The position numbers were made by a program, and so were the translations under genes. Shown here piece by piece: positions 1-64,000 of a DNA stretch of 64,000 bases (position 1 is its first letter; each line of letters begins with the position of its first letter). The notes below the pieces were generated by a model, which saw only the letters and a program-made list of their open reading frames with translations, had not been told where the DNA came from and did no database searches. The stretch is taken from positions 120,812-184,811 of the forward strand of contig BCKE01000065.1 of the NCBI GenBank assembly GCA_001600495.1. The letters run 5' to 3'. Source of the stretch: Pilasporangium apinafurcum (lineage: Eukaryota; Oomycota; Peronosporomycetes; Pythiales; Pythiaceae).

Positions 1-530
1 TTTGAGGAGGATTCATTGCTTGATTCTCTTCTTAATGCTCGGGATGTGAAACGCGTGCATCTTCGGAAGAAAGACATAAATGGCCTACGTTCCGTTGTCC
101 AAGAATCCAACACCATATTTTACAGCAAAACATTTCATGACATGACGGTGCTCGTATGCGACTATGTTGACAAAGATGACCTTCATCCCTATCGCACACA
201 TGGCCGGATTCGCCAGGACATGACGATGGGGTACGTTCTTCCAATTATTTCCCAGCCTTATTCTTTACTGTCACGAGTCATGTAATTTTTTGCTTCTGTA
301 GTATTGTGTTGGTACCTTATGTTAGCCCAGATGGCGTGCAGAGTGTGATTATGAAACAGTTTGCGTTCATCAAACATCATATACAGCATCTTCCTGCCAC
401 ACCGGAGCTGAATCAGGCCATCTTCAGGGACAGTATCTTACTAGGTCAATCAATTCGACATTGCATGTCGCAGCACCAATACTATATGCCAGGGAAGACG
501 AATCCGCAAATTGTTCGCTTGGACATTTAA
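1..530 (+). CDS. Group A coiled-coil/START-like (M96-type) protein, 3' part, member A1
   Basis: The gene enters the window already in frame, so its start lies to the left. Exons are <1..230 and 302..530, with a phase-2 intron (gtacgt...tag) at the same place as in the neighbour A2. The protein carries the family motif DYVDKDDLHPYR, followed by a conserved stretch ending in IMKQFAFIKHH that A2 repeats almost word for word. The visible part matches the second half of the START-like (lipid-binding fold) region of this family. Cellular role is unknown; the family is usually annotated 'M96 mating-specific' or bZIP-like in oomycetes (family knowledge, not shown here). The C-terminus is short, as in A2. 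Confidence 0.75.
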
Positions 531-1539
531 GTGTGGCGAGACTCGGCAGACTATGGTATAATAATCATATCTCGACTCGGGGCAGGATTGAGCTTTTGGT
601 ACATTCAGAAGCTCAACAAAAGTACCTTGATGGCGATGTGCTCACTGGAAATGAAATATCCCATTTTATAGACTAGCCAATTCACCAAAACGATTTTGTG
701 TCAACTACACTGACGATAAACATCGGAATAACGAATGTACTCAGAGCTTAAGAATGCTCACTATGGAGTTTGCGTTTGGAAGAATGTACTAGTACGCTAC
801 CACAGCACCGTATGGATCAAGCGTTTTACTCGTATGTGTAATCCTATTTGAATAATGGTCCCAATGAGCATCTGTATCGACAAATCGGAAGTATTATCCA
901 TTTACTTAGCAGCTTTATTCTGTGGAGAGCAGATGCCCATTGAATGAACAACGACGCCAACATATGATGAAGTCGACATTGGGATCGCATGGATGATTGG
1001 TGGAAGAATCTCCCAATGAGCATCAGCGTCATATCTCTTCTTCTCTATTTCAACCAACATTCAATTTGGTCAAGAAGAATGTTGGCTCGATTCACATTCC
1101 TTCCAAAAGAGTTAAAGCTTCTGAAAATACTATGTGGGAGTTCACTTATCTCAGGTGGCGTAATCTGGAAATTAGAGATGAACGTGATGAAGTGAAGACG
1201 GTAGATTTGACAAGAAGAAGCAAAAAAAAAAAAAACGATTGCAGGAAGAGCACAAAGAGAATATACACCGACGACTTGCTACTTCAGTGAGTGGAAGAGA
1301 CAAATGCGTTCGATCTCGTAGAGATCGAAGCGGCTCCTTCCATTGATGTTGGGCAGTGGATACTTTTTTCATGGCACAGAATGTTTGTTTCGGTGATGAC
1401 ATTTCCAGTACACGGTAGGCTCGTCATTGCAAAAGTCGAGTGAGAATCGAGAAGACGGTCCGTGAGGTGACGTAATGCTGCTTGAACTTAACTCGTAGCA
1501 CCAGAAACAGAAGAAAAGTAGAGGGATCTGACACTGTTC
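531..1539. other. Intergenic spacer between A1 and A2
   Basis: No gene with a convincing start, codon pattern or splice structure was found. A 13-bp sequence CCCAATGAGCATC occurs twice (near 862 and 1011), and a run of A lies near 1218-1230. The stretch may contain eroded copies of neighbouring genes but nothing alignable by eye. Confidence 0.4.
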
Positions 1540-3371
1540 ATGGAGGAAGAACGTCTCTTTCAGCTGCTGGAGGAGGCCGGAGTGGGCATGGACATCGATT
1601 TGGATACAACAGCGATCACCACAGCGGCATGTTCTGCTAGCACACCCGGACAGGAAAGTTCCACGACCAATAGCAGCAATTACGAGGAAGCGATGGATGA
1701 AATCGATTCGATTCTCTTCCAGGACCTGGAGAGTATGATGGTGGTGGATGACGCACAGGATAGTGATCGCCAATCGTATCAGCTCATGACACAGTCACTT
1801 GGGTCGGATATGTTCACACCTACAGAAGAAAACGACAGCAATGATCAAGACAGGACTCACACCAATGCCAATCATCATTTCGGTGATGATGAACAGCCAC
1901 GTTTCCACCCAACAATTGCAATGGGCGATGGGTGGGGCTTGCTGGAAGAAGCATCAGCTGCACGCGCAGATTTACCACTAGGTGATGATGATGATGATGA
2001 TGATGCTTCGCCAGAGTATGTACGTGGAAAACTTGCCGAATATCGATTCATTGACAATTCATATGAATCTGACGTGTATTCTTTTCGTAGCATGCAGCCG
2101 AATTGCTTCGTCGCGAATTGAAATTTTTAGAGGCACAGCGTGATTTCTTACACTTTAAAAAACAAGCAGCCGACGCTGTGCAGCATGCAGATGGTCGTGA
2201 GAGTGATGAGTCATATCGTGAAAAAGCGCTCGAAGAGCAAGAAAATCTAGAAAACGCGACACAATTGCGCCAGATGATGATGGAAAACATTATTCAGCAG
2301 CGACGCAATTGCCAAGACCTCGAGTTTCTCGTCATGCAGTCGCCATTGAATCATTATGTAAGTGTTCTATTGGGTTTGTTTCGCGACGCTATTACTACTA
2401 AACTCTTTACTGTGAACACATATTAGAGATTGTCGTTGATGACACCGATGGAATCCTACATCCATCTTGGCAAAGATCCATTCAAGAGGCGGGAGACGCT
2501 GCTCTCAATTCGAGATTCGAAAATTGCAGCAGCGAGACAATTTGTCGAGTACCAGGCGCGGTATATTGACCCCGACCGAGAGTTCTATTACTTGGACACA
2601 TTCGAAAAATTCGGCAAATTCTACACTGTGGATTTCAGCATCTCAAAACTATTGGACACGACAGTGAAAGCGGTCGCAGACGTGATTCTCGACCATTTTG
2701 TGACCACAAGCGATGGTATTTCGTTGATGATGGGCTTTGTGACAAACCGAGAGGTAAGCAAGATGCATGAATGATTGCTGAGATGACAACCTTCACTCAT
2801 TTTCCCTGCCTTTGCGCATTCAGTTTTTTGACGGCATTGAAGAAACATTCTTGAATGCTCGGATCGTTGAACGTGTTGATATCCCAAAGAAACACCTGAA
2901 TGACCGGGGGTTTGTGGTCCAAGAGTCCAATACTGCATTCTACATGAAGGTGTTTGACGGCATGACAGTGATGACATGTGACTATGTTGACGAAGATGAG
3001 CTCCATCCATATAGGCGAAGCCGCATCCGCAAGGACATGACTGTTGGGTACGTGCTGTTTCTGACGTTCCTTTGACCGTTGGGTTCATAACCGTTTAATT
3101 TGCGCAATCTTTGTATTGCTGATTTTTTTGTAGGATTACTCTAGTTCCACATATTGGAGTCGACGGCGTTGAGAGCGTCATCATGAAACGATTTTCGTTC
3201 ATCAAACATCATTTATATCATGTACCATTCACCCAAGAGCTTGTGCAGGCAATTTCTACGCGCGTGATTTTATGGGGGCAAGCCATCCGGTATTGTATCA
3301 CCCGTCGACGGAATACCAATCTTAAAAAAATCTGGACCAAGCGTAGCTTCCGTCACCGTATCCCTGCATGA
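1540..3371 (+). CDS. Group A coiled-coil/START-like (M96-type) protein, member A2
   Basis: Exons 1540..2019, 2091..2357, 2427..2753, 2824..3047 and 3134..3371 give a 511-residue protein. Residues 1-160 are acidic and low in complexity, ending in a run of eight Asp. Exon 2 encodes a charged amphipathic coiled coil that starts HAAELLRRELKFLEAQ. Exon 3 opens the START-like region with LMTPMESYIHLGKDPF. Exon 4 carries the family motif DYVDEDELHPYR, and exon 5 carries VIMKRFSFIKHH. The introns at 2020 and 2358 are phase 0 and match those of A3. A nuclear or signalling regulator is the usual guess for this family, but no DNA-binding basic region is visible. The start is the first ATG of the long open frame. 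Confidence 0.85.
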
Positions 3372-4138
3372 GTGAAAGATCTAATTGCTTCAAATAATTT
3401 ATTTATTTTCACACGAAGACAGTTGCGCTGGAGATTCGATTGCCGGTATCGTCCAAGAATTTGTTTGTTGACTGCTGATGAGACGAAACAGGTAATGCAT
3501 GTCTCTCTATCAAACATCCAGACGAAAAAGAAGGAGCGGCACATGCCACGGGTGCTCATCCACGTGCAGCAGGGGATAGTGGTCGTCAGCATTTGCCCAT
3601 CTGGAAGGCAAAGATTACGGTTGCTTGTTTGCTCCACCCATCTTTATCCAATGAAAGCAAGTAAATTTTATTTCTTGACCGTTTATTGGCAAATTGTTTA
3701 AACCGGAACACTAATTTCTACCAATAGCACATTAAAAAGGGTATACACAGAAAATAGAATGAATGCGTATATCACACATGAGTGAAGGTAGTATACCTGT
3801 CCTCCATTCTGACCAAATAAAAATTGACAAAAAAGGGTAAAAATCAAATATCTAATTCAATAAATTTTTTAAATGATATGGTACCAAATATTGTCAACCT
3901 AGGTTAGATCACCTAATCAATCCTGTACGGAATCAGAGTAGTTTGGGGTAAGGTTACTAGCATTTTGTGACCAAATTCCTCCTCTTTGCTGTTCAGTATA
4001 GGTCTGCTCTCGCTCTCCCCTCCTCTCCTCTCCTCTCAACCTCCACTGACTGTTCCTTCTTTTGTTCGAGAACGCATTTGGTGTTTCCTGAAGAGACAGA
4101 GGAAAGGAAAGAAAAATTGAGTTGCACGAGATACGAAC
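3372..4138. other. Intergenic spacer with CT-rich tract before A3
   Basis: There is no supported gene. The middle (about 3700-3960) is AT-rich. A pyrimidine tract of repeated CTCTC lies at about 4006-4050, 90-130 bp before the A3 start, and is the likeliest promoter or 5' leader signal. A 109-codon open frame at 3372-3701 has no family resemblance and is probably chance. Confidence 0.4.
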
Positions 4139-6237
4139 ATGACTTCCGCGCTTCCGGACGATTTAGTACTTGAATATGACCTGCTCCAGTTCGTGGAGAA
4201 CGACAGCACGCTTTTCACAGACCAGTGCCTAGCCCCAACATCGCCCGGGTCTCTCCAGGTATTCAACGCCGATGACTTGTTAGGTAACTGCTCCGTGGGT
4301 GTTGATCTTGCCACGAATGACGATACCACATATAAAGGAAGCCATCCCCAGTGTAACGAAGAACAGGGTCCTGTCGTTCAGAAAGAGAGCGACAAAAAAG
4401 AAGAACCTATACATACATCCACAGCCATTGAAGCCGGCAGCGACACGGACGTTGGCGATGATTTCTCATCATTCTTGATCGATGGCGAAGAGTTTTTGAA
4501 TGAAATGGAAAAGGTCGTAAGGCTAGAGATGGGAGCGTCTCCGGATATTCCGCACACGCCCGTTCATGACAGCGATCTGGATTTTGACTGCCTCACTGAC
4601 AACGACATCATGTCTTCTCCTTGTCCCAGTTCTTGTCAGAGCACGTGTCTTTCTGACTCGCCTAAGAAGGATATAAACAGCCAGATGAACCCACAGTGCT
4701 TAGAGAAACAGCAACAAGCGTGGCTTATGGCACAGACTATGCTTCTGGAAGCCGAGGCGAAGCAATCGACTTCTATACCTGCCTCTCCACCCTCTCTCTT
4801 GCAGCATCAATCGTCGTCCATTGATTTAACTACAAGTGAAGATGATGTCGATGAAGAAGAGGAAGTGGAGGACGTTGAAGTCATGGAAATACAGGACGAG
4901 AAAGATGATGACATCACTGAACAAGTACGTTCTCATCAGGTTGATCTCGATGTTCACTCTATTCTAATTCCATATTGTTGTGGCTCTGTATTGCATCCTA
5001 GAATGATGCAGAATTATTGGAGAAAGAAGCCAAGTACTTAGAAGCACAGGTAGACTACCTCGTATCACGGGCAAAATCTACCCGACCGCAACGCACCAGT
5101 ATCAAGGCAAAGCGCCGTGGCCGCGATCAAATTAAGCTATTGCAACCTGTAGTGCAAGACACTAAGATCCTAAACGAGCTTGTGTCACAGCAGCAAGTGT
5201 ATTTGGACAATTTCAAGGCCATGCTCGCGTTTGCGCCGGTTAACGATGTGGTATGTGCATTTTTGCATTCAACTTGATGATTAAATGGTAGTTGGTAGAG
5301 ATTGACGCGATGTCTTCTTATATACAATCACAAAATAGCGGCTAGCATTGATGACACCGATGGAAACGTATATTCATCTGGGACGAGATTTCAACGATCG
5401 ACGCCGCACGATTTTGGCGATGCGAGAAGAGAAGCTGGACATGACACATAAATACATTGAACACAAGGCGCAGGGTCTGAACCTCAACCAGCCATACCAG
5501 TACTCGGACATGTTTGAGAAGTTTGGCAAGAACTATTGCGTCAACTTTGCCATTTCCAAGTACGAAGGTGTGCATGTGAAGCAGGTCGCGCGCGCCATTT
5601 ACGAACAAATCGCAGGCAAGGATGAGGCGCTCGCCAATGCAATGGGGTGCATGACGATTCGTGAGTCTTATGATTCCATTCAGTGTAATTTCATGCACCA
5701 ACGGATCATCTCGAGTCTGAAATGGAACGATGAATTCTTGGATGACATGCCCGATATGGAATCAAATTCCATTTTCTACAACCGCTTTGATGGCAACACG
5801 GCCGTACTGGCCACAGATTACATTGACCAAGACGATTTACATCCGTATTTGGCATCCGATCGCATCCGAAAGGATGTTTCCAGCGGGTATGAAGATAATC
5901 ATTGTCTGCTAATATGTCTTTGTGTGTCTTTAAGTCTAACAAATATCTTCTTGTTCGTTGTTGCAGTGTGGTCTTGACGGGTCACGTTGATGCCGAAGGG
6001 AAACCGTATGTGGTTATGAAGCGGTTTTTGATGGCCAAGTTCCACATGTATCCGCACAAGATCAGCCAAGAAAAACGTGACAAATTCTTCTCCAAGATGC
6101 CCAACATGCACGACAAAATGAAGAGTTTGATCGTCGATCGGATAGCACGCAATGACTTTACACCTGGGACAGCGTGTTGCAATGGTGGCTCCGAAGCGGT
6201 ACACGTGCCACCACAGGAACTGCCCGTGCAGGAATAA
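4139..6237 (+). CDS. Group A coiled-coil/START-like (M96-type) protein, member A3
   Basis: Exons 4139..4924, 5002..5250, 5339..5886 and 5967..6237 give 617 residues. Residues 1-262 are acidic and Ser/Thr-rich, with a Glu/Asp cluster just before the coiled coil. Exon 2 is the coiled coil (NDAELLEKEAKYLEAQVDYL), closely matching A2. The START-like region begins LMTPMETYIHLGRDF and includes the motif DYIDQDDLHPYL. The exon that A2 splits in two at 2754-2823 is continuous here, so one of the two lost or gained an intron. The acceptor at 5001 was chosen over the nearby one at 5011 because only it keeps the frame open. Function is unknown; a regulatory protein is inferred from the family. Confidence 0.85.
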
Positions 6238-7498
6238 GTGAATCAGTGGCCAATTAATTCATATCGAATCCAATCTATATTTGCTCCTACCAAGACCAGT
6301 CCTTCTACTTCTCTTGGCTACTGGCTGGGCAAACGCATTTGTACTGCACTGATTGGGTCTCTATCGTGCTGGTCAACCTTCTTCCGCGTTCTGCAAGGCA
6401 ATACTGGCTGGACGTGCGTGCCAGATGAAGAATTCCTTTGTGCTTGTAAGCGCATGGATAGTAGAGGGGAAAAACAAGTAGCAGGTCTTGTAAAGAGGTC
6501 TTATGAAGGGAGACAAGCATTACCTGTAAAACTGTTGATATATTTTATTTCTCTATGCTGCCAAATATCTCTCGGAAATTGATTTAAGTATGTGTTGTTA
6601 CGCTGTTAAACATGAGAGCTTCCGCCACTTGCTCGACTTTTGTGACCAATCCACCACAACCAGCAAGAGCATGAGACTCATTGTAACAACGTGCCCGTAG
6701 CACAAACGAACCTCAACATCACTAGCCTCAGCTCACAGTCGCTCATAATCATATCCAAATGCATCAATGAGCAACTCAACAAAAGCACAGACACTGTGGC
6801 CATACAAAGTGCGAGGAGCCAATCGTCGCACAGTCGTTCCTTTCGGCGCATAATCTTGAGGCACTGCATGGGCATAATCATACTTGCACTTTACCACCAA
6901 CGGAGTACAGTGAGACATTACTAAATTTATATTTCAACCAACGCCCATCCTCTTCTAGACACACGAGACCAACAAACTAAATTTTACTAAGCACTCTGAT
7001 TTGGCGATCAATTGCAATACAACTATGCTAATGAAGGAACACTTGGTTGATAGTGTCTCTCAAGCCATCGCAATTACATATGAGAAAAAACACTATCGAA
7101 AATCAGATGAACTCACTTCCTCTGGTAACAACAGCCTTTTTCTTTTTTCGCACCAATCCAGACTTGTGACAGTATAAAATATAAATTTAGCCATTCTCTT
7201 CAAGCATAATCACAGCTCACTCATCCTCAGTCTGCTTCGACATGTTCGTTCAAAAAACCTTTTTTATTAAATATTATTTTAAATTTAATTTATTAATTTT
7301 TAATAAAACTTTAATATTTACTTTATAAATTATTGTAAATGTTTAATTTAATATTTTCAGACGCGACAGGATTACGCAACAAGACAGGCTTCTGATAGGC
7401 CATTTGTGGACCTCACGCCCAGCAGCTACAACGCCCAGCAGCAGCGACGTGGGTGTGAGAGGAAGAAGAAGCAGCGAAATTCCATCTCCATCACCGCA
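6238..7498. other. Intergenic spacer with extreme AT block upstream of A4
   Basis: No supported gene. Positions about 7255-7360 are almost pure A/T and end in TTTTCAG at 7360-7366, so this may be an intron in the 5' leader of A4. The open frame of A4 continues upstream of its first ATG (7499) to about 7406 without an ATG. Confidence 0.4.
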
Positions 7499-9086
7499 AT
7501 GGAAGAACTACGCCAGCCACACGCAGAAGAAAAGAATTTACAAGAGAAACAAAGCGATCACACAGCAGTGATGCACACAACAGTGCCGCAGTTGCCAACA
7601 TATTGTCTACCGACAAGCGCTATTCTCGACAAACACAAACATCAGCACCCACATACATCACGGACATTACCTCGTCTACTGCCCAAGCACGCTACAACAG
7701 ACGCTCCAACGGCATCTGCGTCATCCCCTGTCTCTTTATCCACAGTAGCGACTGCCACTGCCGCCTGCAGCCACGCAATGGCATCTATTTTGATGGACTT
7801 TGGCAAATTTTCGGCGGCAGCAGCCGCTGCTGTTGGTGGCACTGTCTGTGGTCGTAGCTTCACGTGTGGTTCCCAGAAACGCGCGAGAAGCGATGCAGTG
7901 ATGGATGTAGAGAAGCATCCACGCAAGCGCAAGTGGAGGAAACCCACCTATTTAGTTCGTAAGGTCGGTATGCGGTTTGACAATTGCTAGAAAGGAAGTC
8001 GTCATTACTTTTCTCAACTAACTCTGTTAATGTTCTGTAGGAAGAACGCGATGTGTTGCTGGAGCAAATTTATGAATTACAAAATCACATCGAATTGCTG
8101 CAATACCGCACAGGCACAACTGATTGGCGGTTAAAAGACAAGCAACTGCTGCAGAAGGAGATGAGCAACCACGTACTGCGTGAGGCTGTGCGGAATCATC
8201 AATTCGCGCTGATCGGTGCGCAATCTGCTCTTTCTGAAGCCACGGTAAGGATGCTTTCATATCAACCTCCATATGGATTTATATAAATTCAATCATCTGA
8301 TTAACTTATATGAATTAGCTTAAAATCCAGGAAACCTACCCGTTGAGCACTTATATTCACTTGGGTTTGGACTGGACGCAGCGCCATGAGACACTAATGT
8401 CGCTAAAATCTCAGAAAATCCATGAAGCCGTACAGTTCCTGGCCAAACGGACACAATTTCTCACGGACCCAGCACAGGAACATTCCGAGATCGCACGGTT
8501 TTCTACACCCAGTGGCGACTATTGTGCGATCCATTTCGATGTCATCCCATTGGATGATACAGCGCTCAAGAATGTGCAACATGCTTTTGACGTTGTCTGC
8601 TTCTACGTGCGGCACATGGATCCTACGTCGCAAGAATCGCTCAAGAACATGGTGCCATATGATAACAGCAGCGAGAATAACAGCATCGTCCATCGACGCG
8701 TGAAAATGGCTGATGTCGGTGGTGTGTTGACTGAATCAAATTTTGTGGTCTTTGCGCAGTGCAGTGAGCACTGTGGCGTGATCGTCATAGACTCGGTTGA
8801 TGTAGATGAGCTCTATCCATATCGACAAACTCCATCGACTTGTCGGCAGGATGTCAGTGCTGTATTGTCCATCACGACACAGCCACGACGAGTCAAGCAA
8901 CATGACGGCAAGTGGGTGGATGAGCAAGTGCTGGTACTCACGCGCTGGGGTGCACAGAAATTATATCACAATGCAGAGATGACAGTGCCTCCCGCAGTGG
9001 TGCAGGAGATCAAACAGAGATTGCATGAAGTTCCCGATTCGCTTTTACATGCGCTCAAGCAGCTTACAGTGCCTGTAGATGCGTAG
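7499..9086 (+). CDS. Group A coiled-coil/START-like (M96-type) protein, member A4, with bZIP-like basic stretch
   Basis: Exons 7499..7963, 8041..8244 and 8319..9086 give 478 residues. The N-terminal third is Thr/Ser/Ala-rich and ends in a basic stretch (KHPRKRKWRKPTYLVRK) directly before the phase-0 intron. Exon 2 continues as EERDVLLEQIYELQNHIELL, a leucine-rich coiled coil. Together these look like a basic region plus zipper. The START-like region begins LSTYIHLGLDWTQRHETL and carries DSVDVDELYPYR. A second in-frame acceptor at 8330 would shorten exon 3 by four codons. The gene converges on A5 (128 bp between stops). A DNA-binding role is inferred only; the classic bZIP Asn/Arg pattern is not complete. 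Confidence 0.85.
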
Positions 9087-9213
9087 GAGAAGTGTTTGTA
9101 TACATTTGTGTTATTGTGATAGGCATCTATTCAATGCAAAATGGTCGAGAACGGCTTGTACCAATGCCAATAATGAAGATTAGTAAGATGATAGGGATCT
9201 ATTTGTTTCATTT

Positions 9214-10825
9214 TTACAGTGACATCTTCGTTATTTCTTCATTCTGTGATGAAGGTATGGACATGTGACGATGACTAGTTTTCCTGGACATCACATGAAT
9301 GAGTGAGTCTTTGACAATCTTGACCATGGCATCGCCAACTTGATCCGCGGCATGTGACACGCGGTCCATCACGTGCTGAGGCACGTCGAACGCGGGTTTG
9401 TGCAGCTTGAGGAGCGTCCACCGCGTAAGGACGACTATCAATTCCTCATCCTCTTCGTTGTCATCTTTGTCATCGACTCTGTGTCCAAAGGAGGCGGACT
9501 GTCCGACATCTGCTTGAAATCGGTGACTCGGTTGTTTCTTCTCTTTCTTCAGCCGATAGGACGTTACCATCATAAGCGATGTGATGTCTTGCCGCAACCG
9601 CTCTAGTGGTCGATACGGGAACAATTCGTCGTCATTAATAAAGTCGAACGCCATGATACCCAATTCCAGACACTCGCTATCCTTCTCCATGTGTTCAGCG
9701 CTGTAAAACTCAGTAAACATCACGTTATTCATTTCCATCTGCACGTCTAGAGCCAGCTGCGTGAGCAATCGGTGCTGGGAAATCGTGTTGTCCCAATCAT
9801 CATCATCCTCACGAATTGTAATGTCACCCACCATCTCTGAGATGCTGATTTCCAAGTTCGATGCGAAGTGCAGCAGAACATCAAACACTTGGCGAGCACT
9901 CTGCAGACCTCGGAATGGTGTGATGTCGAACCGCATGGCGTGAAATTCACCCCGAACGCTTTCAAATTTCTGACTATCGCTGAACGCTTTCGTGATATCC
10001 ATGAACCGACTGCGTTCACGAAGAAATTCGATTGCATCGCTCAGCTTTTGCTGCTTCATCGATAATAACGTTGCACGACGACGAACTGGGTCTTTCCCCA
10101 AACGGATAAATGTCTCGAATGGACCGCTCGACTGCTCCCTCTACATGCGTACAGCAACAACAAATAAATGAATAAAAGCGTTACTCAGTCAGATAAATAT
10201 GAGTCATGGGATTGTCATTACCATAAATTGCGTCATGATGGAGATAGTGTTAGCAAATGCAAGTCGCTGGCCGCGGATAGTGTCGTGCAGTGTCTGATTC
10301 CAATGGTACTTGTGCTGTATTGCCTGGTGTTGTTGTCTTAACACACTGCGAGCATGGAAATCATGTTTCATGGTCTCTAGCCGTTCCAATTCTGCCAGTA
10401 GTACTTGCTTTTCTTCCTATACGAAATGCCATCATTTAAATCTTTCAGATATGAACACGAGTTAGATGGTCATCCCACTCTACCTTGCGCATATAATACG
10501 TGCGTTTCCGTGTCTTTGGCTGCACACTTCTTCTTATTTTCTTTGGTGCTTCATCCTCATCTTCGGTGGACGATATGCTGCGTGTTTTGCGCGGATGGCG
10601 TTTCGTTTTATTGCCGTCAGGCTGGTGACGAGCTACACGCTGTTTCCCATTGGAGCTGCTGGTTGAAAGATGTTCATGGGTTGTGAATGATACAGCTGGG
10701 TGTATGGACTGCACCTGCGCCGCTACATCCGCCGCCTGCGTGAGCGAGAGAAGCATATCGTTGGACGTTCGATGGGGATTCTTGACAGGGGTGAGCGGCA
10801 TCATCTTCTGATCTGCAATGGCCAT
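9214..10825 (-). CDS. Group A coiled-coil/START-like (M96-type) protein, member A5, with bZIP-like basic stretch
   Basis: On the minus strand the exons are 10825..10484, 10416..10222 and 10140..9214, giving 487 residues. The N-terminus ends in a basic run (RSVQPKTRKRTYYMRK), then the phase-0 intron, then a coiled coil starting EEKQVLLAELERLE. The START-like region begins FETFIRLGKDPVRRRATLL and has the motif DFINDDELFPYR. It then runs through an acidic loop (DDKDDNEEDEE) and a LIVVLTRWTLLKLH strand much like A4's VLVLTRWGAQKLYH. A4 and A5 share the longer C-terminus missing from A1-A3 and are an inverted, convergent pair. The role is unknown beyond the family inference. Confidence 0.85.
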
Positions 10826-11437
10826 CAACAACCTAATTATGTGGCATAAACAAACAGAAGAATCCACCCAAAAACACAACTTTCGGGTTTTTCAAAACTA
10901 AAAACCCAAAACTTGCCTGTAATATTCACTGGAGGTTTGTAATTTATCGTAATATACGGAGGTCACATAGACTGAAATAATTGTCGCATTTTTTTTAGCA
11001 GTATTTCTAACAATTTTTTTTTGCGCAATTATTGGTACACCCTATGTGTAACAATGACGTACGCTGATTGGTCGAAAAACTGAGTACTGAAAGATGATTG
11101 GCTGAAATCCGAAACTTGAAACTTGGACGGTCGTGGAACTTGAGGAGGAAGTAGTGAGTTGTTGGCAAAATGAAAAGTGAATTAGATGGAGGACTTAGTT
11201 CGCTAGCACTACATCTAAGCTCCCGTTGAATGCATGTTTTCCTAATCTGATTACGATCATCTTTCTACTTTCTTCCTTTACACATGTATTTATATGCAAC
11301 TATGTATTTCTGACTATTTTCCCTCTTAATGTATTAAAATGACTTTAAGGTATGTAATGTCGTCTGACCTCGAACGCAAGGTCAGGCACATGCCGACGCC
11401 ACGCTTGTCCCTTGCGTGCGAGGTCAGGCATGTGTTA
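10826..11437. other. Intergenic spacer left of the transposon
   Basis: No gene. A short inverted repeat GGGTTTTT/AAAAACCC lies at 10885-10907, and ATTGG (CCAAT-box-like) sequences lie near 11065 and 11096, on the side of the A5 promoter. A stronger hairpin at 11364-11427 is listed separately. Confidence 0.4.
11364..11427. repeat. Inverted repeat beside the transposon
   Basis: Two 17-bp arms, 11364-11380 (CTGACCTCGAACGCAAG) and 11411-11427 (CTTGCGTGCGAGGTCAG), are reverse complements with one mismatch, separated by 30 bp. They lie 10 bp outside the left terminal repeat and are not part of the TA-flanked element. Confidence 0.7.
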
Positions 11438-11494
11438 CACTATGGACAAAACATTTGCAAGTCAGGGACAAAATTTAGGGAACCTCGGGACAAA
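11438..11494 (+). repeat. Left terminal inverted repeat of the transposon
   Basis: Begins CACTATGGACAAAAC and is repeated in reverse complement at 13408-13466. Two copies of GGGACAAA inside it could be transposase binding sites. Confidence 0.9.
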
Positions 11495-11664
11495 TTTGCA
11501 AATAAAAATGGGACAAATGAAATGCAACTTGGGGAGAAAACTTTGCAATCCGCGTCATAGCGGATCAGTAATCTGAAGGAAATCTGTCCACTGAACCATC
11601 TCGAAAGCGAGGGCGCCCCCCTCTGTTACCATCGCGACTTCCATCTCTTTCGCCAGAGGTAGTT

Positions 11665-13293
11665 ATGGATCCAGAACTCCAAACAATACATCTGGAATCA
11701 GCCAGAGCCCGTCAGCGGATGGCGAAATCCCAGGAAATTCAGCAAAAGCAAGCTGAAAGAGCGAGAACTATTGCTCACTCTCGGGCCCGCCGATCCATCC
11801 ATCAGCTTGCTCAAGCCGCCTTTCATTCATCTCAGGTTTCTGAGAAAAAAGCGGCGCAGCTCCGGAAGCGTGTTGAGGCAAATGCAGCTGAACAGCAACA
11901 AATTGATCAAATTGTTGTAGCGATTGAAGCTGGCGATAACCTTGAAAATTTCCCTCCGAATTTGATGCAAAAAGCATTGACACTTTGTGCTTCGAGGAGA
12001 CCTCGTGTAACTAGGGAAGAGCATGACAAAATGACAATGCTTCAGGGCAAACTCTCCCAACAAGACATTGCTTCTGTTGTTGGAGTTTCTCCATCAACGG
12101 TAAGCAGGCATCTTCATGGTCCATTTCTGGAAGGGCAATCATCGAGTCAACATCACAAGAGTGGGCGACCGTGCAAATTGACCGATGAAATGCTATGGGC
12201 TGCAGCACGATTTCAATTCCTTTTCAATACGAGGTGTCTAGCGGAGACTGCCGCGTTTATCAACCTGACATTTGGGATAAAGATTTCCCCTAAAACAATT
12301 GGCCGACACTTGAAACATCGATGCGGCTTCCGCTTGGGCGACTTTCGACAATTCCCCGAAGAACGGAATTCGATTCGTTCAGTCGAACTTCGCTTCGAGT
12401 ATGAAAGAGATATGCAGGAAAAGTACGGCCCGAATACTCTTTATCACGCTATCTATTTCGACGAGATGTCGATGTCACGGCCGACCAAGCGAAAAGCGTG
12501 GTCTATATGCGGATGGATCCCATGTGTTGCTGGTGAGAGTCATAAGGAAAGCCGCGAACACATTTCGCTCCTTCTATCAGCCAGTCCTGAACTTGGCGTT
12601 GTCTACTACGAAATTGTAGAAGGATCAGTCACCGGTCAAACTGTCTTGGCCTTCTGCAAGGCGATGGTTCGGGTATACGTCGAGAAGTTTGAACCAGCGC
12701 ATCCTGATCAATCTCGATCGCACCAGCGAAGAGCTTTCATCATGGATAATGTTCGTTCGCATCATTCGTCTGCTTTGAAAATCTTCTTCGAAGGTGATAC
12801 AATGTCAAAGCTAATTGCGTTGGAGTTTCTGCCGCCATATTCACCGTTTTTAAATCCAGTTGAAGAGGTATTTTCATTAGTAAAAGGTAGAATCGCTCGA
12901 AAGAGAGCTTCTTCCTCTGAGACGGACGAAAGCAAAGCTTTTATGAAACAAAGCCTCGTGGAAGAAATTTTGAAGGTGTCTGATGATGATATAAAGAGCT
13001 TCTTTTTTCATGTTATCGAGTTTCTGAAGATGGCAAAACACAAACAACCAGTGTTCACACAGCAGATGTACGAGAACTCACACGTTGGCGATGACACCAG
13101 CTATTGTCCTCTTCTGCCTCACAATGTGGAACTACTTTTGAATTCATATCTTCCTAGGACTTACGACGAGTTTACTCCAGAGATGAATCGAGTGGTGGAG
13201 AATACTTATAAGTGTCGACGCCTCACTGCCGAGTTAATCGACGGTCTTGTTCAAGTCAATGATTTGTCTACTTTGAATAATCGTCAAGCATAA
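11665..13293 (+). CDS. Tc1/mariner (IS630-related) DDE transposase
   Basis: This single-exon gene of 542 codons lies inside the terminal repeats. The N-terminal 110 residues are a basic, Gln/Ala-rich helix. A helix-turn-helix (LSQQDIASVVGVSPSTVSRH) follows for terminal-repeat recognition. The catalytic core shows Asp266 in IYFDEMS, Asp361 in IMDNVRSHHS and Glu400 in PPYSPFLNPVEEVFSLVK, which are the three metal-binding residues of DDE_3-type enzymes. There are 38 residues between the second Asp and the Glu, longer than the 34 of Tc1 itself. The protein would cut and paste the element at TA sites. No stop or frameshift was seen, so it may be active. Confidence 0.92.
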   Translation: MDPELQTIHLESARARQRMAKSQEIQQKQAERARTIAHSRARRSIHQLAQAAFHSSQVSEKKAAQLRKRVEANAAEQQQIDQIVVAIEAGDNLENFPPNLMQKALTLCASRRPRVTREEHDKMTMLQGKLSQQDIASVVGVSPSTVSRHLHGPFLEGQSSSQHHKSGRPCKLTDEMLWAAARFQFLFNTRCLAETAAFINLTFGIKISPKTIGRHLKHRCGFRLGDFRQFPEERNSIRSVELRFEYERDMQEKYGPNTLYHAIYFDEMSMSRPTKRKAWSICGWIPCVAGESHKESREHISLLLSASPELGVVYYEIVEGSVTGQTVLAFCKAMVRVYVEKFEPAHPDQSRSHQRRAFIMDNVRSHHSSALKIFFEGDTMSKLIALEFLPPYSPFLNPVEEVFSLVKGRIARKRASSSETDESKAFMKQSLVEEILKVSDDDIKSFFFHVIEFLKMAKHKQPVFTQQMYENSHVGDDTSYCPLLPHNVELLLNSYLPRTYDEFTPEMNRVVENTYKCRRLTAELIDGLVQVNDLSTLNNRQA

Positions 13294-13407
13294 TACAGCA
13301 TTTCAATTAACTCCTGTTAGTTTGTGGAGTAGTTTTCGGCTTGATAGTGAAAACAGGATCAAAATGGACAATATTGCAATTTCAGATGAGTTCTTAATTT
13401 GCAATAT

Positions 13408-13466
13408 TTTGTCCCGAGGTTCCCTAAGTTTTGTCCCTGACTTGCAAATGTTTTGTCCATAGGGTG
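13408..13466 (-). repeat. Right terminal inverted repeat of the transposon
   Basis: Reverse complement reads CACCCTATGGACAAAAC and continues as the left repeat with a single mismatch over 54 bp. Confidence 0.9.
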
Positions 13467-13867
13467 TAAGGTGATTTATGTTATTTTTCAATAAGCCAAC
13501 GAATATAATTCGTTGAATGACACTTAGATTACTCGATGAAAAGAGGCAAAATACGTAAGTAATCGGATCTCCAGGTCTCTACGTGATACATGTGGTCATC
13601 GTTGGCTCATTTCTATCCCTTCATCGTATCACTTGATTTGTAGAAAATTTTCTTTGATTAGTACATTCTTTCCCGATTTGTGATTGCGACCTTCACTTTC
13701 TTTCTGTCAAGTAAGCACGCAGGTGCTCCAACTTTCTTTTCGGCTATCGTTATTGATTGGCGTTGTTTCACTGGGATTTGTTGTTTACCGTCTCTCAATT
13801 TTGCTAAAAACGAAACGGTGGTTCAAACCACTTTAGGAAGAAACCTTTTTTTCTCCCATAGTGACAA
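13467..13867. other. Spacer between the transposon and B1
   Basis: No gene seen. GGCTCATTTCTATCCC at 13602-13617 partly resembles an oomycete initiator (GCTCATTYY) but lacks the CAWTTT part. It lies about 260 bp upstream of the B1 start. Confidence 0.35.
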
Positions 13868-15335
13868 ATGAGTGTTGCGTGGCATCCCCCTCCTCTTCAC
13901 TCTTCTTCTTCTTCACCGCTGACCAGACAGTCAACGAAACGCAGGAAGCAAACAATAGCTATGGCACTCGCCGTCCATCCTTCCTCTTATGTGAACAAGC
14001 GTAGTGACCATGACAAGAAAGATGATGATGTTTTCATTAACGGCTCCTACAAGGAACATCGGAAACCTGCTCTATCCGCGACGGTAGGGAGCTCTTCGTT
14101 TATGTTTAGCTTTCCGATCTGCATGGATAATAAAATAACGTAATGCTATGTCTTGAAAATTTTTTAGCATGAGCTCAGGCAATTGCGAGAAGATGTGGCG
14201 CACATGGAGCAGCAAATGCAGTCGCTACGCATGAAATGGCGGACGCAGTTACCCGACCAACGCGTGTTGCTTCGCGCTTGTGAAGCCGCCAAGGCCAAGT
14301 GGATGTCGATCCAGACGGAACAGCTCAATCTTCAGTTAAAAGAGCAATTATTACAACAACAGCTCTATCTGGCGTCACTTCAGTACATGATCACGCAGTC
14401 ACCACTCTTACAATCATCAAAAAGCAAGGAGATCTTTGAAGGCATGCACAGCTACAGTCGACTAGAACAGTCGCTGTCGATGACAGAACGTGCGAAGGCG
14501 CTGGAAAACCACTGCAAGATGGGGCTGCGCATCACACCGGCGCTGATAAATCGCTTTATGCAGGAGCACGTCGCTAAAGCCACGACCAAAGTCCCACTTT
14601 CTTACACGAGTGTCATGGCGGACGAGAACTACACGTATTTCGCCAATTTGCTGGTCTGCAAGATCCCGCATCCGTCCTTACAAGAAACGGCGGAAGCGAC
14701 CATGACGTATATCTCGGAAATGGGTGCTGAGTTAGAGAAACACGTTGGTATTTCCAGCTATTTAAAGGTTCGTTATCTCTGCTGATACGTTCTTTTATTG
14801 TCTTTGACCATACGATTATATCGTTGTAAATATTATAGAACATTCAGCCGCTTCAAGACGGGTTTGCCTACCAGCAACTTTACTACCGTAATGGCCCAGA
14901 CTTTGTCGCGAAGCTCAACACGACGTTTGCGTACCACTTTACTCCCACTCAAACCATTGTGATGATCGATTTTATTGATGATGATGATCTATATCCGACG
15001 CGAATGACTGGCGAAGCTGGTGAAGTGACTCGTGATTCCGTTGTCGCGTAAGGATGGCGTTTCTTAAATATTCTTCTTAGTAGTGAGTGAACAACTAACG
15101 GAAGTTCTATGTACTGTAATTGAACAGGATGATGTTGAGTATGGTCAAGGACCCTATCACGGGCCAGGATCAGATAATGCTGCAAAGAATGACGGCCATC
15201 CGTTACAATCTCGCACCACACTCAGCCACATTGCATCACGAAGTCAAGTCCACATTGCCGTGGTTCAATGGGGATCTCCTCATGGAAGTGATTTGTCGCC
15301 ATCTGGACCAACGACAGCGAACGCAGCTACAATAG
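13868..15335 (+). CDS. Group B coiled-coil/START-like protein, member B1
   Basis: Exons 13868..14083, 14168..14767, 14839..15047 and 15128..15335 give 410 residues. A short Ser/Lys-rich N-terminus with SYKEHRKPALSAT precedes a phase-0 intron. The coiled coil starts HELRQLREDVAHMEQQM and contains LNLQLKEQLLQQQLYLASL. The START-like part carries DFIDDDDLYPTR and ends TLPWFNGDLLMEVICRHL. The same intron position before the coiled coil and the same acidic-Pro motif tie it to group A despite low overall similarity. B1 has two introns in the C-terminal half; B2 and B3 each keep one of them. Function is unknown. Confidence 0.83.
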
Positions 15336-16703
15336 CTGGTAGTATTTGTCAGTGGTTTAAGTTTATCTATACTCTAAGAGGGAGTAGCGAGAGAAAGGAG
15401 AACAAAGGTGCTGTACGCGTAGATGAACGCGATGAAGTCACAAGCTGACAAGTTGACCATAATGGTCAATGGCACACATTATGTACCATAAATTGGCTAT
15501 TTTTACAGACCAAATTGGTTAGAAATGGCAAAACATGGCTATTTGGTTTTTGGCCAATAGTGGGACAATGAGATGCATTGCGCGCAAGCAATTTTGGAAT
15601 GATTACGGGGTAGAGGTAAGGTTTCGTGTGTTGACAATTGAGGTGGAAAGTTTTCCTAACATACGCTTTTTTTGTTTACTTCACTATGCTATAATTGGTG
15701 CTAATATTGAAACCCCTCCGGATAATAATTAGAGCATAAAATTTTTTCTTGTGTTATTACTGAGTGGTAGATTTCAGCTGCCTCACAAATAACGCTCTTC
15801 TCAACGTTCTTTCGAACACAATGTTTCATGGGTACTTGGTCGATATGATGGAAAGCGGCTGTATCGTCACTTATAAACCCTGTCTCCAGAGCGGAATGAT
15901 CTCAACACACGTTAGCCTCCATCCTCACCCTATTCCATTTTTCAGTTTTTTTAACCTAAAAGACAAAACCGGGTATAAGAGCCTAAGATGCGGGGATGTA
16001 TATTAACCAACCCAGAATAAGGTGTAAGATGATGAGTAAGCTCGCCAGTTTTTGTACACATCAACTTTAAAATCCGAGGCGGCAATCAAAATACACACAC
16101 CATAGAAATTGGTTGGCTGTGCACAGTATTGTCTGCATCTGAATTACTTGGCTCAAAAACAGTGTTTCGCATAATATTACTGATATACCAGGATAGATGT
16201 GGGAAAGCGCTGGCTAGTGTAAGGAAGCAAATACTGTTAGTATCGATTCGGGTATACTCAATATTTTTGTAAACTTTTCCGTTTAACGAGATTATATTTT
16301 TTTAATCCAATTGATAACACAAGTAAAAGAATAAATTACGTCTATCGGTAATTTATTGTAGGTTGTCATCATTGAATTAGGCAACTGCACTTCACTTTCG
16401 TGCTTCGTGATTGCGCGGCTGGTGCTGGTGTCGTCAGAGTAAGCAGAGCACTTTATTGCTCAAGTCCTGTCCTTACGACTAAGTGGCCAAGAGAAGAAGA
16501 AAAAAATCTACCAACGCTACTCATTTAGTCAATCAGTCAATCAGTCACTCACCCAAGTCAACCTCGACATCTTATCGCATTGTGAGATCACTAGCAGAGG
16601 GAAATATAATAACACCATCGTATCTCTTCACTTATCTGATCTGATCCAAGTCAAACAAGCTCACTACGGACATTTTGATTCGTATCCACTCACAAGACCA
16701 AGC
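15336..16703. other. Long spacer between B1 and B2
   Basis: No supported gene in 1.37 kb. There is a perfect palindrome TTGACCAT-A-ATGGTCAA at 15453-15469, about 120 bp past the B1 stop, and AT-rich sequence around 16250-16350. Short repeats of CAATCAGTCA/CAATCAGTCACT near 16530-16550 lie on the B2 promoter side. Confidence 0.4.
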
Positions 16704-18166
16704 ATGGAAGCGTTTCAACACACCATTCGACCTGAATGGTCGAATTTCCCGCATACAATCTCACCTTCTTCATCGTCTACGTCGTCGAATTCATCAATGG
16801 AATCACTAGTCGCCCCACTCAAGCGCGAGCAACTACCACTACCACCTCCACAGTCTCTGCCATCATTGGTTTCAATGGCCATGTCTAACAACCCATCAAC
16901 GCACAAGTATCAACCGCCAAGCCAGTTAACTCTCCGTCGCGACGTAGACATTTTCATTACGGGCAAATACAAGCAAAACCGCAAACCAGCACCCACTGCC
17001 ACGGTATACAGACTTGATTCGGCTATTGTAAACTCTCGTAACTTGAACAATGTTGCTCATCCTTCTCTTTCTGCACTTTAGCATGAACTTCGACAATTAC
17101 GTGAGGATGCCGCCAATATGGAACGCGAGATGCAGACACTTAAGCGAAAATGGGCGACGCATTTACCTGATGAGCGTCTGCTGCTCAGCGCCTGTGAAGC
17201 CGCCAAGGCCAAATGGATCTCGTTACAAGCCGAACAACTCAACCTGCAGCTGAAACAGCAATTATTAGAACAGCAGCTCTATCTAGCGTCGCTGCAACAT
17301 CTGCTCACAGAATCACCACTACTCCAGCCGTCAAAAAGCAAGGAAATATTTGATGCCATCCACACATTTGTCCGAATAGACCCGGAATTGACCATGGCCG
17401 AACGCCAAGATCAACTCGAGGGTCATTGCGAAATTGGACTGCGCATCACACCGTCGCTGATGCGTCGCTTTGCGCAGCGCCATGTCAGTTCAGCGACAAC
17501 GACAACACCATTCTCCCACACGAGCGTCATGGCCGATGGCAACTACACATACTTTGCCAACGTATTGGTCTGTAAGATCCTCCACCCGTCACTGCTAGCA
17601 ACCACACAGGCGGCCATGACGTACTTTGGGCAAATGGCAGCAGAACTGAAGAAACACGTTGGAATCTCCAGTGATGTCCAGGTAAATTAAAGACACTGCG
17701 AGACAATTTGAAGTGACAGAAGTGCTTATTTGTCTCTATTTCATGTTTTTAGGACATCCATCCGCTACGTGACGGCTATGCCTATCGGCGACTGCGTTAC
17801 TCAAATGGATCGGATTTTATAGCGACGCTAAACACGACGTTTGCTGTGCAAATGGCAAGCTCCCACGCAGTGGTTGTGGCCGATTTCATTGACGAAGACG
17901 ACCATTACCCTTCCCGAACAGCGGACGGTCTGAGGTTGATCCGTGATTCTTGCGTCTCACTATACATGAATACGATCCAGGACCCCGTGACAGGTCAAAA
18001 CCAAGTGCTACTGCAACGGATCACAGCAATTCGGTACAATTTACCCCCGCATTCGGCGCTATTGCATCGCGAAATTACGTCGACACTGCCGTGGTTCAAT
18101 GGCGACATCCTCATGGAAGTGATTTGCAAGCAACTAGACCAGCGCCAGCATCAGCAACTCATGTGA
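16704..18166 (+). CDS. Group B coiled-coil/START-like protein, member B2
   Basis: Exons 16704..17003, 17082..17681 and 17753..18166 give 437 residues. It is closely similar to B1: FITGKYKQNRKPAPTAT before the first intron, then HELRQLREDAANMEREMQ and LNLQLKQQLLEQQLYLASL in the coiled coil. The signature DFIDEDDHYPSR is followed by TLPWFNGDILMEVICKQL. The 600-nt coiled-coil exon has exactly the same length as in B1. The last B1 intron is absent. B1 and B2 are tandem duplicates; B2 and B3 are convergent. Role unknown. Confidence 0.85.
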
Positions 18167-18390
18167 TAAAGAAATGCTCAATGTCTTTGTTGAAGGACAA
18201 GTTCACTTAATAATTATATGGCCAAGTAAGGCTGCAAGTAGTTGATGTAATAAATGCGAGGATAGCAAGAGTGTTGTTAATGAAACATGATGGCAATTTA
18301 GCATCATATAAATCCCTGACAACAACGCTTTAGGCACAAACTGATCCATACAATCTTGATCTAAAACTAAATACTTCCAAACATTACTAT

Positions 18391-19684
18391 CTACCCGGTA
18401 AGCATCTTCAGCCGATCACATACCAATTCCATGTACAAATCCCCGTTAATGACTGAGATGGTCGCGTTGACCTCACGATGCAGTCGGGAGGAATGGGGTG
18501 GAAGATTGTAGCGATGGACCCGGAGCCTTCGCAGCAACACACAGCGCTGGTTCGTCTCTGCGTCGTGCACGTACGTCAGCATCAGCCTACAACCAATCAG
18601 CAATAAAAATCATCAACCATCCATTCGTAGCCATCAATAGATTAAATAAAAACAGATAACGCACCCACTACACGGCTCGATGCGGAGCTGGTCAGGACTG
18701 AATGGGTATTTGACATCCTGCTCGACAAAATCGGTCACAAATAGCGCCTTTTCTTCATTGCTGAGCTCTGACATGAATGCTACGTGGGAGACTTGTCCTT
18801 GAAAATCACCATTTTTCCGCTCAACGACGCAGTAATAACCATTTGGAGTCAGTGAGTGAACCTGTTCGACATTTGTCATCACTCCGAGACGGGTCTTCGC
18901 CTCAAAGTGCAGCGATCCATACGAAGCCACCACTGCTTCGTAGACTTGGGGTAATGAGACATTGGGGAATTTGCACATAAACACATTCGATACCAGTGAG
19001 TAGCAATCGAACGCCATGACGCTCGTGCGAGAGAACGGTACCAACCCACTCATGGTATCAATAAATTCGTTCGTGAAGGCATCCATGACCGTAGGCAGTA
19101 CACGGAATCCCACGGTAAATCGATTCTGAAGTTTGTCGATACGTTGCGCATCACTTGCATCCTCTTCTGTGAGTATGAGCTGGGTGTGCAGTCGATCAAA
19201 CATCTCTTTGGCGGTCCGGGTGATGGACCATAGCGGCGCATCCGTAAGTCTTCGTTGTAAAGATGAAAAATAGAGTTGTTGCTGTAGTAATTGCTGCTTC
19301 AATTGGGTGTTGAGTGCTTCAACGTGTGCAGTGACGGTCTTTTGCTTGGCGGCTTCACAGGCGACGTGTCGTACGTGTTCATCGGGTAGTGCAGTTTTCC
19401 ATTTTTCCCTCAGCACGCTGACCTGTTCGTTCAGCACTTTGACTTCCTGCCGCAATAGTCGAACCTCTTGCTATTTCCACAATATTGAGATAAATAAATA
19501 AATAAACAAGCATGCATCCTCGCATTGCTGCACCATATCTTACAGATGGTGGGATCGCGGGTGATTTGTGTGGACGAGATGGTGGTGATCCAAGTGGGGT
19601 TTTGTGGAGTTGAAGCTCCTCGTTCGTGTTATTACTGGGGTCTGTGGTGGTCATTTCGGTGGATATGGAGCTACTGGGAGCCAT
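18391..19684 (-). CDS. Group B coiled-coil/START-like protein, member B3
   Basis: On the minus strand the exons are 19684..19544, 19470..18665 and 18586..18391, giving 380 residues. The N-terminus is short and Pro/Ser-rich. The coiled coil after the phase-0 intron begins QEVRLLRQEVKVLNEQV and contains LNTQLKQQLLQQQLYFSSL as in B1 and B2. The signature is more diverged (DFVEQDVKYPFS). It lacks the middle intron of B1/B2 but has the last intron of B1, at the same point and phase. The start ATG is the first in the open frame; an additional upstream exon cannot be excluded. Confidence 0.8.
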
Positions 19685-20535
19685 CGCATGAGATTAAGTG
19701 GATGCAAATCTGCGCACTCGCACCCAATAATGAAGGACGAGTTTTGTCTGCTCGCGAGGAAAACGCGTTTAGTCGCTTGGTGTGAGATGCTTTGATTATC
19801 ACGACCACATCCCAGGTGCGATAATCGATGACCTTTTTCTTGCATTGATACACACATCAATACGTCCCTTCGTGGTGGTTATTAGCCACTTGATTTCATA
19901 CTAATTTACTATATAGTAAGAGCTAGGAATGGCTTTGATAACATGGTTATAACCACAGGCAACCCTATGATGAGTGTGTTGATGCTCGGGAATGAAAGTC
20001 ACCCAGTCATCAAATCAACTTCAAACAGCATTCAAAGATTACACTCCTACGCTTCTCAACTTGATAATCCATGGAAACTTAATAGCCAAATTAAGACAAA
20101 GGAAGCTTCCGGTATCGTTTCTCTATTTACCATGAAAATCTTGACTGACGGTTGCTGATGTTCTCCACGGCGAAAACCAGTCCAAGAAATGATAGTTGTG
20201 TGTGTGCTTTTTTTTTTTTCACAGTAGGCTCTTGGCTCATTGAAACAAGTGGCGGCCTAGATAACATGCGAGCTTACAGAGAACGCTCATGCCACCGTAA
20301 TATATCAGTATCGTTGCTTATTTTCCCACAACCTACCCCTTACCCTCTACGGTTTACAGAGTTATGTGACAGGATAGAAAAATAGTGACCAACTATTGAA
20401 AATTAATTCTTTATTGAGATTTTTTTTTGCATATTCGATATCTGGATTCTACGATATGATTGGCTGAAAATACAGCACTTCATAGCATTTGGCGATGGGA
20501 TCCGAAAGGGCGCGATATAGACACTGTCAAAGAGA
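19685..20535. other. Spacer between B3 and the MORN gene
   Basis: No gene seen. There are poly-T runs near 20210 and 20421 and a mostly AT-rich composition. This spacer is divergent, so it should hold the promoters of both neighbours. Confidence 0.35.
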
Positions 20536-21676
20536 ATGGAAGCCCCTGTTGCTGATGGTTCTGAGACACCATCTACGCATCAACCTGCAGAGCTACTTCC
20601 ACCTGAAGAATGCCAAGTGGTGACACCAACTCCGTATGAGCCTCCTGTGGCTGTGATGACGCTCTCTGATCGATCCGTGTTCTATGGAGAGATCGACATT
20701 TCATCCTGTTCGTATCTCCACATTTGCACTATTACATTGCCAGTATTGCATTGACGTAGTGAACTGTGTACATGTGTGGGTCTGCATATGTATCGACAAA
20801 AGCCTCGCTTCCCCATGGTTTTGGTGTACTTCACTCAGCTTTCGGAAGTAAATATGCAGGTGAAATGCAAAACGGCAAGAAACACGGCATGGGCGTGGAA
20901 ACATACATAAACGGCACGAGTTACTTCGGTGAGTTTGTAGACAATCAGCCAAGTGGCTATGGTGTGCATATCAGTCCGTTTGGTGAGCGATATTCTGGCC
21001 AGTGGTTGGAGGGTGCACGTCACGGCTGGGGGATATGTGTCGACGCCGAAGCTTCCATCACTCTTGGATACTTCCAGACCAATGAATTGAAAGAGGAGGA
21101 AGATAGTGCCTGTCCACGCGGATTGACCGTTATGTGGAGTGACCTAGAGGTACACGTCCATCGAGCGCTACTTGCAGAGCGGAAAGCGCTTCGCTGCCGA
21201 GAAATCGCACGTGATCGACACATGCAGGCCATCATGAAACAGATGACGGCCATTGGTAAGTTGCTACTATGACGTGAATATCTGGTATAGCTACAACTGT
21301 AGCTGAACGCAAAATACATACAGACTCGCAATCATTTCGTACTGTTGAAGAAATTCGAGCATTTGAGGATCAAGAACAGCAAGCACTCACTACTTTCATT
21401 ACTGAACAACAGCAGCGTACGCTCGAGATTGAACGCATCGCGGACGAGTATAAACTCGCGGAATCACGATTGAAACAACGGCAGAAAGACATTCGCGCAG
21501 AGATCAGTAAGATCAGCAATGAACTTTCTTATCTTGTGAAATATTGCACACTCGCCAACGAACGGCAAGCGCAAGTCGTTGAGGCACAGCGCACCTTGGC
21601 CATGCTCCAGCGCCAACTCCAGGGTCTTGAAATTCAAAGATCACATTCCGAGGATGTAATTATATCCAATCAATGA
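20536..21676 (+). CDS. MORN-repeat protein with C-terminal coiled coil
   Basis: Exons 20536..20707, 20803..21255 and 21324..21676 give 325 residues. At least four MORN-like repeats (about residues 50-150) are visible: FYGEI, HGFGVLHSAFGSKYAGEM, HGMGVETYINGTSYFGEF, SGYGVHISPFGERYSGQW and HGWGI. MORN repeats bind membranes or scaffold proteins. The C-terminal half is a long Gln/Glu/Arg-rich coiled coil (TLEIERIADEYKLAESRLKQ). The first donor is GTTCGT rather than GTAAGT or GTACGT. It was chosen because it restores frame and completes the first repeat, so that junction is the least certain. A scaffold at flagella or membranes is a guess from the family. Confidence 0.75.
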
Positions 21677-21764
21677 ACGAAACTGTGAATTTTAGCCAAT
21701 GGAAATTTTCTTTAGATGTTAGGAGAGCTGTTCTGGGTCGTTTTTCCACTCTGTGATAACTGCA

Positions 21765-23372
21765 ATGAAGATGGCGTCGCCACCCTCGCCTGCGTCGGTA
21801 GAAGTAATACGCAAAGAACGCTTTGCTGTGCTCAGTCTTAACGTGAGAAGCATTTCCTCATACCTCATATTCATGTGTATCTAGATGTCATTACTCATGA
21901 GTATTTTCTATTTCTTCTATAGATCTTTTGTCGTCCAGAAGGGATCCACAGTGGCAAATGGTTCCTCTCAGGTGATCATAAAGATCTCCGTGTGACGTTG
22001 CTGCTGCGCAAAATCCAGGATTTTGATGTTGTCATCCTCCAGGTGCTTTTGCTCTTTCCGTTCAAAGAAACGAGGGAAGCTATCTGTTTAACTATGCTGA
22101 CTGATGATATGTGCTTTTTTTCTTATCATCAGGAGATGTTTGAAGTAGGCACACGGCAGCGACGATTCATCGAACAGGCCCATGCCATGGGATTCAAATA
22201 CCACTGCGGTTCTGTTTGGGTACGAATGCAAACATTCCAGCACTCTTCATATAGTCATTTCTAACCATATAAGCTGACTTTCTATATTCCATGACATAAA
22301 ATTTCAGCCGAGCATCACGGACCGGTACTTAATTGACGGTGGCTTATTGATCCTTAGTCGCTTTCCAATCGTTGAGCGCGGTCAGCACGCGTACACACAG
22401 GGCTCCGGTAGCGACGGTATGTGTGCCAAGGGTGTCTTGTACGCACGTATTCAGCTCTCGCCCGATTTGGGTGATACTCTGCACGTGTTCACCACACACA
22501 CACAAGCAGGCGACTGGATCCGCGAGTACTCGATTCGAGCCGCACAGCTGCGAGAGCTGATGGCGTTTATCCAACGCATGGTACAAGACGACCTATCCGC
22601 GCCGATCCTGATTACAGGCGATTTTAATCTTGACGCACGGCACAACTTGACGCATGATCCTCAAACCGGCCGATCCAGTTCCACGAAATGCACGGAAAGT
22701 GAAGTATACAAGCAACTGGTGCAAGGATTTGAGGCCATTTTCCCTGCGTCAGCGAAGCGACAAGTCATGGATCTGATGAAACAGTGTGATACAACGAAAC
22801 TGGAGGGCTTTGTGCATCCAATCACGAATGGCGATGGGCATTCGACGTTGCTGCACAAGTCGGATCCGAAAGACGCCAAGAAAGACGGCAAATGCATTGA
22901 TTACATGTTTTACATCCCACCTCCAGGCAATACTGGAAATTCATTCTCACAACACCGGTCTAGCAGTAGTAGTGGAGGTGATGCGCTGGTAAATTTCACG
23001 ACGCAGCTACGGTTGGTTGAAGAGAGAACGTACGTCGACCATTGCCATATCGGCCCTTTGAGTATTAATGGCGATCAATCATTGCTACCAATCACGCACT
23101 TATCGGATCATTACGGGTTACGCGCAGAATTTTCACTGGAGGTGAACGCAACGACCGTAAATTATCCCGATGGCAACAAAGCCGAGCTGCATACGCCGTT
23201 CTATGAGCTGCTGCAATTGCATTTTCCTCATCACATGTTTGCGCAGACCCCACGACGGTTGTGGAGGTGGAAACTCACACTCGCACTCTTGTTGATCGCT
23301 GGCTCAGCGACTGTAGTCTTCTGCACGATTGTGAAGATATTGGCAATTGGAATGGCAAGACTGGGAGGATGA
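21765..23372 (+). CDS. Neutral-sphingomyelinase-like phosphodiesterase (DNase I fold)
   Basis: Exons 21765..21842, 21923..22042, 22133..22219 and 22308..23372 give 449 residues. Endonuclease/exonuclease/phosphatase motifs appear in order: VLSLNIFC (strand and Asn), VVILQEMFE (Mg2+-binding Glu, split by an intron), LLILSRFPIVERGQHAY, LITGDFNLDA (Asp/Asn) and the final SDHYGLRAEF (catalytic His). The SRFPI segment and a C-terminal hydrophobic helix (LTLALLLIAGSATVVFCTIV) fit membrane-bound neutral sphingomyelinases, which cleave sphingomyelin or inositol-phosphosphingolipids to ceramide. The substrate cannot be told from sequence. A second in-frame ATG lies two codons downstream of the chosen start. 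Confidence 0.82.
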
Positions 23373-23692
23373 GAAGATGGCTTGCTTCTTTAAACTGAAT
23401 AGATGATCTCATAAAGGTTGTTGACCAGAAACAGCCTCAATGATAATGAAAAAAAGCAAAAATGAACTTCTATTAACGAGATCTGCGCGCATTTTCTCTA
23501 TTCATCTCTCGCTCCGTATTCACCAGACGAGAAACCAAACTCAAAAATGAGATGCAAAACACGTACTTGCTGGCCTAACGCTCCCAGCAAGGCACATATC
23601 CACCCCAACGGTGGACGACTACGGTGCTAAAGAAAGGAAATTAAAGCAAAAGAGACAACTATCAGGTGGGAGAGGCCGCATTGAGCGTTCTT
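23373..23692. other. Short spacer between convergent genes
   Basis: No gene. It separates the ends of the sphingomyelinase-like gene and GGC1 and would contain both 3' UTRs and polyadenylation signals. Nothing else was noticed. Confidence 0.35.
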
Positions 23693-24764
23693 TTACACGC
23701 CAAACGCTTTCTCAAAGTATGCGATCAAGTGTTGTGCAACTGCAAAGGAGAAGACGAGCTTAGGGCCGACAACACTGAGCTTTGGTACCAGACCCTTGAA
23801 AAGTGCACCGGGACCTTCGTTCTTGAGTAAATTCTTGATCACCGACACACCGCTTTCCGGCGAGTCAAATGGACGTGATTGGATACGCGTCTTGATGACA
23901 TCCAATGGTTGGGCCACTGTGTATAAAAAGTAAAGATAACATTTGTCAGTGGCTACCTCAAGGTGAATGAATCACTAAATCGAATGCTACTCACCAATGA
24001 TACTGGCCGAAGCACCCGAGATAGACGCAACAAAGTTTTGGAAAAATGTGGCGTCGCTGAAATTCTCCAATTGAAACAAGTATTCCTTGCAGACCGCCGA
24101 GCCACCAAAGAGCGCGAACGAACCGGGCGCATTACGCGCAGCTGTCCAGGCAGCACCACGATAAAGCGCGAGGCCTTCTGTCTGGAAGATCTGCACCACA
24201 CCGCGACCAGCAATAGCCTCAGGGTTGGTCTGAGCACGGATCTTAAGCACATCCAATGGCAAGAGTGCGATTTCACCAATGCCGATGAGACTACCAGCGG
24301 TGGCGTGCATCATGGTCTTGGCGTTACGGTCACCAAACGTGTTCTTGAAGAACTCCGAGTGGTTCTTGGTGATGTAATCCTTCACGACTGGTTGACCACC
24401 AAATTTGTAGATACGCTGTGAGACCTTGTATCCCGCAGCAAATCCCAGACCAGGGAACAACGATCGATAGCGTTGGAGCATCGGCTTGTCATGTGCATCA
24501 CGGAAGATGACCTTTGAAAACCCTTTAAGGCCAGACACCTACAGCAAGCGATACATATCAGGGGCTACACGTATAGAAAATGGAAAATATCGACGGGAAA
24601 ATCCTGCTCACCTTGTCTTTGTTGGTCATCAAACGTTTAGCAACAGTGTCGACCGGATGGAAGATCATCAGCTCCATGATGCCGGAGCTCGTGGAGCCGA
24701 TAAGTCGCGCGGCGACCTGACCGGCGCCAAAGTTACCGTTCTTGCTGTCGTTGTGTGCCACCAT
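23693..24764 (-). CDS. GGC1: Mitochondrial GTP/GDP carrier
   Basis: On the minus strand the exons are 24764..24612, 24538..23995 and 23916..23693, giving 306 residues, the normal length for mitochondrial carriers. Each of the three repeats has its signature: HPVDTVAKR, LPLDVLKIR and QPLDVIKTR. Long segments such as LFPGLGFAAGYKVSQRIYKF, AAGSLIGIGEI-type sequence and GPKLVFSFAVAQ match yeast Ggc1/Yhm1 closely. The protein should exchange GTP for GDP across the inner membrane and affects mitochondrial iron balance in yeast (family knowledge). The start Met precedes a short hydrophilic N-terminus typical of the family. Confidence 0.9.
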
Positions 24765-25942
24765 TTTCTTCTGGTTTTTGCTGCTTTGTGTGTTGGCAGA
24801 TGAGCTTGCTGGTCTGGCTCACCGAAGGAACGAATATGTAGTGAGTGGGATTGGCTGTCTGGATCTGGTGGAAGGAAGGCAGCGAGCGAGTCCATACTTG
24901 TCGAGAAGCTGCGGATGGGCAAGGAATGATGGTCTATCGATTCACAAATGAATTGCAAAACCTTGCGCTTCAGTGAACAAAAGAAGGCGGTCACGTGGGA
25001 GAACCTGACGTGATGCAACATTAATGCAACTTTATATAGACACGCACCAACTCATCAGTCGCAGAAACTGGTCGTGAGCAACTTAAACGAGGCGTGACGC
25101 GCACTGAGTGGTCTCTGCAGCCTCGTCGACTGTGACTGGCCGTTCTTTTTCGCGAAAGTTGTTGAAGTTGGGAAGGTTTAATAGGATAGATACTTTATCA
25201 AGAGACGTATACAAATACCTTTTATATTTGATAAATAATTGATACCGGTTTGTAAAGGGTTAATATTATCGACTTTTGGCGGTACATCGTCGGTATATTT
25301 ACTATAACCACTCGCTTAGGTGCGCTGAAGAGTTGAAGTTGGGATATTATCATGTAAATGCTGCTCTTCACATGAGGATATATCGTGAACCCCATGTTGA
25401 CCGACCTTCATGACCTGACTAATTCCTGGAAGATCTCCCAACATGAGTAAGCTGTCCGCAAGGCTAAGTTTTCGCTATAACGTGGCACATTTCCTCGTTT
25501 GAGCTGGAAATAGGATAGTACAGCTCTGAGTTCGTTCACGGGTAAATGCCAGTTTGTAGCAGGATAAACAAGTAGCCCATGTTCACCTCTTTCCACACAT
25601 ACACATAATCCTGTTCTTTTCTATGCCGAAACTAATACTACTTGAAACGTAGAGAGTAACTGTGACAAGCAAGATTAGCCCTTGTTCACTTGCCAATATT
25701 GTAAAGTCAAGCATGCGTTCCTTTTCCTGCACAAAAATGGAACTAACAATCATACACAAACACATATGTACGAGCCCAGTTGCTACGATATATTTGTTCA
25801 ACTGACAAATAGCACTGGCTGATCACTCGTAGCTGTGTTTTTCTTTACGGTCTTTGCTACGATTTCACATACACGTATACGGGGAAAGAAAATTGCCCTA
25901 TTCTTGGAAAAGGTGTCCATGGAAACGTCGACTAACCCCACT
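24765..25942. other. Spacer between GGC1 and the tRNA-binding protein gene
   Basis: No convincing gene in 1.18 kb. It contains the GGC1 promoter at its left end and the 3' end of the minus-strand tRNA-binding gene at its right. Open frames here are short and lack codon or domain signals. Confidence 0.35.
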
Positions 25943-26476
25943 TTACTTTGCAATTTCTGTACTTTTCAGAGACTCGACGTGCACAGGACCAGCTTTCGAT
26001 CGCACGATGTATCGGTCCAAGTACATCACTTCTAGTTTCTTGTTGGTCTTGATGCCCTTTTGTACAGTTTCCCATACCTTGTTCTTCTTCATCTGGATGG
26101 GTGTGACAGGGTCTACCAATTCTTCACCGCTTGCGTACACACGTTCACCGACTTCAGCTTCTGGGCTGGGCTCTAGCAATTCGACTTGTCCTTTGTCGTT
26201 CGCTGCCACGAGGATCATGCCCGTCGACTTGTGCTTTGCAACCTTGACGAGCTTGAGGTTACATAACACGACGACCTTGCGGTCAAGGATTTCCTCTTCC
26301 GAGAAGTAAGGTTGGTGTTCTTGCACCATTTCCAGTGTTTCACCCTTGCCAATATCGACTTTTTCAATATAATGTCGTTCAGATGACGGATGGGCCGTGA
26401 CTTCCGTGACTTTGCCGACTCGTAAGTCTAGTTGGGAAAAGACGATTGGGGAACTATAGACGTCACTCTTCACCAT
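25943..26476 (-). CDS. Stand-alone EMAPII/ARC1-type tRNA-binding protein
   Basis: One exon of 177 codons. SQLDLRVGKVTEVTAHPSSE is the start of the tRNA-binding OB fold of the EMAPII/Arc1/MetRS-C family. It is followed by HYIEKVDIGKGE, RKVVVLCNLKLVKVAKHKST and MILVAANDKGQVELLEPSPE, then the EMAPII-like C-terminal extension. It is the length of the C-terminal module alone; no synthetase or long N-terminal helix was found upstream. Such proteins usually bind tRNA non-specifically and help aminoacyl-tRNA synthetases as trans-acting cofactors. An upstream coding exon is possible but was not seen. Start: first ATG in the open frame. Confidence 0.85.
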   Translation of the reverse strand: MVKSDVYSSPIVFSQLDLRVGKVTEVTAHPSSERHYIEKVDIGKGETLEMVQEHQPYFSEEEILDRKVVVLCNLKLVKVAKHKSTGMILVAANDKGQVELLEPSPEAEVGERVYASGEELVDPVTPIQMKKNKVWETVQKGIKTNKKLEVMYLDRYIVRSKAGPVHVESLKSTEIAK

Positions 26477-27957
26477 TGTGAAATGCAGGTGCTTTCTTTG
26501 TAGCGCTTGAGTTGGATTACTTGGAGGACTTGCTTGTGCTCGACCGAGGAGTTTGAATAATGAATGAGGTGGAGCAGCCCGCTTGGATAATGGAAAAGAT
26601 GGAAGAACAAAGTTGGTTAGGGAATGTGGTTAGATAGACCACGAGCTAACTTCAACTGGCACTCCGCTTTTAAACAAGGCGCGAGGTGATTGGCCGAAAA
26701 CCGGCGCCTCTCTGTTAGATTTCCCTGTGCGGCCGCGCCGCATGGAAAGATCCTCCTCATCCTCACCGATGGGTTGTTTTGCCATACGTGTCCTCAAAGC
26801 AGTCATGCTAAAAGACAACCGCCATGGACAATAACTGTAATATCTTCATTCACTTGTGCTTGACTTGTTGGATAAGGTGCCATGTCTGTGTGCTGACGAT
26901 CATGCGAGCGCGCGTGTCTTGCCTCTGTGTCAGAGAAATGAACGTCATTCTTCCAGCCAGAGTATGACTATGCAAAGGTATATGATATTGAATATATATG
27001 TAGAAGCATTGATGCTCTTCCACACGCCAACAGGTGGATATATTGAGCGTTGATGCTGCTGAGGGATGTGGCGCTTCTTTGTTGAAGCTCACATTCAACC
27101 AGACTCACACGACCAACCCTTGAGACTTTATACAAGTTGAAGTTACATGTATTTGGTATCGTACCTAACAAATGTTGTCGATCTTGGAAAGGTTTGGAAT
27201 GCTTTAGTAGAAATACACGTGATAGCACCATTGGAGGTATTTTGCCACCGTTTAGTTTCTCTCTCATCCTCCCGATATGTATTTCTGCTTCGTTCCCAAT
27301 TCGAGGAAAGGTGAGATAGATGCGCACTGCGGTACGTACACAAATCTTGCCATTTTGGTCTCGTGTGCTCTCGTAAGATCACTTTTTGCAGTCGGAAGCA
27401 AGAAACTTCAGAATTTGGCGACCACGTCACCACGTGTTAAATGGAGTCACAGAGCTAGGTCGAATTGTTTTACATACTTTGCGCGTTTAACTTCAGAAGC
27501 CAATGTTTCCGAAGCGTTATGTTATTGATCAACAACTCCCAGGATGTTAGTTGACAATAACAGTTATCCGACGCATTATCATTTGGTTTGAAGTGCATAT
27601 CGATCGATTAGCTTCGCCTGGAAAGCACCAATCTGTTCATGCTGGTCCTCTATTGATTCAGCAGTGGAGTTCCAAAAGAGAGGGAACTGGTAGACTTTTT
27701 GATCAGCGTCTGTGATTTGTGAGAGCGCGTGTTGAAGTTAATAAAAAAAAACCTGTGAAATTTTATGATGTTCTTTGATGTAGCAAAGCCAAGAAAAAAG
27801 AATCAGGTAGACACACGCAAATTATCAGGTAGCAATATTTACTGAACAAAGGACGGCGCAGTAATTTACGTTTTAAGATAATACCAAACCGCCCTGTATT
27901 GAGGTGAGTACAATTCCGCGCCAAAAAAGCGATAAACTTGCACCACAAAGGACAAAC
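26477..27957. other. Divergent spacer, no gene recognised
   Basis: 1.48 kb between the minus-strand tRNA-binding gene and the plus-strand DUF2439 gene. Overlapping open frames of up to 119 codons at 26968-27433 on the minus strand show no recognisable domain. Runs of A occur near 27740-27750. Probably promoters and UTRs only. Confidence 0.35.
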
Positions 27958-28762
27958 ATGGTCAAGTTGCGGAATCTCATCGGCTCGGCGAAAGAAATCC
28001 ATTTTGAATGTATGTACACGAAGCACAAGACACAGAAACGAAAGGTGTGGCATGACGGATTCGTGTCGTTGTATGATTCGAGGAGAGTGGTACTTTATGA
28101 AGACGCGCCAGTCACAGGTACTGTATGCACAATGTCAATGATGCTGCAATCGTCTATCAATGCTATTGCATTGCGGATGGGGTGATATGTAGGCACAGTA
28201 CTGGATGATACCAAAATGAGTGTGTACGACTGGGACAAGAAAGACGAAGATTACATTTCTGTTCCAAAGTAAGTGCTACCGCAATTTTCCTTTATGGCTG
28301 ACATTGCTGAGCCAATGCGACCGGTAGATTTTTAATAGAAATCATCAACTTAACACCGATCGACTCTGCAAGTGCATCCGGCAGTGCTGGCGATAATGCG
28401 ATTAGTAGCAGTGGTGGGTATCAATCCACGTCAAGTGTAGTGGATTTTGATCAACCAGGCTCTTCACTCAAAACAAAACCATTTTCGAATCCGAGTTTCA
28501 AAACACCAGCCAGTCATGGACCTATACGGCTCACCAGACCGACAAACAAGGCACGATATGGTGCCAATACGCACAAGGATATCTTGGATTTTGCTACCAA
28601 TCCAACGTCCGAGTGGAAGTATGTTCGGAATGCAATCTCGCGCACACGTATGTTACTTTTCTTTTGAATTTGATTCTGTGTTGGGTCATAGATTGGTTTC
28701 ACTTATGCATTCCACTCATTGGATCCGTGTTAGCGGACGAAGTGGCAGCGTTCTTCTCATAA
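27958..28762 (+). CDS. DUF2439 (ZGRF1/Mte1 N-terminal domain) protein
   Basis: Exons 27958..28117, 28193..28268, 28328..28647 and 28734..28762 give 194 residues. The first 85 residues, with FECMYTKHKTQKRKVWHDGF, LYDSRRVVLYED and KFLIEIINL, match the DUF2439 domain found at the N-terminus of the ZGRF1 helicase and in yeast Mte1, which acts at D-loops during recombination. There is no helicase here. The rest is a Ser-rich linker and a short tail (LTRPTNKARYG, SEWKYVRNAISRT). If the last intron is not used, the frame ends instead at 28667 after RTRMLLFF. A DNA-repair cofactor is inferred from the domain. Confidence 0.65.
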
Positions 28763-28960
28763 TCATGGATCGACTCGTCCAAATAGATGACAGATAAAAC
28801 TATTTTTTACTCTATTACGTTATATTTTGCAAAGTATTCGTCTCACCTCAACTGCTTTGCATCTTATCCACTTCAACTTGTTACATACACACCACGGCAA
28901 CGATAAAGTAGCCAAGCATGCCGCATGGTAGCTTAAACTTTCCTTATTTTATCATGTAGC

Positions 28961-29338
28961 CTAACTGTTGTTGTCTCGAGATAAGAGTCGAAATGAGATC
29001 ATGGATCGCATGGCTGCCGCGGCACGACTTGGTAAATACCACCACCGATGCTCATACGATGTAAGCGGTGGCTCTGGTGTTTCGTTAGTCAGTAGATGTG
29101 TTTCTTCTTCGTAAGAGTCCTTTGTCTCCATCAGCTTGCTCGAGTACATGCCGTGGTCATCCTGTTGGATTTCAATGTATCCTTTTCTTCGTCGACAGTC
29201 CCAAATCAGCTTGCACAACGCCACGAGTAGTGCCACTGCGACGATCCACGTCAGCAAATCTAACATAATCATTACACCATCCGATCCGCGCTGCGCTACT
29301 TGCGACTCGAGCACGCGCTCTTCCACCCTCAGCATCAT
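28961..29338 (-). CDS. Small single-pass membrane protein, function unknown
   Basis: One exon of 125 codons starting at tandem ATGs. A short N-terminus is followed by one hydrophobic helix (LLTWIVAVALLVALCKLIW, about residues 28-46) and a basic stop-transfer (DCRRRK). The rest is an acidic, Ser/Thr/Tyr-containing tail. No family was recognised. The order of helix and positive charges suggests the C-terminus is cytosolic. Convergent with the DUF2439 gene. Confidence 0.5.
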   Translation of the reverse strand: MMLRVEERVLESQVAQRGSDGVMIMLDLLTWIVAVALLVALCKLIWDCRRRKGYIEIQQDDHGMYSSKLMETKDSYEEETHLLTNETPEPPLTSYEHRWWYLPSRAAAAMRSMISFRLLSRDNNS

Positions 29339-29758
29339 CCGCTTGATCGACTAATGCTGTCGTCGCTTGTGTTAGAGTTTTGTGCCGTTCATTTCTTTTA
29401 TTTTCGATCATACGCATCCATATAAAACCCTTCAAACTTCATAAATATCTAACAAATGGTACTTCTAAAAATCAAAGAAGCTATTAAAATGTATCTTAAA
29501 CAATATCAGTTAATACTTTATGATTTAATAATTTTATTATAATTTATGTTTTCCACGCGCTGATGTAGTGTCACATAGCCTTGGGTTTGGATAATTTTCA
29601 TCTGACCAGATGCCGCACCGAATATGGTCAAATTCATCAATGGATATGGAGTTGTATCGCCGATTACCGGCATACGAACTAACCGTGTGGACGCATTTGA
29701 GAGATTGTTAGTCTCCCTCATTATCCACAGATACTCTTCCTACACTCTACTTTCCTCG
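29339..29758. other. Spacer next to the Fanzor relic
   Basis: No supported gene; about 29440-29560 is very AT-rich. A 67-codon minus-strand frame (29518-29721) directly past the Fanzor stop could be eroded tail sequence but shows no match by eye. Confidence 0.3.
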
Positions 29759-30509
29759 TTATAACTCTAATGGTCTTGAAAGTCTACGTAGAAGACACAT
29801 AACGAGCGTAGGGATGTTCTTCGATGCATCGACATCTCGCTCCAATGTCATTCTGCACTCGCTGTTGTTGCAGCGGAAAACCTGGTGAGGAAACTTGATG
29901 CTTGCGCTTCCATCAGCCTTTTTCGTCCGAAATGGCGTCTCCTCAAGGTGCTGGTAACACTCGGAGCATCGCTGACTCATGCAGTACTCGTCGATCTGCA
30001 GCACGATCGCGCGCTTTCCCAGCTCACGTGTAAATCGCTTCACATGTCCATGCGCGTGACTCTTGATGAAGTCCTATTGACTCCAGTCACCGAGATCAAT
30101 CCAAACCTAAGAACTTGGTGTGGGTACCAACCACTTTGCCACATGTGCCAACGTCTTCCGACTAAATCTGGACTGAAGGAAACCCCATTTGTGAAATGGA
30201 TGCCTTGCACAAAAGCTCACCAAGAAATCGAGATGTCTCTACACATACTTGACGTTTGTCATATACTGCTCATACGACGCTGTCTTGAACGAAGGCATCT
30301 CCCGGATGATCCTTGCATACTCATGCTCCTTCTTCTTCAAGTTCTTGTGCCAGAACGTGTGCTTCTTCATTCCGATGAGATGCCTGTACTCTCGCGTAGA
30401 TATTTATATTGCAGATAACACGTTTGGATTCCTCGCCAAAGGAAATGATAATCTCTCCAGAAAACTGATCATTGATAGCACGTTCTTGATTGTGTGTCAA
30501 AGTTCCCAT
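29759..30509 (-). pseudogene. Fanzor (eukaryotic TnpB-like) nuclease relic
   Basis: Reading the minus strand from 30043 to 29759 gives the TnpB/Fanzor C-terminus. It has QIDEYCMSQRCSECYQ (RuvC-II Glu and first CxxC), VFRCNNSEC (second Cys pair) and MTLERDVDASKNI (RuvC-III Asp). Upstream in the same frame to about 30395 are Fanzor-like segments: YRHLIGMKKHTFWHKNLK, KTASYEQYMTNVKYV, RHLDFLVSF and KTLAHVAKWLVP. These are broken by TAG codons at 30241-30239, 30109-30107 and 30076-30074. A frameshift near 30395-30405 joins a further segment (DQFSGEIIISFGEESKR). The RuvC-I region is not clear. These breaks imply a dead copy; the TAG at 30074 could instead be a splice acceptor. Confidence 0.75.
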
Positions 30510-30816
30510 TAATCATTAAGTGGTGATTCTGTGAAATAAAACCTGATTGGGTTCTAGTTTTGAGAGAATCGCTGTGACTGATGTTGTGCACATCCACATT
30601 GAATATATTAGAGCTCAACGATAGTATATTACCTCTTGACCTAAACGATAATTTTCTCTATCTTTCTCTTCATACGAAGGACTGATAATGTGTTGTCAGC
30701 TAGTCTTACTGTCTCCATGGTGAAACTATAATTTTCCTAATGTGCTTTCTAAATCTGGCCTCCTTGTTCGCTCTCTGTAGCTCTTCTTCGTATTGCCTTA
30801 CTCTCCTCAGCTCGTT

Positions 30817-32295
30817 TTACTCATCGTAAACGATCCATGTCGAGTTCCCAATACTTCCTCTTCGCACCGGTCTATCGATATCCTTCTGTCCAAGCTCGTC
30901 TGGTTTTCGTCTAGATTCCAACATGCAGCTCAGACAGACGCGCACACGTGTGGTTTCCGTGTCCACCAAGATGGGCAGCTTTCGACAACATCTTCCGCAG
31001 CTCACTTCACCACAGAGCCGACAGTTATGTCGCTTGCGCAGGAACGAGAAATTGGTTTCGCAGATGAAACAATTCCGCCGTGACTCACGTTTCGCAAATT
31101 TTGTCTTCTCCAGCAGCAGACGATGCGAGAAACTCGCCTTCTCGGCATAACTTCGCAAATTGCTCAACCTCACGGCCGCCTGGTCGAGCCAATTTGATTT
31201 CTTGGAAGAAGAGTACTTGCTCTTTGGGTCGAGATGCGAGGCAAATGTGACTTCGACGACGCCTGGCATATCCGTTTCGCGCACAATGTAAACTTCACAG
31301 CGAATTGACGCACGCACGTACTTTGGCACGGCTCGGCACTCTGGCACGCGAATGGATTCAATGATGTGAAAGCCAACAAGTTTATCATCTGGGGTAGTTG
31401 ACACATCTGTGTAGTCGAGAAAGACGAGATCCAACGGCGTCACTCCGAACGGGTTCTTTATCGCCATGTACTTGAGCCCACATTGGAAATATCGTGACGT
31501 TGATGCTGGCACACAGGACGCCAGCGTGCGTGCTTCCAGTACCTGATCCGCACCCATGATGATCTCCTGTGTGTGCGCAAAACTTTCAGTGCTTTCACCG
31601 GCTGCTAAGATCGACATGACGCTCTTGACGGAGGCGTTCACTTGTGTGACACCTCGCACTTCGCACCGACTGCGCTTCGACTTGAAGAGCGTCACCCCGT
31701 GTTTTGTCTTAGCGTATTCCCAATTAGACCGCGCAGCTTCCAACGATGATGCGCCAATATTGTCGTCGTGTTCATCGGTAGCTCCGTGGCGATGGTGATT
31801 TGTTTGGTTGTTTGTGTGTGTAGACATGGACGCAAACGCCAGTGCGATGCTGTGTCGACGCTTAATGTACTGAAAACAGCCGCGTTTCTGCGCTTTACTC
31901 AGTTCCAGTGTCTGTTGATCATTCATACTATTGCGTGATGCTTGGATCTTTGAGTAACCCGATGCACTAGACTTGGACCAAATAGATATCTTGGAACCTG
32001 AGTTGCTTTGGTTATCGCAAAAACGCTGATTGTTCATGTTGTTGTTGTTACTGTCATCGTCAGTAGAATCGCTGTCGTCTTCTTCGTTGTATGTCAAGAC
32101 TGGTCCACAGGTCGGCGTCATGCGTTGCAGCGCACTACATGGTGTAATCGCCTTTGATGCATTCTTCTGATGGCGAAAATGTGCACTTCCTCGTTCTACC
32201 ACGGCGGAAATTAGCGGTGTCGATGTCAATGTGAAGCTACTGGCGCGACGCGCACGGTGTTTACGCAGTTTCGTCAGCTCTGTCGTTGCCAGCAT
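30817..32295 (-). CDS. START-domain plus FYVE zinc-finger protein
   Basis: One exon of 492 codons. The first 160 residues are Ser/Asn-rich and basic. A START-like domain follows (about 165-400). The C-terminal FYVE-type finger (about 409-458) has CFICETNF, the PI3P-binding basic motif RKRHNCRLCGEVSCGRCC and the final CLSC. Such proteins bind PI3P on endosomes and may carry a lipid. The START-then-FYVE order is an expanded class in oomycetes (family knowledge). Start: the ATG opening the frame, with no upstream ATG in frame. Confidence 0.88.
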   Translation of the reverse strand: MLATTELTKLRKHRARRASSFTLTSTPLISAVVERGSAHFRHQKNASKAITPCSALQRMTPTCGPVLTYNEEDDSDSTDDDSNNNNMNNQRFCDNQSNSGSKISIWSKSSASGYSKIQASRNSMNDQQTLELSKAQKRGCFQYIKRRHSIALAFASMSTHTNNQTNHHRHGATDEHDDNIGASSLEAARSNWEYAKTKHGVTLFKSKRSRCEVRGVTQVNASVKSVMSILAAGESTESFAHTQEIIMGADQVLEARTLASCVPASTSRYFQCGLKYMAIKNPFGVTPLDLVFLDYTDVSTTPDDKLVGFHIIESIRVPECRAVPKYVRASIRCEVYIVRETDMPGVVEVTFASHLDPKSKYSSSKKSNWLDQAAVRLSNLRSYAEKASFSHRLLLEKTKFAKRESRRNCFICETNFSFLRKRHNCRLCGEVSCGRCCRKLPILVDTETTRVRVCLSCMLESRRKPDELGQKDIDRPVRRGSIGNSTWIVYDE

Positions 32296-33819
32296 CTCAA
32301 TACTGCTCGGGAATCTGGAGGGTGATGGAGATCGATCTCGGTTCAGTTAATGTCGAGAATTGGACGCAGAAGCTATATGAAGCGTAGGAAGGATCGCGGC
32401 ACGCAAAATGCTCCTTCTCTTCGTCGAGTCGTTAGAAGATCTGTTTGTGTCTGTAAATGCTGACAGAAAACCTCTTGACACCACCAAAAAAAGCACTAAA
32501 CGTCTCTCTTCTTCCTTCTTTCTCGTTCTTTTTCGACTTCGTCCTCTATTTTTTCGAAGGACGTCTGTTCACGAAAAGGGTCGATCGAATTGCTGCCAAT
32601 AACTTTTTACTCCCACGATCGAATGAACAAAGACGCGCAGTGTGCTATGATGGGATTGTCTTCAAAGAGTGTTTCCTGCTTTGTCGCTCGCTCGGTTGCT
32701 CACCCACGTCTAATGGTTATTTTCTTGTTGTGACTGACGTCGACAGTTTCTTTGCAAGTGTGCGAATTCGAAGATGAAGAAGACAGTCAGAAGAGTAACC
32801 ATCGCCATGAAGCGCTGTGCTTATGCTCATGCATCCACATGGTCCACAAACCTTCAGAAAGTTCAGTGCTTTTACGCTGGGTGTAAAAAATTTCAAAACA
32901 AATTATCAAAATATGGTAAAAAACATAGTTTTATTATTCAATTAAGACTATACTATAACATACCTTTTTTTGGAATTTTAATAAATGGCTGTTTACCTTG
33001 TTTTGATGACCATGTGGTTAGGTTGTAGGGGTACGGACAGATGTGTTTCTAGAAGTAGAAAGATCGCATATTACACCGCTTCGTTTGTTCAACAGTGTGG
33101 TACACAGGTGTACACCCATTCTTATTTAAATATCGATATATATAGACAAAAACTGTTATATGTTGACATTCTATACTATCTGAATAAGTAGCCAGTCTCT
33201 ATGAATCAATGCATTTGGTGGACGTGAGTGATGTAGAATGGTTGCTATTTATTTATTTTTCTCTTCGTTTCATGGCTGCCAAGACGAAAGAAAACGACTG
33301 CGTGGTTGAGCCCATGACGACGACAATGATGACGCCTTATTGGAACATTCGCGCATGTCTATTTTTGCTCTACAGCCAAACAACGGACTGTCAATGAATT
33401 GAAACAAAAACATCAAGAAACAAGCTAAGTGGACGGAAGATTGCTGTGGTAGATTGTGGAAAATGAGAGACATGATCAGGATTTTGCGGAAAGTGCGTCC
33501 GCGTTTTGAATCAATTGAAGCGCTAGGATGAGTTAGCTAAGTAAGTAACTACGAATGCTCCACGGATTGTTCGAGGCACCTTCTGGTCTACAAATCCATA
33601 CATTGTGTGTATGGATGCGTATTGTAACGTCACGTTGTGCATGTCCCAATGTTCGGGGATGCGCGACTGGAAAGGATTCGAATCCATCAGCCAAATAAAT
33701 ATGCCAAAACAAACAAACCCACAACAAGATGCAAAAAAATGACCAATCGATTCCCAACGCCTAGTTCCACTACGTTTCTACTAATACTCATGCGTCTGTG
33801 TATGATTGTAAGGACTTCT
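32296..33819. other. Spacer between the FYVE gene and eIF3d
   Basis: No convincing gene in 1.5 kb. It contains a T/C-rich stretch at 32500-32560 (FYVE promoter side) and a strongly AT-rich part at 32880-33200. Open frames of about 100 codons at 32457-32777 are Phe/Ser-rich translations of that tract and were not accepted. Confidence 0.35.
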
Positions 33820-35896
33820 TTACGCGTCATTATCACCTTCATCGTCGCTTTCCGCGTCCTCGAACGTATCGAGCGGCACCGAGTAGATACGAACGACCGG
33901 TTTGTTTGGGTCCTTCATCAACACGTACTTGCCTTCAGGCTGTTCCAGCATGAGCTCCGCCAGCATCTTGATGATGCCCCACATGTTGTTCTGGTTGAGC
34001 GCAATCTGGTTTGCAAACGTGTTCGGGTTGTACGATTGCGTACCGAGCACGACATGTGAATATGGATCCTTGTAGTTCACACGAGACACATAGCCGAGCT
34101 TCATTTCATCCACACCGCCCAAAAGCGCCTGTGCTGTCCACTTGGCGAGCTTGCACGAGTTGTTCTTGAGCTCATTAGCCAAGATCGCACCTCGCTACAT
34201 TGCATATGCAAAGATATCACATTGTGAGTTTCCATGAAAAAAATTATATAGCACATACACGACATGCATATTCATCCCTCAGCGGCATAAAGATTTCCTC
34301 ATTTTTTTCTCCATGTATGAAGAAAAGAAATAGGAATAGCGTATATATCAATAAAGATAGACCATCATAGGGAATCACATTCACACACACACGATATACA
34401 CAGCGACTCTCCATTTTTGGCTTTGTAGATATTCTCCGCATCCACGAGTGGAATAGGAATAGCGTATATGTATAAAAGGGCATTCATCGAGTCCATACAT
34501 ACCACGCACATATATAACAACCAATAAACAACACAACGTACCTGAGAATCAATCTTCTTGCGCCACTCAATGTTACCCGTGAGCTTCGGGTCGTACTCGT
34601 TCAAGGCAAACGTCTGCACGTACTGTTCCGTGTCTTTCTTCAACGATACACCATGGATCTCACAGCGAGCGACCATATTCATCCCATTACCCAAATCAAA
34701 TTTTCTGTAGCGATACGCATAGGTAGCAGGTGTAGCATCGTCGCTGGCAAAGGGATTTGGTGCGTTAAAGTCTTTCTTGAACCCCTTGCTCTTCATGACC
34801 TGTTGCGACAGATTCTGGTTGATCATTGTGGCTTCTAGACTCAAGCGATCCGGGTGGTTGATTGATTCTGGGTCGTCCGAGAGTGGCGGCTCCGAAGCGT
34901 TTTCGTTGACGGTGACCAAATCAAACGCTGACTGATCACGCTTGTCGAAGAAAACCATGTTGTTCACGCGCTGCACGACAATGTCCCACGGGAACACTGA
35001 TCGCGTACTGGCCATCAAATGAGCCAGGATCGCATCAGTCGCAAACACGTTCGCTTCGCCATTGGTCGCCAATTCTTCAATAACTGGATCGTCAGTAGTA
35101 GTGACGTAGTAGAAATCACGGTCGTCGTATCGGTGGATGCGTGTATTGGAGCGGCTAGTGATGCGGTCATACGTGTTGTCATACTCCAACAACGAGCCAT
35201 ACCATTTCAGATCATCAACATTCGGAATATTAGCCTGCAATTTCGTGAGCTGTTGTAGTTCAAACTGGTCAACGATTGTCCAACTGGCCTGAACCTTCAC
35301 GGTAGCAATCCGATCGACCTTCAAGTCGTCCTTACGGCGCGACGTGAACAATCGACGCGCGTTGCTCAGGCGATCCCAGCGTTTGTTCTGCTTTTGTTGG
35401 CCCTTCATGCGCAGTTGTTGGGAGCTCGTATTCACATCTTGCGCGCCTCCAGCGCCAAATCGCTTCGCACCGAATCCACCGGCGGCATTGCCACGTCCAG
35501 CAAAACGCTGCTGGTTCCACGTCGGGCGCAGACGATCATTGCTCTTAGGGCGAGAAGCTCGGCCAGTATCCACGAGACGGAACGTCGCGTCTTCTTCGGC
35601 ATCATGCTTGTACTGGAACTCGGCGTTCACTCCCGATGGATCGCGTACATAACCTAATAAAGAAGACAAGAAAATTTATGCGTTACCCAACATTATCTAT
35701 GTCATTCCATCTAATAAGAGATTAGTTGCTTACGGCCGCCGCGAGAGACGTAATTGGAGACGAAATCGGCAGCTTTGCCAAGTTTGTCGCCCTTGTTGAA
35801 TGGTGCGTAGGGGACGTTAAGGAATTGCTCCGGGAGTGTCGTAGGACCCCAGCCGGCGCTATTCACATCCACATGCGGGGTGTTGTAGGATGTCAT
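33820..35896 (-). CDS. EIF3D: Translation initiation factor eIF3 subunit D
   Basis: On the minus strand the exons are 35896..35734, 35653..34542 and 34194..33820, giving 549 residues, the normal eIF3d length. Family-typical features include the N-terminal WGP segment, a Gly/Gln/Arg-rich linker and the cap-binding-like core with [20 protein letters not shown] and [20 protein letters not shown]. The C-terminus has [20 protein letters not shown] and an acidic tail (DDEGDND). eIF3d binds mRNA caps within the eIF3 complex in the cytosol. The second intron (347 nt) is much longer than the others in this window. Confidence 0.95.
34195..34541 (-). repeat. Imperfect tandem duplication inside the eIF3d intron
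   Basis: The sequence AATAGGAATAGCGTATAT occurs at about 34330 and 34453, 123 bp apart, within more diverged duplicated flanks. The block also holds an ACACACAC run. It explains the unusual length of this intron. Confidence 0.6.
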
Positions 35897-36607
35897 GGTG
35901 CTAGTTCCCTACTTGACGATATCTGAGCGCCAACCAGTGGATTCAACAAGCTACTGCCACTTCCAGAAAATAGTAAAGTGAGGTACACTAATCACCACCA
36001 TTTATTAAAAATCCAAATGGTCAAAAAGTAAAACCCAACATGGTAAAAAAACACAATGATTACATATTCATATGATTGCAAATATAGCCTGTATACCCAT
36101 AAATATATCAAAAATACTCGTATGTTTATACGTATATTAATATAGTACTCGTCATTACTTCAACTACCTATCGAATCTAGTCGCATGCGACAGCGAGGGG
36201 GCCGTAAACGGCGTGTGTCACACGCCTGAGCAAAATGAGTAGGCCGAAAAAGAAGGAAAGGAAGGCCGCCAAGAGTTTACTCTCAGTCAGCTGTGTTTGA
36301 CCGTTAGGATATTCATTTGATCACCCTCCGGTACCCACAACGCATAGTCCAATTCGACCAGAGAGAAAGAAAAGAGAGAGAGTGAACGATCACATTCCTT
36401 GCACTCGGTGATTCGAGAGGAAAGCAACAGATCACAAGAAAACGCACAAACGTGTTTACCCACTATCATTCTGCTCACGCATCCCCTCTCACTCACATTC
36501 TCTTACCAGTGGTCAAACGTTCGGAATTCTTGAACCTTCACTTTGTTATTTGCGCTGAGGACAATATCACCTCAAAATTGTAATTGAGAGGACATATATA
36601 AACAACA
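35897..36607. other. Divergent promoter spacer, eIF3d / aspartic protease
   Basis: No gene. AT-rich at 35990-36150. The right part (36360-36540) is A/G-rich with GAGAGAG runs and leads to the protease start. TATATAAA lies at 36595-36602, just before the ATG. Confidence 0.4.
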
Positions 36608-38089
36608 ATGATGCAGCATACGACGCTGTTCGCATCGGCGCCGTCTACTACTTCAACCAACACCAGCAGCAGTTCCACGAATTCCAACCCAAACAAACTC
36701 TCGCTTACCCGGAAGCGCGTCTCTCGCTCACCCTTCCCTTCGTCTGCACGATACCGCCATTTGAAAGGTGAAGCAAGTGGCAGTGACAATGAAGTGGAAA
36801 TGGAAAACTACCAAGGCATCATTTACTTCGCTGACGTCAAAATCGACTCGTCAACATTTGTCGTGCAGGTCGACACTGGCTCGTCCGATCTGTGGATCTC
36901 GTGTGCGTATCTGGATCTGTCGTCTTCCTCCTCGGCATCGTCTTGCTCGACCACTTGCCCATCGGATTCAACCGTTATCACCTACGGATCTGGTGATGTT
37001 TGTGTCGTTGGCTACTACGCGAATTTACAGATCGGCAACGTGTCAGTGAACGACTACGTCGTGGAAATCGCATATGGCGCCAACGTCTATCCGAGTTCGC
37101 GCTCCAGTCTGCTCTCCGGTGATTCAGAAGGGCTCCTGGGGCTCGCATATTCCAACTTAGCGACGATTCCGACGCCTAGTGGTCAATTCATTGAGCATCT
37201 CTCGAGTTTCTCTATCTATTTAACTCCTGAAGACAATTCTGACGGGTCGTTCTTGTTGTTGAATGATGTGGATGACGATTTAATCTCCAGTAAGAATCTC
37301 ACACCGTACAAGATCTCGCTCAAAACTGCCACACACTGGACGATTGGCATGACAGCATTCCAAGTGGGTAACGACACCGCTATTGTGCCATGTGATTCCA
37401 CTTCGGACGATAGTTGCGACGCCATCGTCGATACCGGTACTTCGTTACTGGCGATGCCCTACAACATCTACACGAGCTTTGTCAAGAACTACCTTGAAAC
37501 GAAGTCCGAGTGCCAGTATTCTTCTGAAAGTGGCGTGTACATGTGTGACAGCTCTGTCGATCTTCCACGATTGGGGTTCACGTTTGGTGATTACACGTTT
37601 TATCTCGAGAAGAAAGATTACATTTACGAGATCACTGGCACATCGCAAGTTTACGTGGAAATCCAAGCAACATCGACCAGCAGTCAGAGTTCGTTATCCA
37701 ACACTTGGGTCATCGGCGAGACTTTTCTCAAGAACTTCTACACCAATTACATTGTCAACGAAGCTGTTGTCTTCTATAGTGTTGATGGTGATGCCTCTAG
37801 TGGATCAGTGGATGCTGCTACTCCATCAACCAGCAGTGGTACTGGACTTACTGATGGTGATAAACAAGTCAATGGCAACACGACATCGAGTACATCGGAC
37901 TCGAGCAATACGACGACCATCCTGGCCGTGGTCTTGGGAGTCGTCGGAGCAGCATTCATCGTCGCTTGTTTCATGCTCTTTAGGCGATGGCGTCGTGACA
38001 GAAGACGCCGCGAGAATCTCAATAATTACGCTATGCAACCAGGAGCATACTACCCTGCCACACTCACGCCTCGAAATAATGGCGTGTAA
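36608..38089 (+). CDS. Pepsin-family (A1) aspartic protease with C-terminal membrane anchor
   Basis: One exon of 493 codons. Both catalytic motifs are present: DTGSSDLWIS (Asp89) and DTGTSLLAMP (Asp275). Supporting features are ITYGSGDV, EGLLGLAYSNL (first-lobe flap/GLG region) and WVIGETFLKNFYTNY near the end. Residues 395-435 are a Ser/Thr-rich stalk. They are followed by a transmembrane helix (ILAVVLGVVGAAFIVACFML) and a basic cytoplasmic tail. It should act at the cell surface or in the secretory system. No clear signal peptide is seen at the chosen Met; the first 60 residues are Ser/Thr/Asn-rich, then basic. Either an upstream exon is missing or the prosegment is unusual. Confidence 0.9.
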   Translation: MMQHTTLFASAPSTTSTNTSSSSTNSNPNKLSLTRKRVSRSPFPSSARYRHLKGEASGSDNEVEMENYQGIIYFADVKIDSSTFVVQVDTGSSDLWISCAYLDLSSSSSASSCSTTCPSDSTVITYGSGDVCVVGYYANLQIGNVSVNDYVVEIAYGANVYPSSRSSLLSGDSEGLLGLAYSNLATIPTPSGQFIEHLSSFSIYLTPEDNSDGSFLLLNDVDDDLISSKNLTPYKISLKTATHWTIGMTAFQVGNDTAIVPCDSTSDDSCDAIVDTGTSLLAMPYNIYTSFVKNYLETKSECQYSSESGVYMCDSSVDLPRLGFTFGDYTFYLEKKDYIYEITGTSQVYVEIQATSTSSQSSLSNTWVIGETFLKNFYTNYIVNEAVVFYSVDGDASSGSVDAATPSTSSGTGLTDGDKQVNGNTTSSTSDSSNTTTILAVVLGVVGAAFIVACFMLFRRWRRDRRRRENLNNYAMQPGAYYPATLTPRNNGV

Positions 38090-38397
38090 CTAAAAAACAG
38101 ATAGTATGAATTGATGCCAAATTAATTTGGATCTAGTTTCTCTTGCTATTGTTCAGGGATGTAAATAATTTTTTTAGAATAATCAATTGATAGTGGGCTA
38201 ACAAGGAGCAAAGGTATTCATGTCAAGTGAGCTCTATCCAAAGAATTTGACTTATATAAGCGACCATCCTGTCCGATATTTGACGAATTGAATTGCAATC
38301 TACTGAACGACGATGAGCTTATGTGAATGAAGGCAGAGCAAAAGTAACACTGTCTTCTATATACAATCTACGAGAGCCACTTAAAAAATTGCATTTT
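38090..38397. other. Spacer between convergent genes
   Basis: No gene. Separates the protease and Nudix 3' ends. AT-rich; nothing else noticed. Confidence 0.35.
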
Positions 38398-39661
38398 TTA
38401 ATCACCAATTTGTATGACTTCCTGTAGACAGATGTCCAGCAGATACGCTGTCAGTCCCCAAATGACATGTGGCCCACCAGTGAATACCGGTGTGGCATTG
38501 TTACGCCGTATCCAATTCTCACTGGCAATTAAATCCTTAAGTGGCACGGTGAAGAGCGATTCGACTTCGGCTTCATTAATCACAACCGATTGATCACTCA
38601 TCTCGCCAATAAATCCAACGACTGGCGTAACAGCAATGCCTGTGATCGATGTGACACTGGACCAGTCGCACCGCAGCACCCCAAGCACCTGCACGACCTC
38701 AGGAGCCAGTCCGACTTCTTCATTCATCTCTCGCAAACAAGTGGCTTCGATGGTCGAATCATTGACGTCTACCATCCCACCGGGGAAACAAACTTCGCCC
38801 TTATGTTTGCCCACAGTCAGTGACCGCAATGTGAATAGTACGGATGGCTCACCCTCAAACATGCACAACGGAATCACGACCGCCGCGCGCTGGGTATACG
38901 CCTTGGTGATCTGCCGCGGCAAACGACTGAGTCGCTTGCGGATCCGCTCAAGGTGACGTGGCTCAAATGCTTGATGGAGTGGTGTTGAGCTCTTGGTACT
39001 GCTTTTGTCCAATGAGAAATCTGCCATTACCATTCGTTCATTCATTTAATTAGACACTAGCAACCAATGGAGCATAATCCAGTAATAGATGCTTACCGTG
39101 GTATGGCTTGAGTACTCTCTGTAATTCGTCCAACTTGCCCTCACTCAGCAAATCAGCACATAACCGCAATGTGTATTCTCTAGAAAAAAACAAGCATGCA
39201 CGCTACATAATCAGTATCACATTTTCTACCGTTACATACGTACAACAAAATAGTTCAAAATACCTGTCTTGATAAGCCGCTGCCAATGCTGGCGCCGTGT
39301 AGTTGTTGACCAGAAACGTTGCGTCCATGCGAGGTTTCAGAAACTCTCGTGCAAATTGTTGTTGTTGTTCTTTGGTCGTACAAGAATTCGCAGTGGATTG
39401 GGAAATGCCATCGTCTGTATCGCGCTCTTTCGTGAGTTCCTGTCGATGATCTTCATCATTATCTCGCAATTTCTTGGATGATGATGCGCTCGAGAGATTG
39501 CGGTACAACGGATACGCGCATTTGCATGTGGATAACCGCACATATGGCTCTACAATCCTTCGCACCGCTTGCTGCATGGCGAGTTCTGCTTCGAGTTGAT
39601 TGACTGAATCTGTATGCATGTGTGTCGGTGAAAAACGCGCAGATGTCCCACCATTATTCAT
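38398..39661 (-). CDS. Nudix hydrolase, CoA pyrophosphatase type (NUDT7/8-like)
   Basis: On the minus strand the exons are 39661..39264, 39179..39097 and 39020..38398, giving 367 residues. The catalytic part is in the last exon: VLFTLRS, KGEVCFPGGMVD, then the Nudix helix CLREMNEEVGL, which binds Mg2+. The LLTLRS/GEVCFPGG context marks the CoA-diphosphatase branch, which cleaves CoA and acyl-CoA. Upstream exons add about 160 residues with no known domain but a smooth frame (RPRMDATFLVNNYTAP-like sequence, then LCADLLSEGKLDELQRVLKP). The 39021 acceptor is preferred because it keeps frame with a 76-nt intron. An ATG at 39045 would give a shorter protein without that extension. Confidence 0.8.
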
Positions 39662-39899
39662 GGAGTGGACCACTAAATTTATGTGATCTACACAATTATG
39701 TATACAATATTTCTATTGGACAATATTATATTTATATTAGCCAATAAAATTCGTGAAAAGGATATGTAGCCATTTCAGATCGAACATCTATTTTCACTTG
39801 ATATAAATAGCAGGATAATAGTTTTGTTGTGGCAACAAATAGTTCCTTTTGGGATGCATCTCGGTTGTGTTTGATCGAGTAGCAGCAGTAGTGTGTGCG

Positions 39900-42800
39900 A
39901 TGGCGAAGGTGTATGCACAACTGGGTAATGATGAGAAGCAGGACCAAGACGACGATGAAAGTGATGAACGTAGACTGTTTGGCAAAACATATGGACAATA
40001 TGAAAGCAGCTATCGTACTAACACTACTGAAGATAACGAAGAAGTGGTAGTAAACAACGCGAATAGTCTCTTGCAAGAAAGAATGGGGAGCTTTTCTGCT
40101 TCATCATCTTTCTGGGATGATGACTCTGGTGTACAGGTGCCTCCTTCACTAACAAATGACGATCGCTCTTTAATTGATGTGCTTACCGATGAAATGTTAC
40201 ATCGAAAAATTCCGGAATACTTGGAAGAATTCGAGATTCTCATCCCTGACGCCGAAGTCGTGGTCGGTAGCGTTCCATTGGAAGAAGTTCAGCAACGTGA
40301 ACAACTGGTCGAAGAAGCCAAATTACGCCACGCAGAACTGGAAGCACAGCAATATAAACAGCGCGAGTTGTATCTTGCGCAGAAAGAGGAGATAGTTCGC
40401 ACGAAACTGCTGCAGGAAGCGCAGAAAAAGCAGGATGAACTCGTGAAAAAGCATTTGCAGTTCGCCGAAGTCATGCAACTCCGAACACGTCGCATAGGCT
40501 ACGTATTTCAGCAAGCCGAAGCTCATCTCAAACACGTAATTCAGCAGCAACAAGCGCAGGTGCACAGTGTTTACGGCGATCTGGCACACTCGCGTGTCCC
40601 ACAGAGTCGGAAACGCTACCGTGTTGAGTGGAACAAGATTCCGTCGACCATCAAAATCAGTGCCAAGATGCTTAAAGGTGTCAAGGATAAATTACCCTGC
40701 GGTCACTATGTGATGGTTGCCACTCTCTATGACCGACTGGGTGGACATGCCTTGCACTGGACATCCTGGGACCCGGAAAGCACAAGAACAAATGCTACTA
40801 CTGCCTCAGATCAAAACCGAAGACGTCCAAATTTTACACTTCCATTCCACCATCGTGGGCGGTTTTACAACACTGAAGTAGTCATCAATCAGAATTTATA
40901 CGTGGTGTGTCCATCCGAGTCTCTACTGCGGCCGGGCCACACGCTCGTCTTTGAGCTGTTTCACGTGCCACCTGAATTCAACCGCCGGCGGAGACGAGAA
41001 GTCGATTGTGTGGTGGCATGGGGGGCGATTCCACTTTCGACGCCCGAGTTTCAAGTGATCGAGGGTAAATTCAAAGTCCCGCTGCTGCGTGGAGAGATGG
41101 ATCCGACGATGGATAAATTTCGCGATATGGAGCAGCTCTACCAGGAAGATCTGTCAGCATGGCTCTGCAATTTCTATTTCCATGTAACACACTTAACGAA
41201 GAAGACTGGTTCGCTCAATGAGAAGACGAATGCGTTCGATGTCGAAATCGATGAGCGGAGCGGATTATTACGCGTCGAGAATAACTACGAGCGATACATG
41301 TACCAGCTCACGAATCGAAAAGGACGAACGCGGTTGACGGCCGATAATGACGAGGATGGTTCTCTGGGCTCGAGTAGTTTAGCAGGTGGATCCAACAACT
41401 TGAAGAAACCATTGTCATCTACTACACTCTTGTTGGAAAGATCGGACTATGAGAATACATCTACCGCCAAAACACAAACAAAAACTGAAGCGAGCATGAT
41501 GAAGTCCAAGCATGAATCCAAGAAGAAGAAGAAGAAGGAATTGAATCTCTTTTACCATATACCTAAATTACGATGGCTCCACAACAGCTTGTCGACGCGA
41601 AAGAAGACGCGCGTGTATGTACGTTCTTCAGCCTTGAATCTTTAACAACCAGAAGTTGCTGACTTCATTATATCATACTAATGTTGTTGCAACACTCTAT
41701 TTAGGCTGGTAACAAGCTTGAACTACCGGGTGAAGAGCAAGCAATTGATGCGCACCGTTCCCCAGTCGGACACAACGATGAAGAAGTAGTTGAAAAGGAA
41801 GCATACAGAGGTGAAGACGAAGATGAAGGCGAAGAAGATGACTCCACTTCACTACTCTATGGGCTTGACGTCGAAAACTACAAATTCGCCGTGACCTCCT
41901 CGACATCTCTCGAACCGGCGCGCCATAAGCGGTTCCATATGCATCGCAAGCTTCACTATCTACGTCACGAACTGTTGGTGGACTTGGGACTTTCCAACAT
42001 CCACACACTTGAGTTCTGGCGACTGCTGCTGCTGTTGCTGTTTGCGTTGTGGTTACGCATTTACGTGCACTACGTAGCACAGTGGGTGTTTCTACGTGGC
42101 TACCGCATCCCTGTGTATACCTTCCAACCGCAATGGACGACATGTATTGTCAAGTACACATGGAAAACGATCGCTACTCACACCGAGATCGGCGTCATTG
42201 TCATTGGGGTGTTAGGGAATATTGTCGTGTTTGGCTTCCTTGCATTGATCGCCGCCACTAGTCAAGCATACATCGGTGAATTGCCGCATTTCGGGTCGAG
42301 CTTCATCGTCTGTGTTGGCATTGCAATGGTGTTAGACCCGCTGCTAGTGCTACTGATTGATCTCTTTTCTCATCATTATGATTGTAGTTCCTTAAGCGAA
42401 TGCACACAATCGCTCTCGGCTCCAGCATGCACGTGTGTTGATGGCGATGCTTTCAAACTCTACGTCCGCTTTAAGGCGCAGGAAGGCAGTGGGCTAGTCG
42501 GCATCATTCTGACACTTATTCTCTACGTAGCACTCATCGCTGTATCGTTAGTAGCGTTCTACGCGTATCTGCTGCATATTCACATGAACGCTCGGATGCT
42601 GGATGTTTACAGGCGGGTTCATGCACAAGAAGACGCATTCTTCGTCCCCCATGACAGTGAGATCTCGCTTCAGGAACTTCAGACCATTTGCACCCAAGCC
42701 ACGCGGTGGAAAAGTCCAAAAGGCACACAGCGCAAGGTGTTTGTACATGAGTACGTACTCACAGATCCACTTGACGCACAATTCAGTGAGAAAAGTGTGC

Positions 42801-43057
42801 ACATCGCTGTTTACAATATGGAAATGGATGGATCGAGGGAACTGCACCGTCACTTTCTCAAGACGCAGGATGGTACGATCTTGGAATTATTTGGCGAGAT
42901 CGGCACGAATCGCCATGATGGTGGCACATGGCAACGTGATGATGCTGCTGGTGCAGTATCATCACTGACGTTGCTATATAATATCATGCAGGACCACCAG
43001 CCACCAGACGCTGAGCCACTCGAAGACCAATTGGCGAAGCTCTTTGATGAACTGTAA
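39900..43057 (+). CDS. Large four-pass membrane protein with coiled coil and C2-like domain
   Basis: Exons 39900..41618 and 41705..43057 give 1023 residues. In order: an acidic N-terminus; a Gln/Glu/Lys coiled coil (about 130-205); a beta-rich segment (about 238-435, KRYRVEWNKIPSTIKIS to FYFHVTHLTKK) resembling a C2-type domain; a basic linker with poly-Lys; an acidic stretch; and about four hydrophobic helices (roughly 677-700, 735-758, 773-795 and 836-866). The C-terminus is soluble (about 870-1023). Cys pairs lie in the loop between helices 3 and 4 (CSSLSEC, ACTC). The protein was not assigned to a named family. It may be a membrane scaffold. The start is the first in-frame ATG after the frame opens. 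Confidence 0.75.
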
Positions 43058-43933
43058 TATAGAATATATAGAGTAACTGCCGCTAAGAAGGTGCGACAGA
43101 ATCTTATAAAGGATCGAGTCCCGCAATATTGCTTATCCGATTTAAGTCTTTATGAAGGAACTATACAATGTAGCCATCCGTGGGAGCATTTATATATTCA
43201 TGGAATCCATCGTAGATATTCACGATGTGATAATAAAGAATATGATCTGTTCCCGACAAGCCGCAGCTTCAATTATGATCACTTCGGATGTCGTGGGATT
43301 TATCATCGTCACACTAATGGGTAGTGCATATATCCATACCTGAGTCTTTCCCACCCATTGGAGCCATCCAACTGTCACTAAATTATCATTTGTATCACCA
43401 CACACTGTCACAACTTGATGAATATGATCGCAAAAGTATCTGTTATGAGATTGTTGTTCACCAGAGAGCAGATATTGCGGATAACAAAAGGTAAGCTATC
43501 CAAGAGATCTGAATGCACACTTCACTGTATTCAGCAACAATTCACTCCATAGTTGATGAGACCATCGTCTATCAGCGGAGCGAACAACTCGCCTCCATAG
43601 GCTGTTGCGACTAGAGAAATCCCTTTCATAACCTGAGAGGAAGTGAGGTTCATACAACATAAATAGCAAAGATTCGCGCTTTCTTCTTTCGCTCCATATA
43701 AGAAAAAAAAGCAAAATGCAAATAGCAGTAATAACTTCTGAATGTCAAATAGACTTGCTTTGTTGCATCTCATTATGCCGACTAGCGATTCTATTCATCA
43801 ATCGAGTTTCATTTTAACCATCGCTTCTTCTCTTCAAGACATGGTGTCATACCTATTTGATACCGGTATTTTGAGCTTTGGGTCCTTTTTGTTTCGTGGT
43901 GGCGAAAGGAAAAGTGAATAGGAAGGAAGTCCC
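43058..43933. other. Spacer, no gene recognised
   Basis: 876 bp with small overlapping frames on both strands that lack domain or codon signals. Poly-A (43691-43699) and several GATAT/ATATC motifs occur; nothing else. Confidence 0.35.
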
Positions 43934-46900
43934 ATGACCCACCGGCGCACAGCACCGCGTGGGCTGCCACGTGGATCACCGCCTCCTCCTCCACCACGCT
44001 CTATGCCATTCCGACCGTCAATGCAATCGCAACACACGATCACCTGCCACATCTGCGGCTGCCTCAACTTTAGCGCAGGCGACGTGTGCGACACCTGCCA
44101 ACAGCAAAGGAAAACAGCAAGCGCCGCTGCTACTACTGCTAATGGTCGTGGGAATGTGAACACACTGCCTATGGGTAGACAACCAGCTGTAGCGACTCCA
44201 GGTGGTGCTCATGGCATTCAGGTGGGAAATCAGACGCCATCGCCGTATGGTTCCACACTGCCACAGGTGCAACGACCACAACCACCTTCGATGGGTAGAT
44301 ATACTGACCAGGTGAGAAATAACAGTAATGATAGTAGTAATATTAATATTCATAACCGTAGTAGTAGAGATAGTAATAGCGGTGGTGGCAAAACGAACAA
44401 CTCCAGTGGGGGCAGCAATGGCAGCAGTCAGCGAGCTCCAGCAGCAGCGAAGGGACCAACAGTCAACCGCAAACGGCCACGCGTAGAGAAACAGTACGTA
44501 GTGATTGATTTGATCTCGTCAGACGACGACAATAACGAAGATGACAGTACCAAGAAGGCAACGGATGAAGCGAAGCAGAAGCTTTCCGTTGGAAAAGACA
44601 AGGCTATTCGACCACCTATTATCGAAAAGCGATCGACACCACCACCTCCACCACCTGCACCAACTCCGTCACGTACAAGCACAAAAAGTAGTGTGCATCC
44701 CGCACCTCGAGTAAAGATAAGGCCGACCGCTGTACCTGAGCGTCGTGTTTCGGCAGCTGTTCAGGCAGAAAACACTGTACAATTGAGTCAATCGACAAGA
44801 ACAGACCGTCCAGATACTAGCAGTCCATTTCTGGGTCGGTTATTCCCGGATGTGCCATTTGCTGCGAGTGATTTTCCCTCCGTTGAAACAAGTAAGGGAA
44901 AGCGGCCTACCGTGAATTCAGTAACAGGACCATCCGCATCATCTGTGGCTGCACCAGCTGTGTCATCTAGTCAATCTCAACTCCCTGTACAGCCATCGTC
45001 GCAATCTGCCCAATCAGTTCCAGCTCAAGCACCGTCTTCAGTTCCTTCAAAAGCTGCAGCGTCTCATACTGCTCAAACGACGGCTTCATCTTTAACTAAA
45101 GCACCAAATCCACTGCCAGTTGTGGCAGTGCAGCTTCCACTTCCAGATCAAGCGATTCTTCCTCCTTCAATGGCATCTCGTTCTACAGTACGATCTCCTC
45201 ATAATGTAGCTGAAACGTCCCGTACAGAAGCTCTCGAGGACGAGGAAGATAGCTCACAGACGCAAGGTCCGTTATTCCAGAGTAGGCGTTTTGTATCAGC
45301 TGTGTTTAACCCGTTGGATTTTCATATAACTTATGAGAGCGCACAGCTAGCGCGAAGGAGCAGCAACACCCAGCTCTCCATAAATCCCAATCACACAACT
45401 GGCAGCGAGAAAAATGGGAATAAAGCAGAGTCGATCGCTGAGCAACCGTCAGCCAGGCAGGCACCAAGTGATAAAGAATCATCACATTCGTCATCCGAGC
45501 AAACCCAGCTACCTCCGATTCCATCGGCGCCAGCTGTAGATATAGCTACCTATGCATCATCCAATGCTGTAAATGCTACGCGAACAGAAATAAACATTCT
45601 ACAGGCAAGGAAAAAGAACACGACTAAGGCAGTTGCGACACGAAGTAGCATGGATTCACCAAAGATCAAGACAGAACCAGTTGCTCCGTCAAACAAGGAG
45701 CGATTACCGCGCATGTTGACCAAGCCAGCCAAGCTAGGTGAATGCAGTTTGAGCTTTTTGATGTTCATGCGTGATTGTGGAGACGATGATGATACAATAG
45801 AAGACGATGAAGAGACTCATCGTATGCAGCTACAACTTCTCGGTGTCGTCGATCTAACGAACTTGAGTGATTCTGACGAAGATGATAGTGACGATGATGA
45901 TTTTTCAAATGCGCCTACTTCAGTCAACTCTACAACGACGAGAGAGACTTCTTTCCTAAATGATGCACCTGGAGTTGAAGTAAGCCAAGTGACGATGGGC
46001 GTTGATCATCTGGGTCGTCCCATGATCATCGCTGCAGCTACAATCAATTCCACAGAAAATGCCAAGAAAGTTGGACCACAAGTGAAACCTCGTCGTCAGG
46101 TCCAGATGGAAATGTGTGTGTTGTGCGAGGCTAAACGGTGGATCAAAACACTAATCCACTGCGAGACGTGTGGCAAGTATTACCATAAGAAATGCGCAAA
46201 GGATTACGGTGATGAATCCATTTGCTGGAACTGCCAGCTGGATGGAATGATTGACGACAGCGAATTAGACGAGGCGACTCGTGAACAAGTTACCTATATG
46301 CTGAGCACATTGCACTATTCGCCCATAGAAGAGGAGCCGGGTGAGAATGATGCGGAAGAAGATGCAACGAAGGATGAGAACGGCCAGACAGAACATTCTG
46401 GCGAAGAGAAACAGAGTGTAGGAGATGATGTGGACATGAAAACACAGTATGGGGGACACAATCCGTTGCTTGCTGGAGCAACGACAAAGTCAATGCAAAG
46501 ATGGAAGGCATTTTTGGATCAGAGTACAGCCCACATCGATGCGTCTTTCTACGAAACAACGAAGCGGATCACAGAGGAATTACAAACAGAGGAGGGTCGA
46601 GCGAAGTACTCGAAGGGCTTCGCGACGCGTGAAGGCTTTGAGGCAGCCATGTCAGAAGTGTTAGATAGTTATGCAGACTTACAAGATCAACTGGATCGCG
46701 AAGCACGAGAAGAAAAAGCACGAAATCAGAGTACTGCCAATGCAAATAATGGTAATGAGAGGTCAACTGATGCATCTGCTACGGTAGATGGTGTGAATGA
46801 TGGTAGTGATCCCTCAGGTGCAGTAGCTGCGCAGTCCTCGGATATCCACGAAACTGTGCAGGACATGCCGACGGATAGTCACTCCTCTACTCATTTTGCC

Positions 46901-46975
46901 GCCGCTGAACTACATCCAATAGTCGACACAAAGTCCCCATTGACAACAGTAGGTGATGATAATAAGATTAAATGA
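43934..46975 (+). CDS. PHD-finger protein with RanBP2-like zinc finger and two SIM-like motifs
   Basis: One exon of 1013 codons. A CxxC-x10-CxxC finger at residues 38-56 (CHICGCLNFSAGDVCDTC) resembles RanBP2-type fingers. A SUMO-interaction-like motif VIDLISSDDD with an acidic tail is at 190, and a second, VVDLTNLSDSDED, is near 638. A C4HC3 PHD finger spans about 728-775 (MCVLCEAKRW, HCETCGKYYHKKC, ICWNC). Long Ser/Pro/Ala/Gln-rich disordered regions separate them. PHD fingers read histone tails, and SIMs recruit SUMO or SUMO-modified partners, so a nuclear chromatin adaptor is the likely role. No catalytic domain was seen. Confidence 0.87.
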   Translation: MTHRRTAPRGLPRGSPPPPPPRSMPFRPSMQSQHTITCHICGCLNFSAGDVCDTCQQQRKTASAAATTANGRGNVNTLPMGRQPAVATPGGAHGIQVGNQTPSPYGSTLPQVQRPQPPSMGRYTDQVRNNSNDSSNINIHNRSSRDSNSGGGKTNNSSGGSNGSSQRAPAAAKGPTVNRKRPRVEKQYVVIDLISSDDDNNEDDSTKKATDEAKQKLSVGKDKAIRPPIIEKRSTPPPPPPAPTPSRTSTKSSVHPAPRVKIRPTAVPERRVSAAVQAENTVQLSQSTRTDRPDTSSPFLGRLFPDVPFAASDFPSVETSKGKRPTVNSVTGPSASSVAAPAVSSSQSQLPVQPSSQSAQSVPAQAPSSVPSKAAASHTAQTTASSLTKAPNPLPVVAVQLPLPDQAILPPSMASRSTVRSPHNVAETSRTEALEDEEDSSQTQGPLFQSRRFVSAVFNPLDFHITYESAQLARRSSNTQLSINPNHTTGSEKNGNKAESIAEQPSARQAPSDKESSHSSSEQTQLPPIPSAPAVDIATYASSNAVNATRTEINILQARKKNTTKAVATRSSMDSPKIKTEPVAPSNKERLPRMLTKPAKLGECSLSFLMFMRDCGDDDDTIEDDEETHRMQLQLLGVVDLTNLSDSDEDDSDDDDFSNAPTSVNSTTTRETSFLNDAPGVEVSQVTMGVDHLGRPMIIAAATINSTENAKKVGPQVKPRRQVQMEMCVLCEAKRWIKTLIHCETCGKYYHKKCAKDYGDESICWNCQLDGMIDDSELDEATREQVTYMLSTLHYSPIEEEPGENDAEEDATKDENGQTEHSGEEKQSVGDDVDMKTQYGGHNPLLAGATTKSMQRWKAFLDQSTAHIDASFYETTKRITEELQTEEGRAKYSKGFATREGFEAAMSEVLDSYADLQDQLDREAREEKARNQSTANANNGNERSTDASATVDGVNDGSDPSGAVAAQSSDIHETVQDMPTDSHSSTHFAAAELHPIVDTKSPLTTVGDDNKIK

Positions 46976-47933
46976 ATAAACTATAACAAGGGTGAATCGT
47001 TGTTGCAAGCTGCATTTGAAGATAGGAAACAATCGTGCAATTCTGCACGACAAGGCGTTTGCAAACAAGTATGCCGTCAAGATACATCAACATTGTGTTT
47101 CCAAGAGAGAATCGCACTACTCTTGTATTCCATGATTCTTTTCCCACACATATTAGCCTAGTTACAGGGAAATAGTGGCGAGAATGACTATAGGCTTCGT
47201 CCATACAATTCACTCAACATTCGCCCGTATACTCGGAGAGTTGTGCTGAGATTCATCACTTGAAGCATCGAGAAATTGCAACTGTATACTGACCGGGAAG
47301 GAGCTCACCTGCACATCTTTTTTTCGACACGGATGTACCTTGCATCTTGCTTTGACATGTAATCACATTCATTACATAATCATCATATCCCTTCGCAGCC
47401 GCTGGATTTTCATATCATTACTTCTCTCTTGGAGAGGTGTCAGCGTAAAAGCACCACCGACATGAAGCTAATCCCATAGCTGGTCGCATAGTCAGATCAT
47501 TACGAACAATACTTGGCAACAATGATCGCTAAGGATTTCAGTGAGATTCCCTCGGGTGCTGTGATTGGTTTATTCCTGCAGGTCGTTGAACGTTGAAGCT
47601 CCAAGCATAGGAACAGGGGAAATCTGATACACTCAAAGTGATACTTATGGGTGATGCGCTTTCCCGTCACCGATGCGAGATCGTCCAGTTGTGCGCTTGC
47701 TGATGCATTTGACATGCGCACCCTGTTCCTGTTGAAGGTCTAACCAACACGCACTTTACGCTTCAAGGAAATGGGTGCACCGACCCCCAAAACCCCGATG
47801 GTTATAAGTCCGTAGACAAAATGAACGCACCAACAACTTCTTTTGTTGGACCAGAACCGTCATTTTCCAATTATTCCTCATCGAATAATACCATCCAGGC
47901 AATCCACTCCACACCAAGCTCAAGGCAAGCACA
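46976..47933. other. Spacer upstream of the first peroxidase
   Basis: No gene. The right end contains an initiator-like element at 47860-47876, listed separately. Frames on the minus strand (up to 81 codons) were not accepted. Confidence 0.35.
47860..47876 (+). promoter_or_regulatory. Oomycete Inr/FPR-like core promoter
   Basis: TCATTTTCCAATTATTC matches the oomycete consensus YCATTYYNCAWTTTNYY with one mismatch, 58 bp before the ATG of the first peroxidase. The second peroxidase has a perfect match in the same place. Confidence 0.55.
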
Positions 47934-48677
47934 ATGGTATACTTCACGCGTATTCTCTTTGCTGGCATCTTTGCCATCGCTGCGTTCGCTCCTACCGCTT
48001 CGACCGCACTCGAAGTGGGCGAGTATTACCGGCCAACGGGTGACGAGGTCTCTGGTGTACCTGGCAACACCAAGCCGTACCGCCGTGGTCCCTGTCCGGG
48101 AATTAACTCTATGGCCAATCACGGCTACCTCCCTCGTGATGGACAGAATATCACACGCGAAAGCTTGGGGGACGCGCTGCAAACGGTTTACAATCTCGAT
48201 GATGCTGCCGTTGCAATCCTTGTGGCGAACGTGCCAAGCACCAATTTTTCGCTTGACTGGCTGAGCAACCACAACGTCATTGAACATGACGCCTCGCTTG
48301 CGCACACAGACGCCTACTTCAATGAAGACCCGGCGTCAGTGAACATCACATTGGCTGAAGATTTGCTGGACCGTGCGGTTGATGGATACTTAGGTGTGAC
48401 GCAGCTAGGCGCCGTGCGTAAAGAACGGTTGGCGGCATGCATGGCTAACAACCCAGAGTGCACCTTTGGAACAAGCGCGTACACTTTCGCCTTCTTGGAG
48501 GCGGCGGTTTTCCTGGTTGGCTTTGGTGGCAACGTCAACGAAACAGTCAGTGAAGCGGCAGCGCGGTCATTCTTAGTGGAAGAACGAATTCCCGACGACT
48601 ATGTTGCTTCTCCGACGGCCCTCACATTCGCGACGCTCTATACCACAATGTACAAGGTTATTGCAGCAGCGGCGTAG
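47934..48677 (+). CDS. Secreted heme-thiolate peroxidase/peroxygenase (chloroperoxidase family), copy 1
   Basis: One exon of 247 codons. A signal peptide (FAGIFAIAAFAPTASTA, about residues 8-24) is followed by the Peroxidase_2 fold. Cys54 in PCP is the heme-thiolate ligand. The distal acid-base motif E117-H118-D119 lies in EHDASLAHTDAYF. HGYLPRDGQNIT is another family hallmark. Length fits the short form of unspecific peroxygenases. It should use H2O2 to oxidise or hydroxylate substrates outside the cell. Most of the sequence repeats in copy 2, so the pair arose by tandem duplication. N-glycosylation sites (QNIT, NFS, NIT, NET) fit secretion. Confidence 0.92.
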   Translation: MVYFTRILFAGIFAIAAFAPTASTALEVGEYYRPTGDEVSGVPGNTKPYRRGPCPGINSMANHGYLPRDGQNITRESLGDALQTVYNLDDAAVAILVANVPSTNFSLDWLSNHNVIEHDASLAHTDAYFNEDPASVNITLAEDLLDRAVDGYLGVTQLGAVRKERLAACMANNPECTFGTSAYTFAFLEAAVFLVGFGGNVNETVSEAAARSFLVEERIPDDYVASPTALTFATLYTTMYKVIAAAA

Positions 48678-49559
48678 ATGCTTCATCAATGTGTGTTGTC
48701 GAAAGGTGTCAATAGTATGTCTCATAACTCAAAAGCGCTAAATAAATATAGCAAACGACTCGATTGCATCTTTGACGCAATGCACTGACGTTGCTCGATC
48801 AGATCACATGGCATGGTGTTATCTTTTGTTTTGTTTTTCATGGGTACACCACGACTACGTGCTCGAAACATATCGTTGCGGCTGTGCTTATTTGTCATTG
48901 CTTTCACGATTTTCTAGGTGACACCACCGAAATTTGTCATCAATGCCCTTTTTCTTCCTTGACAATGACCAGTTGATTGATGTCCGCAAATCAAAATAGA
49001 TCGTTGCCCATTCTGATGTAGCAAGTCCATTTAGCCGACCGATCCCTACTGGACCTCCAAAATCGTTCCCGTAGCGGTAGTATTAAGGGTATTGCAGATA
49101 GGTAAACTGTGTGCAACGCGTACTCTTTTACATGCCCATGACGTAAACGTGTGAAACCTCTAGAAAGGTTCACAGTGCATGGATGCGTTGGCATATGGGA
49201 CGAGAGAACAATCTTGGACGTTATCTAGCGGGCATAGTAACTCGATATACTATCAATCACTGTAAACAAGATTGTCAGTCATCATGCACAATATATCACA
49301 ATGGTACAACACTGACTTGGATTGTTGGGAATCGGGTAGATCACTACTAATAGACCATGGCTCGGAACGATTGTCTATCATTGAAAATCATAGCTGCGTA
49401 AAATCCCTGTCAGTGCGACACATAGCTAGGCATGGACTTCTCGCGGGCTTAGTGTAGCCAGCTCCTGACACTCATTGACCTTTATCCTTGCTCACCTCAC
49501 TTTTCATTTCTCAATTTGTCACTAAGGACGAATACGCCAAAGTACCAAGCTTCAAAACC
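48678..49559. other. Spacer between the two peroxidase copies
   Basis: No gene in 882 bp. The right end carries the perfect initiator match at 49504-49520. Confidence 0.35.
49504..49520 (+). promoter_or_regulatory. Oomycete Inr/FPR core promoter, perfect match
   Basis: TCATTTCTCAATTTGTC fits every position of the oomycete initiator plus flanking-region consensus (YCATTYYNCAWTTTNYY). Transcription would start about 50 bp upstream of the ATG at 49560. Confidence 0.7.
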
Positions 49560-50300
49560 ATGGTCTCTTTCAAGCAAATCTTCTCAGCTATCACTGTCAC
49601 TATCGCTGTGCTAACTCCAACCACCATCCTGGCATTTGAAGATGGTGAATACTATCGTCCCGAAGGCGATGATGTCTCGGGTTTGCCAGGCAACACCAAA
49701 GCGTATCGCCGCTCTCCCTGTCCCGCACTCAACACTCTGGCCAACCACGGGTACCTTCCACGTGATGGACAGAACATCACGCAAGATGTGCTTGGATCAG
49801 CGTTGCAAACAGTCTTCAATCTTGACGATACCATCGTCGCGCTTCTTCTAGCGCAAGTGCCATCCACTGCGTTCACGCTAGATTATCTCAGCACACACAA
49901 CATCATCGAGCACGACGCCTCACTTGCACACACTGACGCCTACTTTGGCGAAGACCCTGCATCTCTGAATTCCACCTTGGCATATGATCTGCTTGATCGT
50001 GCTGTTGATGGATACCTCGGTGTGGCCCAACTCGGCGCTGTGCGCAAGGATCGATTGGCTGAATGTCAAGCCAATAACCCAGAATGCACTTTCGGCTCCA
50101 CTCAATACACACTCGCGTACTTGGAATCGTCAATTTTTATTCTCGGCTTCGGAAGCAACATCAACGAAACTGTCAGCAAGGCTACAGCGGAGTCATTTTT
50201 GGTGGAAGAACGTATTCCAGACTCATATGAGACACCAACAACAATCACTTATGCTACTGCAATTTCTACGATGTACAAGGTTATTGCTGCTGCTGCTTAA
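49560..50300 (+). CDS. Secreted heme-thiolate peroxidase/peroxygenase (chloroperoxidase family), copy 2
   Basis: One exon, 246 residues. The signal peptide (IFSAITVTIAVLTPTTILA) is diverged from copy 1, but the mature protein is highly similar. The heme ligand is again Cys54 in PCP, and EHD is again at 117-119 followed by ASLAHTDAYF. The chosen ATG gives a normal signal peptide. The frame is open further upstream but has no ATG there. It should act outside the cell on H2O2 and organic substrates. The divergent leader and near-constant catalytic core suggest both copies are under selection. Confidence 0.92.
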   Translation: MVSFKQIFSAITVTIAVLTPTTILAFEDGEYYRPEGDDVSGLPGNTKAYRRSPCPALNTLANHGYLPRDGQNITQDVLGSALQTVFNLDDTIVALLLAQVPSTAFTLDYLSTHNIIEHDASLAHTDAYFGEDPASLNSTLAYDLLDRAVDGYLGVAQLGAVRKDRLAECQANNPECTFGSTQYTLAYLESSIFILGFGSNINETVSKATAESFLVEERIPDSYETPTTITYATAISTMYKVIAAAA

Positions 50301-50870
50301 TATCCATCGCTCTAATTTACTTGGGAATGGTGTGATCAAAGCAACGACTGTCTTTCGCAGTAAATATGATGTATGATGATTCAATTAATATAGATATGTC
50401 TACTTTATCAATTCTTCGGACTCTGTTTCATGTATGTGTGTTATGAATAGCATCAAGGTTTGCATACTTAGAGAACATTTGCTTGTCTGTGACTCGTCAC
50501 ATAGTTTCAACATTGTGCAAATGACGCAACTTCTCTTCCCAACCATTCCCAGTCATGTAACCATAGTAACTGTACACTACCACGATCACGTATGATATTG
50601 AGACATCTGCATTCGTGGATAGCATGATCGACGGACGCCGTTGGCGCGAATGCTTCAGTTTCTTCTGCTTGATAATCCCTGTGTTCCATTTCCTCAGGGA
50701 CCAACACTCTGCAGATGCCTACATCTTGTTTATATATACAAATTATAAGTGGTAGTATAGAGACTGATTACTTAATCAAAAAAGTTGAAGTTTTGGTGCT
50801 GTCGCCTTCAACATGCACTTTGGCAAATAAAAAGAAAGTGCGCGAATAAAAAGCAACGACAGCCGTTGCA
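50301..50870. other. Spacer between peroxidase 2 and the WW-like gene
   Basis: No gene seen; AT-rich. Nothing else noted. Confidence 0.35.
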
Positions 50871-51907
50871 ATGGTGTCGATGGCGCCGACTGCACCAAAA
50901 AGAGTGTACGAGAAGCACGTCTTGCGTGGCATTGTGGACAGTGGCTCGGCTAACCCTTCTTTCTCACATTGCAGAATGGCGACGGAAGACTGTGAACATT
51001 TCGGCTGGCAATTGTGTCACGATGAGCGGACAAACCTGGCATTCTATATGCATACGTACACTGGTGAAGTTCGGTGGATCCATCCGGAGAAAGTGGGCTT
51101 TGTGATGGAAGGAATGAAGCCGTTGCCTGTAGGTGTTACCAGACATACCGAGTTTGATGCCTGGAACCCCTACTTCCCTCATGTCGTTGTAACACCATCT
51201 GGGTTGACGCAAGTGCATCCAGCGCTGCATGCCAATGGCACAATGCGTTGCCAACACAACCGATTCCCGTTGTTTGCGATACGCGATCGAGTGATCGCTC
51301 ACAGTGATAGTAAACTAAGTGGGCATGACGACCCTATGGCTGGACCAGCACTTATGCGCCTGCTTCCTCCCACATGGGAAGATCTATCAAAGGGATCTCC
51401 ATTTTTGCCTCCGTATCCAGTAGCAATCCTGCGAGACTCGAATACGGGCTGCTGTTTTAAAGACATCCAACCTCCCCACCAAAGTCTGCATCGTGATGCT
51501 GTAGTGAATCCACCACATGCATTGCCCACTACGAGAGAAATAAATGGAATCACACAATCGACAACAGAACATGAGCTCAGTCGACAAGCAGGTTTGGTAT
51601 GCTCATATATATTGGTGACGAATGGATAATAACAGCAATGGGGTGCAATCTAGATCATGAATCAAACGGCAAGGATATAATTAAAATGAAAGAACATAAT
51701 CGTAAAGGCTACCTACTCCGTCAGACACGAAGACTGCTACGTGAACAAGGTGCAACAGCAAGCAAAAAGGCTGAAAAAGCAAGTATCCGCCATCCGGGTT
51801 TGAGTCAGCTTCGATTAGATTTACCGCGTAAACAGGGTACACTTCAGCGTGATTGCATTGCTTCACTCTATTGCTGCATCTTACAGGACCGTATTTCTGT
51901 TTTGTAG
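50871..51907 (+). CDS. WW-domain-like protein of unknown function
   Basis: Exons 50871..51591 and 51654..51907 give about 324 residues. Residues about 45-75 (GWQLCHDERTNLAFYMHTYT then GEVRWIHPE) have the two Trp, the aromatic centre and the final Pro of a WW domain, which binds Pro-rich peptides. The middle is Pro/His-rich. The second exon is basic and helical (NRKGYLLRQTRRLLREQG). The intron is the weak point: another in-frame acceptor at 51635 would make it only 44 nt. If no intron is used, the protein ends at 51629 after 252 residues. A further intron in the last part is possible. No named family was recognised. Confidence 0.6.
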
Positions 51908-52297
51908 AAGATTGTCATGGCCATATCTACCATGCAGTTTCTCCTGACTCGTCAAGGACATATTACGGCAGCGAAAGTGGATTGCTGCAAAAGTGTCAAT
52001 CCTAAGAGTGTTTCGCCGTGCTTGAAGATTTGCGCATGGGAAAGCAGAATCAGTTTTTCTGATGTTCTCACACAATTTTGACACACAAACACCATTTCTA
52101 TTTAACACTATTAACAGGTAATAAAGAAATGAGAGTTGTGCATCGATTTAAAAAGGATATTCTGTATATGGGGTTTGTTCATCACCTCCCATGAACAAAG
52201 GAGTGATGGTCAGCGTCATTTTAGTTTTAAGGAAGAAGAACGAGACAAGAGCAAGCTGGAACTGCATTTGCGGAGCGACACTGACGACAAGGGATCA
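51908..52297. other. Spacer / 5' leader of CNOT11
   Basis: No independent gene. The frame that contains the CNOT11 start is open upstream to about 52136. The ATG at 52298 was preferred because it gives the short conserved N-terminus MLEIRELRPLLKIL. Confidence 0.4.
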
Positions 52298-54138
<1,841 letters not shown>

Positions 54139-54291
54139 TAGTGCACGCAACAGATCAAATCAAAGACAAGCGCAAAAGGATAACCAATGGGGTGACTTTC
54201 TTTTTCATTTGTTCGTATCGGCCCCCTGATTCTGGCGTATGCATGGTAGTTGTTCGTTTTAAATTGTCGATATCCTGATGTATTTCCAGTG

Positions 54292-55175
54292 TCAGAACAA
54301 CGGAATCCCTGCGCAGACGCGCATCAAATCACGCGTCAGCAGTCCTTCGATGTCGTGTGAATCGTTCTGAAAACACATTTATCAATAGTGTCAAAAAAGG
54401 ACGCAAGCATCAGTACAAAGTCAACAGGCTCCATTACCTCATCTTCCCAGCGCTGAGTTCTCCCATTCCACTCGTACACTTTCAAGCCTGAGATCTGCGG
54501 AAAACATCGGAGACGCACAATATTCGATGAGTAAGATGGAACAGGATTATCGAACCACCACGATTCTTCTTACTGGTGATGTGAAATGGAGCTGCTGCTT
54601 GGCTGGAACGACTTCGATCAGAAATTCTTTTTGATTCGTTCGAATTGTTATCGCGCCATCTATATGTCCACCACATCAGGTTTAGCAATAATGCATCCAC
54701 AGACATCTTTTCATTCGCAACAACATACTGCCATCACGTTCGATATGAAACTGTTCATTCATCGGTGGATATAAAGGCTCCAGTGCAACTTGCACTCGAT
54801 CGAAAAAGCTCACCGTCAACGTAGCAAATCTAAAGAATGCACGAAAGAATCATGCATGAGTATCAGTGCAACATTTTGATGGTAGTATTAGTTGTATACC
54901 GCAAGCACAGAAAAAATCATCAACGCACTTGTCCGTGGAAAGCTTAGGCTTTAATCTCCGTTTTCGATCGGAAGTAATGGGAACTGTCACCTTACTTCGA
55001 AAAGAGGACCCAACTCGAGGAAAAAGACTGGTACGCACAAATCACCGATAGATGATACGAGCGAGTTAGAATGATCTAATTACATGAGCATACATACACA
55101 GCATGTAAACATCAAAATCACAATTGGCACGCACGGGAGGTGCCTTCTCGCTGTATTCAGCAGCATTGTCTGCAT
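54292..55175 (-). CDS. Frataxin-like mitochondrial protein
   Basis: Minus-strand exons 55175..55135, 55027..54929, 54829..54729, 54659..54574, 54494..54438 and 54366..54292 join in frame to 152 residues. The N-terminus (MQTMLLNTARRHLP) is Arg-rich and lacks acids, like a mitochondrial presequence. The core shows the frataxin pattern: helix, then FHIERDGNGAITIRT, then QQLHFTSPISGLKVYEW (compare QIWxSSPSSGPKRYDW of frataxins), TQRW, DSHDIEGLLTRDL. Frataxin aids Fe-S cluster assembly in the matrix. The acidic first helix is weaker than usual, so a divergent paralogue is possible. Exons 5 and 6 are secure; the first two junctions are the least certain. Confidence 0.55.
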
Positions 55176-55220
55176 CTATTGCTTGATGATGGTGATCACA
55201 CCAACAATACAGCGAGTACG

Positions 55221-55255
55221 CTTAGGTGCGCATTGTATCACAATGCGTACCTAAG
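55221..55255. repeat. Strong hairpin in the frataxin-like/QNG1 divergent promoter
   Basis: CTTAGGTGCGCATTGT (55221-55236) and ACAATGCGTACCTAAG (55240-55255) are reverse complements with one mismatch, separated by only 3 bp. It lies between two divergent starts 144 bp apart. Possible roles are a palindromic transcription-factor site serving both genes or a 5' UTR structure. Confidence 0.8.
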
Positions 55256-55318
55256 AGCGATGGTTCGCAATTCAACCCATAAGATTTGTCAACGCAAGCA
55301 CTCATAAGTGAACGAACA

Positions 55319-57092
55319 ATGGCACCATCAATGAGTGAGGACCATTTGGTTACGCGTGTACGTCGATCCTGCGAAGCGCTACTTGCGCACAAAGATGCTT
55401 CTGTACGTATCAATACCGACAATGTGCGTACATTCGTGGCGGAGCTCAACTGGCAAGAATATGAAGATCTGGCGGCACCTGTGCGCTTTCCCCTCAATTT
55501 TAAATCCGACCAAGACGAAATCAATTTCATTAGTATGTACCTCTCGCATTTTCAATAAAGCCGTATTTGGCTTGTATTTGGGAAAGCAAGAGGAAGATCA
55601 GGTGACTTATGGTTCCATTGTGTGTTTGTATCCTCTGCACAGCTTTGTACAGTTTACTGAACTTTGGCAGTGGTTACCGCAAGGAGCTCCACAAGTATGC
55701 GGAACGGGTATGCGCAGTTTATAGTGCGACAAGCGCTTATTCAGCTATCAATTATTTATCTTGCTGATATTACCACCTGTGCTATTGTTTTGGATGCGCA
55801 CTACAGGGTGCTGCTGACACGATTGTTCGTACCCATTCTGATTACCAGACGTTGAGCTTTTTTTATATCCAACTCATGCCTGTCTGCTTGCTCGTCATGT
55901 GCAGCTCTATGGTTTGCTTGGCATGTACATTTCCGTTCCCAACTTGGACAGCAGCTTTCTTCGGAACATCAGCCTGGATGTTGTGGCATCATATTTCAAT
56001 CTTCCACTGGAGAGAGACGAGGAGTTGTCGCCTGGTATTTACATCGCTAAACCTGGTCCACTGAAACCGTTCGCAGAAATGCTCCAGCAGGTACGAGCAC
56101 TATTCCTTCCATTTCTAGGATGTGCTTCATACCGACTCCGTGTTTGTCATTAGGTACTGAATGAATGTGGACAAAAATTGACAGAACTCAAGTTGAGTGA
56201 CTTTGGAGCATTCATTCTTGCCAACCTGCGTCCTGGTACGAGTGTCGATATCATCTATTACAGAGATGCATTTCATAACTTTACTTTTGCTGCTTGTTTC
56301 TTTTATGCAGATGAGTCCAAGCCTCCCAGTGCTGTGCACCTTGTTGAACAGTTATTCGCCACATTCCCTGCGTTCGATGACCATCGCGAGTTCTATGGAG
56401 AGAAAGTTTACATCTTAAAACGAGTCCAATTGGTGGTCTCCAGTTTGTACCGCCGCTTTAAGGTATGTGAACATCTGTCTAGTTGTACATATCAACTAGT
56501 GGACGTGACTATAACTATGCTGCAGGACACCAATCCAGAAATGAATTTCCCAGACGTGAAGGAACTGACGGCACTTAGCGACAATGTAAATATGCAACTG
56601 TGGATACACGACAATATTCTCCTCACTCTTCTTGAGCCTCAAAATGTCTTTTGTGGCTCTTTACTTTGTTAGGTGATTCCATGTGTACTCCATGCTCTCG
56701 GAGTCCTTGAGGTAGGCTGAATCAAGTGAAGTGATGCGCTGTCTAGCTCGTCAGTCCTTACTTTTCGCACATGCATTTATTTCCTACTAGTATCCATCGG
56801 AACTGGAGGAACTCATAAAACGTGGAGAGGAACTTCCAGCAGGACTTTTGGAATGGGAACTTCGAGCAGCGGCAGTCGTGGCATGTGATCAAATCGTCAC
56901 TGAAAGCAATGGTCGCATCTGTACCTTGGATTTGGACCAGTATCTTTGGAGAGTCGGTAAGAAACACGTAACTGACTGATTTTGGCGCTGGCTTTGCGTG
57001 TTGTTGGGCTCAAGAACGTTCTGTTGGCAGGTAAGGAGCCTCGCTTCCGTGGATTGGAACGTCATGCCACCCGTGGGACAATCTTTTATTAA
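55319..57092 (+). CDS. QNG1: Queuosine 5'-phosphate N-glycosylase/hydrolase (queuosine salvage)
   Basis: Nine exons, 55319..55532, 55643..55707, 55807..55824, 55905..56090, 56154..56462, 56526..56585, 56673..56711, 56791..56956 and 57031..57092, give 372 residues. The family (DUF2419, human C9orf64) releases queuine from queuosine phosphate so it can be reused in tRNA anticodons. Matching segments are VRFPLNFKSDQDEINFI, LLNFGSGYRKELHKYAERGA, GLLGMYIS, FPAFDDHREFYGEKVYILKR, the alternating PCVLHALGVLEYPSEL and the C-terminus RHATRGTIFY. The third exon is only 18 nt (GAADTI) and is needed to complete the conserved DTI-x2-G-x2-GMY stretch. Confidence 0.88.
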
Positions 57093-58361
57093 ACTGTTCA
57101 GATGGAAGGTGATGTGGATTCCAAAAAGATATCAGAGCAGGGAGAAAGCAAATTGTTGTGCTTGATTTACAATGGAATTAATATCGTAGTTTCCGTACAT
57201 TTCATGTGCCAGCGACGTGTTTCATACGTGCCAGTCAAATTACCCATGCGTACCTGCTGATCGTACTGTTGATGAAGAGCGATTCAGATGTTCGTGTCGG
57301 ACTTTTCCAATCGAATAGCTCGCCTGTCAACCAAAATGGGGTCATTATTGGATCTCTGCTGCTGAATCAGGTAGCAGAACGTTCTTATGGAGTCTAATCG
57401 TGAAGACGTCAGATAGGCAGACGGATTGAATCTTTTCTGTTTGAGCAAGCAAATAGCCCGCACGAGTCGTCGCTGTAATGGAAAGAACTGATGGAGCCAT
57501 GTCGAAAAAAGAATTTCCGCAGAAGTGGAAGTGGGCGCGCACTTGGCTGCAAGGAACTAGCTTGCAAACTTCGCGACGTGAGGGTACATATCAGGATCTG
57601 CCAATCTCATTATGCTATTAGATAGGTAAATTGAAGTTTTGCAGACTTGAGTATTGTATACCAGTTCAACACAATTGCTTTTCTTCATGTCGTTTAACAG
57701 GATTTTGTTGGTCTTTCAGTGCAGAGTAATACATTTTAACCAATGAAATGGCGCACGCACATTCAGCAAATCATTCAGTAAAAAAATATTGCAATCAATG
57801 CTTGATCATCGTAGAAAAGTTTGTACAGGGTGCGCCAAATTGGCGTCTGCTGCATAAGAATGAAATTGCTATACTAGCCCACTAGATCCTCTACTTTCAT
57901 GATCAAAGAATTTTTCCAAGTGCTCATCTCTGCGCACCTGCAATGCTCAGATTTGCACCGTTCAACAACAAAGAAAATCCCCCTTCAAATCAGAGTTTCT
58001 CCTGTCTCAAAGTCTCTATGATTGGTGAAAAATAATTTCCAATTTTATTTCTACCAATCATATTTTTATCTAATGGATAAACAGGGGAACTTTCACTTTT
58101 GGGTATCCATCTCCTTCTCATGGAAAAAAGGAGGACGGGTAAAGCGGCTATGTAGACAACATCACAACGCCCTTAACGCAGCCGCGCACTGCTCTCTCCC
58201 TTTGGCCCCTCCTCCGCACCAATCCAATCCAAACACTCGCCGCCGTTCGCTTCTCCCCGTGGAAGCCATCAAAGTGGCGTCTCACACTCGCGTTCTCTGC
58301 TCCGGTTCAGCTGCTTGTCTTGTGCACAGACGTACCGCTGCAGGAGCAAAATTTTTACACA
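57093..58361. other. Spacer between QNG1 and the PX gene
   Basis: No supported gene in 1.27 kb. Frames of up to 63 codons around 57206-57542 have no family match. The part nearest the PX gene (58150-58300) is C-rich, unlike the AT-rich sequence around 57600-57850. Confidence 0.35.
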
Positions 58362-59417
58362 ATGGACAATACGTTGAACGAAGAGAATGTGATTGGACCA
58401 TGTAATCCTGTTGTGCTGACACGTCGAAGCTCAGAACCAAAACAGTCTCCATCTCTACGCTTCACCACTACAACTACTACATATCATCACCAGCTAGTAA
58501 AAAAAGTCTCATTGGCTAGGATGACGCCAAGTGAACTGGAGAGTTACCGTGCAGAATCGTCCGTCGCCGAACCTCGCTTAAGTATCTGCAGTACTTCCGG
58601 CATGGTCTACGAGAGTGTTGCAGTTGTTGGCCACATGTACGGCACCGATAATGTTGTCTACTACCTCTTGGAAGTTCGCTCGTGGGAGATGCCGCTCGAG
58701 GGATACGTCGTCCGCCGTCGATATAATGACTTCAAGCGCTTCCACGCTGCATTGGAGCAACATATGCCACTCATGCTAGGTGTCCGTAGCAATAGTCTCT
58801 TATCGGATGGGTTTGGCGGCTTATACTATACGTCGTTGCTTTGCACTCCAATTGGCGGGCGAACAAAGAACCCTGAGACATCGCCGCTGTGGTCACCACC
58901 TCGTATGGTTCATGACGCCAATGGGCATGGACGGAAACACTCATATCTCAGTGATGATATCACGACCAACCAAGATGAGAGTGATAATGAATCACGTGAT
59001 AGTACCTCCACAATCCCTGTCGAGGCGAAACCTGGTCTCTCATACTACACCAGCAATGCAACGTTGCCACTTGACGAAGTCAAGTTTACTATGTCTGGAC
59101 GTGCACGGTTGCCGCCGCTTCCACATGGTGGTATCTCGACGTTCTTCTCTTCGCGCCACCTACTGATTGAGTCGCGGATCCATCAATTCAACAAAATTCT
59201 TGCTGCGGCGATGAGTGACCCTTCTCCTGAAGTCTCAACACTGCTAATGAACTTCATTCAAGAACATCCGGGTGTCCAGGGCACCTACACATCGTTGGCG
59301 GAGTATGCCGCACTGGAGATTCCGATCACTGTGGAGCGTTATGCACGCCGACGCGCTATGTCGATGGGTAAGAAAATGCAGCGCGATCAATCATCACAGG
59401 ATGGAAGCGAGGAGTAA
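58362..59417 (+). CDS. PX-domain phosphoinositide-binding protein with a split PX core
   Basis: One exon, 351 residues. The PX beta-strands and the phosphate-binding RRRYNDFKRFHAAL (about 118-131) are clear. Then comes an insertion of roughly 110 mostly polar, acidic residues (NQDESDNESRDSTS). It is followed by LPPLPHGG (the PX proline loop, about 251) and RHLLIESRIHQFNKILAAAM, the membrane-facing and final helices of a PX fold. The protein should bind PI3P or a similar lipid on endosomal membranes. No second domain was seen. Start: first ATG after an in-frame stretch without Met. Confidence 0.85.
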   Translation: MDNTLNEENVIGPCNPVVLTRRSSEPKQSPSLRFTTTTTTYHHQLVKKVSLARMTPSELESYRAESSVAEPRLSICSTSGMVYESVAVVGHMYGTDNVVYYLLEVRSWEMPLEGYVVRRRYNDFKRFHAALEQHMPLMLGVRSNSLLSDGFGGLYYTSLLCTPIGGRTKNPETSPLWSPPRMVHDANGHGRKHSYLSDDITTNQDESDNESRDSTSTIPVEAKPGLSYYTSNATLPLDEVKFTMSGRARLPPLPHGGISTFFSSRHLLIESRIHQFNKILAAAMSDPSPEVSTLLMNFIQEHPGVQGTYTSLAEYAALEIPITVERYARRRAMSMGKKMQRDQSSQDGSEE

Positions 59418-60129
59418 ATGCCAACCATGCAGTCTGCACAGTATTGTTTTTCAATTTTTCTATGCCTGCACAGCCCACATTTAGTCTATCCGGTTGAACT
59501 CGGTGAAAAGGTAAGAGCTGGGTAGTGAGCAACTTGGTCCAAACCAACCACAGATAGTAGACATTACTAAAATGTTTAGAAAGAGAAGGGGAAGAAAAGA
59601 GTAGCTCGGCGCAGAAACAACATACGAGTAGCTAGCTGGCTCTACGGCACAGCAATGGCCATATTTATCATCACAAAAATCTAAACAGATAACAGTAAAA
59701 CCAGTGTGTCTTTCTCATAAAGTGTGAATGCATGGCTTTCACGTATTTTCTCGTTTTTGCTTTCGACAGAAAAGTATCTATTTGCGCTTTGCGTGTGCCT
59801 CATCAATCCACAGACCTTTCAAAACGCATCACTCCAATGGGTACACCTCTAATTAAAGATAGTCAAAATCATCCAATCATATCACTTCGTTAAGCCAAAT
59901 ATCTAGCTCGTCAAGTTGTTGTTACACTTAATACCGTCCTTGGATTGGATAAAATAAAGATTATTACACGTATTTTTAACCAATCATAAAACATAATATC
60001 TGATAATCGGCCAGCAGATTAACCCATTGACGAGTTTTTATTTTACCACTTTGGACCACTACGCACCCAGCGTCCCATTCTGCATTTTCGTGACTTTACC
60101 TTCCAACATTCACTCTGCGGTTGACCAAC
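59418..60129. other. Spacer upstream of the GMC oxidoreductase
   Basis: No gene; AT-rich. Several ATTGG/CCAAT sequences occur (near 59943 and 59979), and an initiator-like element is at 60075-60091. Confidence 0.4.
60075..60091 (+). promoter_or_regulatory. Oomycete Inr/FPR-like core promoter
   Basis: CCATTCTGCATTTTCGT matches YCATTYYNCAWTTTNYY except for one of the last two pyrimidine positions, 39 bp before the ATG of the GMC gene. Confidence 0.55.
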
Positions 60130-61956
60130 ATGCGACTGCTACCTCATGCGTCCATGTGGCTGATGCTCTCGCTGCTTGTACCGCTCTCTGCTCACGGTAG
60201 CAGCACCTCCTCCTCCACATCCGCAACCTACGATGTTATCATCGTTGGCAGTGGACCAGGTGGTTTAGTCGCAGCAGAGTACCTCACACGACAGAGTAAT
60301 ATGTCGGTGTTAATGTTGGAAGCGGGTGATGTGTCGCTGCAGGCCACGGGCGGGTCCGACGTCCCGTCCTACGCTTCTTCACTTGGCTTGACGATCTTCG
60401 ATATCCCAGGCGAATTTGATAACACCATCTACAATGAGGACAACGAGAAATACCGTGTCGATTGGATTGCTTCACCATATATGTGGCTCGGGAAGTTGGT
60501 CGGTGGCTGTTCGTCGCTGAACGCGGCGCTCTATTTCCGTACACCGGATACGTATGTGAAAAACAGCGCGTGGCCGTTTACGGCCGAGGAGGTCAACGCT
60601 GGATTTGACATGATTGAGAAGTTCTTCAACTATACAGAAACCCCCTCTAGTGATTATAAAGAGTATTTGACTGAAGCGTTTGAGATCGTTGGAGACGCAC
60701 TGCAGGGTGTCGGGTACACAGCGAAGCAGCTGAACGATTTGGAAGCGAAAAACAATAAGAATTTTACGTTTGGCCACCCTCCGTACGCGATTCAAGACGG
60801 TCAACGCGCTTCCCCAGCGAAAACGTTTTATAGTGCGATGGTAAACCGTGACAATTTCCAGTTGCTCACGAACGCTAAAGTGTTATACGTTGAACAAAAC
60901 GGTGGGAAAGCCACGGCTGTGATCTATGAAGATAGTAAAGGGCAACAAATTACGAAAACACTCAGCAGTGGCGGCGTAGTAATGATGGCAGCGGGTGCGA
61001 TTAGCACGCCGCAGGTGCTCATGCAGAGCGGAATTGGTCCTAAAACTCAGCTTCAAACGTTGCAATCGCTCGACGGTTTTGATGGTGTTGCTAAGGACAC
61101 AAGCGCGTGGGTCGTAAACGCCAACGTCGGGCAGCAGCTCTTTGATGCTAGTGTTGTCTATGCGTCCCTGTCTCATCCAGACATGGTACCCTTCTTAAAC
61201 AAGGACTACCCTGAAGAAGCGATCGACCAATACGTCGATAACCAATCTGGCGCGTGGGCGATTCCTGGCCCCGTCTTGATCGCATATGAAACGATGGATG
61301 TGAATGGACGAGCGTACGAGATGCAAACGACAGTTCTCCCGCATGGCTTTGGTGATTACTATGAAACAAAAAACGCGTACACCATGTCGCTGTACGTGAA
61401 TAACCCCACATCTCGCGACTCCATTTCGTTCACGTCGGACGGTAAAATTGCAGCTGACACACAAGGTACGATGTATTTGTCCACGGACGACGATTTGCAG
61501 GCTCTGCAGCAATACGCTGAGAAAGTGATCACGATCGCCACCAACGCTGGGTCGACTTTATTGAGTAGCGACAATGGCACAACCATCGCCGACTGGGTCA
61601 GTACAAATGCAGGATCGATCGTGCATCATTTTGGTGGCAGCTGCTATACATCTTCCAATAGCAATGATGCTAAGCGTTGTGCTGATGAGACTTTTAAAGT
61701 CATTGGTACGACAAACATTTATCTGAGTGACGCGAGCCTGCTGAAGGAAGGCACTGTGAATCCATACGGATTTGTCATGTACATTGGCTATCAGGCCGCA
61801 AAAAACGTGCTTCAGAATGCATTTGGGATTGCCTCATCGGACCTCGAGAGTGGACCAGAGACGACAGCCGGTTCTGAGGCGAATAACAGTTGGTCGTTGA
61901 AAGGCGAGAGATCAATGTTAATCACGGTGCTATTCTTATTAGCGTTGATTATCTAA
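60130..61956 (+). CDS. Secreted GMC oxidoreductase with C-terminal anchor
   Basis: One exon, 608 residues. A signal peptide (MRLLPHASMWLMLSLLVPLS) precedes the FAD-binding start YDVIIVGSGPGGLVAAEYL with a downstream acidic residue (LEAGD). WLGKLVGGCSSLNAALYFR is the GMC signature 1. The substrate-site region VHHFGGSC and the end STNIYLSDASLL-like/VNPYGFVMYIGYQAA block (His, then Asn) form the catalytic pair. The tail ends in a hydrophobic stretch (SMLITVLFLLALII) with no charged residues after it, which fits a GPI-anchor signal. Relatives oxidise alcohols or sugars and often release H2O2. The substrate cannot be told from sequence. Confidence 0.9.
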   Translation: MRLLPHASMWLMLSLLVPLSAHGSSTSSSTSATYDVIIVGSGPGGLVAAEYLTRQSNMSVLMLEAGDVSLQATGGSDVPSYASSLGLTIFDIPGEFDNTIYNEDNEKYRVDWIASPYMWLGKLVGGCSSLNAALYFRTPDTYVKNSAWPFTAEEVNAGFDMIEKFFNYTETPSSDYKEYLTEAFEIVGDALQGVGYTAKQLNDLEAKNNKNFTFGHPPYAIQDGQRASPAKTFYSAMVNRDNFQLLTNAKVLYVEQNGGKATAVIYEDSKGQQITKTLSSGGVVMMAAGAISTPQVLMQSGIGPKTQLQTLQSLDGFDGVAKDTSAWVVNANVGQQLFDASVVYASLSHPDMVPFLNKDYPEEAIDQYVDNQSGAWAIPGPVLIAYETMDVNGRAYEMQTTVLPHGFGDYYETKNAYTMSLYVNNPTSRDSISFTSDGKIAADTQGTMYLSTDDDLQALQQYAEKVITIATNAGSTLLSSDNGTTIADWVSTNAGSIVHHFGGSCYTSSNSNDAKRCADETFKVIGTTNIYLSDASLLKEGTVNPYGFVMYIGYQAAKNVLQNAFGIASSDLESGPETTAGSEANNSWSLKGERSMLITVLFLLALII

Positions 61957-62670
61957 TATCACAGCACTTATTACATAGGGAAATTTCTGGATATTTCCGC
62001 ATAGCAACCAACCCGGAAATGTTTTACGTTCCGATTTGCATAAAGTGCAGGGCATAACGAAGTATTTACTCCATGAAAAACGTTCGTAAACAGGTATAAT
62101 CCTATTGTTGGAGTAAGATTGACTGCATGCAATCAATCGAGTACAGAGGAACCATCGTCATCGCTGTTTGTGGATCGTAGTTGACGATAACATGATCATG
62201 ATGCGAGATAACTGGGAGTTCCGTTCGAGGTCCACCATCTAAGCACAATATTGCGGCTTTATTAATGTGTGCAGCCACGTGTGAATTCGCCAAAATGCTG
62301 TAGGAACGACGGATAGCATGTCCAAAACATGTAAGATTTGGATAGACTAAAGGCGAGCTCACTATGTCGAATACTACCACCGGGTTCATTATTCAAATAT
62401 GATCATCTTTGGCATCGTTCAGTGTCATTGTCGTCAAACCATTTTACTATACAGTACATGCATGCAATATCTTTCTTTTTTTGTTATGTTATTTCGCTGG
62501 ACAACATAGTGAATATGTAGACATGCTTTCTTTTTCACAATTCGACTTTACTGTTTTCCTGATCATCGCGTTGTCCTCGTTCGATTGTCATTTGTTGTTT
62601 GCTACATTCGTCAAAGCCCTCTCGTTACTTTCGCACCAGCGGCTCCAGTAAGAACTACATAGTGTCTCTC
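61957..62670. other. Spacer left of the thrombospondin-repeat relic
   Basis: No supported gene. A 95-codon minus-strand frame at 62102-62389 (VISHHDHVIVNYDP near its end) has coding-like composition but no known domain. It may be eroded sequence. Confidence 0.3.
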
Positions 62671-63397
62671 TTACAGTCCAGGATATGGCTTCCCATAGTT
62701 AAGAGAGTATGTCTTTACGACCGGCGAGCGAGTTTGCACATCATTGACACAATCGCCGACGTGGCTCCATCTATGAGTCTCACAATCTATTGGACACAGC
62801 ATCTGTTTCGTTGGTTGTCTCGAATAGAGAGTTCCACCGTTATTTGGACGGGGAGTAATTGCGAAGCTACATGTCTTGTAGCCGTTTTCCGTCATTTACC
62901 GTAATTATATTCACAATTTACGAGATAAGGAATACTCTCTGTTAGTCCGACTGGACAATCGGAAACGCTATTTTTCGGTGGCACAATGATGGCAAGTCTG
63001 CAGATCTTGAACTCATCGTGGTTACATGGTCCGTATGAGTCGTAGTTTGATTGACAATTCACTCGACACGTGTATTGTTTCGTAGACCTGGTGGAGCATG
63101 CTGTTGCATTTGTTTCATTCATTTCACTAGCAGACCTTGCAACCTACGACATCGCAGCGAACCATATCAATCGTATATGGGTACTCAATCCCGCCGTACA
63201 TGGGTCACTGAAGCACTACATGTCCGTGTCTTGAAGCCGTAGGCATCATACACGAAGAGATTGGACCATGGACCCACCTGACAATGAATGGGCAGATACG
63301 CATTATTTTTCTCCAGTGGCGGATAAGATCGGCATCTTCCTTTGGGTTCTTGCATGATCATGCGATGACGATCCTGTCGATCATAGCAGCACAGCAA
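62671..63397 (-). pseudogene. Degenerate thrombospondin type-1 repeat (TSP1) gene relic
   Basis: Three minus-strand segments in different frames each show a Cys-spaced TSP1-like pattern: PIHCQVGPWS...FKTRTC (63397-63185), CRVNCQSNYDSYGPC...KICR (63122-62892) and CPIDCETHRWSHVGDC...QTRS (62895-62671). The last two overlap by 4 bp in a TGA/ATGA, as expected for a frameshift. A further piece (VRCDVVGC) lies between the first two in another frame. Frameshifts and stops imply a dead gene. Related repeats build secreted adhesins of oomycete zoospores and cysts (family knowledge). The left and right ends of the relic are unclear. Confidence 0.55.
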
Positions 63398-64000
63398 ACC
63401 GTCGACTAGTTGATATCAACCCACGATAGGTCGCGCCTGTTCAGTAGATCTTGGCCACCACGTAGAGTGGTGAGCTCTTCTTGAGAGGAAAAGTTATCCC
63501 ACAGAGATTCTGCTTTGTGCAGTGGTTCCACCAGTCAACTGACGTTTACGAGAGGTCACATCTAATCGCTTGCCTGTTGGCGTGTCCGAAGCGACAGTTT
63601 GCCATCAGTCTCGCTCGTGATCCTCCTCGTGCAGTTTATTTCCTGTACTTTATCCAAATCACAAGACGCATATATACATCTATAACCTCTCCATGTATTC
63701 ATTTTGATCTTCATTTCTTCTACGAGCGACCAATTCGTGCATTTCGGAGATGAAGTCCAATTCAAAATCCTGCATCATAACCAGCGACTATTTTATATTG
63801 TAATATATTGATGTATATTTCAATTACATATTGGAAAACAGAAGGGAAAATTGCAAAAGGTGATATAAATCGAATATTCGTACAAAATGTGATGCAAATT
63901 GTTTTACCTTTATTCCCCCATTTCTCCCACCAGTGGGATATACTTTGATCTGCTTTTCTTCTCCCTATCGATAGAAACTTGTTTTCAATCCTCCGCAATG
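63398..64000. other. Right-edge sequence, no gene recognised
   Basis: AT-rich, with a T-rich part at 63640-63720. Frames of up to 90 codons exist on both strands, without domain signals. If the TSP1 relic was longer, its 5' part should lie here, but no further repeats were seen. Confidence 0.3.

What the first reader, a model, noticed from the sequence alone, without database searches (positions are those of the whole stretch)
1..19684. Eight-gene array of a coiled-coil/START-like family in 20 kb
Seven complete genes and one partial gene share one plan: a variable N-terminus, an intron, a coiled coil and a START-like region. Two subfamilies occupy separate blocks (A: 1-10.8 kb, B: 13.9-19.7 kb) and each ends in an inverted, convergent member. 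The array therefore grew by tandem and inverted duplication. A block of rapidly expanding, lipid-fold-plus-coiled-coil putative regulators is the most distinctive biology in the window.
Basis: partly seen in the sequence, partly recalled or inferred. Interest (0 to 1): 0.7.

Follow-up and report, generated by a model that had tools for sequence, protein, structure and literature searches.

The report
Giant array of START-zipper regulator genes
The eight genes are one end of a run of about 44 related genes that probably make paired regulator proteins with a lipid-pocket domain, a layout known from plant gene switches; what they do is not yet tested.

Summary
The eight genes are real and homologous, but the finding is the right-hand end of something much larger. 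Three protein searches of the window's own genome (merged by hand) give 57 START-like loci. Of these, 44 lie on this contig between 3.2 and 140.3 kb (3 of them fragments or copies with stops), and 6 more lie near the end of contig C87.

The C-terminal domain reaches no Pfam cut-off and has no convincing PDB sequence relative. A template-free model of A4 nonetheless matches CERT START domains (best E 1.9e-7, target TM 0.57-0.65 for the top 19). A and B are homologous by profile comparison.

All 48 coils examined share a leucine zipper. In 33 of 33 resolved members of the main clade, a basic segment ending [TS][HYN]xx[RQ][KRQ] directly precedes it. All 8 of 8 members of the A0-A2 and B clades lack it.

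'Rapidly expanding' is not supported in the window (B1/B2 dS 1.7-2.5).

Best reading: dimeric, ligand-sensing transcription factors of bZIP-like ancestry, with basic-less paralogues as partners or dampers. DNA binding, ligand and function are inferred.

The parts
1..530 (+). A0, last two exons (1-230, 302-530); 5' exons lie left of the window (about C65:119530-120811). Basic-less, acidic N-terminus.
   Evidence: splice model; upstream ORFs; no basic tail
1540..3371 (+). A1, exons 1540-2019, 2091-2357, 2427-2753, 2824-3047, 3134-3371; 511 aa
1540..2019 (+). A1 exon 1: acidic (net charge -36 in 160 aa), an Asp run close to the zipper; no basic segment
2091..2357 (+). A1 zipper/coil exon
2427..3371 (+). 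A1 START-like region (three exons)
4139..6237 (+). A2, exons 4139-4924, 5002-5250, 5339-5886, 5967-6237; 617 aa; exon 1 net charge -49, no basic segment
5002..5250 (+). A2 zipper/coil exon
5339..6237 (+). A2 START-like region
7499..9086 (+). A3, exons 7499-7963, 8041-8244, 8319-9086; 478 aa
7922..7963 (+). A3 basic segment RKRKWRKPTYLVRK at the end of exon 1, directly before the zipper exon
8041..8244 (+). A3 zipper/coil exon
8319..9083 (+). A3 START-like exon
9214..10825 (-). A4, exons 10484-10825, 10222-10416, 9214-10140; 487 aa, convergent with A3
10484..10522 (-). A4 basic segment QPKTRKRTYYMRK, directly before the zipper exon
10222..10416 (-). A4 zipper/coil exon
9214..10140 (-). A4 START-like exon; predicted START fold
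   Evidence: best model pLDDT 70.7, pTM 0.71; CERT START top hits
11437..13465 (+). Transposon between blocks A and B (edges approximate): DDE_3 transposase 11665-13293 with inverted ends of about 72 bp, 92% alike; inside the array but not part of the family
13868..15335 (+). B1, exons 13868-14083, 14168-14767, 14839-15047, 15128-15335; 410 aa; no basic segment at the zipper; START-like region from about 14396
16704..18166 (+). B2, exons 16704-17003, 17082-17681, 17753-18166; 437 aa; no basic segment at the zipper; START-like region from about 17310
18391..19684 (-). B3, exons 19544-19684, 18665-19470, 18391-18586; 380 aa; no basic segment; convergent with B2; START-like region 18391-19242

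Best explanation
The window shows the right-hand end of a roughly 137-kb array of paralogous genes for dimeric, ligand-sensing regulators. Each protein has an N-terminal tail, a leucine zipper, a second helical stretch and a START-fold domain. In most members, including A3 and A4, a short strongly basic segment runs into the zipper, as in bZIP proteins: two zipper-paired chains would grip DNA, and a lipid-like ligand in the START pocket would change stability, pairing or activity, as in plant HD-ZIP/START factors. In A0, A1, A2 and B1-B3 the basic segment is absent, and A0-A2 carry a strongly acidic first exon instead. These members most likely pair with basic members through the zipper and act as non-DNA-binding partners or dampers. 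Shown: homology, the array, the zipper pattern, presence or absence of the basic segment, and a START fold for A4 by model. Inferred: nuclear role, DNA binding, ligand binding, hetero-pairing.
For: Array: 44 of 57 genome loci on one contig at 3.2-140.3 kb. START fold: template-free A4 model, top 19 PDB hits all CERT START, best E 1.9e-7. The B3 model is weak (pLDDT 47.6), yet its top 16 hits are also CERT START. A-B homology by profile, probability 97.9. Zipper: of 48 coils, position 6 is Leu in 48, position 13 Leu in 46 and Met in 2, position 20 Leu in 45 and hydrophobic in 48. Basic segment: 33 of 33 resolved main-clade members, net +2 to +10 in 20 residues; 0 of 8 in the A0-A2 and B clades, net -9 to +3. 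In 17 of the 33, segment and zipper lie in one uninterrupted reading frame. The C15 relatives have an SARRHRCRKK-type basic region, and bZIP_1 or bZIP_2 is their nearest Pfam family (E 0.0018 and 0.026, both below cut-off). Purifying selection: B1/B2 dN 0.25-0.28, dS 1.7-2.5. Precedent: in plant HD-ZIP IV factors, ceramide binding by START affects turnover and dimer level (passages of PMC10126025).
Against: No array protein scanned reaches a Pfam cut-off for bZIP or START. For two coil pieces scanned alone the nearest Pfam models were unrelated (SLX9 0.17; DUF2508 8.9e-4), not bZIP. The canonical bZIP Asn/Arg pair is not kept in the array: the Arg position holds His or Tyr, Asn in one (my alignment by eye). 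C-type members have a Pro inside the zipper (11 of 48 rows, position 11). Only one of five A4 models was confident (70.7, 58.3, 38.2, 37.1, 36.7), and its superpositions on CERT are loose (rmsd 6.0-9.4). No expression, localisation or DNA-binding data; the pocket was not inspected. Basic-less members could be non-nuclear proteins.
Confidence: 0.55

Rival explanations
1. Cytoplasmic coiled-coil lipid carriers. The proteins are dimeric START lipid-transfer or membrane-contact proteins (like CERT), and the basic segment binds acidic lipids or RNA rather than DNA.
For: Closest fold match is CERT, a ceramide carrier. Pfam finds no DNA-binding domain in the array proteins scanned. Six of the eight window genes lack the basic segment.
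Against: The basic segment joins the zipper without a gap in 33 of 33 resolved members, which is bZIP geometry. The C15 relatives look like bZIPs. No PH, FYVE or other Pfam domain reached its cut-off in the seven complete window proteins.
Confidence: 0.2
2. The basic-less members are merely degenerating or repurposed copies; only the basic members regulate anything, and there is no damper function.
For: Their zipper core is weaker: 33 of 40 core positions hydrophobic against 195 of 200. Three loci elsewhere in the array carry internal stops.
Against: Long intact frames with proper introns in A1, A2, B1-B3. B1/B2 dN well below dS. The same lack is shared by whole clades. Zipper positions 6, 13 and 20 are hydrophobic in 8 of 8.
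Confidence: 0.2
3. An ordinary oomycete bZIP cluster with an overlooked START domain, already implicit in genome annotations.
For: PMC11267843 (passages) reports clustered bZIP genes in P. infestans and bZIPs with the conserved Asn replaced by Cys, Val or Tyr. PMC11062530 (two passages) mentions four genes with START-like domains tied to Phytophthora sporangium development.
Against: PMC11267843 tested 30 transcribed bZIPs genome-wide and says no enlargement matched those of plants or animals; 'START domain' occurs 0 times in its main text. The array segment is not the Asn/Cys/Val/Tyr type. PMC11062530's passages treat START-like genes as lipid transport, not as zipper factors.
Confidence: 0.25

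Closest known systems
Plant HD-ZIP III/IV transcription factors (e.g. ATML1, PDF2)
   Same: DNA-binding segment, then leucine zipper, then START domain; the START ligand controls dimer level and turnover (PMC10126025, passages)
   Different: No homeodomain found by Pfam in the window proteins; a short basic segment instead; no sequence comparison with plant proteins was made
Oomycete bZIP factors, including Val/Cys variants
   Same: Basic segment running into a zipper; the C15 relatives of this family look like bZIPs with Val/Leu at the Asn position
   Different: Array members lack the Asn/Arg signature, carry a START fold, and score below Pfam cut-offs
CERT (STARD11) and other START lipid-transfer proteins; PYR/PYL receptors
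   Same: Predicted helix-grip fold
   Different: About 10-12% identity in the CERT alignments, no Pfam START match, fused to a zipper
Designed acidic zippers (A-ZIP; recalled, not from a call)
   Same: Acidic stretch in place of the basic region beside a zipper (A1, A2)
   Different: Natural genes; inhibitory action untested
Phytophthora M96 tandem family
   Same: Large tandem family in an oomycete (PMC5999078, passages)
   Different: M96 proteins are described as secreted, His-rich and Gly/Ser/Tyr-rich; not this layout

Membership tests
START domain | helix-grip fold | tested here: met
   A4 model top 19 PDB hits all CERT START, best E 1.9e-7, target TM 0.57-0.65. For B3 only a weak model; other members by homology
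START domain | match to a START sequence profile (Pfam) | tested here: not met
   no START hit in 7 complete window proteins or 37 START regions
START domain | binds a hydrophobic ligand | not testable with these tools
   needs biochemistry
bZIP | leucine zipper of at least three heptads | tested here: met
   positions 6, 13, 20 hydrophobic in 48 of 48 coils examined
bZIP | basic region contiguous with the zipper | tested here: met
   33 of 33 resolved main-clade members (window: A3, A4); 0 of 8 in the A0-A2 and B clades
bZIP | Asn-x7-Arg-x9-Leu signature | tested here: not met
   array segment ends [TS][HYN]xx[RQ][KRQ], with His/Tyr at the Arg position. C15 pair keeps Arg-x9-Leu but has Val/Leu for Asn (alignment by eye)
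bZIP | Pfam bZIP above cut-off | tested here: not met
   none for the array proteins scanned; C15 pair E 0.0018 and 0.026, below cut-off
HD-ZIP III/IV | homeodomain before the zipper | tested here: not met
   no Pfam homeodomain in 7 complete window proteins or the 6 proteins and pieces
Phytophthora M96 family | secreted His-rich, Gly/Ser/Tyr-rich protein | tested here: inconclusive
   description from PMC5999078; layout differs here, but no M96 sequence was at hand and signal peptides were not predicted
DDE_3 (IS630/Tc1-mariner-like) transposon at 11.4-13.5 kb | DDE_3 transposase with terminal inverted repeats | tested here: met
   DDE_3 E 5.5e-16; about 72-bp inverted ends, 92% alike

The most novel reading that the evidence does not exclude
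One chromosomal bank of more than 40 genes (50 loci if the C87 cluster joins it) encodes a combinatorial set of lipid-gated zipper transcription factors together with their own natural acidic-zipper inhibitors (A0, A1, A2 and two genes left of the window). Each pair of paralogues would give a different ligand and DNA specificity, and the microbe would read lipids of its surroundings or host with it.
Probability: 0.18. Interest if true: 0.85.

Novelty: new variant of a known kind. Interest (0 to 1): 0.55.

Why it matters
START-regulated zipper transcription factors are known from plants. If this family works the same way with a different DNA-binding segment, lipid-gated transcription arose more than once. 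The array would also be an unusually large local expansion of regulator genes in a small eukaryotic genome, with old copies in the window and fresh homogenisation further left. Basic and basic-less members side by side make a natural test of inhibitory zippers.

Tried and rejected
M96 mating family: considered from memory as the known oomycete tandem array, rejected after reading passages of PMC5999078.

Relatives elsewhere: none in viral contigs (16 pattern matches, none confirmed). No oomycete genome other than the window's own is searchable here, so spread across species is untested. The bacterial/archaeal collection was not scanned.

C87 as the continuation of C65: C87 members fall inside a clade of C65 genes, but the contig ends show no overlap. 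Left open.

A 34-bp stretch shared upstream of the 14k and 39k genes: 33 of its letters were not found at other places in the stretches held, up to 7 mismatches.

Simple duplication of 14k/39k: thought less likely, because 1182 bp are 99.8% identical while both flanks, N-terminal codons included, differ. This looks like gene conversion.

B structure: the low-confidence model was used only as weak support.

Limits of counts. The 57 loci are a hand-merged union and a lower bound; some matches of good genes also showed a stop where they run into an intron. The tree holds 47 of the 57; left out are 3 stop-bearing or fragment loci on C65, 3 C65, 2 C87 and 1 C11 loci that were not fetched, and 1 short C10 piece. 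Of the 57, 33 main-clade, 8 basic-less and 2 C15 genes were judged for the basic segment. Left out: 58k, 85k and two C10 genes (exon 1 not resolved), the stop-bearing gene at 57k (it shows the segment in frame), and 9 loci not fetched or without a coil hit. Splice junctions were chosen by hand among printed candidates; for 73k and 92k the donor giving the basic segment was not the top-ranked one. The first residue of the 111k coil was filled in by analogy. In one search the minus-strand members were read on the wrong strand; one search replaces it. One search gave nothing usable.
Full report
WHAT WAS CHECKED. Gene models for the eight genes were built from the sequence with GT-AG introns of 67-88 bases. 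Seven are complete. A0 is the 3' part of a gene whose 5' exons lie just left of the window. BLASTP links A members to each other, B members to each other, and A to B weakly. A comparison of an A-type profile (37 START regions) with a B-type profile (3 B proteins and 2 relatives on contig C15) gives probability 97.9 and E 4.9e-13 over 194 columns. So the observation of one shared plan holds.

THE ARRAY IS MUCH LARGER. The window is C65:120812-184811 of a 36.5-Mb genome in 136 contigs. Searches of that genome with the START regions of A2 and A4 and with the B2 coil-START protein give, after merging by hand, 57 loci: 44 on C65 between 3.2 and 140.3 kb, 6 on C87 (81-98 kb of a 102-kb contig), 4 on C10, 2 on C15 and 1 on C11. 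Three of the 44 (56363-, 59448-, 72362+) are fragments or carry internal stops. No further member was found in the window beyond B3 (tblastn, E up to 0.01). Other genes interrupt the array, for example ORFs that look like an eIF4A-type helicase and a D-threonine-aldolase-type enzyme left of the window (names by eye, no search run).

SUBFAMILIES. A tree of 47 of the 57 START regions (midpoint root for drawing only) gives three main groups: B1-B3 with the C15 pair (93/94); A0, A1, A2 with two genes at C65 106k and 111k (95/94); and a 37-row clade with everything else, including A3 and A4 (98/98). Nearby genes tend to be alike: Mantel rho 0.41, p 0.0005, and 15 of 38 members have their best match next door against a shuffled mean of 2.0. 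The best matches of A3 and A4 are far away in the array, so their convergence is not shown to be an inverted duplication of one gene. B3 is the outgroup of B1/B2, so an inverted duplication remains possible there.

AGE. B1/B2: dN 0.25-0.28, dS 1.7-2.5. B2/B3: synonymous sites saturated. A0/A1 (one exon, 74 codons): dS 1.84. 75k/77k: dS 0.95-1.2. These are old copies under purifying selection (five pairs tested). Recent events were seen only in the left part of the array. Genes 14k and 39k share a 1182-bp tract at 99.8% whose two flanks differ, a gene-conversion pattern. A stretch at C65 17728-18298 is identical in inverted form to 29818-30388. 'Rapidly expanding' does not describe the window.

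FOLD. Neither Pfam nor the PDB by sequence (best E 0.033 to a ribosomal protein and 0.29 to an upper collar protein) knows the domain. AlphaFold2 without templates, on six window-only rows, gives for the A4 exon pLDDT 70.7 and pTM 0.71; the other four models were poorer, mean pLDDT 58.3 down to 36.7. Its 19 best PDB matches are CERT START structures (best E 1.9e-7, probability 1.00, target TM 0.57-0.65, rmsd 6.0-9.4), followed by a carotenoid-binding protein and PYL receptors. The B3 model, made by reading one 26-codon intron as residues, is poor (pLDDT 47.6, pTM 0.40), but its 16 best matches are again CERT START, with low TM 0.21-0.36. START for A is well supported; for B it rests on homology plus this weak agreement.

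ZIPPER AND BASIC SEGMENT. Among 48 coils, position 6 is Leu in 48, position 13 Leu in 46 and Met in 2, and position 20 Leu in 45 and otherwise Met, Ile or Phe; positions 10 and 17 are mostly hydrophobic. Directly before the zipper, 33 of 33 resolved main-clade members carry a basic stretch ending [TS][HYN]xx[RQ][KRQ], with net charge +2 to +10 in 20 residues. None of A0, A1, A2, 106k, 111k, B1, B2, B3 does, with net -9 to +3. In 17 of the 33, segment and zipper stand in one open frame without any splice choice; the remaining junctions were picked by hand. Exon 1 of A0, A1 and A2 is acidic (net -29, -36, -49), while that of A3 and A4 is basic (+10, +12). The C15 relatives have a recognisable bZIP-like basic region with Val or Leu at the usual Asn; bZIP_1 or bZIP_2 is their nearest Pfam family but below cut-off. 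In A1, 106k and 111k, zipper position 17 is Arg (strings), which would be expected to disfavour self-pairing (inference).

MECHANISM. The most likely reading is a dimeric transcription factor with a START ligand domain. The precedent is plant HD-ZIP IV, where START-ceramide binding protects the protein and affects dimer level (passages of PMC10126025). Basic-less paralogues would be partners or dampers. PMC11267843 (passages) proposes a similar blocking role, as one possibility, for oomycete bZIPs with altered Asn. That paper tested 30 transcribed bZIPs, reports clustered bZIP genes, says no expansion was as large as in plants or animals, and has no 'START domain' in its main text. PMC7273347 (passages) describes a bZIP joined to a PAS domain, another oomycete bZIP with a possible ligand domain.

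WHAT IS NOT KNOWN. Size (36.5 Mb) and G+C (45.6% in the window) would fit an Albugo-like oomycete (A. candida: 34.5 Mb assembled, about 43% G+C; PMC3206522, passages), but this was not tested. No other oomycete genome could be searched, so the family may be widespread and merely uncharacterised; PMC11062530 (two passages) does mention START-like genes in Phytophthora. In the listings of the paper searches and the passages read in seven papers I saw no description of a START-zipper array in oomycetes. The library holds open-licence papers only, and a key bZIP paper (PMC3811335) was not held.

VERDICT. A real, large and internally varied array of START-zipper proteins, ordinary in its parts and unusual in its combination and size. 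It is a new variant of a known kind (ligand-domain zipper factors), with function inferred.

Noticed in passing
window 11437-13465: DDE_3 transposon with about 72-bp inverted ends inside the array; one other full-length near-identical copy on C15 and one split copy on C8, so probably recently mobile.
   Followed up: partly
C65:13775-14956 and 38919-40100 (L028, L029): 1182-bp tract 99.8% identical between two paralogues whose flanks differ: looks like gene conversion in the array.
   Followed up: yes
C65:17728-18298 and 29818-30388 (L063, L075): Identical inverted copies; equal scores of the START loci at 18.6 and 28.9 kb suggest the block is longer, but the rest was not fetched.
   Followed up: partly
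C65:13538 and 38724: A 34-bp non-coding stretch identical upstream of the 14k and 39k genes, outside the conversion tract.
   Followed up: partly
L001/L002, C65:108118-109410 and 115728-117482: One long ORF and a set of three overlapping ORFs with TnpB/Fanzor-like zinc-finger endings (by eye, from memory), containing masked bases.
   Followed up: no
C-type genes at C65 3-43 kb, 85 kb and C87: Intron number differs within the C-type subfamily: 85k appears to keep both introns, 42k and two C87 genes one, others none, suggesting stepwise intron loss (by ORF layout only).
   Followed up: partly
window 47889-48674 and 49479-50297: A Peroxidase_2 gene (E 3.7e-50) with a similar-looking neighbour 0.8 kb away, perhaps a secreted tandem pair; the second was not scanned.
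   Followed up: no
window 30820-32346, 36602-38086, 60094-61953: FYVE protein, aspartyl protease and GMC oxidoreductase genes in the rest of the window.
   Followed up: no
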